Of a DNA stretch of 64,000 bases, positions 1 through 64,000 are shown in pieces (within the stretch, counting starts at the first letter, position 1; the number at the start of each line of letters is the position of its first letter). The stretch covers positions 3,630,001 to 3,694,000 of the forward strand of contig NC_080565.1 of assembly GCF_030253575.1 (NCBI RefSeq), given 5' to 3'. The translations under genes and the position numbers were made by a program. The notes beneath the pieces are model-generated. The model did not search any database and had not been told where the DNA came from. It saw nothing but the letters and a program-made list of their open reading frames with translations. This DNA is from Rhododendron vialii. Lineage: Eukaryota; Streptophyta; Magnoliopsida; Ericales; Ericaceae.

Positions 1-470
1 GCCATCAAGGTGGAGAGGTTATGGGAGTTACAGCCGCACACATCAATACGTCTATTGATTGTGATGCATTCGGATACAACGAACCCGGGACCGGTTGACT
101 CGGAAGACCCTCCAGAAATCCCGGTTTCATTCATCCGAAATTCTGTAAAATTTCCAACACAATTTTCTGCTGATGGCAACCCAAATGGCTGAGGATGAGA
201 GAGGAGTTAAGAAGATGGGAGCCACCATGGCCTCCCAAGTCAACAGAAGATACCCAGCCCTTGTGTCTAGTCTAAAGCCTTGATTGATTCTTATGATCGA
301 AGAGTCAATTAACTTGCACATTCTTAGTTTCAAACTGTAGAATTTGAAAGAAATCTCTATTGAAAATTGAAAAGTAAAGCTTAAAGGCTGGCAATGACCG
401 ACGTAGAACATGAAAATTGAAAAGTAAGCTACACTTCCAAGTCCTCCTCCACCAATCACCATATTTCCAA
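1..470. other. No gene recognised
   Basis: AT-rich sequence with only short open frames that lack splice-site support. I see no convincing gene or repeat boundary here. Confidence 0.4.
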
Positions 471-1620
471 CGGTTGACTTTGAACAAAGAAAACTCTATT
501 GATATGAATGGAGGCTTAGCTATACAATTTTCAAAAATGGCAGGCCGGCCAATTCTCATTTCCTTTCCTAAAATTAAGCTTTCAATGCTTTTGTGCAGGA
601 GGGTACGAAGCTTCTAAAAAACCATCCCGATCATGTGGGGAAGTTGGCCTTTCATAAGAGTTTGATTGAAAGTTGGCCTTTAATTCATATGAACGAAGGC
701 TCAATGTTCACCATGGTAGCAAGCTTTCATGACACAACTCTCGATTGGGCAATTCATGGGGTTTCTTTTCGTGGTTATGAAACTTGACTTCTAACTTAAA
801 CATGATTTTTAGAGTCCTTCTAACAAACCAGTTTATTCGAATATCGGTAACTTGATCGATTGGTTCAATTTTGTCCCTGCGCATTCCGGGACAAAAAACA
901 ATCAAGCCCTTCCTGGTATTAGAATGAGCTGCTTTTTCATAGGACCTTGAAACGATAATTTAAACAAATTAAAAGGCTCTGATTATTAATTTGGCACTCC
1001 GAAATGGGCCCCATACAATATAGTGTACACCAAATGGTGAACCCATAGTTTCTCACCAGATTCGTTTAGCAAAACATCAAGCGATCGATGAAAAATAAAC
1101 AAAACGTGAAAAAATCAAAGGAAAGAATCTTGTTTTTCTTCTTATTTCGTTAAGTAAGAATGTGTTGGCTCGTGTTGAGGATCTTCTTCTATTCATATTC
1201 GAATTCCACCATAGCATCTCAGTGCTCATGCACCTTGATCATCGATTTCCCAAAATTTCAAGTTATCAATCATTTTTCAGGTTGCATGTATAAAGTTAAA
1301 CAGTGGCTTCGCATATACACATAATGATGTCTCTTCTTCGGACCTCGCGAGTAGCAATATGTACATATATGATACAATTTTTATTATTGATGATATAAAA
1401 ATACAAGTGATCCAGACCTTGCTAAACACAAATCTTGCATCCGCCACTGTATAGCGGCATGACAAATTTGCCATGTGCAACGCATATGCCTTCAATAGAT
1501 TAGATGATAGTGGATGAATGACAAATTTGTCATGACCTTGAAGCTGTTGACAAGATGATAGTGGATGAAGTGAAATCACGTGCTGTTTCGTGGAGGAAGG
1601 TTCCCAAGACCCCTGCAAAT
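471..1620. repeat. Segmental duplication, copy 1
   Basis: This stretch matches 14810-17245 in the same orientation. Shared blocks include the region around the Met-rich segment at 690-735, the block 810-1060 (from the 'gagtccttctaa' motif to the 'gtgtacaccaaatgg' motif) and the block 1430-1615 (tgccatgtgcaacg... to ...ggaggaaggttccca). It is the unfilled copy: it lacks the hAT MITE and the solo LTR found in copy 2, so it preserves both empty insertion sites (CATGACAC at 728-735; the junction near 1431-1437). No protein was recognised. The two copies flank the NBS-LRR gene. Confidence 0.85.
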
Positions 1621-2204
1621 ATCAGGCTAGGTTTGAAATGGGGAATCCCCCAGATTGTGTTTGGCCCAGTTTAGCCTTGTTTTCTGCTAGGCCTGTCTAG
1701 TACACTAGCTTTTTTTTTTAAGAGTAAGAAGTAGGAATGGGCGGGGCGGGGCGGGGATTTCTTGTCAGTGGGTCAATTAGTTACAACATACAAAATCTTT
1801 TTTCTACTTTGTAATAAAAAAAAGTACACTGAAATGTTAAACAAAAAGGAGTTGTACATATAACATATACCTTAATTTACATTTGACCGAACTACACTGA
1901 AAATGCCAACGAAAAATATTTAAGTACCCATCTATACATAACGTACATATGATTGTGCTTATAATTTCATTGTGCACTTAACTATATTTTTTCAGTTTCT
2001 ATTCTTTTCTCTCTGAAATCAAATAAGGTTTAAACTTTCATTTCTTTTCCATAAGTTAAAAATAAACCATAAGATTAGTGTATGCCAAGTCAATGCACAA
2101 GTTAAAAGAGTAACTAAAAAGTCAAAGGAGCAAAACAGTACTATTGATGGGCATTGGTTCAATTTTGCCAAACCTTTGGGCAAGAACATTGGAGTTTAAT
2201 ATAC
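1621..2204. other. Intergenic; short G-quadruplex motif
   Basis: AT-rich and apparently non-coding. At 1739-1756 four G-runs (GGG, GGGG, GGGG, GGGG) are separated by single C residues. This is a compact G-quadruplex consensus. It also resembles the GC-rich subterminal repeats of hAT MITEs, so it may be the surviving end of one. Confidence 0.4.
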
Positions 2205-2349
2205 CTGGGGCAAGTTTCTCAAATTCCCCAAAAATATTACACTTGTCCAAAGGGGTGTATAGCCGCACATGGCGGGGATCTGCAAGCTCCTCCGCAACAC
2301 TCCAAGAGCCTTCCGTAAACTCTATTTCGCATCCATCAGTCCACATAAC
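2205..2349 (-). CDS. Exon-like segment of an unidentified gene
   Basis: A minus-strand open segment of 48 codons sits between a good acceptor (TTTTCAG, exon from 2349) and a good donor (CCAG/GTATATT, exon to 2205). It encodes a peptide beginning VMWTDGCEIEF and including SVAEELADPRHVRLYTP. The composition looks coding, but I do not recognise the family. It lies on the same strand as the exon-like pieces at 6471-7221 and could belong to the same gene. That link is inferred from strand and proximity only. Confidence 0.35.
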
Positions 2350-3430
2350 CTGAAAACCCGTGAAACCCATTACATTCACCAAGTAATTGAATAAAAGAAC
2401 CAAAAGAAAGTATTGGAGGGCTTAAATTAAATGAGTACTATCAACTTCACAATCAAATGGCCTCTAGATGAAACACAGACTTTTTAAGTATTTGAATATA
2501 TAGAACCTATTAATGAGAGAAACCTGATTCTTTGAAGATCTTTAATAGTTTTACCACTTGCGACACTCTTTAGTGGAGATAGGATGGGGTAACAGAAGCT
2601 TGAATCAAGGCATGGAAATTGGTAGGACACTAGAGCCTGGAATAAGAATTTATCAGAGCGTCAAAAAATAATTTTACTTATGTGCTTGTGCAGAGCAGTT
2701 TCTACTTACCCTTTTGCTCCAGATTTCAAGATTAAGAAGAATGAGTTTCCACATAGTAAGTGAAACTGATTACAAATGTTTGGTAAATAGAGAATCGAAA
2801 TCGTAAATATTATTTCTGCACCTAGTTAACAAACATTTCAATTTCCTAACCATTAAGTTGCCTAGCACTGATGTTTAAATACCGACAAATGGCAAATTCG
2901 GAGTAACTCTCTCCTAACCAACAATGATTGAAAATTTGATAGTAACAACCTAAATACTCAAAGTTATAGTAACACAAAATGACCCTAATTAAGGGCAAAA
3001 GCACTTAGTAGTACTAGGTGTGTGAAGAACCACATTTGACCAGTGAACACTTCCAAATGATTTCAAAAGAGCTTTCCAAATGATGTCAAAAGAGCTATGG
3101 CTACCTGAAGTCTAAAGACACTAATTGTTTGACCAAGCACTCCATGCCTAGAGACTTTGATGCTTCTTGTGATTAGTCTGGGCCAAGTACTTTAAACTCA
3201 GAACCCAATAGAAAGCTCAGCAGATTTCAAAACTCAAGGCATTAAGTACACAACTATCATACATTGGCTTGCGGTTGAAATGGAAAAAACAAGGAACATT
3301 TCAGTTATTCAAAGAGTAGATTCTGAAACAGTCTAATACCACGAGAAACATGAAAAGAACTTAATACCTTCGAGTATACCAATGTGAAAGTAGCTTAAGC
3401 ACTTGCATTTTGCCAGTCCTGAGCAACACA

Positions 3431-4204
3431 CTATGAAGCACGGGTACTCCGGAAATGTCACCGTACGCGTACCGGGTACGGGTACGGCGTGGGTACGGGC
3501 TGTACGGCAAAAACGTATCGGGTACGGCAAAATTGTATCAAGTACTTTTGGTAATTTTGGATACGGCACGGGTACGGCAAGGGTACGGCATGGGTACGGC
3601 AAGGGTACGTTTTAGCCCAAAATGAAATTTTTTTCAAAATTTCTGGGATTTTTTGTAAATAATTATAAAATGTGGGCTTATTTTGTAATTTATTTGTCAT
3701 TTATAAACACAATATTAAATGGCCGAGATCTTGGAGATCGATCTAGGGCGCTAAATCGGAAAAAAAAAAATGTAAGTTTTTTTTTTGGTAACTAAAAAAT
3801 GTAAGTTCTCTCTCTCTCTCTGTCTCTCCTCTCTCTTTCTCTCTTTGTCTGTCTCTCTCTTCGTCTCTCTTCTCTTCGTCCCTCTCTCTCTCTATATATA
3901 TATTTTTTATCGATTGAAATAATCTCTCTTTGTATATATGTACGAATATATGCATGTGTAATGTATATGTATATATGTGTCTGAAATTTTGAATACTAAT
4001 AGATATGCAGTAGATATGTATATTTGTACTGATTTTGCTTTTTGTTGGTAAAATAAGTTTCTATTTCATTGTATGCAATAAAAAATAGAAAATAATTATA
4101 TATACATTCGCCGTACCCCCGCCGTACCCGTACCCTACTTTTTTGGGATTTTGCCGTTTTCCGTACCCATACCAGTACCACGTACCGGTACCCGTGCTCC
4201 ATAG
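3431..4204. mobile_element. hAT-type MITE with TACGGG-rich ends
   Basis: The element is 774 bp and is flanked by a perfect 8-bp direct repeat, GCAACACA, at 3423-3430 and 4205-4212. Its ends are inverted repeats: CTATGAAGCACGGGTAC on the left and, on the complementary strand, CTATGGAGCACGGGTAC on the right. The outer 120-180 bp on each side hold many copies of GGTACGG or its complement. The centre is CT-rich (about 3808-3902). An 8-bp target duplication is the hAT hallmark. There is no coding capacity, so it is non-autonomous. Confidence 0.85.
3808..3902. repeat. CT-rich microsatellite inside the MITE
   Basis: Imperfect (CT)n interrupted by TGT and TTC triplets, ending in a short (TA)n. It is the source of a spurious Arg/Glu-rich frame on the minus strand. 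Confidence 0.8.
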
Positions 4205-4212
4205 GCAACACA

Positions 4213-6470
4213 TAATCTTTGTGAACCAAAACGCTCGACCAACTTATTCATTTACATTTATAAACCATGCTCTGCACTTCAACATACAAAATTTTTGACA
4301 TGACAGAGTGAAGAACATCTAATTTGTACTTGAACCGAATTCCATCATAAAACAAAGAAAAATAGGGACCAACAACAATATTCAGTTAATAAATCGCTAC
4401 ATGCTGGAAGTAACAAATCAGACAAATAACTTTGTCAAAATAGGGAAACAAATCAAAGAATGACCAAGGTTTTCTAATAAGACATGTCAAATTAACAGAG
4501 AAAAAAAAAAAGCCTTCGACAACTATTTGCAAAAGAGCAATAATTAGGCACAGTTCTAACACCATTGATTATTAGGTGACTTCAAATAGTTGTAGAAAAC
4601 ATAAACCCCCGAGCATCTGTTACTATCCTACCAAAAATACATGTGGAAAAACCTGTGCTACAAGGCATTTCCTACGATACTATCATGCAACTTTCTGTTG
4701 GCTCAATAGGAAGCTCAATTACAAAGCTACAAGAATACATAGCAGCTGTGTATGATCTCTGCCATGAAATAAAACTTTCTGATTGAAAGCCAAATGCTAA
4801 AAAAGTACAGCTTACTCCCACCTCTTCTTTTGAAATTACTAGAGTGGGAATTTCATTAGAAGAAAGGAACCACATGTATTCCTGGGACTTGGGAGGTCCG
4901 TAGCAAGGTAACTTACACTGATCAATGAACTTTGGTGCTTGAATGATTTGACATCATCAGAATCTAGCAGCTTCTCAAACTCATATGAGAAGCCAAGACA
5001 TGAGGAATTAGTCTTAAGAGCCTAAATCCTGCAAAATAGCATTAAACATTTCACTATAGAGCATAAATGACAATTGGACCGATATATTGGAAATTGGATA
5101 GTTTTCATATCAATATGGCTTTCCTTTTACAAATTCAACAGCTAGAGACTATGGGAGTTACCATCTTAGAAAGAAAAAACAACTCAAAGTTAACTCTCCA
5201 TAAATAGAAAGATAATGTGATTTGAGGCTGGCTATTTGGACATGAAGCCCCAGTCCAACGACTAAAAAGAACGATATTAAGGTCATTATATGTCATGTTT
5301 TTAGGAATGTTGGGAAGATTTACTGAAATTAGGCCTGTCGGCCAATGGACATCATTGGGAAACCAATTTTTGTCGAGCGGATTGCGGGCAAAAGATTTCC
5401 CGTTAACATAATGAATGGAGGACGATAGTGCGGCTGACTTTGAAGGTGGGCAGGGAAGAGTGTTGTACACAGGACAGGAGTACATAGCAAAGTAGAGTAA
5501 GGGCAAGGGGTCACCTGCTCTGAGAACAGGATTGTGGGGGCTGGCTACAAGTCTTGTAAAATGTCATAATTCATCCGTTCAGTTGATCTTGTACGACAAG
5601 CAGAGTTGGGTGGAGGGTAGAATTCTGATGCTATCGCAAGCAACCAGACAGCTGGCTCCATCGTACATCTGCCGCTAATGCAATTTCTGAGGGATTTGAT
5701 GGAAAAGTTGTCTTCGTTTGTGTGTTGGAAGGGGACAGTGCTTTAGTTTCTGAGGGATGTGTTGGTTGGAGGGGGATCACTGTGTGAGGCATGGGATTCA
5801 TCGGGATTGGCAAGGGCACATTCAGAAAGGAAAGAGTAGGAAAACACCTTCGTGTAAAGACGGCTTGGATTGCTCTGCAACTCCATTCTGCAATGCTACT
5901 TTGGCACGAGTCACTTGGATTGCCCTGTTAGACCTCTCGCCTTAAGCAGCCACCATTTGGATGCAGCCTGCAAATCAAATCATTTGATAAAATTCTTTGA
6001 ACACGAAGTGTTTCCATAAAAGAATTCGAAGAAAACAAGAACATGTGAGGGAAAAAATTGCTTTGCCAGAAATGTGAAAGATCGATGTGAGAGAGGAATT
6101 CAAGACCTGATCAATCCTATTAGAGTGAAGCAGTAAAGGAACGCAAGGTGGTTGTGCATTGCTTCTCATTGTTTAGGTGAAAGCTTTAGGACCATAGCAA
6201 GCTGGAAATTCTGTGGCATGCAGCCGCTCGCCACCAACTGATCAAGTTTGCTCGGGACCACTTAATGATACGAGATTTTATGTTGCAACTGCAGTGACAA
6301 TGCATCTGTTAGATTTCGGTTGGTATTGTGTATCCCACGCGGATTAGTGAAGTAATATATCTGAGCTATGCTTAATCCGGGATCGCAAAAATGTTAACCA
6401 AACACTGAATATTTGGATACTCATTCCAGTCAAATAAACGGGCCCATAGTGTATACTAATGTCCTCTTAC
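4213..6470. other. Intergenic or intronic; no gene resolved
   Basis: Minus-strand open frames at 4672-4875 and 5135-5506 have no recognisable domain and no convincing chain of splice sites. The stretch may be introns of the minus-strand gene whose exon-like pieces lie at 2205-2349 and 6471-7221, or simply decayed sequence. Confidence 0.35.
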
Positions 6471-7221
6471 CTGGTGAACTTGTGCCAGCTCGACAAACAT
6501 GGGAGCCAATTCAGTCTCTATGTGTGTAATATTCTCATATCCATTAGCAAGTATTGACCAATCTGTTTAAGAAGTAGCATAGTAAAAGAATAGGAAGCTA
6601 CAATGGGCAGGTCTACCACAAACACAATAAACCATACACAAGGGAGAAGAAGGGAAAAGGACAGGAATAAGACAGTGCATATACATGCTTTCAAGGAAAA
6701 TGCAAAGTGCAGCCGACTGGTTAGTGGTTAAGGTATCACAGTCTGTAGGATTGCTGGATACAATACTGCAGTGGTGATAAAATATTTAGGCCTTTAAATG
6801 TGGTGAATTTTAAAGTGCGGACAACCAAAAAAATAAACTCATCCAAGGCAGAAGAAAGAAAATAAAAAGGAAAACAAGGAGCATAACAAGATAGCAATTT
6901 ATATGTTTGATATATTGCTTTAGAAGGAGCTATGAAAAATAGACCCGGCAATGCTCCTCGACAATACTTGATTGACGAAAAAGGATAATCGATAACGCAT
7001 TAACACTATAATTTCTATCTCAAGATTCTAAGACTAGCTCACCTATTTAACATTATTTCTAGCACCATTTTTGTGCGATCAAACACTGAACTCCTAGATC
7101 AAAAGCCTCAATTTAACCTACCTTAACAAACATTGATTTCTTCAAGAAGCGCTTAGATTGCAAGCTCTCTTTTTTCAATTTGTAGTCAACCAGGTGGCAA
7201 TCATTCTCCAAGAACTCAAGG
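6471..7221 (-). CDS. Two exon-like segments, unidentified gene
   Basis: Two minus-strand segments have coding character and consensus splice sites. Segment 7221-7122 runs from acceptor TTTTAG to donor AAG/GTAGGT and encodes a peptide starting LEFLENDCHLVDYKLKK. Segment 6562-6471 runs from acceptor AAACAG to donor CCAG/GTAAGA and encodes a peptide starting WSILANGYENITHIETELA and ending LAQVHQ. The two are not in phase if joined directly, so an exon is missing between them or the gene is decayed. I do not recognise the protein. The NBS-LRR gene upstream on the same strand has its own stop at 8066, so these are not part of it. Confidence 0.35.
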
Positions 7222-7460
7222 CTAAAACAACTAAATGTGCAGAACAGTGTTAAAAATATATATGAGCAAGTAAGACCTTTGAGAACCCAAGTCATACCAT
7301 GAGTTTGTCAGACAGACTTTGCATACACATTGTCTCAAAGACTCAGGAATCAAAAACACTTAGAAATGGTGCAAAAGGGGCAAAAAAGAAAAAGAAGCCT
7401 CATAGCTAATTTGTTCCCTAGTCTTACAACATTGTGCAAAGAGATACCAGTGCACTTTAA

Positions 7461-7911
7461 TTCAATTCGTAGGATGCGTCATCAAGTTCACCTTGAGAGT
7501 TTTTAGTTTCTAACTGAGTGCTCAGTGAACACAACAGGGTACTAAAACCATTAAAAATCACGGGATTTAAATACATCAGGAGCTAAATAGTTAAGAACTA
7601 CTTTCTTCAACAGAGTTCGCTGTTTATTGTTGCAGAGGCCTCACAAATCGTATCTCCACTACTTTCTTCAACAGGGTTCTAAAACCATTAAAAATGCACT
7701 AGCACATACTTCAATTCAATTCTTAAGATGCGTCATTAACTGGTTCTTGGGAATTTTCAGTTTGTATGTACACTGAGTGGTCAGTTAATCGAAAAACATG
7801 TTACTAAAACCATTTCACTTACAGGATTTAAATACACAAGGAGCTAAATAATTAAGAACTACTTTCTTCAACAGAGTTCGCTGATTTATTGTTGCAGAGG
7901 CCTCACAAATC
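7461..7911. repeat. Diverged tandem duplication (about 190-200 bp units)
   Basis: The block 7461-7649 is repeated at 7715-7911. Shared features include 'gatgcgtcat', 'ggatttaaataca', 'aactactttcttcaacag' and 'gcagaggcctcacaaatc' in the same order. Small insertions and deletions separate the copies, so the duplication is not recent. No coding role is seen. Confidence 0.8.
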
Positions 7912-8181
7912 ATAACGGTTGTAAGATTGAGAGAACACAACCACTTATTGACATTGAAAGACTAATCAGTCTTAAAAAACGCAAACAAAAAGAAGATGCA
8001 GAAATTGGTAAATTACCTGATTGGCAAGGGACTTTCATGCTTTATCTGCATGGAGAGGGTACACTTCAGCTCCACTGTATTTTCCTAGCGTCTGAAAGCC
8101 CAAGTATCACACTAAATAATTAGGTCAGATAAAAATTTCCAAGGATTATTTCACATACGCACATGGACAAGACACACCCGT

Positions 8182-8183
<2 letters not shown>

Positions 8184-8245
<62 letters not shown>
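8184..8245. repeat. (GA)n microsatellite in the NLR 3' intron
   Basis: About 31 dinucleotide units between exons 2 and 3 of the NBS-LRR gene. Read without splicing it gives a false Ser-Leu tail, which splicing at 8283 removes. Confidence 0.95.
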
Positions 8246-8250
<5 letters not shown>

Positions 8251-9039
8251 CAATAAAACATGCAATTCGAAGAATAAAGTTACCTATTTCAATGCATGGA
8301 ATATGAGCAATCTTGTGCCAATCTTCGCCGATTTCCTTTTCGCATCTTTTCTCAAGAAGGGGACAGTTCTTTATCTCCAAATATTTAAGAGATGAAAGGT
8401 TGCCCAGGCACTCCGGCAGAGATTCCAACCCACTGAAATTCCAAATTTCCAAATATATCAAGCCAGAGAGGAGCTCAAGTTGATCGGGGAGAGACTTGAC
8501 CTCTGGCCATCCCCATAAACTTAGATGGCACCATAGTGGTGATGCAGCACTTGTGGAGGGCCAGGGGAAATATCTGTACTCCGCTCCGAATCCACCTATA
8601 ACCAATCCTTGAAGGCTGGTGGTGCAAAACAGCCCCTCCTCCCAACAACTCCCCCAATTTGGACTGGATACAATAGCCATCTTCTTGAGGGATGTGAGGC
8701 TGCGTAATGCATCTTCTGGATTAATGGGTGTCTGTAACTTTGGACAGCGAAGTAGCAATATATCTACAAGGGTTGGTTGTAGAATCGCGTCCGGCAAAAA
8801 CGTCAACTCCGGGCAATCGCGAATCCAAAGGTGCTGTAGGGATGTCGAGCCGCTGAATGCTGCTTCTGTTTGTCAATTGGACCCAACAGGTTATGGCAAT
8901 GATACGAGTATATTTGTAACACCTCTAGAAACCCTAGGTTTTCTGGTTCGTATTGTTTTTCTCATATTTTTTTCCTTAGTTATTTTCTGATCTCTTCTCT
9001 CTTTCTTTCACAAGTATCAAACAAAGCATTAGGGATTTG

Positions 9040-9800
9040 CTGGAATTTTTTTTAGTTACGGTAAACAAGTTATACCGCATGTCTAAATTATAATAATTTG
9101 TGATTTTTATTATACCAATTTTATATTTTCTAATGCATATTTATGATGCTAGTTACGACTTGTACTTTAAAATTTACCCGTTAAATATGTCATTAGCAGG
9201 TTATCTATAGTTAAAAAAATGTTAATGTAACCATAATTATTCGTACCAGAATCCATAATACTAGTACCCCAACCAAATATATGCGTACAATATCAAAAAT
9301 TAAATAATGCTACCTACAAATGTTATAACAACACCATAAATTGGCATTATCTTACCACAATGAGTCATACAAAAAATTCTTTGACTCATATGATATTCCG
9401 TAACAAAATCAAAATATGTTGTACCAGAATTAACAATTATTATACGCAAGCCAAAAATATTTGTAAAATATCACAAATTATATAAAATAACCACAATTGC
9501 TATGACAACACCTAAAATTGTCATTTTCTTACCACAACGTGTCATATCAAAAGAAAACATATTTAAATACTACAAATTATATAAGAAACCACAATTGTTA
9601 GGACAATACTATAAATTGACATTTTCTTACCACAACGTGTCGTACCAAAGAAAATTGCTTAAAATATTCCGTAATAAGACCAAAATATCTTACACAAAAC
9701 TATTGTCACAATTTAGGGACTTTGTCCACATAAACTTGGGATTAAAATGTTTTATCTCAACGGGAGGGAAATGGCTTACGAACCAAAAATCAGAAAGTTA
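9040..9800. repeat. Diverged AT-rich repeats in the NLR intron
   Basis: Very AT-rich. A unit containing 'taccacaacgtgtc' and 'aaattgacattttctta' recurs with divergence near 9340, 9510 and 9610, along with 'accaaaatat'-like segments. This is intron sequence of the NBS-LRR gene, probably a degraded non-autonomous transposon or minisatellite. No gene is seen. Confidence 0.5.
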
Positions 9801-12800
9801 AATTATGTCCTTCCATCTTAAAGACGAACTAACTTGCTGATCCCATCTCATAACCTTAGTGAACCTCAAGACCTTGGCAACAAGTTATGGTTTAGACAAT
9901 ACCAATCTTATACTATAAACTTTACACAGTATCAGTAACATTCCACCATAAACTGTAAAAGAATTAATTGTTTAGTTGGGGTCAATTATGGTAGTGATTT
10001 CGAGAAAATTGAATGACTTTCGGTGTATATGTTGAAGTAAAATTAATTAAAAGGGGTGGAAAGTAAAGGAAGAGTTTATTTTATCTGCGTGGAGGAAAAA
10101 TGTGTTGGTTTTGTAGGGTATGTGCATGTGAAAGAGATGCACACAAACTGGTGCAATGTGCATAGGTATGTGTGGTCGAATAGCCAAAACTCAAAACGAA
10201 ACAAAATAGTACTAAAATAAGTTAGGGGATGAAAAACTGTCACATTTTTGGATTTCTCCTTGGTGAGTCAACATGATAGTAAGAATAATTTATTTGGTGG
10301 AAGGAATTGAAAAAAAAAAAATACAATTGGAGGAAACTAAAGTTTCGTCCTGCCTGTTCTCAAAAAAAGAAAAGAAAATGATTCTTTTGAGTTTGGTCAT
10401 AATATTGATAAGGGTATTAGTAATTAGAAAATAGGGGAAGTATGGTGGTAAAAATGAGTGGGTGTTCTAATTTCTATTTAGAACTTACGTTTATGGATTG
10501 CACCCAAACAACGCAGAAAATAAAATTAATTCACAAACTCATTCACATGTAAAAACTTTTACGTAAAACTAATTTTTGGTCAAAAATATTTTGCATCAAT
10601 GCAAACCGAGCCTAAAGCAGCAATCTTTGAAATCCACTTCTTCCTGTATCATAAGCTGGGGCAGGCCATACCTCATTTCTTAGTAATTATGCTGGATACA
10701 ACACACTTTAATAAGTAAATGCTGAATGGATAACACATTACCTGGAATAGTTATCAACTTGGGGCAACTCGAGATATCTAACTCATGGAGATGAGGGAAG
10801 CACTCTATCATACTCGTGGCAACAGCAGGCAATGATGAAACGTCTGACCATTCTTCTAGCTGGGGCATATTAGAAAGTTCGAATTTCCTTAACGCTGGAA
10901 ATACTCTTGCAATTGCTACCCCACTACCATCGGAACTACCAACAATCCCTTCATCTGGTCCATAAAACATGGGACCAATACGCTTCAAGTTATGCAAACC
11001 CACCAGTACGATAGATGCAAGATGCGGAAGGTGTCCGAGCGCGGGGACTTGCTCACATAATCTGCAGTCTTTCAACTCAATTTTCACCAAATTTTGAAGC
11101 AAGCGAGCATTTGTACTCATCCACGATGCCCATCTTCTTCCTCCAAAATTTGTAAGAATTAGTCCCTTAACATTCCGGTGAGGCTTGAGTCCTTCCAACA
11201 CATCCTCATGGTTGTTGTTGGACTCTTCAAGGACTTCAGAGTCTCCAAGGTCTCTGTACCAGTGCAATTGAAACTCTTGAATGTTTGATTTCTCTAATAT
11301 TTTAGCCTTCTCTGCTTCTTCCTTGTCTCTCACGTGTTGTAGATCATGCACATGCAATCTACCACTTAGTTTGCTTAAGCTACCCAACTCCTCAATTCTA
11401 TGGCCAATCTCCTTACCCACAACAAAGTATGGTAATGTTTAAAATGATGTCAAATGTCCTATCTTCATTGGCATCAGTTCCCTATTATCATGATCATTAC
11501 CTTCAAGATAGAAATGTCTCAAGCTAACCAAGTTGTGAAAATCTTTTGGAAGCTTTTTTAAAGACCGTGGCAGCTTCAGTGTCTGCAAATTGTAGAGCTT
11601 GGTGATAATATTTGGGACTTTCACAATAGAAGACTTACTGAGGTCAAGGAATCTTAAATGTATAGAGTTAGAAATTGAACAACATTCTTCTTCCACCCCA
11701 GATTTTGCCAAACGCAGAGCACGAATACTCTTAACATCTTTGGTGCGTTGGGGAAGATGTTCCATTAAAAATAGTGTCCTCAGTTTTTCAATATTTTCTT
11801 TTGGAATATCTAACTGTTTTTCTTCCCTTAAAAACAAACACAGATGTTGAACATTAGGATTGTTCTTTACCTCACTAGCTTCCAAAGTCAAACATGTACC
11901 TTGTGATACATGGAGTGCAAGATCGTGTACAAGATCATGCATCTTGCAACTTGTGATATTGTTGTACTCGTCAAATTCCACTTCTTGAAATAATGAATTG
12001 AGCCATAAAATATTAAAATACTCATTGCCTAACTCTTCCATTTCCAACTTGCTTTTTGATGAAGGTTGAAGATATCCTAGACCCATCCAAAGTTGAATCA
12101 ACTCATCCTTTAAAATGACGTGGTCTTTTGGGAAAATAGAACAATATGCAAACGATTGTTTCAAAGATGGTGACAGTAAATGGTCGAAACTAAGCCTCAA
12201 AATTGTAAGAATTCTATTTTTACTTTTTGGGGAACTCCATAGTTCACTCTTCTCGATGGACTCCCAGTCTTGTTCATTCAGCTTCGAGTAAAGTAAACCA
12301 CCTAATACATTTATCGCTAATGGCACGCCCTTACACTTTGCTACCAATCTTCTACCAATATCTAATAAAGTTTGAGTTTCTCTTGGACCTCCATTAGCAA
12401 ATACTTTATTCCTAAACATTGTCCAACAATCCTCTTTCGATAATTCCAACAACTCATGGGTGCAAGACGGTAAATCTTGCAGTGCTTGTATGACTTCCCT
12501 ACTACGGGATGTAACTAAAATTTTGCTTTCCTTAGAGCCACCGATATCTATCAAAGAATTTCTCAGTTCTGACCATAAATCTGGATCCGTATTCCAGACG
12601 TCATCTAATACAAGCAAGTATTTTTTTCCATTAAGTTCTTTTCGAAGCTCTCTCAATACTCCTTGCCTATTTTGTATATTAGATTTCTTTCCTTTAAGAG
12701 ATTCCACCATCTCATTCAATAGCTTATCTACCTGGAACTTATTAGATACACAAATCCACATTCTCTTGTCACTCTTATCACTCATATCACAAAAGTTCTC

Positions 12801-13745
12801 CATAACTTTAGGCTGCTTGTAAACTACCCGCGCAAGAGTTGTCTTGCCTAGCCCAGGCATTCCAACAATGGCAATGACGCATAAAACACCTTCTACTTTC
12901 GATCCAATTAGTAACATATCCACCACTACTGAAACATCACCATCCCTCCCCACAATTGTTGTATCACCTATGGAAGGTCCAGTGTTCCTGAATTCCATAA
13001 GTTCAACAGTACTAGGACTTATGAGTTGCTCAGCCGATTTAAGACCAACATCATTTGCTGCTTTACGAATTCTGTCTAGCACTTTATTGATGTTATTGAC
13101 CTTATTAGCCATCTTGAAACGAATTGACAATGGATTAATGGAGGGGGAGAAAATATTGCACACCTTGTTCTTCATCCGGTTTTGTACCTCAATCTTTCTT
13201 CGAAAAGCTTCATAGGCCAATTCATCCAGCACATTCTCAGCATCGCAGATTGCATCCTTGAGTCTCTTTAGCCATGGCATCATAGCATGTGATGTTATTT
13301 CACGGTTCTCAGCATCATGTAACAAACCCTGAATGATTTCCAACCTATCGCGGAGTTTTTCGAGGCCTTCCTTGAAACCCCATGCCAGGTTAATCTGATT
13401 GGTTGCTAGGGGAAGCAACCCATTCAAGATTGCATTGGCTGCAGGGATGAGCAAAGCCTCAGCCATGTTTTTCTTATGAAAACAGAAAATTGGGCTTTGA
13501 AGAAAAGAAAAAAAAAAAGCTTATTGAGCAATATGATAATACAAGGTTAAAGAGGAGGTTTTGTGATTTCCACTGATCGAGGATAAGAATTACTAGATGG
13601 TAGAGGACTTTTCATGTTCGAGGTCTTCTCTGGTCATTTAGATAAAAAACAAAAACAGAAGTCTTGGTCATAGCCCAGCTATTTACTTTTCTTTTCTTTT
13701 TTTTTGAGAAAGCACAACAATAATCCTGCATTCCTAAATAAAATA

Positions 13746-14172
13746 CTTCCTGCATTCCTAAATAAATATTCGGTGCACAAACTTAAGCTATTACAAATAT
13801 GCATTTTTTCTGTTAAAAAATTTATGCTTTGTTTGGATTTCTTTTTGGAAAAAAAAATTCTCAACTCAAAAAATACTCATTATCCTAATTCCAATCATTA
13901 CTCATCCTATCACCAATCATTATTCACACTTTTCTCTCTATCTCTCTTCAATCATTACCTCTGCTTTCAATCATTTCTCTTTCCACTCTTAACCCTACAA
14001 AATTTGTCAAAAATTTCTCTAAAACTCATCCAAACTAATTTTTTTCACAACTTAAAAGAACTAATTGATAACTATTGATTTGTGGAAAACAAAATTGATT
14101 TTTTTACAAAAAAAATCATCGCTTTAAAGACTTAGATTTGTGTGCCGAACATTTATTTAGAGACGGATGGAG
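13746..14172. mobile_element. Stowaway-like MITE (Tc1/mariner)
   Basis: The ends form inverted repeats of about 44 bp: CTTCCTGCATTCCTAAATAA on the left and, on the complementary strand, CTCCATCCGTCTCTAAATAA on the right. Each is flanked by TA (13744-13745, 14173-14174). The CTCCNTCCGTNCCTAAATAA terminus and TA target are classic for Stowaway. It is non-coding. It lies about 280 bp upstream of the NBS-LRR start codon, so it could affect that promoter. Confidence 0.85.
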
Positions 14173-14276
14173 TAATACTTACGCACACCCAACCAACGAA
14201 AAGCCCCAAAAAGATACGTATTTTTGGCCCCATTTGGTGCCTCCATTGTTTTTCCCAAACCCTTCCCATTCACTAA

Positions 14277-14720
14277 GGGTATGTTTGGTTTGATAAAATG
14301 GAATTGACAATGTAATGGAATTGAAGTTGGAATGGAATTGAAGTAATAGAGATTGGAATATCCTTTCCATTCCCAAGTTTGAATGTGCTTAGAAATAGCC
14401 AATCTCATCCGCAATAAAATGGTGTGACAATAATATTTTTTGGTGTGGCAATAGTAATTTTTGAAGTGACAATAGTAATTTTTGGTGTGACAATAGTGAA
14501 TCTTGAAGTGACATTAATAATTTTGGTGTAGCAAAGAAATAGAATGGCAATTCCATAGGGTTTTTTTAGTGGAATGACAATTTTTTTTACTAAGGTGAAT
14601 AGTGATTCCATTTGGAATGATCACTCAATTATTTAATGGTGAACCAAACATGGAAATAAGTATTCTATGGAATGATCATTTTATTTCAACGTTGATTCAA
14701 TCGAACCAAATATATCTTAA
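14277..14720. mobile_element. Candidate MITE of uncertain class
   Basis: The left end (AAGGGTATGTTTGGTTTGAT) is partly matched, in inverted orientation, by the right end around 14688-14720 (AAGATATATTTGGTTCGATT on the complementary strand). The body contains many 'tggaatga' or 'ggaattga' words and a short minisatellite. No clear target-site duplication was found, so class and borders are tentative. Confidence 0.5.
14418..14540. repeat. Minisatellite, about 23-bp unit
   Basis: Five to six degenerate copies of a unit like 'tggtgtgacaatagtaattt' lie head to tail, alternating between 'ggtgtg' and 'gaagtg' variants. It sits inside the candidate MITE. Confidence 0.75.
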
Positions 14721-15015
14721 ATTCTTTTAATCGCCCCGTGTCTATTAAAGCTTTGATTCTCATGAAGATTCAAATTGTACTTCTTTTTCTTATTTAAAGA
14801 TATTGACCTTCTTAGTTTCCAACGATGGAATTTAGAAAAAAAAAGACATCTCTATTGACATGATGACTACACAATTTTCAAATATGGCAGGCCAATTCTC
14901 ATTTCCTAAAATTAAGCTTTCAATGCTTCCTAAACCATCCTCATGATCATGTGGGGAAAGGTCGCCTTTCATTTGAACGAAGGCTCAATGTTCACGATGG
15001 TCGCTTTCATGACAC

Positions 15016-15899
15016 CAGGGGTGTTATTCGGTTCGGTTCGGGGTGGATTTGCCGCACCCCGACCGGGTTCGGGGTATATATTTCGGAAACCGATCCCGAC
15101 CGGTATTAATTTCGGTTCGGTTCGGTTCGGGGTGAGTTCGGTTCGGTCGGGGATTTCGGGGCGTTTGGTCTGCCCGAAATGGGCCTTAGTTGGGCCATTT
15201 GGGCCGTTCTTAAAAATTAACAATAGACTACGGGCTATGTTTGGACCATTTTTTCACCCATATTTGGGCCATTTTCACATGTTTCTCTCACCCATATTTG
15301 GGCAATTTTCAACCTTAAGTCAATCACCCATGTTTGGGTCATTTTTTCACATTTGGGCCATCGTAATTTGTACCTTCTTTTTTTTTTTCAAACACCAATT
15401 GAAAAAAAAAAAAAACATACAACAAGTATGCTCAAACAATTACAACTTTTACAAGTACTCTTCCACCATCTTCTTCTTTTTTCAATCGAATGGAAATATT
15501 TTCTACACTAGTGTATATAACTTGGAGGAGTTAAAGTAATTTAGAACAGAGAGAGTAATCGATTGGAAAATTTTGCAAAAACGTAAATAAATCAAGCAAT
15601 GAAATTCCAAAAAAAAAAAAGTAAGAGCCAAAAGTTAACCATTCAAAACAATAAGAGCCAGAAGATTAAAACAATTTATATAAATATATATAATATATTT
15701 ATATATTATATAAATATATAATATTCGCGCTCGGTTCGGTCGGTATAGATTTCCAGAAAACCGAGACCGAACCGACCTAGGTTCGGTTCGGTTCGGTCCA
15801 CCCCGAACCGAAAAAAAACTCCCTTGGACCGACCGAAGACCGAACCGATCGGTCGGTTTTTTCGGTCTTTTCGGTCCGGTCGGGTTCGTAACAGCCCTA
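15016..15899. mobile_element. hAT-type MITE with TTCGG-rich ends
   Basis: The element is 884 bp and is flanked by a perfect 8-bp repeat, CATGACAC, at 15008-15015 and 15900-15907. The termini are CAGGGGTGTTA and, on the complementary strand, TAGGGCTGTTA, typical hAT starts. Both ends carry long runs of GGTTCGG or its complement, forming large GC-rich subterminal inverted repeats. The centre is AT-rich. The empty site is visible at 728-735, where CATGACAC occurs once with the same flanks. No transposase is encoded. Confidence 0.93.
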
Positions 15900-16299
15900 C
15901 ATGACACAACTCTCGATTGACGATACTTGGGGTTTCCTTTGAGTCCTTCTAATAAATCAGTTCTTTCGGATATCGGTGACTTGATTGATTCGTTCAATTT
16001 TGTTCATGCACATTCAGGGATAAAAAATGATCAGGCTAGCCCTTCTCGATGTTAAAATGAGCTGCTTTTTCATAGGACCTTGAAACAATATTTTAAACAA
16101 ATTAAACGGTTTCGATTATTAATGTGACACCCCAGAATGAATCCCACACAATCTGGTGTACATTTGGTGTACACCAAATGGCATACCCATTGTCTCTTCT
16201 TCGGACCTCGCATGTAAAGTAAAACGGTACATATATCATATATCGTTTATCGTTGATATGAAAATACACATGATCCAAATTCTTGCTAAACACAAATCA

Positions 16300-17037
16300 T
16301 GTTGGAGTTTTTCAAAATAAAATTGAATTTTAGTTTGGAATTTTTGGAAAGATACTGAGTGGAATTTTTGTGAAAGATTGCTACACCTATTCACATGAGT
16401 TGTGGCTTTATGTAAATGGTTGTAATACCCATTAAATTGGGGTGTGTTTGTTTGGGAAAGATGTGATTGTTAGAAAGGGATGTGAATCATGGGGTACCTC
16501 CAAGAGGCATGACCCTTCCTAATTATTTGTTTAAAAGGTGCCTACTAATAGGCATGTTCTTTCCATTAATTGTCTTCAATAGACATGACCATTTCTTATG
16601 GTTGTTTACTAGAAACACAACCTTTCATACAAGGGTGCTTATAAGTCTATAAATAGGCTATTTGTGAAGTCATTCGATGGATCGAAAAAATTTCATGCTG
16701 AATTGTTCTCTTTCTCTCCATACATTCTCTTCCTAGAAATGGCAAATTGATATTCTGTTATATTTCAAAATAGAGTATCAGTTCTTGGTTCTTTTGAATT
16801 TGCTTAGCGGATATTCTGTCTGTCTTCGTTTGTGCAAACGCAAACAGAAAGAACCTAGAGTTCGGATTTGATTTATCTTGAAGGCGGATTTGCTGTAACC
16901 CGGTGCACATCTTTTGGTGGGGGCAAATACTGTCTTTAGGAGAGCGTCCTCCTAAAGTGACTCGAATGCTTCTACCGTTCCAAGTTTGAAGAGACGACGC
17001 CATCACTTTCATCATATTAAAGACCGATTTTCCAACA
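16300..17037 (+). mobile_element. Solo LTR (family A, copy 1)
   Basis: 738 bp, beginning TGTTGGAG and ending TCCAACA, with a 5-bp target-site duplication AATCA at 16295-16299 and 17038-17042. A TATA-like box TATAAATAGG lies at 16648-16657. The empty site is visible in the paralogous copy near 1431-1437. No internal retrotransposon sequence adjoins it, so it is a solo LTR left by LTR-LTR recombination. A second copy lies inverted at 52984-53650. Confidence 0.93.
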
Positions 17038-17259
17038 AATCATGCATCCGCTGTACGCCTGTACAGTGACATGACAAATTTGCCATGTGCAACGTATATA
17101 TGCCTTCAATATATTATCTGGAAGGCGAGGAATGATTCAACAATTTGGTCATGACCTTGAAGCTGTTGACAAGATGATAAGTGGATGAAGTGAAATCATG
17201 TGGTGTTTTGTGGAGGAAGGTTCCCAATCCAAGACCCCTGCAAATTGTCGAAGGCATAA

Positions 17260-17400
17260 GTAATAAAGTTGCCTCTCTCTCTAACGGCTTAAGCTTTAAG
17301 ATGAGTTGATGGTTAACAATCTAATACAGTATCAGAGCAGGCAATAGATCTTGTGTTCGAACCTTACCGCCTACTTAATATAAAATATTTACACGTAAAG
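17260..17400 (+). mobile_element. LTR/primer-binding-site remnant
   Basis: GTATCAGAGC at 17329-17338 resembles the initiator tRNA-Met primer-binding site, and GTTCGAACC follows at 17355-17363. This arrangement is common at the 5' end of plant LTR-element interiors and in tRNA-derived elements. No LTR pair is visible, so it is called a fragment. Confidence 0.4.
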
Positions 17401-17407
17401 GGACGTG

Positions 17408-17550
17408 GTTGGAGGTTAGAGACTCTGGCATCTATGGCGTCGAATTTCTCCTACAACCGTAAACAAAGCAAGAGGAGGCCGTATACGACAAAATCCTAAA
17501 AACACATAAATCCATATGTTTAATCTCTGATTATATCCTAAGATGAGAGA
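17408..17550 (-). pseudogene. Fragment related to the small gene at 36.9-37.3 kb
   Basis: The sequence 'tggcgtcgaatttctcctac' and following 'aaacaaagcaagaggaggcc' ... 'aaaacacataa' ... 'atctctgattatatc' parallels exon 2 and its upstream intron at 36960-37110. It is diverged and has no usable frame of its own. It is a captured or duplicated gene fragment next to LTR debris. Confidence 0.65.
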
Positions 17551-17706
17551 GTCCTTTTCCTAATGCGTTACTGTTTGAATAGAACATCAATTTCACATCC
17601 TTCGATCAATATCTTGACAAAAACTTCTGGAGCGCGGCAAGCCCCATAGATGTTGTTGATTCTGATATTAAGCTAATAAGATTTCACTATGATGTCCGAA
17701 ATAATT

Positions 17707-18986
17707 TGTTTTTTTAGAATAAATTGATATAATAAATAAAATCGTGATCTTGACATTGTGATTTAATTGTACTTAACATGATTTTCTTCCATAGTTAATT
17801 AGTATGATTTCATTCTATAATTAGGCTCCCACTCCTATATAAATATAGGGCTCATTGTAAGGTTTCATATATCGAATTCAATAAAACATTTCTTCTCTTA
17901 TATTTTACATGGTATCAGAGCTAGGTCTTGGGTGGCTTCACCTCTCGTGGAAAAGTCTCTGTCATCTCTGTCGCCCAAGTCAATCACTCAGCTCTTGGTC
18001 TATCACCTCCATGTGCATCCGGGCTGCACGTGAGGGAGAGTGTTAGATTTGTCCCACATCACTTATCGAAGCCACCCAAGCTTGGTTAATAAAATCTAGA
18101 GACTACTCCACTTATGGCCAATTGTTTTAGGTTGGAACCCTCCAAGAAATTTAACATGCATGGTATCAGAATTACGTCTTGGGGGGCCTTAACTCTCGTG
18201 GAAAAGTCTCTGTCATCTCTGTCGCCCGAGTCAATCGCTCAACTCCTGGTCTGTCACCTTCACGTGCATCTGGGCTGCACGTGAGGAGGAGTGTTAGACT
18301 TGTCTTACATTGCTCATCTAAGCCATCCAAGCTTGGTTAATAAAATCTAGAGGCTACTCCATCTCTTGCCAATTAGTTTTAGGTTGGAACTCACCAAAAA
18401 ATCTAACATGATATCAGAGCTATAAGATTTAGGGGGCCCTGTGGAATTTTCGCTCCTGGCAGGCAGTCTAAGCCTTGTTGTTGTCTGCTGGGCACTCATA
18501 GTTTACGTCACCACAAGCGCACCTCTTCATCATGAGCGCGCGCTCGTGGCTTTCTGATTCATGGATTCTTCATTTCTTTTCTTTCAAACTCAAGTTGATA
18601 GACCTACTTGAGTTTGGCTTGGCTTGGTGTGGTTACTCCTAGTTCTCACTTATAGCTGTCCTTTTGGCTCTCCTGGTTCTCTTGGCTTGGCTTGCAGGAT
18701 GTTCCTGGTTTCTTTTTGGCTTCTGTACTCTTAATTTCTACTTTTTCAAACTCAAGTTGGTAGATCTACTTGAATTTTAGGGGGGAATGTTAGATATAAA
18801 TAGATATAATAAATAAAATCTTGATCTTGAAATTGTGATTTAATTGTAATTAGCATGATTTTCTTCCATAGTTAATTAGTATGATTTCATTCTATAATAA
18901 GGCTCCCTCTCCCATATAAATACAGGGCTCATTGTAAGGTTTCATATATCGAATTCAATGAAACATTTCTTCTCTCATATTTTACA
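17707..18986 (+). mobile_element. Short-LTR (TRIM-like) element with nested tandem units
   Basis: Outer LTRs of about 200 bp lie at 17707-17909 and 18788-18986. The left LTR is followed directly by the primer-binding site TGGTATCAGAGC (17910), and a polypurine tract (AGGGGGGAA) directly precedes the right LTR. Inside, a second, shorter LTR-like sequence of about 120-125 bp occurs twice (18041-18166 and 18290-18409). Each copy is followed by a TGNTATCAGA primer-site variant. There is no coding capacity, so it is non-autonomous (TRIM/SMART-like). No matching target duplication was found. Confidence 0.75.
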
Positions 18987-19035
18987 TGTTTGAAAACCAT
19001 GCACTTTTAATTTTCATGTATTGCAGTTGTTGAAA

Positions 19036-19133
19036 AGAATAAATTCCACACGGAGGATCCGTGTTGAAGCAAGTTTCCCCCTACCCAAATTAAAACCTGT
19101 TTCTTCACGGACCCTCCGTGTAGAATTTATTCT
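19036..19133. repeat. 98-bp hairpin (28-bp arms), possible tiny MITE
   Basis: The arms 19036-19063 and 19106-19133 are inverted copies with few mismatches (core CACGGAGG...TCCGTG), separated by a 42-bp loop. GTTGAA lies at 19029-19034 and again at 19135-19140, a possible target duplication. It stops 30 bp before the target duplication of the Mutator-like element. Confidence 0.7.
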
Positions 19134-19172
19134 CGTTGAAGAAACTTTCATGGCAATGCATCCGAATATCTC

Positions 19173-19235
19173 GAGTCCGGCTATGGTGCTCCCAAAAAAA
19201 ACAGCTGGTTTTGGGAGCATGATACTCCCATGAAA
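19173..19235 (+). repeat. Left terminal inverted repeat with internal hairpin
   Basis: Starts GAGTCCGGC, then TATGGTGCTCCCAA. An almost complementary TTTTGGGAGCAT follows about 14 bp later, so the end can fold on itself. The next segment, ATACTCCCATGAA, is shared with the right end. Confidence 0.8.
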
Positions 19236-21594
19236 TCTGAACCGTAGGATGTGATTCTTTTAATCCTGGCCATTCATCAAATCTCCTGAATGCAATTCAT
19301 CTCTCTCCTCTCTTTCTCTCACTACCTCCTGTTCCGGTTGCATCACATCCGTGTAAAAGAAAAAAAAAATTGCATCACAGGTAAAAATTTTGAGCCCTAA
19401 AATTTACTGTCGCTGCTCTCTCCTCTCGTCAATCATCGTCTACCTCTCCGACGCCTCCATAGCCGGACGCCTCTATCTCTCTCCCCTCTGCACAGTCAAC
19501 GAAAACCCTCACCGCTCTTCCACCTCTATACCTCCATAGCCCCTGAACAAACAACGACGAACCCTCCCTCGTCCTCAACAGTCGGTCACATCGAAAAGCC
19601 TCTCCATTGTGCGAGGTATTTCTCTCTCTCACTCTCTTAAACACACAGCCACCACTACAATACACAAACACCCCTGCACATAGGGTTTTGTGGGTTCTCT
19701 GGAACAGAAAACCAAAAGACAGCTAAGAATTTGGGAGTATGGAACAGAAAACCACACCCCACACCTTTGCCTCCTCCTTCTTTTGACAAATTTTTTTTTT
19801 TTTGTTGCTAAGCTTTGACGTGGGTTTGTTGGCTTGTTTTGTTTTATCGTGGGTTTGTGGGTCTCCTATGAATTGATTTGTATTATTTTAGTTGAAAAAC
19901 TAGATCTGTACATGATTGGCTCAAGTTTCGACACGTTTCATTATAATCTGTAATTGAAAATTCCAATTGTTTAGTTTGTTTGACCTGGGGTTGTGGATTT
20001 TGCTTTCTTTAATTATTGTACCTCAGGAGTGTTTTTTGGTTTGCTATGTAGATAGTGATTGGTTTGCTCTGTAGATAGTGATTGAATAATGTAAAGAGAA
20101 CAATGTGGGGATAATGGCAGACATGCGGGTCCCCCAAGTTTGATCACATGTTTTGGTATTTTAATTTGGCCGACAGGAGTGTTTTTCTTTCTGCAATGTC
20201 CAAATTCTAATGTGCACCAATCACTATCATCATCATAAGAATATATGATTGTGGGTCATCTTGATTGTGCATCTTATCATAGTTAATTAGTCAATGCACA
20301 AGTTTGAGAATCGATGGCCCCATATGTTGGGTGTTGTGCAGAAGGTTCGGGATCTTGATAATGTAGATCAAAGTTAACCTGTAGCATGTCATTAAAATTT
20401 TGAAAATGTTCTGGAGGATTTTTGTTGGATTCCAGTTGATTGAGTGTTTGAGATTTGAAAAGCTACAAGGCTGCCAACAAACGGGGCTTAGATTTGCTGT
20501 TGCTCTATATAGTAAGTGGTAACCATTAATGACAACAGATGCCAAGCCTTCTGTTGGTTTAATAGTAATGTTCAAATGGTCTATCTCTTTGGCAAAGCCA
20601 ACTGGTACCAGCTGAAAGTATTTAACTCCAAAAAGATTCTGCTTGTTTGAAAGTAAATTAATAGCAAAGGAGTGTTTTGATCATGCAAATATCGTTGGGT
20701 GACTGAAAAGATGATAGTGCCGAGCACATCCTTGTTAATGCAATATGATGTCTCAGGCACCAACTAAAAGTGAAATCTGAATGGTAGGGGGAAAACAGAT
20801 GAGATGCTTATTATACTTCCCATCCAACTTGCATATATTTGTTCTGTTAATCAATAGATCATTTTTCTCGTTCGTCACTCATTTGTAAGTTACAAAATCT
20901 CTTGGCTTAGACGTTTTGAAGACCATTGGAAGTTCCCTTTTGGTTACCTTTATTGTTAATGGTCTAAACACATATATTGAAGAGAAGCTTCACATAGCCT
21001 GAGATTTGTCACATGCTTGCTTAGCTTAGGAGTTATTAGCACCTAGTAATTTCTGGATTTCCTTATTAGGAAAAAAAAAATATCCGGATTTCCTGTTGTA
21101 GGCCATCATATTTGTCTTTTGTTTTCAATTAGCTCTAAAATGTTCACAGTAATAAAAAAAAGTCCAAGTCTCCAATTTTGTAGTCTTAGCCCTAGTAGTA
21201 GAAATACCAAAAGCTAAAGACACATATATGAAGCTTTCACTACAATTCAACATGAGCACCAAGATGGACACGTGACATGACACCAACAATTCGATTCGTA
21301 AATTTCACGAAAAGTGAAGGACAAGACACGTTGGGCTAAACTTTTCATAAAAAGGTTTCATTATTCATGTGTCTATACACTAAATAAAACATCATCTATC
21401 ATGCCAAAAAAAAATGCTTCCCTAAGTTAAAGAAGACTGTAAATTTGCCATTATAGTTTCGTTAATTGCCCCTCCACTGTGATGGGGACCATGGGGTAAT
21501 ATTGAAAGCATTGTACATATGTACTCAATCTTGTTTCTCACGAACTAACTATCAAATTTTTTTTTAACAGGTCCATTTGTTTTAAGAGTTGAAA
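19236..21594 (+). promoter_or_regulatory. Left non-coding arm of the element, presumed promoter and 5' UTR
   Basis: About 2.4 kb with no convincing coding exon. The block 19300-19640 is CT-rich, like a plant 5' leader. A consensus acceptor (TTTTTAACAG) at 21561-21570 lies 24 bp before the start codon of the protease gene, suggesting a spliced 5' leader. Promoter position is inferred, not seen. Confidence 0.4.
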
Positions 21595-24500
21595 ATGGTT
21601 AAAGAAGGCCGTAATGCTGTTCCAAAGCATCCTTCTAATGGATGGATATATTTCTTGTATGTCTTTTTGATATTTTGAGTATCTTTTAATGGCCACAAGT
21701 TACGATATTCAATTGATGTACAATATTTTTTTTTGTAGCCAAGAACAGTCGAAGATGACTAAGAAGAGCTCATCAAAACGAATGGTAATTACAATTTTTT
21801 CTATAGTTGTGTTTACTCACATGTGGATTGTTAATGTATCTAATTAGGATTTGCACTCTTTCAATAATTTTAGTCAATGAGTGAAATTCGTGCAAAGTGG
21901 AAAGCTTTAGGAGACAAAGCTAAACAAAAGTACATTGAAAAGGCTAAGCTAAGTTCCGAAGTGTACAAAGAGCAAAAGGTTAAGGTTGATCCTCAAGAAG
22001 ATTCAAAGGTGCAAATGTTCTGTTTTTTAGCACTTATGTTTATGCATATTCTTTCCAGTTTTACTTGACTGTGAATTTGATTAGAGTTGTTGATGTTGTG
22101 TTTAGGAAACCTTTACTACAAGAACTCAACTTAAGACGGCATGTGATATTATACGCAATCTTGAATCGCAACAAGTGGAGAGTGTAAAGGCAATGGGATT
22201 TGGAGGTCTTTTGCGTTTGAAATGTACTAGGCTGGATAGAAAACTTTGTGAGCAGTTGGTTAGTAAATTTGATCCCGTATCACTTTGTTTATATGTGCAT
22301 GGTAAGAGTCCCATAATTACACCATTAGATGTGCACCACATACTGGGATTGCCATGTGAAGGTAAAAGGGTGATCCTTAAAGGAAACCTTTCTGAAATAC
22401 TTCCCTTGTGTGAGACACATTGTGTGGGTGCTCAAAGTTCAATTTCGTTGCGTCATTTGGAAAACTATGTAAGGAACACGAAAGACAACGATGATAATTT
22501 CAAGGTTGCATTTGTATTGTTCATTATGGGGGCTGTTCTCTGTCCAACGTCGGAATTGGGAGTCAATCGACGTTTTCTACATGCAGTAAAGGACGTGTCT
22601 TCTATTAGTGAATTAAATTGGAGCCAATTTGTGCTTGACTTTTTAGCCAAAGGCATACAAAAATACCAGGATGGACGAAAAGTGATCCGTGGCTGTATAC
22701 TATTTCTAATGGTACATCTCTTTAACTTTATTTTTTACATCAATGTAGTTGCTTCATTGTGGAATTGATTATGTATCGTTTTTTCCCTCTACAGTTGTTC
22801 TATTTTGAACATTGCACGCCGGCCATAGATTTCATTTCTCCTTGTGCATGTCGGCCTTCACCTCGTCTCGTACAATGGGGAGATAAAGAGATTAGGGACA
22901 GGATACGCTGGCTTGATCAAAGCAGTTCTGGAAAGGTAATCTTATTAATTTTTTGATCAATTAGTTTTGTTTCATATTTTGAAGCGTCTATTTACGTAGT
23001 AAATGCTAAACATATGTAATAGCTCAAAATCATAGCGTTTGTTTTTCCATAATAGCTCAAAATCATTGTCGAGGATGGAGTTGGCAAGAGAGGGAGTGCC
23101 GTAGATCAAGGAAAGGAGATTGGCCAAAATATACCGATGGAGAGATTTCAAGGGATAGAAGAACTAAACAGTATTTTAAAGAAACTGGCGAGTATAATGG
23201 AAACAATGGATGTAGGGGGGAAGAAAACTAATGAGAATTCATTGGCGGCTAAAGTAAGCATGGACATGAAAGGCACTCCTTCACCCGTTGTCAATGAGAA
23301 AAAAGGCAAGAAAGAGCTTTCATTTGATAGTTCGATATCTCCTTTGACAAATAAGGAAAAAGACAAGAAAGAACAATCTTCGGGTCATTTGACATCTCCT
23401 TTGAAGGCAAACCAAGAAGAAAATACTAAAAAGCCATCATTGAGTCATTTGACTTCTCCTTTGAAGACAAACAAGGAACAAGACATGAAGGAACCTAAAA
23501 TTAAGCCTTCATCAAAGAGATTAAGAAAGATGGCCACTAATATTGGTGATATCATGTCTTCAACGGCTCCTCCAACTATTGGCATGAACAAGAGGCAAAA
23601 GAAATGCCAACAAGAAATACCTAGGACTACGTTGAAGGGATCTCAACCCGTGAAGAAAAATGCCAACAAGGTAACACAAAGTATTTAAGTACCATAAGCT
23701 TAATTCTTATAGAACTTTATAATTTATGTATCTTCATTAGCATACGTGTTTTTTTATTTGTAGAAGCCTGCTATGGAATGCCAACAAGAAATGGCAAGGA
23801 CTGGGTTGAAGGAATCTCAACCCGAGAAGAAAAATGCCAATGAGGTAACACAAACTATTTAAGTATATAAGCTTAATTCTTATAGAACTTTCGAATTTAT
23901 ATGTGTCTTCATTAACATACGTGTTTGTTTATTTGTAGAAACCTCCTATAGGGATGGTACAAGAGTTGATCCTAAGATTTGTCTTTGACACAACGTTATC
24001 TGTAAGGTAAAAATTCATTACAAGCTATACATAAATTATGATGTTCTATTCGTAGATCGACTTAACTTTGCAACTTTGGCATAATGTAGAGACCAACTTT
24101 GTAACTTTGGAATAAGCTATGCAACTCGCTCAGATTTTATGTCATTACGGAAGAATGGATGGGTTGTGGGTGAGGTGAGTATTATAGTTTTTTGGGCCTA
24201 TTATAATAGACTACATGAATGCGATAACTAACTAAGGGCTATATTTTTTAGATCATAAATGCAGTTGCTTTGCGGAAAACTTTAATACAAAGTAAGAGAG
24301 ACCCGGATGCATTATGGCCATCATGGTACTTGCCCACTTATTTAGCGGTATGTATTCGTAATGCATTAGAAGTTTGAACGATAGTATGTGGCTATAGCAA
24401 TGTGTAAGTGCTCCTTTATGTTTGTTTGTAGAGTTATGCTCTCAATGGTGGTATTAATTCCCGCACTTGGGTAAAGTATTATGGTGGATCTAGTCGATAC

Positions 24501-25070
24501 ACAGGAATACTCGAATCGATGGAACGGGTGTACATCCCAATCAATGAAAACAACATTCATTGGTTTATGTGTGTTGTAAACTTCAAACATGCAAATGTGT
24601 ATGTACTTGATTCATTACCTTCTCTGAGCAAACCCAAAGTACAAAACGAGAAGGTCCTGCGTGTGCTTGAATATTTGGATGATGTAATTCAACACTTGGG
24701 GAATAACGGATGTGTCATGAAAGCCCATAAGCTACCAATTAAAAGACTGAAATGGCTTCCAGTTCAAGAACCAGGTAGCGATGATTGTGGTGTGCACACT
24801 GCCAAGTACTTTGATTTGGAGCAATTTAATGAGGAAGAAGCCGTTAAGGTATAAAATTAGTCTTTTTATTTATCATATAGTTACAATTCATTTGGATCAC
24901 TCATTATTTCTAATCTTTGGTTATTTTGTTAAATGTAGTTGAGATTCAATTCTGAAGAGGGTAGGAACAACTTGATTTTGGACTTGATCCTTTGTGGCGA
25001 GAACGTAATCAGGAATGAAGTCATCCGAAAGGCTCAAGAAAAATACCGCAACACTAGAAGGATAATATGA
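21595..25070 (+). CDS. HMG-box-like / Ulp1 (C48) cysteine protease, transposon companion protein
   Basis: Twelve exons joined by GT-AG introns, all in phase, give 827 residues: 21595-21656, 21739-21784, 21874-22008, 22106-22711, 22795-22935, 23056-23670, 23764-23844, 23939-24006, 24090-24174, 24252-24347, 24432-24848, 24939-25070. Residues 10-75 resemble an HMG box (WIYFFQEQS, then IRAKWKALGDKAKQKYIEKA). Residues about 95-330 resemble the DUF1985/plant-mobile type domain found with Ulp1 in plant transposons. Residues 360-560 are Lys/Ser-rich with three SPL-containing repeats of about 22 residues. The C-terminal C48 protease keeps His688 (NNIHWF), Asp705 (VLDS), Gln757 (VQEPGS) and Cys764 (DDCGV), so it should be active on SUMO-like substrates. 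Exon 7 and its intron are a tandem copy of the end of exon 6 and its intron. It converges on the transposase gene. Nuclear location is inferred. Function in transposition is unproven. Confidence 0.88.
23590..23938 (+). repeat. Tandem exon-plus-intron duplication
   Basis: The last part of exon 6 with its intron (about 23590-23763) is repeated as exon 7 with its intron (23764-23938). The unit is about 175 bp. Both coding copies contain CQQE, a T/GLK step and KKNAN. Both introns start GTAACACAAA and share 'aagcttaattcttatagaac' and a 'catacgtgttt' segment. Confidence 0.9.
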
Positions 25071-25620
25071 TACCAATTGTAGTTTTTTTACGATAATGTA
25101 GCTAAAATTCAGTTATGGAGACTAACAATGATATGGCAAATGCTGCCTTTTTGTGAACACGATGATATGGCAAAATTCAATCATGTTGTAAACTTGATGA
25201 ATGTGATGCGCCTTTGTGGCTTTTGTTGTAAACTTGATATGGCAAGTACTGCCTTCTTTGGCTTCTTTTATTTTACTGCTGCTGTTGTCTGATCAAATGG
25301 CCAGCTGTAATGGTGATCTGTTCTGTTATGGGACTGTTCTGAACAGTTTTCTGTTTCTGCTGCTATTTCTTCTGCTGATACTTTGGGTAATATGTTGGAT
25401 AACTATTTTGCTATTGAACTACTGCTGCTGTCCAGGTGTTGTGTTGTTGGCTGCTATGCTCCTAAGGCTGCCTTCTGTTCCGTTATGACTGCTGTTTGCT
25501 ATTGAACTGCTGCTGGCTGCTTTGTATAAGCTTTGGTTTAAGCTATGTATTCGATTATGTCTGGTACCCATGTCACTTTTGTACCAGATTGTTTGGTGTG
25601 TCATGAACAGATTCTTATGT
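25071..25620. other. 3' flank of the protease gene, CTG-rich
   Basis: Presumed 3' UTR and spacer. Degenerate CTGCTG and TTGCTATTGAAC words make a false hydrophobic frame at 25216-25488. No gene is called. Confidence 0.5.
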
Positions 25621-26500
25621 TCTCAAAAATCGTACTTAAAAAAGTCGGTGTAGTTCTCATTTTCAGTGCATTACTTACCATTTATACAGGGTGTGCTTAC
25701 TAAAATCTGGAAAATCTTACCATTTCAATTTCAATAACCGTACTTACAAAAATCTGGGAGTGCTTCTCATTTTCACAGCATTACTTACCATTTATACAGG
25801 ATGTGCTTACTAAAATCTGGAAAATCTTACCATTTCAATTTCAATAACCGTACTTACAAAAATCTGGGAGTGCTTCTCATTTTTACAGCATTACTTACCA
25901 TTTATACAGGGTGTGCTTACTAAAATCTGAAAATTCTTACCATTTCAATTTCAAAAACCCAACTTACAAAAATCTGGACATGTTTCTTATTTTCATAGCA
26001 TTACTTACATTATAAATAGGGTGTGCTTTCTAAAATCTGAAAATTCTTAACATTTCAATTTCAATAACCGTGTACTTACAAAAATCTTGGCGTGCTTCTC
26101 ATTTTCACAGCATTACTTACCATTTATATAGGGTGTGCTTACTAAAATTTAGAAATTTTTACCATTTCAATTTCAATAACCGTACTTACAAAAATCTTGG
26201 CGTGCTTCTCATTTTCACAGCATTACTTATCATTTATACAGGGTGTGCTTACTAAAACCTGAAAATTCTTACCATTTCAATTTCAATAACCCTACTTACA
26301 AAAATCTGGACGTGCTTCTTATTTTCATAGCATTACTTACATTTTAAATAGGGTTTGCTTACTAAAATCTGGAGATTCTTACCAACTCAATAACTTACAG
26401 AAATCTGGCCATTTTACTCATTGTCAAAGCAATACTTACCATATAGGCAAGGTATGCTTGCTAAAATCTGGGCATTGTAACTATTTAAATAATTATACTC
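25621..26500. repeat. Array of 110-bp tandem repeats
   Basis: About eight head-to-tail copies with a period of 110 bp. The landmark TTACTTAC occurs at 25671, 25781, 25891, 26001, 26113, 26223 and 26333, followed by a degenerate last copy. Each unit contains several CTTAC words ('gcattacttacca', 'tgcttactaaaatctg', 'cgtacttacaaaaatct', 'cttaccatttcaa'). It separates the two convergent genes of the Mutator-like element. Confidence 0.95.
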
Positions 26501-26628
26501 ACTGCCTTACATAACTACAGATAAGTTCTTGTCCAGATCATTGCCTTAATTTTACTAAATTAAAATATTACAATAAACTTCTTGTCCCTACTCAATGCCT
26601 TACTACAAATAAAGGTTACATTTATCCT

Positions 26629-29138
26629 TCACAAATCTTGTCCGAAATCATCTTCCCATCCTCCAACGTTGCTGCCATAGAACTGAGCTTGAACACTCTC
26701 GGAATTTCTTGACCAGTTAGCAGTCTACAAAATTCAAGTTTGAAAATTAGTAAATGGACAAATAAATAATAGTCTATCAACTAACTAGATAATAAGAGGC
26801 TTACCAAATTAGGGTTGACACTGGATTCACAACCATTGGTTGTGTAATCAGTGTGAATAAACGATGGGTGATATATCGATGAGTCTCGCCCGGTAAATGA
26901 TTGTTGGTGAATAACGCTCACATCTGATTCATATGTGTCTTCATCCTCATTCATGTTTCCCACATTATCTCCATGCACTAATTTGGGGCATTTGGTTCTT
27001 ATGTGACCAGGTTCTCTACAATTGCCACATTTTCTTATTTTCGGGATGAAGTCCTTGGCCAAATTATGGGTCCCTTTACCTTTGATAATGACTGGGTCGC
27101 CAACACCAAAATGCATAGATGTCCCCTCAACATTGTCGTTTTGTCTCATATTTCTTTTCTCCTCCTCAACATGTAACACATAGAGCTCCCTCATTCTGGA
27201 TGTTAACTTGGTGATTTCTTCTTTGATCTCATTATATCCCTTCGTTATGTGAGAAGCATAATAACACATTTCGACACATGCGCTTGACAATGCCCCAAAC
27301 CTTGTCGTTTGCGTGACCCATTCTGGCATTGGTGTGCTGCCATGTAGAGGGAAGGATTTCGCCGTTTTTGTCCACCTTTGTAAGATCAAACAAGAGGGAA
27401 TTTCTCTCATATGCTCCATTTTCATTACTGAGATCATATGCTGACATGGAAACCCAATTGACTCAAATTTCAAGCAAGAGCATTTCATGATGCCATCATT
27501 CGGCTGATAGTTGACACTCCACGTGGCGTCCGGCTGTTGGTATCGAGATAAGTAGTAAATCCGAAAATCTTCAAACTCAACTTTATCCACCTTAAACAAT
27601 GATTGCTCTTTCTTAATTTCTTTGAGAAACTTGTTAAATATGCCCCGAGTATATGTATCAGCCGCATGTTTTTCAATTCGTTTCATGCATGTAGAAAGAA
27701 CCGGAGTACTATTCACACTTTCAACTTGTCCCTTAGCCTCGTTATGACGAAGTTTTGCAAGAGCCCTATCAAACGCTTGTACGAATTCAAAAAGCTTGAG
27801 ACGTAGTTTTAAGAATCGATTCATGTATGCATTCATTCCCTCAACACGTTGTGTGCTTTTTGCACCCGCAAAAAAAATACCTCGCAGGTATGCCTCTGCC
27901 CATAAGGTCTTCTTTTTATAAACATCTACCGCCCACTGGCTTTGGTGAAGGCTATAGTCATCCAAAAGATTCTTCCATGCAACTTCAAACTCTTCTTCAG
28001 TTGACAATGACATGCATTTCTCAAAGTCAGCTAAGAATCCGGGAACATGGACATTACTGACAGCATTTTTTTTAAGATGCCATTTGCATAAACGATGATT
28101 AACATTAGGTAACACAGTTTTTATTGCTCTCCGCATAGCCTTATCCCCATCGGTCATCACGGACACAGGCTTCTTGTGGTCCATGGAATCAAGAAATCTT
28201 TCCAACACCCATGTATAAGCCTCAACAGTCTCAGTAGTCAACAATGCACAACCAAAAATTGTTGTTTGAAAGTGACTATTAACTCCAGCTAGTATCACCA
28301 ATGGCTTCCGATACGCATTCGACCGATAAGTCGCATCAAATATTAGCACATCTCCAAAACACATATAATCTATCCTACATGTTACATCTCTCCAAAACAG
28401 ATTATTTAGCCGATTTTGCTCATCCACGTCATATTTATAATAGAATAAGGGGTCATTTTCGGCTTTCGCACACAAGTAGGCTAAGGCACCTTCTGCATCA
28501 CCATCTGCAACCTCTATATTGCGCTGAGCTGTAAAATGATTGTAAAGATCTTTTTGCGTGTATCCGACAGACTCATATCCACCGGATTGTTGTGCCGCAA
28601 AATCCATTATGTGACTTGTTTTAATACCAACTTTATGCATAGTATTGGCCGAGGCTTTATCAGAACTACTAACCTTCCGGTGAGAGCGAAGAAAAGGGAT
28701 ACCACGAGGCCCTATCAAGGGATGGTTGTGGAAGCTCACAAAGTTATTAACCAAGTACTTGCCAGAACTTCTCTCCAATGTGACACTAAATACAGCAGGA
28801 CATCCAACTCTAGTAAGTGCCTGCGGCCCTCTTATTCGATCTTCTCTCTCCAAGTGTTTAGTGTCTCTATATCCTTCTTTCGAGCATACCCACTTTCTTG
28901 ACTTCACGATACCAACATTGTCCTTATGCATATTATAGTTCCGAATACTAAAGCCGTTCACTTTGGCATATGCATTATAGAATGTTTCTCCATCCTCATG
29001 CATGTCAAATGTCATTTGATAAACTTCTTCTTCCGTTAATTCATCCAACCGTTTTTCGTCATTTTCGCCATCATTGCTAGAGTCGTCACAAATGTCAATC
29101 ACTACATTCTTTCCAGTCCCCTGAACATTGTCATCCAT
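26629..29138 (-). CDS. FAR1-related / MULE transposase
   Basis: Two exons (29138-26805 and 26724-26629) joined at TTTG/GTAAGC and TTTTGTAG/ACT give 809 residues; without splicing the frame stops at 785. Residues 50-140 form a FAR1-type DNA-binding domain (GETFYNAYAKVNGFSIR, Cys85, Cys113, HNH near 137-139). Residues about 260-360 are the MULE transposase core. The probable catalytic triad is Asp268 (IFDATYR), Asp330 (MTDGDKAM) and Glu433 (STQRVEGMN). A SWIM zinc finger (CSC at 553-555, CQH at 565-567) and a CCHC knuckle (Cys704, Cys707, His712, Cys717) follow. The reaction is cut-and-paste DNA transposition in the nucleus. Host FAR1/FRS transcription factors share this architecture, but location inside an element with a perfect target duplication argues for a transposon gene. 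The start is the first Met, followed by an acidic N-terminus. Confidence 0.93.
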
Positions 29139-30840
29139 CTCTTAGAATCTGATTCAGAAAAATAGGTCCACAATTAATGGTAAAAACTAACACAGATATG
29201 TTAACCATAAATACTTTTTAACTTATGAAGATTACCTACCATTTCCATAATCATACTTACCACAAAAAAGGAATTTTTTACTAAATTTTGGACATGCTTA
29301 CCACGAATACAGAGAACTTATTTTCCTAATACTTCTTAAATATTGTTTCATCCGTAATAAAAATACCATAAAAAGAGGTATAAAAGGCATAGGCGATGGT
29401 AAGTATAACCATAAAAAACGTAAAAACCTGGGAAGTTTTAGATTATTGTGAAACACTTATTCGAGATTCTTCAACTTATGATCTTTTGGTAAGTTGGTAT
29501 GAGATAATCATCACAACTACATTCAGTTTGTTCTTCAAAAAAACTTACTTGGTGAGCTTCAAAACTTCTTATGGAGGTTCTTCTTAAATCTTCATTTTTT
29601 TTGGACAAGAAGAGAGATGAATGGGAGCTAGGTGAGTTAAAGTGGATAAGTTTGCAGGGAGATAGAGGAGTTAGAGTGAATAAGTTTACAGGGTTTAAGG
29701 TAGGTATGGAGAAACCTAGTACCATTAATGTCATAATTGGTGGTAGGTAAACACGGCAATTGGTAAAACGTGATCAGTTTGTGTGGTAAAAATGGTTTAA
29801 GCATATAGTCATTTTGCCCTTATTTCATGGTAAGTATTGTCAACCATGTAGTAAGTATTATCAATGAATATTAGTTCACGTAAAAATCCAGTTTTTGTGG
29901 TATCTTTAGCCTTTTACTTTGGTAAGTAAGTTTTTATTCTATAGTAAGCGTGGCATTAATGACGTGTAGGTATACATTTATGTACATCATCATTAATGTC
30001 ATATTACCTACCACATTAAATTTTATTTGGATCTATTTTATTACTTTTATGATAAATTAAATAAAAGCATTTATATTAATAACATTACTTTTAAAAAAAT
30101 ATCAATTAAATGAGATATTTCAATTTACTGGTTCACTAGTGGTTACTCCTACATTAGTTAAGTGATCAATGTTAACCTCAAAGACTGTTACTCATTCATT
30201 TACTAAGTGGTCAATGTTAACTATCAAATAACCATTTTTGAAATTTGCTAATAGTGTAACTTGAAGGATTGAAATAGATAAGTCTGTCGTTGAGTAATTA
30301 AACAAATTAGTCAGCTTACTTTAGCCAATTATATTAATTTTCACTAATCACTATCAATCAACATCATTGTTAACTACCATATCTGCCAATTATAATCTTA
30401 ATCGATTCAAATCGTTTGATCAATTGGCTGGACATATAACTAGATCAATCAATTACAAATGAATCAATATTCGTTGATTGATTGTTGCCAAGTATATTAG
30501 TATCAACATTATTAGTTGTTAGATTTGCAAAATATATCATATTGATCACTATAAACTATATTAATGAAATTGAATAGCCTAATTTCATTAAATACTACCA
30601 TAAATTTAATTAAGAATCCTACAAAATTATTCCATAGCTATTAAACAAAATATATTTATTGTTCAATTTCGTTGTAACAATCAACTTGTAGCATTATTTT
30701 ATAATATATATTCATTAAATTTGTAAGCTATCAAATTATTAAATAAATATATTATTTTTTTCATAATATTTAAAACTAAGTTACTTAAATATATCTACAA
30801 TAAATGACTATTTGAAAATTAATTAATTAAATACATTTAT

Positions 30841-31000
30841 AATGTCCTTCGGAAATTATGAAAAATATTTTTCAAATTTTTTTTATATAATTCTTCTAAT
30901 TGTATTTTTTTAATTGATATAATGTCCTTCGGAAATTATGAAAAATATTTTTCAAATTTTTTTTATATAATTCTTCTAATTGTATTTTTATAACCAATTA
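30841..31000. repeat. 80-bp tandem duplication
   Basis: The unit beginning 'aatgtccttcggaaattatg' occurs at 30841 and again at 30921, nearly identical. It is recent because the copies hardly differ. Confidence 0.95.
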
Positions 31001-31010
31001 AAATTTTAAA

Positions 31011-31200
31011 CTAGATTTATAAATGAACACCTGTGTTTAGATAATTCTTCTAATATATAAATCTCTAAAATCTCCAAATTTTCCCGCCAAAAAAAAAGTT
31101 ACTCACTAGATTTATAAATGAACACCTGTGTTTAGATAATTCTTCTAATATATAAATCTCTAAAATCTCCAAATTTTCCCGCCAAAAAAAAAAAGTTACT
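31011..31200. repeat. 95-bp tandem duplication
   Basis: The unit beginning 'ctagatttataaatgaacac' and ending in a 'ttttcccgcc' plus A-run occurs at 31011 and 31106, differing mainly in A-run length. Confidence 0.95.
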
Positions 31201-31444
31201 CCTTTTTTTTTTTTTAACTTCGTTGGTTACTTGTTACCTGACCAACAGGTTGTAGTAAGTATGCCTGTTTATATGGTAAGTTTTGCCTTACACAATGGTA
31301 AGTGTTCTCTTATCAATAGTAAGTATTTCCTGTTTTTGTGGTAAGTAATCTTCCGTTTTTTTGGTCAAAACCACCTCGTTTTTACCAAAACCACTCAACT
31401 TTTAGTTTTTGATTTTCATCCAACGGCTGTGATTTATCTATTTT

Positions 31445-31514
31445 CAATCCAAAGGCTATAATTCATTGGGAGTATGGTGCTCCCAAACCACTTGGGAGCA
31501 CCACAGAAGTTTTG
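31445..31514 (-). repeat. Right terminal inverted repeat with perfect hairpin
   Basis: Read inward on the complementary strand it starts CAAAACTTC, then TGTGGTGCTCCCAA. The 12-bp arm TGGTGCTCCCAA is followed 5 bp later by its exact complement TTGGGAGCACCA, forming a perfect stem inside the terminal repeat. Confidence 0.85.
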
Positions 31515-31523
31515 GAATATCTC

Positions 31524-34050
31524 ATGGCTGAGTTTCGTACACGCAGAGTTTGTCTTGCACTTATACATAGGATTTCGGTCTGCGCATACTTAAGCCCGCA
31601 AACGTTGAACAATTGAACTCAACTGTTAAGCGAGAAACTCCAAACAATTCTCTATTGAACCAATTAACCAGTTGGTGGTATGGAAATTGGATTATTTTAA
31701 CCTCCACCCAAAGGATATAGAATAATAGGTAAAATGTAAATTGATATCTGAGAAATGTGTATTGATATTTGTGAAAGTATTTTAATATACGTAAGATATG
31801 CATTGATATCCGAACTTATTTGAAATTATTGATACATTATCCTCTGCCTAGCTGGCGAAAGTTAGCAAGACCAATGGAAATTTGATTAACCGGTTAGAGT
31901 TGAAACCAACGGAAAGAGTACCGCATTGAGGATTCCAGCATTGTAAACCTTAGTACGTACCCTTTAAGGTGTATCTCATCTTTTCTATGGTAAGGACTCG
32001 TTGATATCGACACCATGATATTTGTAATCAACACCAGAAAAATGTGATATTTCTGTGCCCTAGTGTACCATGCTGTCTGCCATTTTCTCATATCTCTAAA
32101 TATTTTCAAACCCCTTATTCTTTTAGTAGTTTTTAAGGTTCAAAATTCACTTTTATGAGTTTGGTTAGCCTACTACAATTTATAAAACCAAATTACAATT
32201 CGATATAGTTGTCCACAAAACTACTAATCATGGCTAGAATCTGGATGAGAAACATCGACTGATTTTGGCCTAATTTTCCTTTTTTTCCCCTCTCGTATTT
32301 GTTTTCTCAATAGGTCACAATTTCGTCAAAATCCGATGGAACTAACTGCCAATATTCAAAACTAAGGGAATTGATCCATACATGGCCAAACCGCAAGAAG
32401 TTTTAGTCAAAATTGGTCAACAAATTTTTTTTTTTTGCAACAACCCAATGCCCAAATGAAACCTAGTTTTGCATCAGAGAGAATATACAAATGAAAAGCG
32501 GAATCAGGATATGATTTACCTAGTTTTGCATCAGAGGATTCCAGCATTCAACTCTGGTGAATAAACAAATGAAACCTTTTGTACAATTTTGTGATGAAAT
32601 CCCAGGAAGATTTCAAGAAACTGAAAGAGAGAGCGTATGGTCATGTGGGCATTTGTTCGCCTATCGAAGGAGATCAAGTTATGGAGTCCAATCAGACAAC
32701 AAAGAGGTTAAGACGACAATGTTATCGACAATAATAACAACAACAAAAAACACGACAGTCAATCAGACAACAAAGAGGTTAAGACGACAATGTTATCGAC
32801 AATAATAACAACAACAAAAAACACGACAGTCAATAACCGAGAAGACAATAGAAGCCCTGCTTTAGTTACTTTCGCGAGTGCATCAGAAAGAAACTGCTAC
32901 ATTATCCCATTCCTAGTTACTGAAACACTCCACCATCCTACGGGGACAAAAATAAAAGAAAAGGTCTAAATTGTCAGCCAGGCTGTGATTCTCCGAATAA
33001 TAGATTGCAGAAATCCAGGATAGAAGCAAAAGAACGGCTAGACCCTCAAGGCAAAGCAAAAAACTACGTCTTCAATTCAAATTTTCTTCATCCTGGAAAA
33101 AAAAAAATTTGAAGTACAATGCCAGCATAAGAACAAGATCATCAGGTATCAAATAGTAAAACATAATGGGAAAAGGCAAGTGTGGAACTCCGTGGAAGCT
33201 ATCATAAATATGATCTGAGAGCCGGAATACATATGAAAACTCAGTTGTGATGTTAAAGACTTGTGTCATCAAAATATCAGACACAAGTACACAACTCAAT
33301 CCACTCATAGCTGAACCTTTAACTATCTTAAAAGCACATGCATCGTGGAAATAGGAATTTTCCGGTTATCCGTAAATCTGCTCCTAAACATGCACCCTAA
33401 AAGGGCAGGCAGCTGAACAAAGCAAGCGTTGGCACCCTTTTGTACTAAAATTTTGCCATCACTGAGACAACTAGACCATGTAAGAAATCAAATTCTAACT
33501 GGTACATATATTATGATACTGTTTTAAGGTCGTTGATAAAATCAATTGTACAATCTACAACATGGGGCATGGGAGGGACTGATATCTAACAAGAAAATAA
33601 AAGGGTAAGAGGTTTTACCAAAAGGAATCACCGAGGAGATAGGTACTTAGGTAGTGGAAGAGCATCTAACATAAACATAAACGGTGGAGTTTACTCTACT
33701 GAAACATGCATAAATGTACAATCAAAACTACAGCTCCTACATCTGAGAAAAACATTTGAAAGATGCATCAAGATTGCAGCCCTCGAAATTCATTGGACCT
33801 CACTTTGCATTACCATTATAGTACGATGAGCCCACAATACATGGAAATACATTTACGGTTTACCTATAAGCAGTGGTTGCTGGGGTTTTCTTATTGGCCG
33901 CAAGAAGTGAGCACCCGTCTTCCCAACCAAGTCAAATATGGCTCTTCACTTATGATGAGACGATCAGAGTAGACAATTGGGCTAAGATCGCGGGCAATAG
34001 AATGGCCCGAGACCAGCAAAGGTGGGGCCTGGGGGAGTTGAGACTTGACA
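31524..34050. other. Intergenic; one recent tandem duplication
   Basis: No recognisable gene. A 71-bp unit beginning 'caatcagacaacaaagaggt' is duplicated at 32689-32759 and 32760-32830, nearly identically. A 19-bp word 'acctagttttgcatcagag' also occurs twice (32461, 32519). Short open frames at 31561-31803, 31894-32109 and 33072-33308 have no support. Confidence 0.5.
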
Positions 34051-34061
34051 GTTGTCCACTC

Positions 34062-34063
<2 letters not shown>

Positions 34064-34121
<58 letters not shown>
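34064..34121. repeat. (GA)n microsatellite
   Basis: About 29 GA units. It gives false Arg-Glu frames on the plus strand and Ser-Leu frames on the minus strand. Confidence 0.95.
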
Positions 34122-34123
<2 letters not shown>

Positions 34124-34274
34124 TATGGAGAGACAGAGAAGACTATAGAGGACAGATACTGGGTCTGCAAGTTCGTGAGTACAAGGTTGAACCTGGAGGG
34201 AGAACAAGTTTCATTGGAGAGTGCAGTTCCCTCCTTCGTTCAACTTTCCCAAGGTAGCTCTACTACCCCAGGTT

Positions 34275-34688
34275 TCAGAACTCGGCGTAATACGAGCTCC
34301 AAGAGATGTCAGGGGCTCTGGTCAAGGTCATTTGTGTCCTCAGGCTGTTCAAGGTGGAGCCAACCTCTAAGTGGGATTGCCCAAGCAACCTTGGCGAACT
34401 TCCAAACCACTTGTCCTCCTTATTGTCCTGACTCCCGAGTGGAGGCTCGAAGTTCTGCTCCCAACTAAGGCCTGTCATACTAGATAGTGGCACGCCTGGG
34501 CACCCACAGTTATCCATGAACTGAGAGGGGTGAGTGGTCCATCCTAGGAATGGTGATTGCAATGCCCCAATAATGGAGATGACTTGTGCGGAGTGGTAAG
34601 CCATGTGGCAACAAAAGGGTTGTACTGGCACTTGGCACTTTGCAAAAGGAACTTGAATTGACGAAGCCATTTCCAGGGTAATTACCAA
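34275..34688 (-). CDS. Hypothetical ORF, unrecognised
   Basis: A 130-residue frame from the ATG at 34670 (MASSIQVPFAKCQVPVQ) to the stop at 34275. Composition is plausible for a protein (Cys, Trp and Pro spread along it), and the longest alternative start is only six codons upstream. No family is recognised, no transmembrane segment is obvious, and no splice partner was found. It could be one exon of a decayed gene or a chance frame. Confidence 0.3.
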   Translation of the reverse strand: MVITLEMASSIQVPFAKCQVPVQPFCCHMAYHSAQVISIIGALQSPFLGWTTHPSQFMDNCGCPGVPLSSMTGLSWEQNFEPPLGSQDNKEDKWFGSSPRLLGQSHLEVGSTLNSLRTQMTLTRAPDISWSSYYAEF

Positions 34689-34699
34689 ATAAAATGCGA

Positions 34700-36700
34700 T
34701 CTATGGTTTAGAGAGGCTTTGATTCCCTTCAATCCCACTAGTTTGCTTATTTGCATTAAATGCAAGGAATATAGTGAGAGTATGTCAGATTCACCAACAA
34801 TAACTTAATTTCCTAACCTATCCAATAATTGAAACTCGGGACAACTAATTGCATCATATTGCAGGTTCTTAAATGGTAAGCAAATACACAGGTAGGTGCC
34901 TCAATCAGAACAATCTGCACGGAACACGTCGAATAAACGAATGACTCCTCAAATCAAGAGGAGACCAAGCCTACCTATTGGGTTTAAAGACAAGCCAATC
35001 TTGCTTTGTTGCTTTAGTTAGTTATCTAGGAAATAAATAATAATAATGCTCCGCCCCCAACCCCCACCCCACAACGCAAAAAAGAAATAAAAGAAACAAA
35101 AGGGATAGAGAACAAGTATGTCCCATAGTCTGCCAAAATATCAACAGTACGCAAACACATTACAGGAGACAAAGATGAGTCATTGTACAATCACTTCTAG
35201 CTACAACATTTCTTTCATGAAACTTTTACAATTGTTCTACTTTTCCAAGCTTATGCTATTGCATATACAACAAAGTAACAACTTAATCATGTGCAACAAG
35301 TTGTTCCACTCCAGTCGTATACTTCATCATAAATGCAACAAAACTACTTTAGAAGTCAGTTTAGGAAGGATATCAGTCAAGCAGAAATGTTAACTCCATT
35401 TCAGCTTTACGAAAGTATCATATGCATTTGGTCAATATATAATCTATTTGGTGAACTTGGTAACTTCCTGGGTAGTCCCTATTTAGGATTTGCCACTTGT
35501 ATCGAAGGGAAGTTGAATATGCACATGCAAAATTCAAGCACGAACAAGGACTTTCCCGTAGGAAAACATTGACAAAAGAGTGATAGAGTGCATAACTGAA
35601 TTGCGTGTAAGATATTTTTATAGTTTCATCAGCTGCATGATGCACTAGTTAGCACAAAACGACATTGTCACCTAACTTATATCCGAGTCTTTCAGAATTT
35701 CACGTGTACTTGTCTCTTCCCAACTCTCTTTGAGATTTCAAGCAATCTATTAAGGAGTTATGGAGCTTGGCTTGCTAAAAGGCGGCAAAGGCTTGTGTCT
35801 AAAGGATATGGTAAAAGTTCTAAGGAAACTTGGATCACCATTGATCAAAATGGTGAATAATTAATCATGAACACCACATGGAGAGCTGTAGAATTCGGAC
35901 ATGAACACCACATGGAGAGCTGTAGAATTTGGCTCAACGAAATTCATCTAATGTAGCTTTGATTAATGAAACTGTCAACATCATCTTTTATATAGCTGCT
36001 AAGGGGATTTTCTTTAGACTAAATGGTGGAAGTCTTTTTCTTCTTGATGAGAGAAATCATTATGTCGAGACCAACCTTAAACTGTGTTGTACTTTCCCTT
36101 ACAGTGCTTTCTTAAATAATCCCATATACTATAATTTACATTTAGGTTCAATGGTGGAAGTCTTTTTCTTCTTGATGAGAGAAATCATTATGTCGAGACC
36201 AACCTCAAACTGTGTTGTACTTTCCCTTACAGTGCTTTCTTAAATAATCCCATATACTATAATTTACATTTAGGTTCAATGTTTGTTTAATTTACTCCGT
36301 AAAGAATTCAATAGCAAGCTTTCTTAGTTTCAGATACCTTCCTTTATTATCAGTGCATGACTGCATATGTTCCCTTTCAGTTTTACCGTTTACTTATCTC
36401 CTAGTTCTTATGACCGTCATCCATTTACGATACGGGGATATAGGAATTACCGAATTAGTTTTCTGCGGTTCAAAATAAAAAAATAAAAAAAAGATCTCTG
36501 TCCTTAAGTAACCAAGTGCGAAAAAAATTTCTCATTTAGAAATTGGGCAATGATGGGATATTAGGAATCAGCTCCTCTAATCATCAAGCATATTCCCAAA
36601 CTCTCCATTTCGGGTACCATATAGCATATCGATAGGCAAAAACACTGCAAGTACACAAACCCACATCCAATACTCAGTTCCTTCTACAATTTATTGAATT
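34700..36700. other. Intergenic; two tandem duplications
   Basis: No gene recognised. A 128-bp unit is duplicated in tandem from 36023 and 36151 ('atggtggaagtctttttctt' to 'tttacatttaggttca'), almost identical. A 34-bp unit ('catgaacaccacatggagag') is duplicated at 35867 and 35901. Confidence 0.6.
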
Positions 36701-36948
36701 GTAAACTACTACTTCACAAAAACTGGTGGATTAATAAGTGCTTGCAAAATTGAAATCGACAATTCCACTGGCAAGCCCAGCCTGAATTCACTCAAAAGGG
36801 CCAAAACAAAACAAAACATGAAGGGGTGGAATTGAATACTGGGAAAAAATTTTGAACAAACCCTAGAAAAAATGCAATGCAACCACACCAATGTAAAATT
36901 GAATACTGGAAAATTACGACCCAGGTCATAACATTGCAGAAAAATCAC

Positions 36949-37307
36949 CTGAGGTGGGGTGGAATTGGAGGGCATGACCTGTTCGAGGTTGGACACTCTC
37001 GCGTCTACAGCGTCGAAGTTTTCCTGCAACTGTAAACAAAGCAAGAAGATATCATCCACAAAATCCTTACAAAAAACACATAATATCCAATCTCTGACTA
37101 TATCTGTACATATACTAAGGTATATACATTTATATAAGCGTTGAAGATGAGAGAGAGGGAGAGATGGGAATTGGGAATTGAGGGAAAGTATACTTGGGAA
37201 GAGAGAGATTGGCGATCGGCCCAGAGATCTTGGAAGACGAAGTGAGTCATCGCCGCGGCGGCTGACGTGAATCCGATTGTGAACCACAGGAATCTTGCTC
37301 TCATCAT
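36949..37307 (-). CDS. Small conserved-looking membrane-anchored protein, two exons read
   Basis: Exon 1 (37307-37194, 38 codons) ends at TCCCAA/GTATAC; exon 2 (37029-36949, 27 codons) starts after TTTACAG and ends CTCAG/GTGATT. Both are in phase. The protein starts [20 protein letters not shown], a short N-terminal hydrophobic segment (about residues 6-20), then [24 protein letters not shown] (read across the junction) and a heptad-like stretch with RVSNLEQV. The C-terminus is unresolved: either a third exon follows or the frame runs on past the donor. It resembles short plant proteins of unknown function with an N-terminal signal-anchor, possibly organellar, but I cannot name it. A broken relative of exon 2 lies at 17408-17550. 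Confidence 0.65.
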
Positions 37308-37310
37308 TTT

Positions 37311-37918
37311 TGCTCTTGTTTTGCTCTAAAGTTTGAGATTGAATCCGAAAGAAAAACTCTTGTCCTGTGGGACTTGTATTGGAAGCTGAGAAAAACTTTC
37401 TTTCAGAGCAGTGTATGTACTTTACGGCGTCGAATCGCGCCGTTCGAATTTAAAAAAAATTATTTCTTGTAAGAGCGTTTTTAAATCTGTATTACTAATT
37501 GTTGAAACCAACAATTAAGATTACGTGGAACCGTGAATCATAAATACGTTTCTCTCCTAAAAGTTTGGACTTGGAAGAGGGTGAGGTGCAGAAAAGGACA
37601 TCATTGAAAAAAAAAACTATTGATACGATGGTTATTCGTAATAAATTCGCATCTAGGATATTATCGTTATCGATGTGTATAAATTTTATTATTTAGGTGA
37701 GAAAAACACGATACATATGAGTATTAGATTCAAACTCATCTACTTGGTTTAAGGATCGAAAATGTTTCATTTTGTAGGTAATAATTTCGTTATTTGTAAA
37801 GGTACAAAAGTTAAACGATTCTCTAAAATGATTTCGAACAAGCAGATTAAAATTTTGTTTTTTATAAAATTAGCGTCTCGGATCGGGGGCCACCGCATGG
37901 GTCAGTTCTGTGGGTAGT
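37311..37918. other. Upstream flank of the small gene; nothing else seen
   Basis: Presumed promoter and 5' leader of the minus-strand gene at 36949-37307. No TATA box was confidently placed. No other feature. Confidence 0.4.
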
Positions 37919-38370
37919 GGGTACCCTCTGTGGGTCAATTTCCTGTTCAGTATTCTTTACCAAGAGTACCATCCAGTTCCAACCAGTCAGTCATTTTCCG
38001 GCGAACATTGATTTCGTTCAATGATTGGATCCGTTTATATTGTAGATGTCATTGAGACTCATATTCTTATCAAAAATCATGTCCATTGGATATCTTTTAA
38101 TTCAAGATCAGAATCCAACTATTTTGAAAAAAATACATACCCACTGGATTGGAACCCGTCTCATCCATTTGTCCAAAATAAATGTGTTCCGATCGTGCAT
38201 TAAACGATATCCGATAGACGTGATTTTTGGCATGGTTACGCATCTCGACGAGATCTAAAATACGAACGCATCCAATCACTGAACGAAATTGATGTTCGCC
38301 AGACATTGGTCGACTGGCCGGAATTGGACAGTAAATAATACTGGACACGAGGTTGACCTTCTGTATCCAT
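37919..38370. mobile_element. Foldback MITE 1
   Basis: The arms 37919-38130 and 38160-38370 are diverged inverted copies. Examples are 'gcgaacattgatttcgttca' on the left and its near-complement at 38280-38300, and 'cattggatatcttttaatt' against the complement of 'aacgatatccgatag'. The spacer is about 30 bp. It can fold into a long imperfect hairpin. No target duplication was identified. It is related to the neighbouring foldback at 38390. Confidence 0.75.
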
Positions 38371-38389
38371 AATCGATCCACCAATAAAG

Positions 38390-38794
38390 TTGGGGGAGGG
38401 GGGTGGCTGCTGTCTCTTCGAGTGCTGTCCCGGCCAAGAGGGTCCCGCTCTGGTCTCGTTTCAATGATAAAAAATGTTCATTTCGTAGAGTTTGTCGAGT
38501 TGAACAAGTATGCAAAAAATCAGCTCAATCAGATATCATTAAGTGTCTAATTGAAACTTTTTTGTTTTGAAAAGAATGAATCCGAAATACGGGATCAAAT
38601 CTACTAGAACCCATTATTGACAAGTTATATGTGTTTCGATTAGGCACTTAATGATATCCGATCGAGCTGATTTTTTTGCATACTTGTTCAATTCGATGAG
38701 CTCTACGAAGTGAACGTTTCCGATAGTCAGAGCGAGATGGGGCGGGACCCCCTTGGCCGGGACAGCACGCTGCTGTCAGCAGCCCCCCAAGTCC
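38390..38794. mobile_element. Foldback MITE 2, 9-bp target duplication
   Basis: 405 bp flanked by perfect CCAATAAAG at 38381-38389 and 38795-38803. The arms (about 38390-38555 and 38630-38794) are inverted copies sharing 'tgctgtcccggccaag', 'gaacaagtatgcaaaaaa' and 'gatatcattaagtg'. A 9-bp duplication with long terminal repeats suggests a Mutator-type non-autonomous element. Confidence 0.85.
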
Positions 38795-38803
38795 CCAATA
38801 AAG

Positions 38804-40732
38804 ATGCTAGTGACGCACACTAGCACACAAATTTCACAAACTTGGTGACATAATAAGTTGTGTTTTTTTGTAATCACGCTTTTGTGCGTGTGATAATTTT
38901 TAAGCATGCTTTTTAACACTTGGAGTTTTCACACACGCTCTATTTGGAACTTGAGCAAATAAGTGGGAAGGAGGAGACAATTTTAGAACATGGGGAAGGA
39001 AATGGAAAAGAAGGGAAACAATGAAGAGGAAATAAAGAAGAAATTTTAAACTCTCCTTTTATCCTAGAAACCAAACAATTGAAGGAAATTAATGATTCGA
39101 TCGGAACGTTTAACTTTCTGAAACATATCGATTAATAATTCAAATAAAAAAAATTAGTTTGATCGAATCGCCCATGAGCATAGTTGCCTAGAAAATTGAA
39201 TGGCTTATAGGATTTTTAAAATATATTTTGAGACAAATCACTCCCTTTCATAATTTTAAAATTAATGAACGACTCGGATTATTTATATGGAACATCGAAG
39301 TGGAGGTGTATCGGTAAAACGTAATCTAAAATTTCCACTACTAAATTTCAAAAAAAATTATTCCAAAAAAAATTAAAAATTAGGGTGTTCAGCTTCCTCC
39401 CACTCAAGAAATAAAACATGTGGACCACAGGATCAGACAAGATTTCCACAAAAACTATTAAGCAGAGACAATTAACTCTAGGCGAAAATGGAAAGTGAAA
39501 TTCTATTTTTATGTTGCTACTCTATCTATAATTCTAAGCAGTAATCTGTTGCCACTCTCAATCATTTTTTATATTGCTATTCTATAATTCTAAGCACTAA
39601 TCTATTTTTTATATTGATATTCTGTACATATTATTCTGCAACTCTCATAAATTAATTTAAATTGTAATTCCAAAAGATAAATTCGTCATCCATAAATCAT
39701 AGAAGTAAAAGTAAAAATAAGCTCTCAAATACCCCTAAAAATGGTTCTCTTTTTGTTTTCTCTTCCTTTTGCTTTTGATGTAAAAAAGAATCGATCCGTA
39801 GGGCTAATTAATAATTTTTTCTTTTGAGCATTATTATAGCTTACTTAATTAAGGCTAAGTTCTGCTAAAATTTTTCGGCTTCTTCTTATTTTGTCTTTAT
39901 TAAAAAAAATCACGTTTGTTAATTTTGTGCCTAATTTTAGTGAATTATTGATTCATTTTAACAAAGACGAATCAAAAAAATAAATAAATTATAAATTTTG
40001 CTCAAATATTTTTAACAACATTCAAGATAAAGTCTAAAAACCTCGAAACTAACAAACACAGAAAAAAAAAAAAGAATAAAACAAGAAAATCCTAAAAAGG
40101 CAAAATCCCTTAGCGGAAAGTAATTACGGACTGAAACAAATGTTGAAGTGGGTATGCTCTTTCTAGAAACAAACTTTGTTTGGAATTTGAAAAAAATGGA
40201 AGAAAGCAAGAGAAAGAAAAAAGCGCGAAAATAAGAGGGTAAAAAGCTAAAAAGCTCTTGAACTTTCCACAACTTCTAGTATTTTCTTTTCTTTTGTTTC
40301 TAGGGCAAAGGGAGAGAAACAGGAAAGGTAAAGAGCTCTAGAAAGAAGAGAAAGGGTGTGAGTGTCGATACCCAAAGCCGATGGAGGTGTAGGCGGGGGT
40401 TTGAGAGGTAAATAACGAGGGATTGTGGAATGTAGGGGAGTAGATGAATGAAGAGGTGTGGGTGACGAGGAGAATGAGAGGGGTTTAGAGAGTGTATGTA
40501 ACAGAACAGGGGGAGGGGAGGGGAGGGGAAGGGAAAGTGAGTGAATGCGGGGTTTCCATTTATTATTTTGTTGTTCTCAAAGTAAATTCTATGAATAGGT
40601 GAAATTGGAAGATGAGTCGAAGTATGGCGGCGGCGGCGGGGCTTTTGTGGTGAGGGGTGTGTAGGTCGTCACTCAAACATCGAGGCCGACGATTAGGGGT
40701 GGAGGCGGAGAGGGAAACGGAGTCGGTTTTGA
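38804..40732. other. Intergenic; G-rich patch
   Basis: No gene recognised. A purine-rich stretch at 40509-40532 holds repeated GGGGA units with G-quadruplex potential. The segment around 40440-40490 ('ggtgtgggtgacgaggagaa') recurs near 41310-41345. Confidence 0.45.
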
Positions 40733-41297
40733 AGATCCGGGCAACCGCGGAGCTAGTAAGGCCCCCCCTGCCCCCCTCTTTTTTGGGAAATAATTTTCTT
40801 CGATGCTTCGTGGAGCGTGTATATATCTTTCTTTTTTTTTGTTATAGTAAGGGTAGTCCGGTCCCGTTTACGTGCATCTCGATTATTCTCCTCTCCCAAT
40901 AAGCTCGAGGGCAGGTTATCCACATTGGGACTAGGGGATTCACAAGAACTTTCCCTCTTGCGGCCTGGCCCCAAATTCATATTTACCTAAATTACCTTCT
41001 TGTACTTCTGGGCTAATATTTCTTATTAACGTAAGTTTTATATTTCGTGCATATCAATTAATTATTGAGTAAGCTTTGAACACCAAACATTTTATTGGTC
41101 AGCTAACTACAGTTTTGAATACCAACTTTACTTTTGCTTTCAGGAAGCATAAACTTTAGTTAAGTCCAAACTTCATTCTTTTGTAGTAATACAATAGCTA
41201 TAAGAATTAATAAATGCTAGTCCATAGAGCCCGAACAAAAAATTCTTTCATAGTTCGGCCCCCTCCAATTTCATTTATTGGCTCTGCCACTGGATCT
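40733..41297. mobile_element. Unclassified insertion with short inverted ends; contains a SINE fragment
   Basis: The left end GCGGAGCTAGTAAGGCCCCC and the right end, complement GGCAGAGCCAATAA, form a short inverted match. Homologous host-like sequence lies on both sides (40440-40732 and 41298-41370), consistent with an insertion between repeated blocks. The segment 40850-40975, read on the minus strand, resembles the 3' half of an Au-type SINE ('gagatgcacgtaaac'). The class of the outer element is unknown. Confidence 0.4.
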
Positions 41298-41859
41298 GGG
41301 AGTCGACGAAGGAAGGGGTGTGGGTGACAGGGAGAATGAGAGGGGTGAATTTTGTTTGGAGATCCGGTGAAGCAGTGCAACTCCATTAGTTCATTGAAGA
41401 TGCACGTTCACCTTGTGGTCTCTTTAAAGACATCAGAGTAATATACTGAAATGTGGATTTAGAATAGATTTTTAATTTACACTCATCTAGCATATAAATA
41501 TATTGTTTAGAAATTGCTAAAACAAAAATGTTGCCTGACGTGAACATCTTGATCGTATACATGCTTAGTTCACCTTTTTCTGATGAGCTTCTTCAATTAT
41601 TTGCTAAATAGCTGTCTTTTACATCAAGCATCCATAACCAGAATTTATTCCTTGTCAACAATTCCTGATTTTTTACCTCAATCTTAAACATTGGTATTGA
41701 TTGTCATTCCCAAAATTTTCTTAGCATTCATTCCTTTGTAACTTTATGTACTTATTATATAGTCAAAGATGCTTGGCTTTTCTCGTCCTGTATTGATTTT
41801 TTCCCTTCATCTTCACGCTTATTCTTCCAGTATATTCCCCCAAACACACACACACACAC

Positions 41860-42060
41860 CACTACAAGAAAATACACATTCGGTGACCAAATTCCCCAAT
41901 CAAAGTAAATGTACTCACCTTAAAGGTGTAATTTGGTGACTAAACTAGTCTTGTCGCGGTATGGTTAACTTTGGCCGACAACCGGACGTTTTGTCGCTGT
42001 TGGTAATGTGTGGAGCGAAAACTTTCCCTTGGCACCAGAGGGTAGGTGGGAATACGTTGG
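41860..42060 (+). mobile_element. CACTA element left terminus (truncated)
   Basis: Starts CACTACAAGAAAATACACAT after a CA microsatellite, the canonical CACTA terminus. Subterminal words such as 'ggtgacc', 'tggtgac' and 'ttgtcgc' follow. No matching right end (TTTTCTTGTAGTG) was found downstream, so it is a fragment. Confidence 0.8.
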
Positions 42061-42099
42061 TGATCAAAAAGTTGTCATTAAACCTTATCTAGTTTTTGC

Positions 42100-43006
42100 T
42101 CTGGTTTGATCTGGGGTACTTTCTAGTGTTTGGTCGAAGTTTGTTGTCCGAGGATGTACTTGGTTCTAAGTCTAAGATGGGGTGTGAGTGTGTGTGTTGC
42201 ATATGCGTGTTGTTTGGGGGTGTGATGCATATGTGCATTGTCTGTTTTTGTGTGGCGTAATTGTGTTTGTGTGGTTTTTAGGCTCAATGCTGACTGCATT
42301 CATCATAGCTGGTTTGGGTTTGTCATTTTTGGCTCTGGGATTCAGTGATTCTGCAGAGGTTATGCTTTCCTTGATGGCTTTGACTGTTGTTGATGCTTCT
42401 GTGCTTGTTTGGGAGTATCTTGTTCTTGTTCTGTTGTTTTTTTTTTTTTGGTTTTTAGCAGAGTTTTCTGGGGTAGTTTTTGGGCTTCTCATGAGGGTTG
42501 GTTCCGCTTCTTTGAAGTGTTATGTCATGAAGTTGGTTTGCTTTGGTGCTCAAGTTTTCTCTGTTGGCTGTGTACTGTAGTTTTTGATGTCCAAGTACTT
42601 GTAAGTGGTTCTGCTGGTATCGTTTGAAGTATGGGGTTTTGGTTCTGCTAAGGTTGATGTTGGTCTTGGGCTGGCCCTGAGGCTTGGTCATTATCCAATC
42701 TGCAGTTGCAGATGATTTCTTCTGTTTTTGCATTTGCTGTGGATAGGTTTGGGGTCATGCTATTGCATTTGCTTGGTGATGGTGCCTGCTGTATCTTGAT
42801 GTACTCTTCTTCTGCTAAAGTTGCTGCTTGGGGCTGAGTGGTTATCCGTTTGGGTTTTGTCGTGACTTATGGCGTAATCTTTGATTTTCTGTTATCTTTA
42901 TCTTCGGGTTGGTTCCTTGCCAACTAGGGGGTCTTATTTCTCTTGTTATTCTTTGTATCTTCTTTCTAATCTTAATGAATTCTTTCCTCGTTGAGCAAAA
43001 AAAAAA
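42100..43006 (+). mobile_element. LINE-type 3' end with poly(A)
   Basis: A G/T-rich, non-coding tract ends in 'cttaatgaattctttcctcg' followed by 'ttgagc' and a ten-A run at 42997-43006. This layout is typical of the 3' UTR and tail of plant L1-type LINEs. No reverse transcriptase frame is present, so it is 5'-truncated. Confidence 0.55.
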
Positions 43007-43019
43007 TAGTTTCTTCCTG

Positions 43020-43177
43020 CTGTAGTTTATGCGAAGAGGTTTGTCTTAGGTTCATGATGCTGGTTCGTTTTTGTATTGAGTTTCCTTTTCCTTTTCCCAA
43101 TTGTTGTACTCGGGTTGTGTCCCATTGGCTCTTAATCTAAATATCTAATACAATCTCTTCTTAGCCGATAAAAAAAA
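43020..43177 (+). mobile_element. Second retroposon 3' tail
   Basis: Ends 'aatacaatctcttcttagcc' then 'gat' and an A-run (43170-43177), the usual ending of another plant LINE or SINE tail. It is only about 160 bp long. Confidence 0.5.
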
Positions 43178-43419
43178 GTTAATGATTTTTGTCACTTTTC
43201 AGCAATTGTTGTCATTATTATGGATTTTGAACTGCCTTTTTGTTTGTGTTGCAGCATTTTTTGGTTGGCTCTCTGATCATTAATTTGGATTATGCAACAC
43301 AACTGCAAAATACATTAATTCCCTGTAAGCTTTGGCATCTACCTTTTAGTCCAACTTTAAAGCACTCTAATGAATTTGTATACTTTTCATTAATTCTTTT
43401 TATTCTTTATCTTCGAAGA

Positions 43420-46307
43420 AATATCAGCTGCAGAGGTTTCGAGCTTTTCTTTAAACCTCCAAACAACTTCGAACTGTTGTATGATGACGGTTGAGCACAA
43501 TTCTTTATGCATCCGTTAAAGATCTTGAAGAGATAGTTCAAAAGATCAATGCTCGTGAGAAAGCAGGACGTCGTGAGTTCAAGAAAGAGGAGAGAATATA
43601 TCATCCCTCACAAATAACTCCAGGGTATACTTCCCTTAAACTTGGGAATCCAAATTTTCTAGGCTTTTTCTTTGCATTTCATTCATAACCATATATATAT
43701 ATATAACAATACAAAGGAGGTATCTAAAAGAATATTCTTTTTCTTCCAATCCCAACTCTTCATTCTACACAATCTAATGGTTCAAAAATGTCCCTCTCAC
43801 AAACTAACTTTAGGATGGCAATTCAGTAAATATCCGATCCTGGTCTAATAGGAGCAGATCCAACGACAAGCAAGCTTTCTCAACCATTGAACGTACTCCC
43901 CAAAAAATGGGTATGTGTCAAACTTTTTCTCAGATCAAAATTTAAACAATGGCTTTGAAACTCGGACCCTCCCATCATCTCATTTTCTATCTTTCCTCTT
44001 CCTCTCAAATTATCAGACTTCTCTCTCTCCCTCTCTCATCCCCTCCTTAGTTTGAACTTTGACGAATGAAGATTGCCAATGCCTTGATTGCTGATTCACT
44101 GGTAATCTCTCTTGACCTCCTGTTCAAAATGGGTTTCGAATTGTCTCTAAAGTGGGTTTAAGAAACCAATTTATTGAAAGTAAAAATCAAAAAGTGGGTC
44201 TACCGAAACTTGGGAAATTTCCACAACCTCTTGCTTTGTTATCAACAAATTTTCCCTTAAACTCTTTCTCTTACTATATCTCTACCTCTTTCTACCTCAG
44301 ATGTGGGAAATCTACTCCACAATCAAGTTTCGCGGACGTAAGATCTCTAATTTTCCCCTTTTATTCAGCTTCTTGAATTCGAGAGTTCTCATAAATCTGA
44401 TTCACTTTGGGGCTATATACATGGTAGTACTATTTAGGCTTTCTGGTACGCTCTGCAGCATCTACAGGTATCTGATTTATGTCGTTCACTTCATTTGATT
44501 GTAAGTTTCTCTCCAAAGCATTCATCATTTATTTGATTCCATCTATAAAGATTCCTTCACATATCTATCAAGTTTCCACAACATAAGGTCTGTTTAAAGT
44601 GTACAACACTAAGCACTTTAGGGTGTTTTTATGTCACTATGATAAATTTAAATGGTCGTTGTTACAGATAACAATCCTTCATCAGTCGGTTTTACACAAA
44701 AAAAAAAAAAAATCTACTACGATACATCAGTCATGTTATCAATGCAGAATTTGTAGCAGTAATCCATATGCTGGTGGTGGTTTTTGTTTTTTGAGTTTGG
44801 TAAACATTAGACTTTAAATAGATGCATCAATTCATTCATGTAATTGGTGTAACTAGTTTCATCAAGGCATAGCCTAGCATGCTATTACCGGTATGAGTTT
44901 TAGTGTGGATTTTTTTATTTATAAAAGTGCATCTTGGGTTAGTTTTGTGACTTTCGTGATTAACATCATCTAGGAGAGCCCCAATTCCATAATTCCATAA
45001 TAGAGATAAGTAGCTTTATCAATTTGTGTTGCAATTTGGGTAGCAACTAGCTAGTGACTTACCAATAAAGGAATAATGTGTTTATTCTCATCCTTTTCTT
45101 TTTTAATTCCAACTTGACTTGACTTTTCTTCATAGCTTGGAGTCCACGTTTTTGCAAGGCCTGGAATTATTCCAGCTTCTACAGTACTTTTGCTTTAGCC
45201 ACATTTTTTGTTTTAGGGCCTTCTTGCGTGGGCCGTGCCTTTATGTATGGGATCTCCATACGCTTAATTGCTGCGTATGACCTATTATGGTTCCTAATTG
45301 TTGTCTTTATTTGAACCTTATTACGGTTGCCTTCAATGAAGCTTATTTTTAATAGATAAAAGGTAGTTCGAATAAGGAACAGGTTGTGTACATAGTGTTT
45401 GATTCAAATTTAAAACATCTCTCTCCCTCTCAAACCTCTTCTTCGCAAGGCGTCTCAACCCAACCATGATGCAATTGCAGGAGAGAGTAGTTGTTATAGT
45501 GGGTATTTTACTCTTTTGTGCAATATCTTGGCTTGATAGGTATATGGGTGGTGTATGCGGTTTAAACAAAGCATTGTGACCAAGGATAATTTGAGGCTGT
45601 AAAGAAATAATGTTTAGTTATTGTTGTTTGTATTCATTTGAATGCAGGGGAAGCATTTGGACAAGTTGAAATTCTTTTGAATAGGTGATTTAGCACTAGC
45701 AAGTTCTTTTTGCTTTAAAATAGGTAGGCTTTGCAGAAAATTAAAACTCGTATCAGCAGTCTTATGACTCTTATCTTAAAATTTGGTTTTGATTCTTTCA
45801 AAAAAACCATGTTCAAAATCTAATCGTAGACTTCTATTGCTTGATACGTTAGTAGCATTGATTTAATGTACAAGTTTTTTCATTGTATTTCTCATCATTT
45901 CTTTGATAAATTTTCAAAGGCCATGATCAAAATTAATTAACTATTGTGCCATTAGCCATAATTGATGCATTCGATATTTTCAAGATTTAATTATGCAAGA
46001 TAAGTTTAAGGTTTGATGCTTATTTTCATCTCCCAAATATCTAGGGGAATGAATTAGTGTGGACACCAAGTCTTCTGACTTGCTGTAGCCTGGTTTTGGT
46101 ACCAAGGAAGTGGCTAAAGCATTAGTTTTTGTTTGTCATTTGTTAGTTCAGGCATGTGGGAGTCTGGGATGCTTTCTCCATTTTAGATCCTAGCGGAATT
46201 GGCTTCGATGAGGCATATTTGACAAACTCATTTCAAAACATCATATGTTTATGCAACCCCATCCCATTTGGAAAGAAGACTGATGTCTTGGTTTCATTTT
46301 TGTAGGT
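43420..46307 (+). CDS. Exon-like segments of an unidentified plus-strand gene
   Basis: Two segments look coding. One, about 43496-43625, encodes a Lys/Glu-rich stretch including DLEEIVQKINAREKAGRREF and YHPSQITPG, ending near a GTATAC donor. The other, about 46153-46307, follows the acceptor TTAGTTCAG and encodes VGVWDAFSILDPSGIGFDEA, with a stop at its end next to a GTGTG donor-like site. The strand and spacing fit the exons at 47491-47611 and 49734-50240, so they may be one gene of more than 6 kb. No family is recognised and the whole chain cannot be joined in phase by eye. Confidence 0.3.
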
Positions 46308-46588
46308 GTGACTTAGATGTTTTTGTTTGGCATAACTGTATTATGGGGATTTTGTTTTTATGCATTTGTGGTACATTGTGGTAAAGATTTTGCTGGTCTA
46401 TGTGCTATTTTCAATAAGAACTTTAAAAGCCTTCATGGAATACAAGCCCTAGATTTTATGAATACAGTAGCTTTAAAAGGGATATAGGGCCTTGGTAAAC
46501 ATTAATGTGTTAGTATTAATTAGAACGAAGGTCGAATCGTACTCTATTCCTTCAGGCATACAATCATGGCATTGTGGATCTCATAAGA

Positions 46589-46693
46589 CCCTTATTGAGC
46601 AGGGTTCTATGGTCGGTCCGTGACCCCTAGATGCCGAAGGCGTCCTTAGGGTGATCTCATAGTTCCTACGGGGTGGAGATGATGGGGTTGGTC
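46589..46693 (-). other. Plastid DNA insert (NUPT), trnI/trnA spacer-intron region of the rRNA operon
   Basis: On the minus strand this reads as the conserved plastid sequence containing 'ctccaccccgtaggaact', 'aaggacgccttcggcatct', 'aggggtcacggaccgacc' and 'atagaaccctg'. From memory it belongs to the intron/spacer segment between 16S and 23S rRNA genes. The differences I can see are mainly C-to-T or G-to-A, the expected decay of methylated nuclear copies. The insert ends where the left arm of the large inverted repeat begins. Identification rests on recall, not on a search. Confidence 0.75.
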
Positions 46694-46694
46694 G

Positions 46695-49630
46695 CTTTGT
46701 TTGACAGTTCATCCGCTATTCTAAACATGAGATGTGTTTTTTCAGAGAAATTTTGTGGTAGGTTGACAGTCTAAAGGTTGGGCCAGAGAGTTTCATTTAT
46801 CAAATGGACTACGAGTGTGTTGCAAAATAGTGGATTAAGTGGTGATTGGGTATGTATTTGTAACTCTTCAACTAGCATGTAAAAATAAGATAATTCTCCC
46901 ATGATCATTTCATTAGTAAAAAATATTTCTTTTTTTACGGACAACAGACTACTATGGCATAAGGCCACCAAGAACGATTGTACATTTACAAATTGTACAA
47001 TTTAAAATTCTAAAAGTAAACAGACATGTAAAGCTTGATTTCTCAATTTTGGGTGGCAAGTTTATAAAATGTTTTTAACTTATTATAGAAATATATTGGT
47101 AGACAAACCTGTAATTAGGTAACATAGCATTGGAAGTGGTTAGAACGTTTTTTACTTGGGATACTGCTTCTACTTGTGATCTATAAAAAGTCTCCAAAAC
47201 TGTAACGTAGGGTCTGTTAGATAAAATTGTAGACCAGAGAATCATTTAGGATAAAGAACCACCAACAATGGTGGTTTCTTTCCTCTTTATGATGTTTTTA
47301 ATATCTTGTAATTGATCATTATTTTTGTGTGAGTATTCTGTAATGATGGAATGGATCTTATTATGATTGTTATACTTCTCTTGACTGGTTTAGTTGAGAG
47401 GTTTTTCTTATGGTGACTTATCTAACGTAGATGGGAACGACTACTTATCTTGCGCAGTGAGAAGTGAAATTGCCTATATGAGCGGCATTTGTGGCTTCTC
47501 AAATTAATGTACTTTACAATAAACATGTCAAGTTTTGGACAAACATTGGAGAGTATATGAGGTCTTTCGGAGCTGAATTTTGTGCTCTGTGCATTGAGGT
47601 TTGCATTTCAGGTTTGGGCCTCTTTCCTATCCCCTGTTTATTTAATCAATTAACTAGCAGTTATAGCACGGCGAATTGTTGACCCTTTTTTATTTATGTA
47701 AACATAACAATAAGATATTGGGACACCCATATAATGTAACATCATTTTGAAATTAGAAAATCCTAACCACAGCAAAATCTCCCTTCCTGAGTAAATCATT
47801 TTAAATTTCAGAACCGTATGAGTCTGTTTGGAAAATCAAAAGGCATTGCTTTAAGATTTTTCATGGGTAAAATGAAAAATTGGTTTAGAGGGCTTAGGTA
47901 TCCCACCCTGAAATGCGTGAAAAAGAAAAAGATTATGTCAATCCCTTATTTCATATCCAATGAACTACAACAAAGCCTTTTATTTAAGAGTAAAAGACAA
48001 ACTAACCAAATGATGCATGAACTCTTTTGCAGTATTATAATCAATGTTGCCAACTAAGACCAGAACAAAACTTGAAGGATCCCTGAAAGAATTGTTGTAA
48101 TATTGACAAGCTTTTCTTTGATTTATATTCCGGATGTCTTTTAAGATGCTATAGGATCTTAGTGCTGAAGACCTTTAAAATATAAATTCAAGAAAAGCTT
48201 GTCAATATTACAAAAATTCTTTTAAGGATCCTTCAAGTTTTGTTCTGATTTTAGTTGGCTGCATTGATTATGATACTGTAAAAGAGTTAATGCGTCATTT
48301 GGCTAGTTTGTTTAGTCTTAAATAAGAGGCTTTGTTGTGGTTCCTTGGATATGAAGTAGGGGATTGATATAGTCTTTCTTTTTCATGCAATTCAGGGTGG
48401 GATACCTAAGCGCTGTGAACTAATTTTTCATCTTACCCATGGATATCTTAAAGCGATGCCTTCGATTTCCTAAGGAGCATCATGAGGTTCAAATGGCTGA
48501 AATTTAAAGTGATGTACTCGGGAGGTAAAATTTGGCTGTGGTTAGGATTTTTTTATTTCAAAATGATGTCACATGGGTGTTCCCGATATCTTATTGGTAT
48601 ATTTACATAAATTAAAAAAAAAAAAGAGAGTTAACAATCCGTCGTGCTATAATTGCTAGTTAATTGATAAAAAGAAACAGGGGACAGGAAAATAGTCCAA
48701 ATACCTGAAATGCAACTCCAATACACGCAGCAGGAAATTCAGCTCCGAAAGATCTCATGTAATCTCCAATGTTTGTCCAAAACTTTACGCATTCCTTGTA
48801 AAGTATATTAATTTGAAAGCCACAAATGCCGCTCATATCGACAATTTACTTCCCATTGAGCAAGATAAATAGTCTTTGTCATCTACTTCAGATAAGCCAC
48901 CATAAGAAAAACGTTTCAAGCTAACATGTTGATAGAGGTATAACAATCATAATAAGATCCATTCTATCATTACGGAAGTACCCACACACAAAAAAAAATC
49001 ATTAATTACAATATATTAGAAATATCATAAAGAGGTAAGAAACTACCATTTTAGGTGGTTCTTTAACTTAAATGATTCCCCGGTCTGTATTTTTATCTAA
49101 CAGACTCTACATTACAATTTTGTAGACTTTTATAAATCAAGAGTACAAGCAATATCTCATGTAAAGAATATTCTAATCACTCCCAATGCTATGTTACCTA
49201 ATTGCATATTTGTCTAGGAAATATTTCTAGATAACCAACAAACATTCTATAACTTGCCGCCCAAAAATCAAGCTTATATGTTTGTCTGCTTTCAGAATTT
49301 TAAATTGTACAATTTGTAATGTACATTAGTTCTTAGTGGCCTTATGCCACGGTAGTCTATTTTCCGTAAAAGAAGTATACTTTTTGGTAGTGAAATGATC
49401 ATAAGTGAGTTCACTTATTTTTACATGTCAATTGAAGAGTTGGAAATACATACCCAATCACCACTCAATCCGCCGTTTTGCAACACACTCGTAGTCCATT
49501 TGATAAGACACTTTCTGGGCCCAACCCTTTAGACTGTCAACTTGTCGCAAAATTTCCCTGAAAAAATACATCTCTTATGTTTAGAACTAGCGGATGATGT
49601 GTGCCTAAAGGCACACTGCAAACGAAGCCT
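46695..49630. repeat. Large inverted duplication (arms about 1.45 kb)
   Basis: The left arm (about 46695-48125) is the reverse complement, at roughly 80-88% identity in sampled blocks, of the right arm (about 48160-49630). Matched landmarks from outside in: 'catccgct' with its complement near 49590; 'gacagtctaaagg' at 46767 with 49530; 'tttggacaaacattgga' at 47533 with 48768; 'cttgacaagcttttct' and its complement flanking the centre. The spacer is only about 35-50 bp. Transcription across it would make a very long hairpin RNA. Each arm carries a copy of the exon-like segment at 47491. Confidence 0.92.
47491..47611 (+). CDS. Exon-like segment inside the left arm
   Basis: An open stretch encodes QINVLYNKHVKFWTNIGEYM then RSFGAEF and ends at ATTTCAG/GTTTGG. 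The inverted arm holds a better preserved version (about 48837-48706, minus) with ILYKECVKFWTNIGDYMRSF and a FPAACIGVAFQ ending before GTATTT. Conservation of frame in both arms suggests a real ancestral exon. The family is not recognised. Confidence 0.4.
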
Positions 49631-49733
49631 GATCACACAACCAAACAAAAAGAAAACCAATGACATTCGAGACCGTTTCAACCACAACATGAATTCAATT
49701 AATACTAACACATTAATGTTTACCCCAAAATAG

Positions 49734-50240
49734 CACAAACTGGCAAAATCTTTACCCCAATGTTACTTAGACGTGATTAGACAGCTTCAGAATGATGGAC
49801 CCACCAAGCGGGATGTCTCATATGTAGTCAATGCTTCGAGTGCAATGGATAAGGTATTTCATAGGTTCATGTATGGTACTATAGTAATCCATATTTTATT
49901 TTATCGTGCTGATATATCTATTTTTGTAGACTAGTGAAGGCTGTTGCAAAGAAATTTTACGTTCTTACATGTCAAGGCACTATTGTGGAGATCTTGATGG
50001 TGCCTATGAGGTTAGGGCTGTGCTATGTTTTTAATAGGCTTCGTTTACACTCAGCTAGGAGGATAAAAGTTGAGGGGTATACTTGTTTTTTTTTAGCTAG
50101 ATCACCCTTTAATTGTTGTGCAGGTGATTGAGAAAAATTGTGCAGGGTCTATGAGCGTCAAAGTTGCAAAATCTGCATTGCGGAATATGCTTCCTTTCCC
50201 CCTGTACAAAAAGATACACTGTAGTTATATTGAAGCCTGA
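49734..50240 (+). CDS. C-terminal three exons of an unidentified gene
   Basis: Three in-phase exons with consensus splice sites: 49734-49853 (after AAAATAG, to AAG/GTATTT), 49930-50010 (after TTGTAG, to GAG/GTTAGG) and 50124-50240 (after GTGCAG, ending TGA). The combined 105 residues begin HKLAKSLPQCYLDVIRQ, continue TSEGCCKEILRSYMSRHYCG, and end with VIEKNCAGSMSVKVAKSALR and KKIHCSYIEA. The protein is rich in Cys and looks like a soluble C-terminal domain. I do not recognise it. Upstream exons are probably those at 43.5, 46.2 and 47.5 kb, but the inverted duplication lies between, so whether the gene still works is doubtful. Confidence 0.55.
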
Positions 50241-52099
50241 AGCAAGGTTAGTTGTATCCATTCCAATCACCTGTTGAAACGGGAAATATACTAGATAAAA
50301 TATAAGAGCGAGATCTGAGAAGTAGATATGATTTAGCTCAAGCTTCCACGTGAAAAGGTACAATAATAGATGAAACTAGTGCTCCTTATACCCCGTAACA
50401 AAATGAAACGACTATGCATAATAGATTACCAGTTCAAAGAGTATGACAAGTGCCATTTTGATATCAACTGACCGCCCCGAGACTAACACAGTGTTCTTTG
50501 CTAGCCCATTCTGAACACAACACTGCATACTAACAACAATACATCACCCTATGCATAGGGAAGGAAACATGTATCAAACCTATAGAGAAACTAACACTCT
50601 TGAATGTTGAGCTTTGTTTACTTTGTTGTTGATTTTGGTGAGGAAAGTGCTTTGCACATGGAAAGTCATTGAGGTGTTAAATAACTGTTGGATGGTGAAA
50701 AAGTAGTGCCCACCACTACTCAGTGAAATGTTGCAGCATTGGTTATAGTTGCCACCTAACGATAAAATGTGGATCCTGATGCATGTGGATCCAACTTGCT
50801 CAACATCGGGGCTTATCTTATGAATTAGCATCAAATGGGAACTTTTGACTTTCATTTGCTGTATCGAATAAACTGATAAATGCATTTTCATACGCAGGTT
50901 CTCTTCATGATGAAAATAGCAACTGAGAGAATTGTTGGTGGTTGTTGATACTTGGTCTCAGGACTTATAGAGACGGCATTATATCTTGGGGTCTTCTTTC
51001 ATTTGCCTGTGTCTTTTGGGCATCTGTGTTAGACAATACGTGAACATGTTTGTACTAAAGTAAATTCTTGGATGAACTCGGCATGCCAACGATGTCGCTT
51101 ATTGTGCTGGTAACAGGAAAGATGGTGTTCACTGTGATTATTGATCATATGAAACAAGGTTTAAGTGAACATATTGCTAATTGGATTCGTCACAGATTCT
51201 CTGTCTGACAATGTAGAACATGACTAACTGGGCAGGCCTGTATGGTGGCTTATGTCTGTAGCTGACGCATTGGGTGTTTGTGATTTACTCGAATGATAGT
51301 CGATGGTGCTTTGGATCTTTCATTTGAAAATTCTCACTGCTAACATTATTCATTCTACTTTATATTTTTGTGCAATAATTTTAGAGGGAAAACTTTTTCT
51401 TGTATGTTTTATCTACCTGTATTTTACAGTTGTGAACCCCAGTGGGATAGCTTCTAAATTCGCAGAGTACACCTTAAACTTATGTCTTTCTCGCTTACAA
51501 TTTTAAACCTTAGTTGATGTCATGTTTACGATAAATTCCTATAATTCCTAGAACTATGATCTCCTAGGAAACCTGTCCGCAAACAATGCTATGCCAACTC
51601 CCAGCCTCTACGCCTCCGTTCGTGTCTTTCTATTAATCATCGAAACAGAGTTCAAATGGGAGATAGGTTTTAACTTTTAAACAGCACACCCTATGACATG
51701 CGTCTACCTATTTCAAGCAGAACTCATACAAATTATCTCAACTAATCTTGTAATTGACTTGTACGATGCAGCTCCAATTGTTTCTTGGCAGCTCGCATTG
51801 CAAGTAAGGCCTGAAACTACTAAAACTTCCCGGCCTACTCAGTTTCGTCTCTAATCTAGATGTAACATACATGCCGTTCCATTTTTCAGTTTCGTCCACA
51901 AGGCTAAAAAGATGGGGATCTTTGCACAGACTTCAATCCAGTTATCTCGTAGCTAGATAGATCCTTTGGGGATTCAGTTTTGGTAGAGTTCTAGGTAGAA
52001 TTGGTGAAGTTAGCGACGCGACAAGATAATAGATGTCTATATTATAGGCCATGAAGGTATAATACACATGACTTTTTAATTACGGCAATTGTATCCTCT
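50241..52099. other. Intergenic; no gene recognised
   Basis: Open frames at 50580-50891 (minus) and 51303-51506 (plus) have no domain or splice support. The first part is probably the 3' UTR of the preceding gene. Confidence 0.45.
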
Positions 52100-52132
52100 T
52101 TTTCTTTTTTTCCTTTAGGTAATTAAGAGGAA

Positions 52133-53960
52133 TTAAACCGATGTAAGTCTTGGGGATGTAACCACTAGATATAGAGTCTTCATACAGTAAATTGATAATA
52201 CAACTAGGAACATAAGGATAAACATAGAAATCTCCAACCAAGATCGGGCCACCCTTGGCGAGAGCATCAGCGCATTTGTTCGCCTCCTAGTGAACATGCT
52301 TGATATAGTTGAGACTTCAAATTGTTCCAATAGGGACTTGCACTCAAAGATGATGTTACTAAGTAGGTGAGGATCCTCGTTTTTTGGGCCAGACACAACC
52401 AAAGCATCCGATTCGACAGCCAATTGTTTGATATTTTTCGTGAGTGTCAGATTCAAGCCATCCCTTAAGGCCCAGAGTTCTACCATTGCGCTTGAAGTTG
52501 CTTTCATATCCCTGTGGAATCCCGTGACCCGCTGCCCTTCGTGATCTCGGATAAGACCACCCATAGATACTCTATGCTCTCCGTTAAGCCATTAAGGGAG
52601 CCATCCGTGTTGAGCTTATGAATGCTCCAAGGTGGGGAGACCAGCCCACTAACATCTTATCTTTCCTTTTAAGGTGCTGATTATGGACAACGAAGAACAA
52701 CTCGATAGATTTGCCCAAAATCACTTTCGTCACTTGACAAGGTTGGTTAGCGCTTGAGTTGGTATTAGGCACAAACAAGGCTTTATTTCTGTTATTCCAA
52801 ATGTGCAAGCAAGTAAAAAGGCTAACGATGGACCCAGGAAAACCGGAGGGGTGTTTATCAGGAAGGTGACGGAGGGTGTCGATCCACAAGTGAATCTCAG
52901 AGGCATTGTGTGGGTGACGGATACCCACAGCCCTCCAAATATCCATTGCGGGGGCAATCACAGTGATCGGTGGGGATTATATGCGTTGGAAATCCGGTCT
53001 TTATTATGATGAAAGTGATGGCGTCATCTCTTCAAACTTGGAACGGTAGAAGGATTCGAGTCACGTTAGGATAACGCTTTTCTAAAGACAGTATTTGCCC
53101 CACCAAAAGGTGTGCACCGGGTTACGGCAAATCCGCCTTCAAGACGAACTCTAGGTTCTTCAGAATATCAGTTTGCCATTTCTAGGAAGAGAATGTGTAG
53201 AGAGAAAGATAGCAATTCAGTATGGAATTTTTCGATCCATTGAATGACTTTACAAATAGCTTATTTATAGACTTATAAGCACCCTTATATGAAAGGTTTT
53301 TCTCTTAGTAAACAACCATAAGGAATGGTTATGTCCTTTGAAGACACCAGTTTGGAAGGATCATGTCTTTCAAAGACAATTAATAGAAAAGAATATGCCT
53401 GTTAGTAGGCACCCTTTAAACAATTAATTAGGAAGGGTCATGTCTCTTTGGAGGCACCCCATGATTCACATCCCTTCTTAACAATCACATCTTTCCAAAC
53501 AAATACACCCCAATTTAATGGGTGTTATAACCACTTACATAAAGTCATAACTCATGTGAACAAGTGTAGCAACCTTTCACAAAATCATCACTTAGTATTT
53601 TTCCGAAAATTCCAAACTAAAATCCAATTTTATTTTGAAAAACTCCAACAATATGCGGGTGATGAAGATTGTCTTTTGTGAGAAGATGCCCTTAACTGTG
53701 AAACCAACCAGAAAAAAATGTTGTATCCGCGGAGAACAAGGGAGATGCCAAACCCACCCCAGGCCGTGAAGGGAGGGGTATGGTTGGGCTTTGGAGAGGT
53801 GTTTGCAAGCAACGGCTCGATCGTGAGGTTCCAGATGTGCCGTGCCGGTCCGGTCTATAATTAAACCATTGGACATTGGTACGCTTGATATAATAAGACT
53901 TAGTAACTAAGTAAATCAGGAGGAAAGTCATCCTCATTGCATTGGAGAGGACCTAAAATT
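52133..53960 (-). pseudogene. LINE (L1-type) 3' region, frameshifted and split by a solo LTR
   Basis: Reading minus from about 53900: a reverse transcriptase C-terminal zinc-binding region (WHLPCSPRIQHFF), interrupted at 53650-52984 by a solo LTR, then its continuation (LWIDTLRHLP, IWNNRNKALF). A plant-type RNase H domain follows: NTDGS near 52590, GGLIRDHEG near 52555, ELWALRDGL with the catalytic Glu, VESDAL, and CADAL. At least three frameshifts separate these motifs, so it is dead. A T-rich tract at 52098-52110 is the poly(A) tail on the minus strand. Confidence 0.88.
52984..53650 (-). mobile_element. Solo LTR (family A, copy 2) nested in the LINE
   Basis: 667 bp, the reverse complement of the family at 16300-17037, with a 5-bp target duplication ATATG at 52979-52983 and 53651-53655. 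The 3' terminal CA has decayed to CG (plus-strand C at 52984). It has no internal region and postdates the LINE that it splits. Confidence 0.93.
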
Positions 53961-54167
53961 CTGCTCTGGAGAGATCCTTCCCCAGTCTAATTACCCAACC
54001 AAAAGGAAGTGGTGAAGCCATCTCCTAAAGAGAAATGAATGGGGTTCCTTGTTCGAATGAAGGGAAACCTTTTTTGATGCCCCGCCAAGTAGGAGACGGA
54101 CGGATGAGAGCAACGCAAACTTTGAAGATTATATAGATAATTGAATAATCGTCCTATTTAGGTACAC

Positions 54168-54950
54168 CACGCAGGTTGAGATTGAGCTTGATCACTAGGC
54201 CAACCTCATGATCATCTTCTAAGATGGTGAGAGATTGAGCTTGCACTTGAACAGAATGGAGCTTGAGTTTTGAAATTGATCAGATTGAGCTTGAGTAGGA
54301 AAAATATTACCTTTTGGAGAGAGAGAGAGAGAGAGAGAGAGGAGGAGGAGGAGGAGGAGGAGGAGTTGAACTTTCAGAAGTCTCTCTACCTACAATGAAA
54401 TGAAAAAATGGAAGGGAAAATAGGGAAGAAAGGTTGAAGAATGTGGTTGTAGACATACCAGGTATACCTAAGCCCCATTCCTCTTAAAAAGAATTTGGCT
54501 TGTCTGGCATAGGTGTGGTTGAAGGGGTCGCAACCGTTGGATAATCTTTTTAACAGTCACGATTAAAAAAAATAGTTCTTCTCCCCCCGGCAAAGACGAA
54601 CAGCTATGGTGCAACTGCAAAGACTCTTTGCAGCAGGTTTGCAGAGAAGCCGCCTCCCTTAAAAAGCCAACTTGCCCTTATGTTTTGTTTTTATTTACAA
54701 AAAAATTTCTACGTCAAACTTTCGTAGATTATTCTGATAAAAAAAAATTTCGTAGATTATTGATTCATTTTGACAAGAAAAATCAGAAAAGTTAAAAATA
54801 CTACTAACTTTTACCCAAATATTTTTTATAATACTATACAAGAAAAAGCCCAAAATTGAGTTGAGAGTTTCTTGGTCCTGCCAACTTGTACAAACCCTGG
54901 CCTAGAAGAGCTTGACCCGCCAGGCGCCAGATCAACGTTTACGTGGAAAA
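54168..54950. repeat. Dispersed duplication, copy A
   Basis: Shares ordered blocks with 57225-57730 (copy B) and 58195-58640 (copy C). They include 'gagattgagcttg', the GA-rich tract, 'cctacaatgaaatg', 'ggaaaatagggaagaaaggt', 'gagagtttcttggtcctgcc' and 'gacccgcca'. Copy C directly precedes the gene at 58710, so A and B carry copies of that gene's upstream region without the gene. The (GA)n and (GAG)n tract is at 54317-54365. Confidence 0.8.
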
Positions 54951-55349
54951 CAAATTTTGCATGTTTGGTGAAATGGTTTCCGAAACTTTTTTTTGTCCAG
55001 CAACACGGTCAAATGGTTTCCTAACCTATTTTTGTCCAGCAACACTTTTCAGGAAAATAGGTATTTATTCATTTTTTTGCAGAAATAAAAGTCAAGACAC
55101 TCTGTTTACCAAGAACCTAAACATAAAAAAGCGAAGGTGGGTTGCTTCTTTTTCTACCTCACCAATTGATCAAAGTTAAGATTCTATTTTACTTCACTAA
55201 TTGTACATATTTTTGTTTGGCTTCCGCACCCATATTTTGTTATTGGAGAAGTTAATTCATTTTTCTACATCACCAACTGATAGACGATCACTTAGGTATT
55301 CAATTGAATTTTCGAGAGTCTAATTGTTGTTTATCTATGACAATAAAGG

Positions 55350-55520
55350 CTGGGGTACATGCAATGCGTGTACAAATCAGATTTTGGCAAAATTTGTCAA
55401 AATTCAGTCAACAATAACTAGGAAGCTATATATTGGCAAAATTCGGTCTAACAATAAACGGGAAGCTATTGGATAAATTTTGTCAAAATTTGACTTGCAC
55501 ACACATCGTGTTTGCCCCAG
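55350..55520. mobile_element. Small MITE, 171 bp
   Basis: The ends CTGGGGTACATGCAATG and, on the complement, CTGGGGCAAACACGATG extend into a further 30 bp of imperfect inverted match ('ttttggcaaaatttgtc'). Two internal 'gggaagctat' words repeat. No clear target duplication was found. Confidence 0.65.
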
Positions 55521-56629
55521 ATATTATTGATGCATTGCCTTTCAAAAAAAAAATGGACTCGAAGCACATGGGGACAAAGTAGATTGCATCACAATGTCAT
55601 AAAGGCATGCAAGGGAAGTTGAAATTTCTCTCTCTCATGGGAAAAAAGTTATAGTAGAAATTAACCAAATCCTCCAGGAATGCTCTCCTCCGGTCTAACA
55701 TTTGATCCCTTACCACCCCTTCAAATCAAACAACCCCAAATCTCCATCCAACCCAATTGCCCACCAGATTCCCTCTTTGCTAAAATTCTGAAAAACGCTT
55801 TCTTAAGTGAACCCATATTAGTCATTGACAACTCCACATAAAGTGAAAAGCCCCAGCCATCAAACCCCGCCCGTAAGTGAGCTTGAAGGCACTGACTCCG
55901 GGAACTCCACAAAGACCAGTGGAGGGTCGACGGTTAATCAGAAGCCAGCAGAGCTGCGGGGCATAGCGGCGCCTTGGCCTGGCGCCATTCCCAGACTTAG
56001 CAGCAGACGGATGGAGAATGTCCAAGTTTTGAGCCGGAGACGGTTGATAGGACAAGGAAGAAGATTTATGAGTACCTTCTTGCGCACGTGGAATCTACTG
56101 CCGCTGCACTTGGCCGCGGTGGTGGATCTCTATATATAGTTTATACTTTATACCCACCAATTACTTAAGAAGATGTTGAGGCATATTAACAAGTTTTAAT
56201 TAATTCACTCAATCAAGAAGATGACACCGAGACATGTGACATGTCAATATATCGGACTCACTGTCGAACAGTTTAAGGAGCTTGGTGTACGTTTTCAATT
56301 TGTGTACATAAATCGTACACAGGGTTCAAGTATCAAGTATATAGGTAAAATGGGCAAATGGTAACGAGGAAATGCATTCGCCGTTACGTTATGGTGTTTA
56401 AGGAGTTTTTTCCTACGTTCTGGGAACTTTCTTTTGCTGAAACAGTACAAATTAATGGGAAGAGTTTAGATAAGAGGGGAGATTGGGCTTTTGTATTTAC
56501 CAATTATGTGTATGTTGAACAGTTGGTAATATCGGATTCGGAAGTTGATATTTTCAGTGTGGCGGATTCCATATTTTGATGGAAAATATTTCCGGGGAGT
56601 ATTAATCGGTTGCCCAGAAGGTACTGGGA
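55521..56629. other. Intergenic; no gene recognised
   Basis: Open frames at 55721-56139 on both strands overlap one another and have no recognised motif. The start of this stretch ('atattattgatgcatt', 'cacatggggacaaagt') is related to sequence at 60290-60370. Confidence 0.45.
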
Positions 56630-56885
56630 GATGCATCTCCACTTTTGACATCTTCTTCTTCTTCTTTTTTAAACGGAGAAACAGCCATATAGCCAGGCCA
56701 CTAAATCGATCTGACTGTGCAATCCAAACCTCTGGGAGAGCTAGCATAGCCACACTAGTTCCGGTCCCCCACTTACTTCCGGGTACTTACCCTATGGGGA
56801 ATCGAACCCCAGACCTTGAGGAGTATTCCCAAAGCCTGAAAATCCGTCAGAACCACTGGGGCAACCCTTGGTCTGGCTTGGCCTT
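56630..56885 (-). mobile_element. tRNA-derived SINE
   Basis: On the minus strand an A box (GTTGCCCCAGTGGTT, 56865-56851) is followed by a perfect B box GGTTCGATTCC (56808-56798), about 45 bp apart, as in RNA polymerase III promoters. The 3' end runs into an AAG-rich tail (56634-56665). The cloverleaf is not complete, so it is a SINE and not a tRNA gene. Confidence 0.8.
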
Positions 56886-57224
56886 ACTCCACACGATGAT
56901 TTGTTCTTCAATTATTATTCAATCACAAAAACTTACACACACACTCACATCTACACTGTGAGTGGGTTTGTGTAAATATTTGTGATTGTAAAATGATTGC
57001 CTGTTTTTTTAGTTGTTCGAGAATGGTTCTTACGAATGATAGAAGCACAAAAATCCAATTTTTTAAAAAAATCACCGGAACAATAATTCTAGTACCACAC
57101 CCAAACACGCACCCACACTTACATAAGTGAGTGGTGAGACCCGTACACAATGGCACCAACAAAGTTGATCATCGATCGGAAAACTCATTATGATGAAGAG
57201 ATTGATTTTGGTCTGATGGGAATA

Positions 57225-57546
57225 AATTACTACTCGTAAGTTGATCTTTTTCCATGATGGCGAGAGATTGAGCTTGCACTGGAATATATCGGAGCTTGAG
57301 TTTTGAGATTTTGTTTTTGCCAATAATATATACAATATTGGCAGAGAACTAGCACGTTAGTAGATTTCAGAGATTATCAATAACTCTAAATTCCAAACGT
57401 TTACGATGAGGCTTGAATCCTAGCCTCCCACATAAGAATGACTAAGATATGCCAATTGAGATAGAGTCCATTAGCGCTTGAGTTTTGAGATTGAGTAGGA
57501 AAAATTATACCTTTTGATGAAGATTGTGAGCTTGAGTGTGAAGCTT

Positions 57547-57598
<52 letters not shown>

Positions 57599-57730
57599 AA
57601 CTTCCAGATGTCACTCCACCTACAATGAAATGAAAATTGAAGGGAAAATGGGGAAGAAAGGTCGAAGAATGTGGGTGTAGAGGAGATACCGAGGATGTCT
57701 CTCTAGAGACCCGAAAGTTATTTCCCTTTT
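57225..57730. repeat. Dispersed duplication, copy B
   Basis: Related to copies A and C as described for 54168-54950. Contains a (GA)n microsatellite at 57549-57595. Confidence 0.8.
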
Positions 57731-57992
57731 CTTTAGTCATTTAAATTATGTGGAAAATCCTAATTTTAACTAGGGAATTGATATTCACACTCTTCTTTTG
57801 TTATCTACACTCTTTTTTTGTTTTTTAGTGTTAAAATTGTATGCATTTTTTTTTATTTTATAAAAGACAAAAAAGATAGTAAGGATAACAAAAATGGGAG
57901 TGTGAATATTAGTTTTCTTTTAATTAAGTCATGTGTTTATTAATGTGATTGATTTTGAAATGACGGGAATAAATCATTACTCGTAGATTGAA

Positions 57993-58215
57993 TTTTTTTT
58001 TTTTAATAACTCAGGTGTTCTGGTTGGTTTACGTGCACCTCAAATAATCCTAATAACCAAATTTCATCGTCCACTTGCGGAAAGTTCAATTAAAACCCGA
58101 GCAAAATTTTATATGGACGGGCTCTAAAGAAATAGATAACACTGAGAGGTTTCAAACATAGGATATTAGGAGAAAGCAAACTCCTAAATTGCAGGCTTTG
58201 ACCACTGAGCCAATC
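57993..58215 (-). mobile_element. Au-like SINE
   Basis: On the minus strand: A box region GGCTCAGTGGTCAAAG (58212-58195), B-box-like GTTTGAAACC (58157-58148), a 3' part with 'gaggtgcacgtaaac' and 'acacctgagttatt', then a poly(A) tail (T-run 57993-58004 on plus). The 3' consensus matches the Au SINE family as I recall it. The B box has decayed from GTTCGA. Confidence 0.75.
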
Positions 58216-58640
58216 CTAATCATCTTCTAAGATGTTGGCTGCACTTGAATAAAATGGAGCTTTTGAGTGTTTTCTTAAATCCCTTTTGGGGATTGGGTGG
58301 GGGGGTGTTTTACCTACAATGAAATGGGGGAAACATAAGGAAAAATGGGGAAGAGAAGAATGTGGGCGTAGAGATACAAAGGAGACCTGAGCTCAATTCC
58401 TCTTTAAAAAAAACCAACTTGCCCTTTTGCTTTGTCTTTATTCAAAAAAATTACATTTATTAATTTTGTGATAAAATTAATTAGATTATTGGCTCGTATC
58501 AACGAAAAAAATAAAATTAAAAAAGTTAAATATTTACCAAAATAAATTTTTGAAAAAGCCCAAAAGCCCAAAGTTGACTTGAGAGTTTCTTGGTCCTGCC
58601 AACTTGACCCGCCAGACCAACGTTTAAAGCCTCTCTCGCG
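58216..58640. repeat. Dispersed duplication, copy C; presumed promoter of the next gene
   Basis: Homologous to 54160-54950. Ends about 70 bp upstream of the start codon at 58710. The CT-rich tract at 58676-58701 looks like a plant 5' leader. Confidence 0.7.
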
Positions 58641-58709
58641 TATCTTTTACCGACATTGACACTATAAGATCTCAAGCCTCTTCTCTCTCTGTCTCTCTCT
58701 CAGGCCAGA

Positions 58710-59872
58710 ATGCATACTGTTAGCGATTGCCGCACCACCACCGGAGATATTAGGGTTGCAAACACAACCAAACGCATGGCCTCTCTCTCTCTCGATCAAT
58801 TTGTAAAGCTGGACGAATCTGGAAAAAGCGAAAAGGAATGCCTCGCTGGATTCCCTGATGAGACTCGCGATGAAGCTGAAGAAAAGAAAGAAGATGTCAT
58901 GCTGAAGGCTCCTGAGGCATCTCTTCTCTTCCTTTCTAAGTTCTTATCTTGAATATTAGTATTTTTTTTTTTTTTTTGAGTCTCTTGTTTTTCTCTGAAT
59001 TATTGCTGGTGTGAGATCTTTTTTTTTTTAGTCTTTTTTATAATTTTTTTCATTTATGTATTGTCTATTGAGCATCATATCTCTGATTGTTGTTGGTGCG
59101 CATATTGTTCTTTGATAGCTACAAAGTTTGGTTGGTTCGGTTGTTGATAGGATATAAAACTTCATAAACAAGACAACACAAAACTGATAGTGAATAAGAA
59201 ACTATCAAGGGAAATTTACCAGCTTCTCTGATCTGCTATTAATCTGATTCAAACTTCAATTAACATTTGCCCTACTGGAGTTTATCTCTGATTTCAGTGG
59301 TTTTCTTCTTTATTCTTCCTATTTGCTGCTGCTTTTTTTTTTTTTTTTTTTTTGTCCCTTGTTCTTTTGTGCATGCTAAATATGGTGATTGTCATCTGTT
59401 TAACTTGTCTATAATTATTCTTAGATTTTTTCCAAGAGTATAATGTTTCTTGCTCCCGTTGTCACCCCATCACCTGTTGTTGACAATTTCCGTCCGCCGC
59501 GCCTATTCATGGTATGTATTCTATGCATGTTCAGTCATGTAAAATAGCTCCCACATCTATGTTGTGAACAATTTCTTATTTATCTCTTGTAGGAGTCAGA
59601 GTTCGCCCGTTGCCAGAGGATGTAAGTATGTTGCTTAGTTTCTTGTATGAGCTACTTCTCGTGCTTGATGAGTAGCATTTATAGATTACGGAAATAAATG
59701 CAGGAAGAAAGAACATGATCCCGCAGCAGTTTTTATGAGCAGAATGGGAGGCACAGATTTACGGTCATGCATCGATCCACCTTTTGATTTCTCACCATCA
59801 GTGGTGCCTATGGCCGTATTCTCTTATGCAACAAAGGGGCGTGATGAGGATGAGTTGAAGGATAAACGCTAG
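58710..59872 (+). CDS. Small four-exon gene, product unknown
   Basis: Exons 58710-58939, 59439-59511, 59593-59621 and 59704-59872 join in phase through GT-AG introns to give 166 residues. The N-terminus (MHTVSDCRTTTGDIRVANTT) is followed by a Glu/Lys-rich stretch (DETRDEAEEKKEDV, about 49-62), a hydrophobic-proline segment (IMFLAPVVTPSPVVDNF, about 78-95), CQRMKKEHDPAAVFMSRMGG, and an acidic/basic tail ending DEDELKDKR. Junction 1 has one alternative acceptor eight bases upstream that would break the frame, so TTTTCCAAGAG was chosen. I do not recognise the family and see no catalytic motif. Its upstream region exists in two more copies nearby, so it may lie in a local duplication series. Confidence 0.6.
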
Positions 59873-61639
59873 TAGGCTAGCTTTGCTTTGGTTTCGCAGA
59901 AGAAAAGAGGTGGCTTAAGATTGTAATTATTATGTTTTGGATCTTGACGTACTAATATGTCGTGCATGCTCCTCGGTTTTATTTGGCTCGCACACTTGTG
60001 TTGGCACTGCTGTTTGATTACAATGCTTGTCTCTATCCTAAGATTGATCGAGTTTTGAGCTTTGGCGCTATTTCTAACGTGGGAAGAGCGTGAAATAGTA
60101 TGCAGGCAATTCTTCGTGGCGTATGCATGATGTTGATTCAAGTTCGTATAATGTGTTGATTTTACTGTCTCCACAGCTGTTAGATATGAGCACGCACAGG
60201 AGAAGGGACATTACGTTCCTAAGTTTGCAGAATTTGAGTTTATGTTCAAGTATGTTTGATGCATTAAAAGTTTATGTTTAGAAAGGAAGCAGGAGTTGTG
60301 CATTATATTATTGATGCATTAGAAGTTAGATTTTTGGTAGATAAAATTGACTCAAAACACATGGGGACGAAGTGGTGAAAGCGTGCAGTTTGGACTAGAA
60401 ACCGCCAACAAGTTGTGTTCTTTTTCCAGCTGAACAGCTTAGGATTTAGGGGATTAGGGTTTGGGTTTTGGGGTTTAGGGTGTAAAAAGCGGTTTTTTTC
60501 TGTGTATGAAGCATGTATAACTTTGAATGGTATTGTTAATCACATAACCTTATAGCCACGTTGCAGTGTTTGAGTTTTTGTTCAAGTATGTGTAACTTTG
60601 AATGGTATTGTTAATCACATAACCTTATAGCCGCATTGCAGAGTTTGAGTTTATGTACGTCTCAAATTGGAAAAGTAAAAAATTACGTATGACTTTTACC
60701 CAAATATTTTTCAAAATATCCAAGATAAAGCTCCAAAAGCCGATTTTTTGGAATTTATCTTCAATATGACAAAATATTAGGGGAAAAGCAAAAAAAAAAA
60801 AAAAATTCTTTTTCGATTCTCTCGTCGAGAGTCGAGACGAATCAATAGGGGTAAAAAGTTTGTCGCAAAATAAACAAATACAGTCCAATTTTTTTTCAAT
60901 AAGGACAACAACAAAAAAACCCAAAAATCCCGTTGTGGAACGTCTTAGCCTGACCTGAATTCAACGTCTTACCCAAACCTACATGTAGTAGTCCTTCTGT
61001 CCCTAAATAAAACTCCGGCTCACAAACCTGACGTTTAAAATTTAAAAACCTGCATTTTTTGCAATTTTTTTGTCTTTAGTCAATTTTTTTATCCTGATGC
61101 AAAATTGCTCTATAGCCTGCTTTTAAAACAAAGAAATTGAAGGGAAAAAACCTCAACGGCTTTTTACATACAAGTTGTAGATTACAAACAAATCTCTCTG
61201 AATCCTTGCCGTCAATACTGTGGTGAATTAATGGTGGCGGAAATGATGGTGGTGGGGTGAAAAATGAGAAGGTCGGGTCGGGTTTGGGCATGGCTCGACC
61301 CGTGTTTGACCCGACCCATTTCAACATGCCTACTATTGATCCGTATTTGACCTGCTCATATTCAACCCATAACCCGTTTCAACCCGTCCAAATTCATCCG
61401 TTTGCCACCTCTAGTAAAGACCCAAGATTACAATGTACCCAGTTAAGCAACCAATCGTTTGTTCATCATCAGTAAACATTTTCAAAACAAACTCCAATGG
61501 GAACTAGCAGCTCCAAATAATTTCCTGCATGAGTCTACTCCTTAACATACATCCTCAGTATGTAAAATTGCTACCCTGCCTATAGCCCTAAAAGGTACTC
61601 TATTGTTTGATAACATGGAACTCACTAAGAAACTTCACC
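59873..61639. other. Intergenic; tandem repeat and telomere-like patch
   Basis: No gene seen. A 76-bp unit ('actttgaatggtattgttaa' through 'gcagtgtttgagttt') is duplicated at 60515 and 60591. At 60440-60482 degenerate TTTAGGG-like words (gatttagggg, attagggtttggg, gggtttagggtg) resemble plant telomere repeats. Near 60991-61020 a single Stowaway-like end (TCCTTCTGTCCCTAAATAAA) is present without a partner. At 61260-61410 'cgacccg' words recur. Confidence 0.5.
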
Positions 61640-61699
61640 ACCAAAAGCCTTGGAGTATTTGTGAACTGGCCCCTAGGCAGAAAATAAACCTAAGGAGGT

Positions 61700-62323
61700 T
61701 TTCTCTTTTAGAGATGGAGTATTGAGATTTAGAAACAGGATTTGTGGTCCTAATGTGCCAGAAATCCGGAAACAGATCTTGGAGGAGGTTCACAAATCTA
61801 GATTTGCAATGCATCCTGGAAGCAGCAAAATGTATCGAGATCTTCGGGAGGTGTATTGGTGGTCTAGTATGTAAAGGGAAGTAGCTAAATTTGTTTCGCA
61901 ATGTCTGACGTATCAACGAGTTAAAGCTAAGCATAAGAATCCAGCGGGGTTACTTCAATCGTTGCCTATACCGGAATGGAAATGGAGCATATCACGATGG
62001 ACTTTGTTGTAGGGTTGCCACGTACACAAAAAGGTAACGATGCGATATGGGTCATCGTGGACCGTTTGACGAAAACTACGCATTTCTTGGCTCCATGGCA
62101 CGCCAGTATCTATCGTGTCGGATCGAAATTCGAGATTTACTTACAATTTCTGGAGGAGTTTGCAAAAGACAATGGGCACGGAATTGAAATTCAGCACAAC
62201 ATTTCATCCACAAACCGATGGTCAATCCGAGAGGGTTATTCAAGTTTTGGAGGATATGCTACGGACTTTCATCAGATATATTTCAAATTAGAGCATTTAC
62301 AGAAGGATCCTGTTCATCCTTGA
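61700..62323 (+). pseudogene. Ty3/gypsy integrase fragment, frameshifted
   Basis: Reads as the integrase zinc-finger and core of a chromovirus-like Ty3/gypsy polyprotein: EVHKSRFAMHPGSSKMYRDL, then YWWSSM, a stop, then [20 protein letters not shown] and LPIPEWKW. After a frameshift near 61976 come [19 protein letters not shown] and [15 protein letters not shown]; after a second break [10 protein letters not shown] and [19 protein letters not shown]. The HHCC finger has Cys-to-Tyr at its last position (CLTYQ). About 25 residues between HFLA and the second catalytic Asp are missing. No LTRs are visible, so it is a dead fragment. Confidence 0.88.
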
Positions 62324-63455
62324 TTCGCTGAGGGGTTTGGTTCTCGCTTGATTTGATACAAGTTCGATGAAAGGATTGGAGCTCTTTTAACCAATTTTTC
62401 GTTAACGTTGAATTTCACTAAGGTTTGGAGATGCCCATACATAATAGAAACCACTGTAAAGGAATGAAATAGAGTCGGCGCCTCTTCCTAAATCTTGACA
62501 TTACATAGTATCTAACATCAAAAACTTCCCTACCTTCTTTCTGCAGCTTAGATCCAACACAAGCCTCCATTTTCCAACCACACGGGTAAGTTCTTTAAGC
62601 CTCTGAAGTTCCATTTGGCCATTATTGAATACATACTGCAATCAGAAAGAAAAATGCTCTCAACACAGATAGTTGAGCTAGATGGTTTATTACTATAGGA
62701 TCACACATATCTAGAAGACACTCAGTGTCAGTATAACTGGTTATCACAAAATAACAGAAATAGTAGTTGGTTTGATAATTGCAGGCCTTACTAAAGGTCC
62801 TCACCAACTCCCTAGTGAAAAAATTACATGGCATCCAATGTCAAAAGACTTTTTGGATTAGCGTGCAGGAACAAGCAGCATCTTAATTGAGAATATAGAA
62901 GTAGTCTGAGTTATAACGAATCAGATTGTTGGACTTATACGAAATTTCACAAATATCCAAAAATAGAGGGGAGAGTGTGAGCTTGGATCGAGGATAGATA
63001 GGGGAACAAGGATGACAACCAACTCGTGATTATTCTGATTATCCGTCACAGAACAGAGTCACAGACCCAAGCACATGCCTATGTAAATATGGCTTAGCTA
63101 CTTTTGACGAACTTGACAAAAGGCAAAAACTGAAAACATACTGATGTGATAATGACATGGCGTCATGGCTGGCTCCTTCTTCAATGTAACTCAAAGCATT
63201 GTCTGGATTGATCCCACCTCCAACATGTAAACCGCCTGGATGTTATCAGTCCTCGCAGCAAGTTCAGCAGAGGAAGTCTATAAGTTTTAACATAGAACTT
63301 TGGGTGACTGGAAAGAACACGTGGGACTGATAAAACACCTGCCTCGTAGACTACAAGAAGGTTAACCGTAGCTTACCAAATGGATTAACTAATACTAGAT
63401 GTTATTGGTATATGTCTCAACATAAATGTACAAGCACACATCTATACAGGCCTTC
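62324..63455. other. Intergenic; no gene recognised
   Basis: AT-rich, only short unsupported frames (for example 62622-62834, minus). Nothing else seen. Confidence 0.5.
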
Positions 63456-64000
63456 TTTTTTTTTTTGGTAAACTAGGTGCATTAGATAAAATTAAGAAAC
63501 ATACAAGAGTCTTGGGTATGAAACCCCACAAGCATCATCGCGTAGTTGCGAATTAATACAAGTTGGAGCAATATCTAAAATACGAAAATCTAAAATAGGA
63601 TTACAAGCCATGTTGGCTAAAGTATCAGCACATTTGTTTCCTTCTCGATATATGTGATCAATCTTCTCCACTCCTAGCTTCCTCATCAAAAATCTGCAAT
63701 CATGAACAATATTACTTAGAAAATGTCGGGGTTGATCAACTCCCATGATCAATTGAACAGCAGCAAGAGCATCCATTTCAACATAAATTGGAGTAATTTT
63801 CTTGTCCAATGCTAGTTGTAATCCGTCACGGAGGGCCCATAACTCAGCCTCCAAACTCTGCATTGGTCTCATTGTTCTGCGAAAACCTATGATCCAGTTT
63901 CCATGCATGTCCCTGATCAACCCACCACCAGATGCTACGTTTCCATCTTTCTTGCATGAGCCATCAGTATTTAACTTAAAACAACTGGTAGGAGGAGGAC
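63456..64000 (-). mobile_element. LINE 3' end with intact RNase H domain (runs off the window)
   Basis: The minus-strand frame is open from the window edge to the stop at 63492. Starting before the listed Met it reads FKLNTDGSCKKDG, GGGLIRDMHGNW, then ELWALRDGLQLAL, IYVEMDALAAVQLI and NKCADTLANMA. The four catalytic acids of the RNase H fold (Asp, Glu, Asp, Asp) are all present. RVT_3-type RNase H domains of this form end plant L1-type LINEs. A T-run at 63458-63468 is the poly(A) tail. The reverse transcriptase must lie beyond 64000. Unlike the LINE at 52-54 kb, this domain is undamaged. Confidence 0.85.

Follow-up and report, generated by a model that had tools for sequence, protein, structure and literature searches.

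Described VANC and Ulp1-bearing Mutator-like elements

VANDAL elements encode a MuDR-type transposase. They generate target-site duplications (TSDs) of 9 bp, the length also found for the Rhododendron element described here. VANC domains and helical periodicity were reportedly treated by Sasaki in EMBO J in 2022. VANC proteins have, according to the cited part of the 2017 VANC paper, DUF1985 and variable regions that often contain tandem peptide motifs, and the target-defining part of VANC was left there to future study (PMC5735166). Elements carrying KIU, a VANC with an Ulp1 domain, hypomethylate their own family via specific motifs, as stated in the cited part of a 2026 review (PMC13317346). 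Among Mutator-like elements (MULEs) of the Jittery type, ULP sequences were described in grapevine by Benjak et al. (2008), who, in the section cited, also refer to melon (PMC2528002).

The locus analysed here lies within a 64,000-nucleotide stretch of Rhododendron vialii DNA (the window). It is a recently mobile Mutator-like element of the FAR1 lineage, apparently autonomous, with two proteins encoded.

Borders and mobility of the element

The element comprises 12,342 bp (positions 19173-31514 of the window) and is enclosed by perfect 9-bp duplications. Its border features are:

19164-19172, no strand: left 9-bp TSD GAATATCTC, from the sequence
19173-19254, plus strand: left terminal repeat, itself containing an inverted repeat (arms 19182-19197 and 19209-19224), from the end alignment and the same TSD-flanked terminus in other copies
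31443-31514, minus strand: right terminal repeat, itself containing an inverted repeat that is perfect over 12 bp (31475-31486 and 31492-31503), from the end alignment and other copies
31515-31523, no strand: right 9-bp TSD GAATATCTC, from the sequence

Two random 9-mers would match with p ~ 7e-6, judged from base composition, and chance was rejected as the origin of the repeat since eight of ten other fetched copies have the same termini with exact 9-bp TSDs of differing sequence. The perfect duplications claimed in the preliminary description, GAATATCTC on both sides, are thereby confirmed. Its claim of matching ends is confirmed too: the local alignment of the two 120-bp ends scored 40, above the maximum of 37 among 2000 random pairs. 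The repeats are imperfect, with 16 of the first 25 bases matching in register. Six of the outermost eight bases differ, and the terminal inverted repeats (TIRs) are short and degenerate. The features of the Mutator superfamily, i.e. a MULE-type DDE transposase, a 9-bp TSD and degenerate TIRs, are all present.

Another full-length copy, the second in this genome, shows 21 substitutions over 12,260 bp, and its flanks are unrelated to those of the element in the window. No TSD of its own was found; a segmental duplication was rejected because 5 kb of each flank of the element gave no match to the fetched flanks of this copy. A sister element, with 75% transposase identity, also carries a 9-bp TSD. 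An apparently intact, possibly active autonomous element had been proposed earlier, and the near-identical second copy with its unrelated flanks, along with other copies with the same borders, supports it as probably autonomous.

The transposase gene

The FAR1-type transposase is encoded by two exons:

26805-29138, minus strand: exon 1, with FAR1 domain, MULE DDE domain (D268, D330, E433), SWIM and a weak zinc knuckle, from profile matches and homologue alignment
26629-26724, minus strand: exon 2, identical to the end of the R. vialii protein P0019

The reading frame is intact, as had been claimed, but its length is 809 aa and not 785 after addition of the second exon (26629-26724); the product has zero mismatches to P0019 along the 551 aa of the latter. 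Pfam scores were 5.2e-26 for MULE, 2.7e-18 for FAR1 and 2.6e-4 for SWIM, the last above the SWIM cut-off, and the domain set of FAR1/Jittery-type MULEs (FAR1 DNA-binding domain, MULE core and SWIM) is present. The catalytic residues D268, D330 and E433 named in the preliminary description were found in the sequence and are kept in 107, 111 and 102 of 120 homologues, respectively, partial ones counted. An open frame 100% identical to exon 1 is located at C4:32.73 Mb. A sequence search for PDB relatives gave none at E 0.1. The tree of transposase relatives comprised 40 rows, with FAR1-related matches only.

The HMG-box/PMD/Ulp1 gene

The second gene is located on the plus strand, convergent with the transposase gene, and consists of 12 GT-AG exons. 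Its spliced product of 827 aa combines an HMG box, a region resembling the plant mobile domain (PMD) and DUF1985, and Ulp1, and is referred to as VANC-like:

21595-22008, plus strand: exons 1-3 (21595-21656, 21739-21784, 21874-22008), HMG box at residues 10-71, from Pfam and the family profile
22106-22935, plus strand: exons 4-5, plant mobile domain/DUF1985-like region at residues 152-313 (PMD 3.2e-6, DUF1985 1.6e-4, both below cut-off)
23056-24006, plus strand: exons 6-8, a variable region of repetitive sequence with peptide units of the SPLK and CQQE types, from translation and homologue alignment
24090-25070, plus strand: exons 9-12, Ulp1 (peptidase C48) with H688, D705, Q757 and C764 (Pfam 1.3e-13)

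The HMG box of the window protein alone has a Pfam E value of 3.9e-4, below the curated cut-off. Its earlier assignment is borne out by a 23-row family profile, which matched Abf2 (1.6e-9), TFAM (9.8e-7) and NHP6A (2.1e-5) among PDB chains, and the box of the Lithocarpus homologue P0016 is above the Pfam cut-off (1.5e-7). The PMD of homologue P0008 is above the Pfam cut-off, and PMD/DUF1985 of the window protein below. The number of SPLK-type and CQQE-type units varies among homologues. The Ulp1 domain has a complete His-Asp-Gln-Cys catalytic set, and the 12-exon, 827-aa splice model yields the same four residues as claimed before. The AlphaFold model of P0001 (23 rows) had a mean pLDDT of 34.8. 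The DUF1985/PMD-like domain and the motif arrays were absent from the preliminary description.

In this genome, a match to the second protein lies within 15 kb of the transposase at 10 of 13 loci with 68-100% identity and at 10 of 18 loci with 38-67%; at FAR1-type loci with 31-35% identity, none (0/24) was found within this distance. All 20 paired loci, out of 31 transposase loci at 38% identity or more, are convergent. The pairing persists in R. molle with proteins diverged to 51%. P0039 and P0095 (adjacent tags Rhmol01G0207100/200) were dropped as a gene pair, as by eye their PMD differs from that of the window protein. The preliminary description had made its reading depend on finding the same pairing and borders in further copies; since the pairing recurs convergently at 20 of 31 loci and other copies have the same borders (eight of ten with exact TSDs), that reading passed its own test.

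The second gene could also be a captured SUMO-protease gene, a hitchhiker without benefit to the element. This would agree with the ULP sequences of many unrelated plant DNA transposons, judged in the cited part of PMC2528002 to have been repeatedly captured or often lost. Such a passenger appears very unlikely here, given the intact reading frame and catalytic residues, the convergent pairing at 20/31 related loci and its maintenance despite the divergence to 51% in R. molle.

Motif arrays and their distribution

The element contains 13 occurrences of ACTTACCA, versus one in 51.6 kb of flank, and many of its non-coding spacings in the element are 20-22 or 41-42 bp. The motif zones, none assigned to a strand, are:

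25654-26391, no strand: 110-bp tandem array of 6.7 copies, with the CTTAC/ACTTACCA motif at spacings of 22, 20, 27 and 41, from repeat and motif counts
29256-29948, no strand: zone upstream of the transposase with 10 CTTAC cores and five ACTTACCA, from motif counts
31255-31345, no strand: right subterminal cluster of six cores, most 21-22 bp apart, from motif counts

No motif cluster was found in the left part, near the promoter of the VANC-like gene. Intergenic CpG o/e was 0.32, versus 0.61 in the flanks; a reading of this depletion as a trace of silencing was dropped.

The sister element contains 11 ACTTACCA, its top non-coding 8-mer, with intergenic spacings mostly of 21 and 41-42 bp. Six more stretches adjoining transposase genes have two to eight ACTTACCA each, with recurring spacings of 20-22 and 41-42 and a CTTAC density of 3.4-12.7 per kb versus 1.5; these and the sister element were picked by transposase or left end, disregarding the motif. 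Another 8-mer ranked first in four of six ranked stretches (L036, L037, L038 and L045); for two of them, L036 and L038, this top word is an overlapping variant of the motif. One stretch picked without the motif, at C5:31.34 Mb, has only three ACTTACCA. The fetched DNA of three loci at 46-50% transposase identity has one, zero and zero; one of these loci has a PMD-Ulp1 gene, and its subterminal word is a different one. The arrays of the two subfamilies have a homologous 51-bp unit in common.

Left-end matches were found without the motif at 21 sites, 14 of them with an exact 19-base motif-containing word within 8 kb; three of the others are longer with diverged arrays, and four are short (~65-100 bp) and have no array. 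Ten copies counted for arrays were located by this 19-base word, and six derivatives of 3.0-3.6 kb that lack the two genes retain arrays and ends; because the search word contained the motif, the presence of arrays in both groups is partly by construction.

These positions bear on another role, in which the HMG/PMD/Ulp1 gene would be an accessory transposition factor and the arrays sites for the transposase or the factor, assembling a transposition complex. Both subfamilies have one cluster in a subterminal position on the right, and gene-less copies that have moved (exact TSDs; located with a motif-containing word) keep arrays and ends, as such a role would predict. Most sites, however, occupy internal positions or lie upstream of the transposase, there is no excess in the left part, and the short left-end matches without array, candidate movers only, exist. 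We regard this role as unlikely.

With all tandem arrays masked, the motif enrichment in the window was 2.2e-7; of 300 flank segments, 115 contained some 8-mer with an enrichment as strong or stronger. The window enrichment alone was rejected as proof of function on account of these controls and of a comparison of flanking contexts, which did not set the motif apart from other repeated words. Phasing at 10.5 bp was absent from the 110-bp array of the window (mean cosine -0.21) and from two 110-bp derivatives, and upstream of the transposase alone it gave p=0.139 in the window and 0.36 in the sister element. Equally clear periodicity everywhere was rejected, with mixed results across zones and copies; in the spacing counts, tandem units enter several times. 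Conservation of motif columns between copies was not clearly higher, with p=0.16 overall and p=0.039 for the right zone. A reading of GGTAAGTA as a 5' splice-site or U1 signal was discarded, since the orientation of the intergenic array is opposite to that of most sites of the other clusters.

The weak outcome of the strict word-enrichment control would suit a general SUMO-pathway effector, whose Ulp1 domain targets host silencing factors in trans while the arrays reflect ordinary repeat drift; the full set of catalytic residues and the homologous unit common to the subfamily arrays are also compatible with it. The same word at similar spacings in relatives picked without the motif speaks against drift, and this explanation appears quite improbable.

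Proposed function

The DUF1985-like domain, peptide repeats and motif arrays together resemble the VANC-based anti-silencing known from VANDAL elements of Arabidopsis. The reading that we favour, by a modest preference and by analogy, is that of a VANC-like HMG-box protein acting on the motif arrays as VANC does, within a FAR1-lineage MULE. The FAR1-type transposase would move the element, and the HMG/PMD (DUF1985-like)/Ulp1 protein would bind a short motif, about TACTTACCA, probably with the help of the HMG box. Arrays of this motif occupy the intergenic region, the zone upstream of the transposase and a stretch close to the right end, with many copies two or four helical turns apart. Once bound, the protein would free the element, and non-autonomous elements related to it, of silencing marks. 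The Ulp1 domain may detach SUMO, or modifiers resembling it, from silencing proteins at the motif sites.

A more far-reaching proposal, which by the same analogy we consider conceivable at somewhat less than an even chance, is that anti-silencing of the VANC kind became associated with a second transposase lineage, of FAR1/Jittery type, and gained the HMG box as a DNA-reading or -bending module, with TACTTACCA repeated on one helix face; relatives in the same genome would pair diverged partner proteins with different words. If true, TE-encoded anti-silencing would not be confined to VANDAL elements, and its sequence-specific form, borne by transposons, would be modular and widespread among other MULEs as well. 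The HMG box, a candidate target word of 8-9 bp and the gene-less, array-bearing derivatives would make the VANC target question directly testable.

Comparison with known systems

The FAR1/FHY3/FRS transcription factors share FAR1, MULE and SWIM with the Rhododendron transposase. They are domesticated, generally single-copy and without TSD or TIRs, according to the cited part of PMC2528002, whereas the Rhododendron transposase resides in a mobile element. The Jittery-like MULEs of grapevine and melon, as described in the same part of that paper, unite a FAR1/Jittery-type transposase and an ULP gene in one element, as here; HMG box, PMD domain and motif arrays, all present in the Rhododendron element, go unmentioned there (PMC2528002). 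The preliminary description had considered the combination of FAR1 transposase, Ulp1 and HMG box unmatched. Its first two parts were thus already published, going by the cited portion of that source (PMC2528002); the HMG box in Ulp1-bearing MULEs still has no matching description in the open-licence literature searched.

The Kaonashi (KI) MULEs of Arabidopsis with KIU resemble the Rhododendron element in having the ULP domain reverse to the transposase, as far as the cited parts describe them (PMC13317346; PMC2528002), and KIU is, in the cited part of the review, an Ulp1-bearing VANC gene, comparable to the Ulp1-bearing VANC-like gene found here (PMC13317346). KI-MULEs have mudrA and no TIRs, and an HMG box is unmentioned in the cited parts (PMC13317346; PMC2528002), in contrast to the FAR1-type transposase, degenerate TIRs and HMG box of the Rhododendron element. 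Neither of the features that define Kaonashi/KI-MULEs, a mudrA-type transposase and the lack of TIRs, was found in it. Compared with VANDAL elements, the Rhododendron element differs in its FAR1-lineage transposase, its HMG box and its motif, and its anti-silencing is putative; with Arabidopsis VANC, as characterized in the cited sections, its protein shares a variable region of tandem peptides (PMC5735166, PMC10398659).

Borders and mobility of the element

The Mutator-like element (MULE) at 19173-31514 is real, intact and recently mobile. The window contains its 9-bp TSD, GAATATCTC, at only two places, 19164-19172 and 31515-31523, with 12,342 bp of element between them. The terminal repeats are imperfect: a local alignment of the ends scores 40, where the best of 2000 random pairs reached 37; compared in register, 16 of the first 25 positions agree, and six of the eight outermost bases differ. 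An internal inverted repeat lies inside each of the two ends. Additional features along the window were the following:

8120-13466, minus strand, large ORFs that by eye resemble an NBS-LRR resistance gene
19036-19133, short MITE-like foldback (41-nt arms, 85% complementary, 16 nt apart) that stops about 30 bp left of the TSD
30838-30993 and 31010-31201, tandem duplications of 80 and 95 bp close to the right end, both recent

The genome searched comprised 13 contigs (532.6 Mb), in which the window is C9:3630001-3694000. A 19-base word from the internal array has 49 occurrences there, spread over 17 loci of which the window is one (loci tallied by hand), and 10 of the 16 other loci were compared. 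Exact 9-bp TSDs, differing in sequence, flank the same element ends in eight of these 10 copies; a TSD was absent at the full-length copy C4:32.73 Mb and the partial copy C4:37.13 Mb. The former, the second full-length copy, has 21 mismatches over 12,260 aligned bases and gaps of 1, 1, 1 and 80, the 80-base gap making it shorter than the element in the window. Ten of its 12 exons are identical including splice sites, its transposase frame is 100% the same, and no homology was found between its flanks and those of the window. One derivative of 3.0-3.6 kb, present at six loci, retains about element bases 1-319, 6250-7639 and 10552-12342, with 31 transposase residues as its only protein-coding remnant. 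C1:33.79 Mb and C5:14.97 Mb are further deleted forms.

The two genes

On the minus strand lies the gene for a FAR1-type MULE transposase (Pfam: MULE 5.2e-26, FAR1 2.7e-18, SWIM 2.6e-4), which also has a zinc knuckle match under the Pfam cut-off. The second exon of this gene was placed by agreement with the R. vialii protein P0019:

26629-26724, minus strand, second exon of the transposase gene

Because of this exon the transposase measures 809 aa, with 0 mismatches to P0019 across the 551 aa of the latter. Among the matches listed, D268, D330 and E433 are kept in 107, 111 and 102 of 120 homologues.

The plus-strand gene, of 12 GT-AG exons, encodes a second protein of 827 residues. The protease residues named in the preliminary description (H688, D705, Q757 and C764) are present in the spliced protein under the same numbering. 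Pfam assigns it peptidase C48 (1.3e-13), along with PMD (3.2e-6), DUF1985 (1.6e-4) and HMG_box (3.9e-4), all three under curated cut-offs; homologues exceed these cut-offs for PMD (P0008, 8.6e-10) and HMG_box (P0016 of Lithocarpus, 1.5e-7). Against PDB chains, the family profile matched the HMG proteins Abf2 (1.6e-9), TFAM (9.8e-7) and NHP6A (2.1e-5) as well as Ulp1 (5.9e-4). Isoform gaps aside, the protein is that of R. vialii LOC131301994 isoform X2 and LOC131322026 isoform X5.

Pairing of transposase and second protein

Fifty-five transposase loci (hand-merged from 61 rows) were compared with 41 second-protein loci (from 95 rows); both searches score best candidates only, and a missing partner is not proven absence. 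A partner match lay within 15 kb at no fewer than 10 of 13 loci of 68-100% transposase identity, at least 10 of 18 loci of 38-67%, and, among the best candidates scored, 0 of 24 loci of 31-35%; the chance of a partner at a random locus is about 0.0025. Orientation was convergent in all 20 pairs. At least six loci, all in closer subfamilies by place or identity, matched about residues 36-74 (third exon, inside the HMG box), short exons being easily overlooked in the genome search for this protein. The sister element at C5:24.42 Mb, whose transposase is 75% identical, is flanked by a TSD of its own, CACATTGGT; its HMG-PMD-Ulp1 gene and its transposase gene are convergent.

In R. molle and R. simsii, at least three of 13 tagged second-protein loci had a transposase match at the next tag (hand count; best 120 of 273 transposase matches), the identities of three pairs to the window (second protein/transposase) being 89/91, 51/74 and 68/89%. 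Citrus gene models fuse Ulp1 and FAR1 domains. Since pairs recur across Rhododendron loci and Citrus models join both domains, the combination of FAR1 lineage and Ulp1 is widespread, and the two-gene pairing is of a known kind; a FAR1-lineage transposase with Ulp1 is already described in a section of PMC2528002.

Motif arrays

The non-coding parts of the element carry arrays of a short word, ACTTACCA, found 13 times in the element vs once in 51.6 kb of flank; by hand count, 10 of the 13 sites fall in segments retained by the 3.0-3.6-kb derivative. Its core CTTAC is enriched in three places, with 27 copies in the intergenic part (2.6 expected), 10 in the zone upstream of the transposase (1.5 expected) and 6 in the right subterminal part (0.5 expected). 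It shows no enrichment in the left part, the two genes or 30101-31190. Counting against the motif, some 8-mer was, with the arrays masked, equally or more enriched in 115 of 300 flank segments; flanking contexts do not set the motif apart, and motif-column conservation between copies had no overall significance. In the flanks, the following 8-mer cluster was the strongest:

15029-15840, 12 CGGTTCGG words clustered in a GC-rich repeat

Many sites are spaced at 20-22 or 41-42 bp. When the 110-bp array is set aside, the window sites show phasing at 10.5 bp (p=0.001; 0.005 when three periods are considered), and the right end drives this signal (p=0.004; transposase-upstream zone alone p=0.139). 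Such phasing was not found in the 110-bp array of the window nor in two 110-bp derivatives; 104-bp arrays of three copies were phased (p 0.0012, 0.0072 and 0.028). Sasaki et al. reportedly found in 2022 that the helical spacing of VANC motifs matters.

The 10 other copies contain 8-14 ACTTACCA each vs 0-3 in their flanks, with 110-bp arrays of 4.2 to 8.2 units, and because they had been picked with a motif-containing word, loci found by other means were examined. In the sister element, ACTTACCA ranks top among non-coding 8-mers (11; flank 1). Most spacings there are 21 or 41-42, with phase p<=0.0002, a significance that tandem duplication inflates. Its array and that of the window have a homologous 51-bp unit in common. 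A left-end search gave 21 matches; at 14 of them an exact occurrence of the 19-base word lies no more than 8 kb away, three other longer matches hold diverged arrays (ACTTACCA 4, 2 and 2; CTTAC 12.7, 9.8 and 3.6 per kb), and four short ones are without an array (ACTTACCA 0-1; CTTAC 1.4-2.4 per kb). Three further intergenic stretches at 74-76% transposase identity contain 6, 8 and 3 ACTTACCA; three relatives at 46-50% contain 1, 0 and 0, two being covered in part and stopping short of the partner gene. The third of these relatives, at C4:33.86 Mb, was delimited:

L031 + L035 (adjoining stretches, C4:33855000-33872000), joined positions 1705-14503, related MULE with TIRs of about 50 bp

It is a FAR1-type MULE whose PMD-Ulp1 gene is convergent. 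Allowing 12 bases of tolerance, an exact 9-bp TSD was found; a crude frame scan found no HMG box. A different subterminal word, GTTACGAT, has six sites near its ends, and the top-ranked word of the stretch falls outside the element.

Comparison with VANC systems

According to portions of PMC5735166 and PMC10398659, DUF1985 is present in VANC proteins, variable regions often have tandem peptide motifs, and VANC proteins remove methylation and bind short motifs in tandem repeats of non-coding DNA; KIU-carrying elements are said, in a part of PMC13317346, to act likewise on their own family. Because the anatomy of the element matches that of VANC systems, we propose that the second protein may be its VANC-like anti-silencing factor. 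It would bind the motif and lead to demethylation, and the Ulp1 domain might have a role in anti-silencing. In the open-licence literature searched, no precedent was found for either the HMG box on a VANC-like protein or the spaced TACTTACCA arrays. VANC systems have an anatomy like that of this element, which differs from them in its FAR1-type transposase and the added HMG box.
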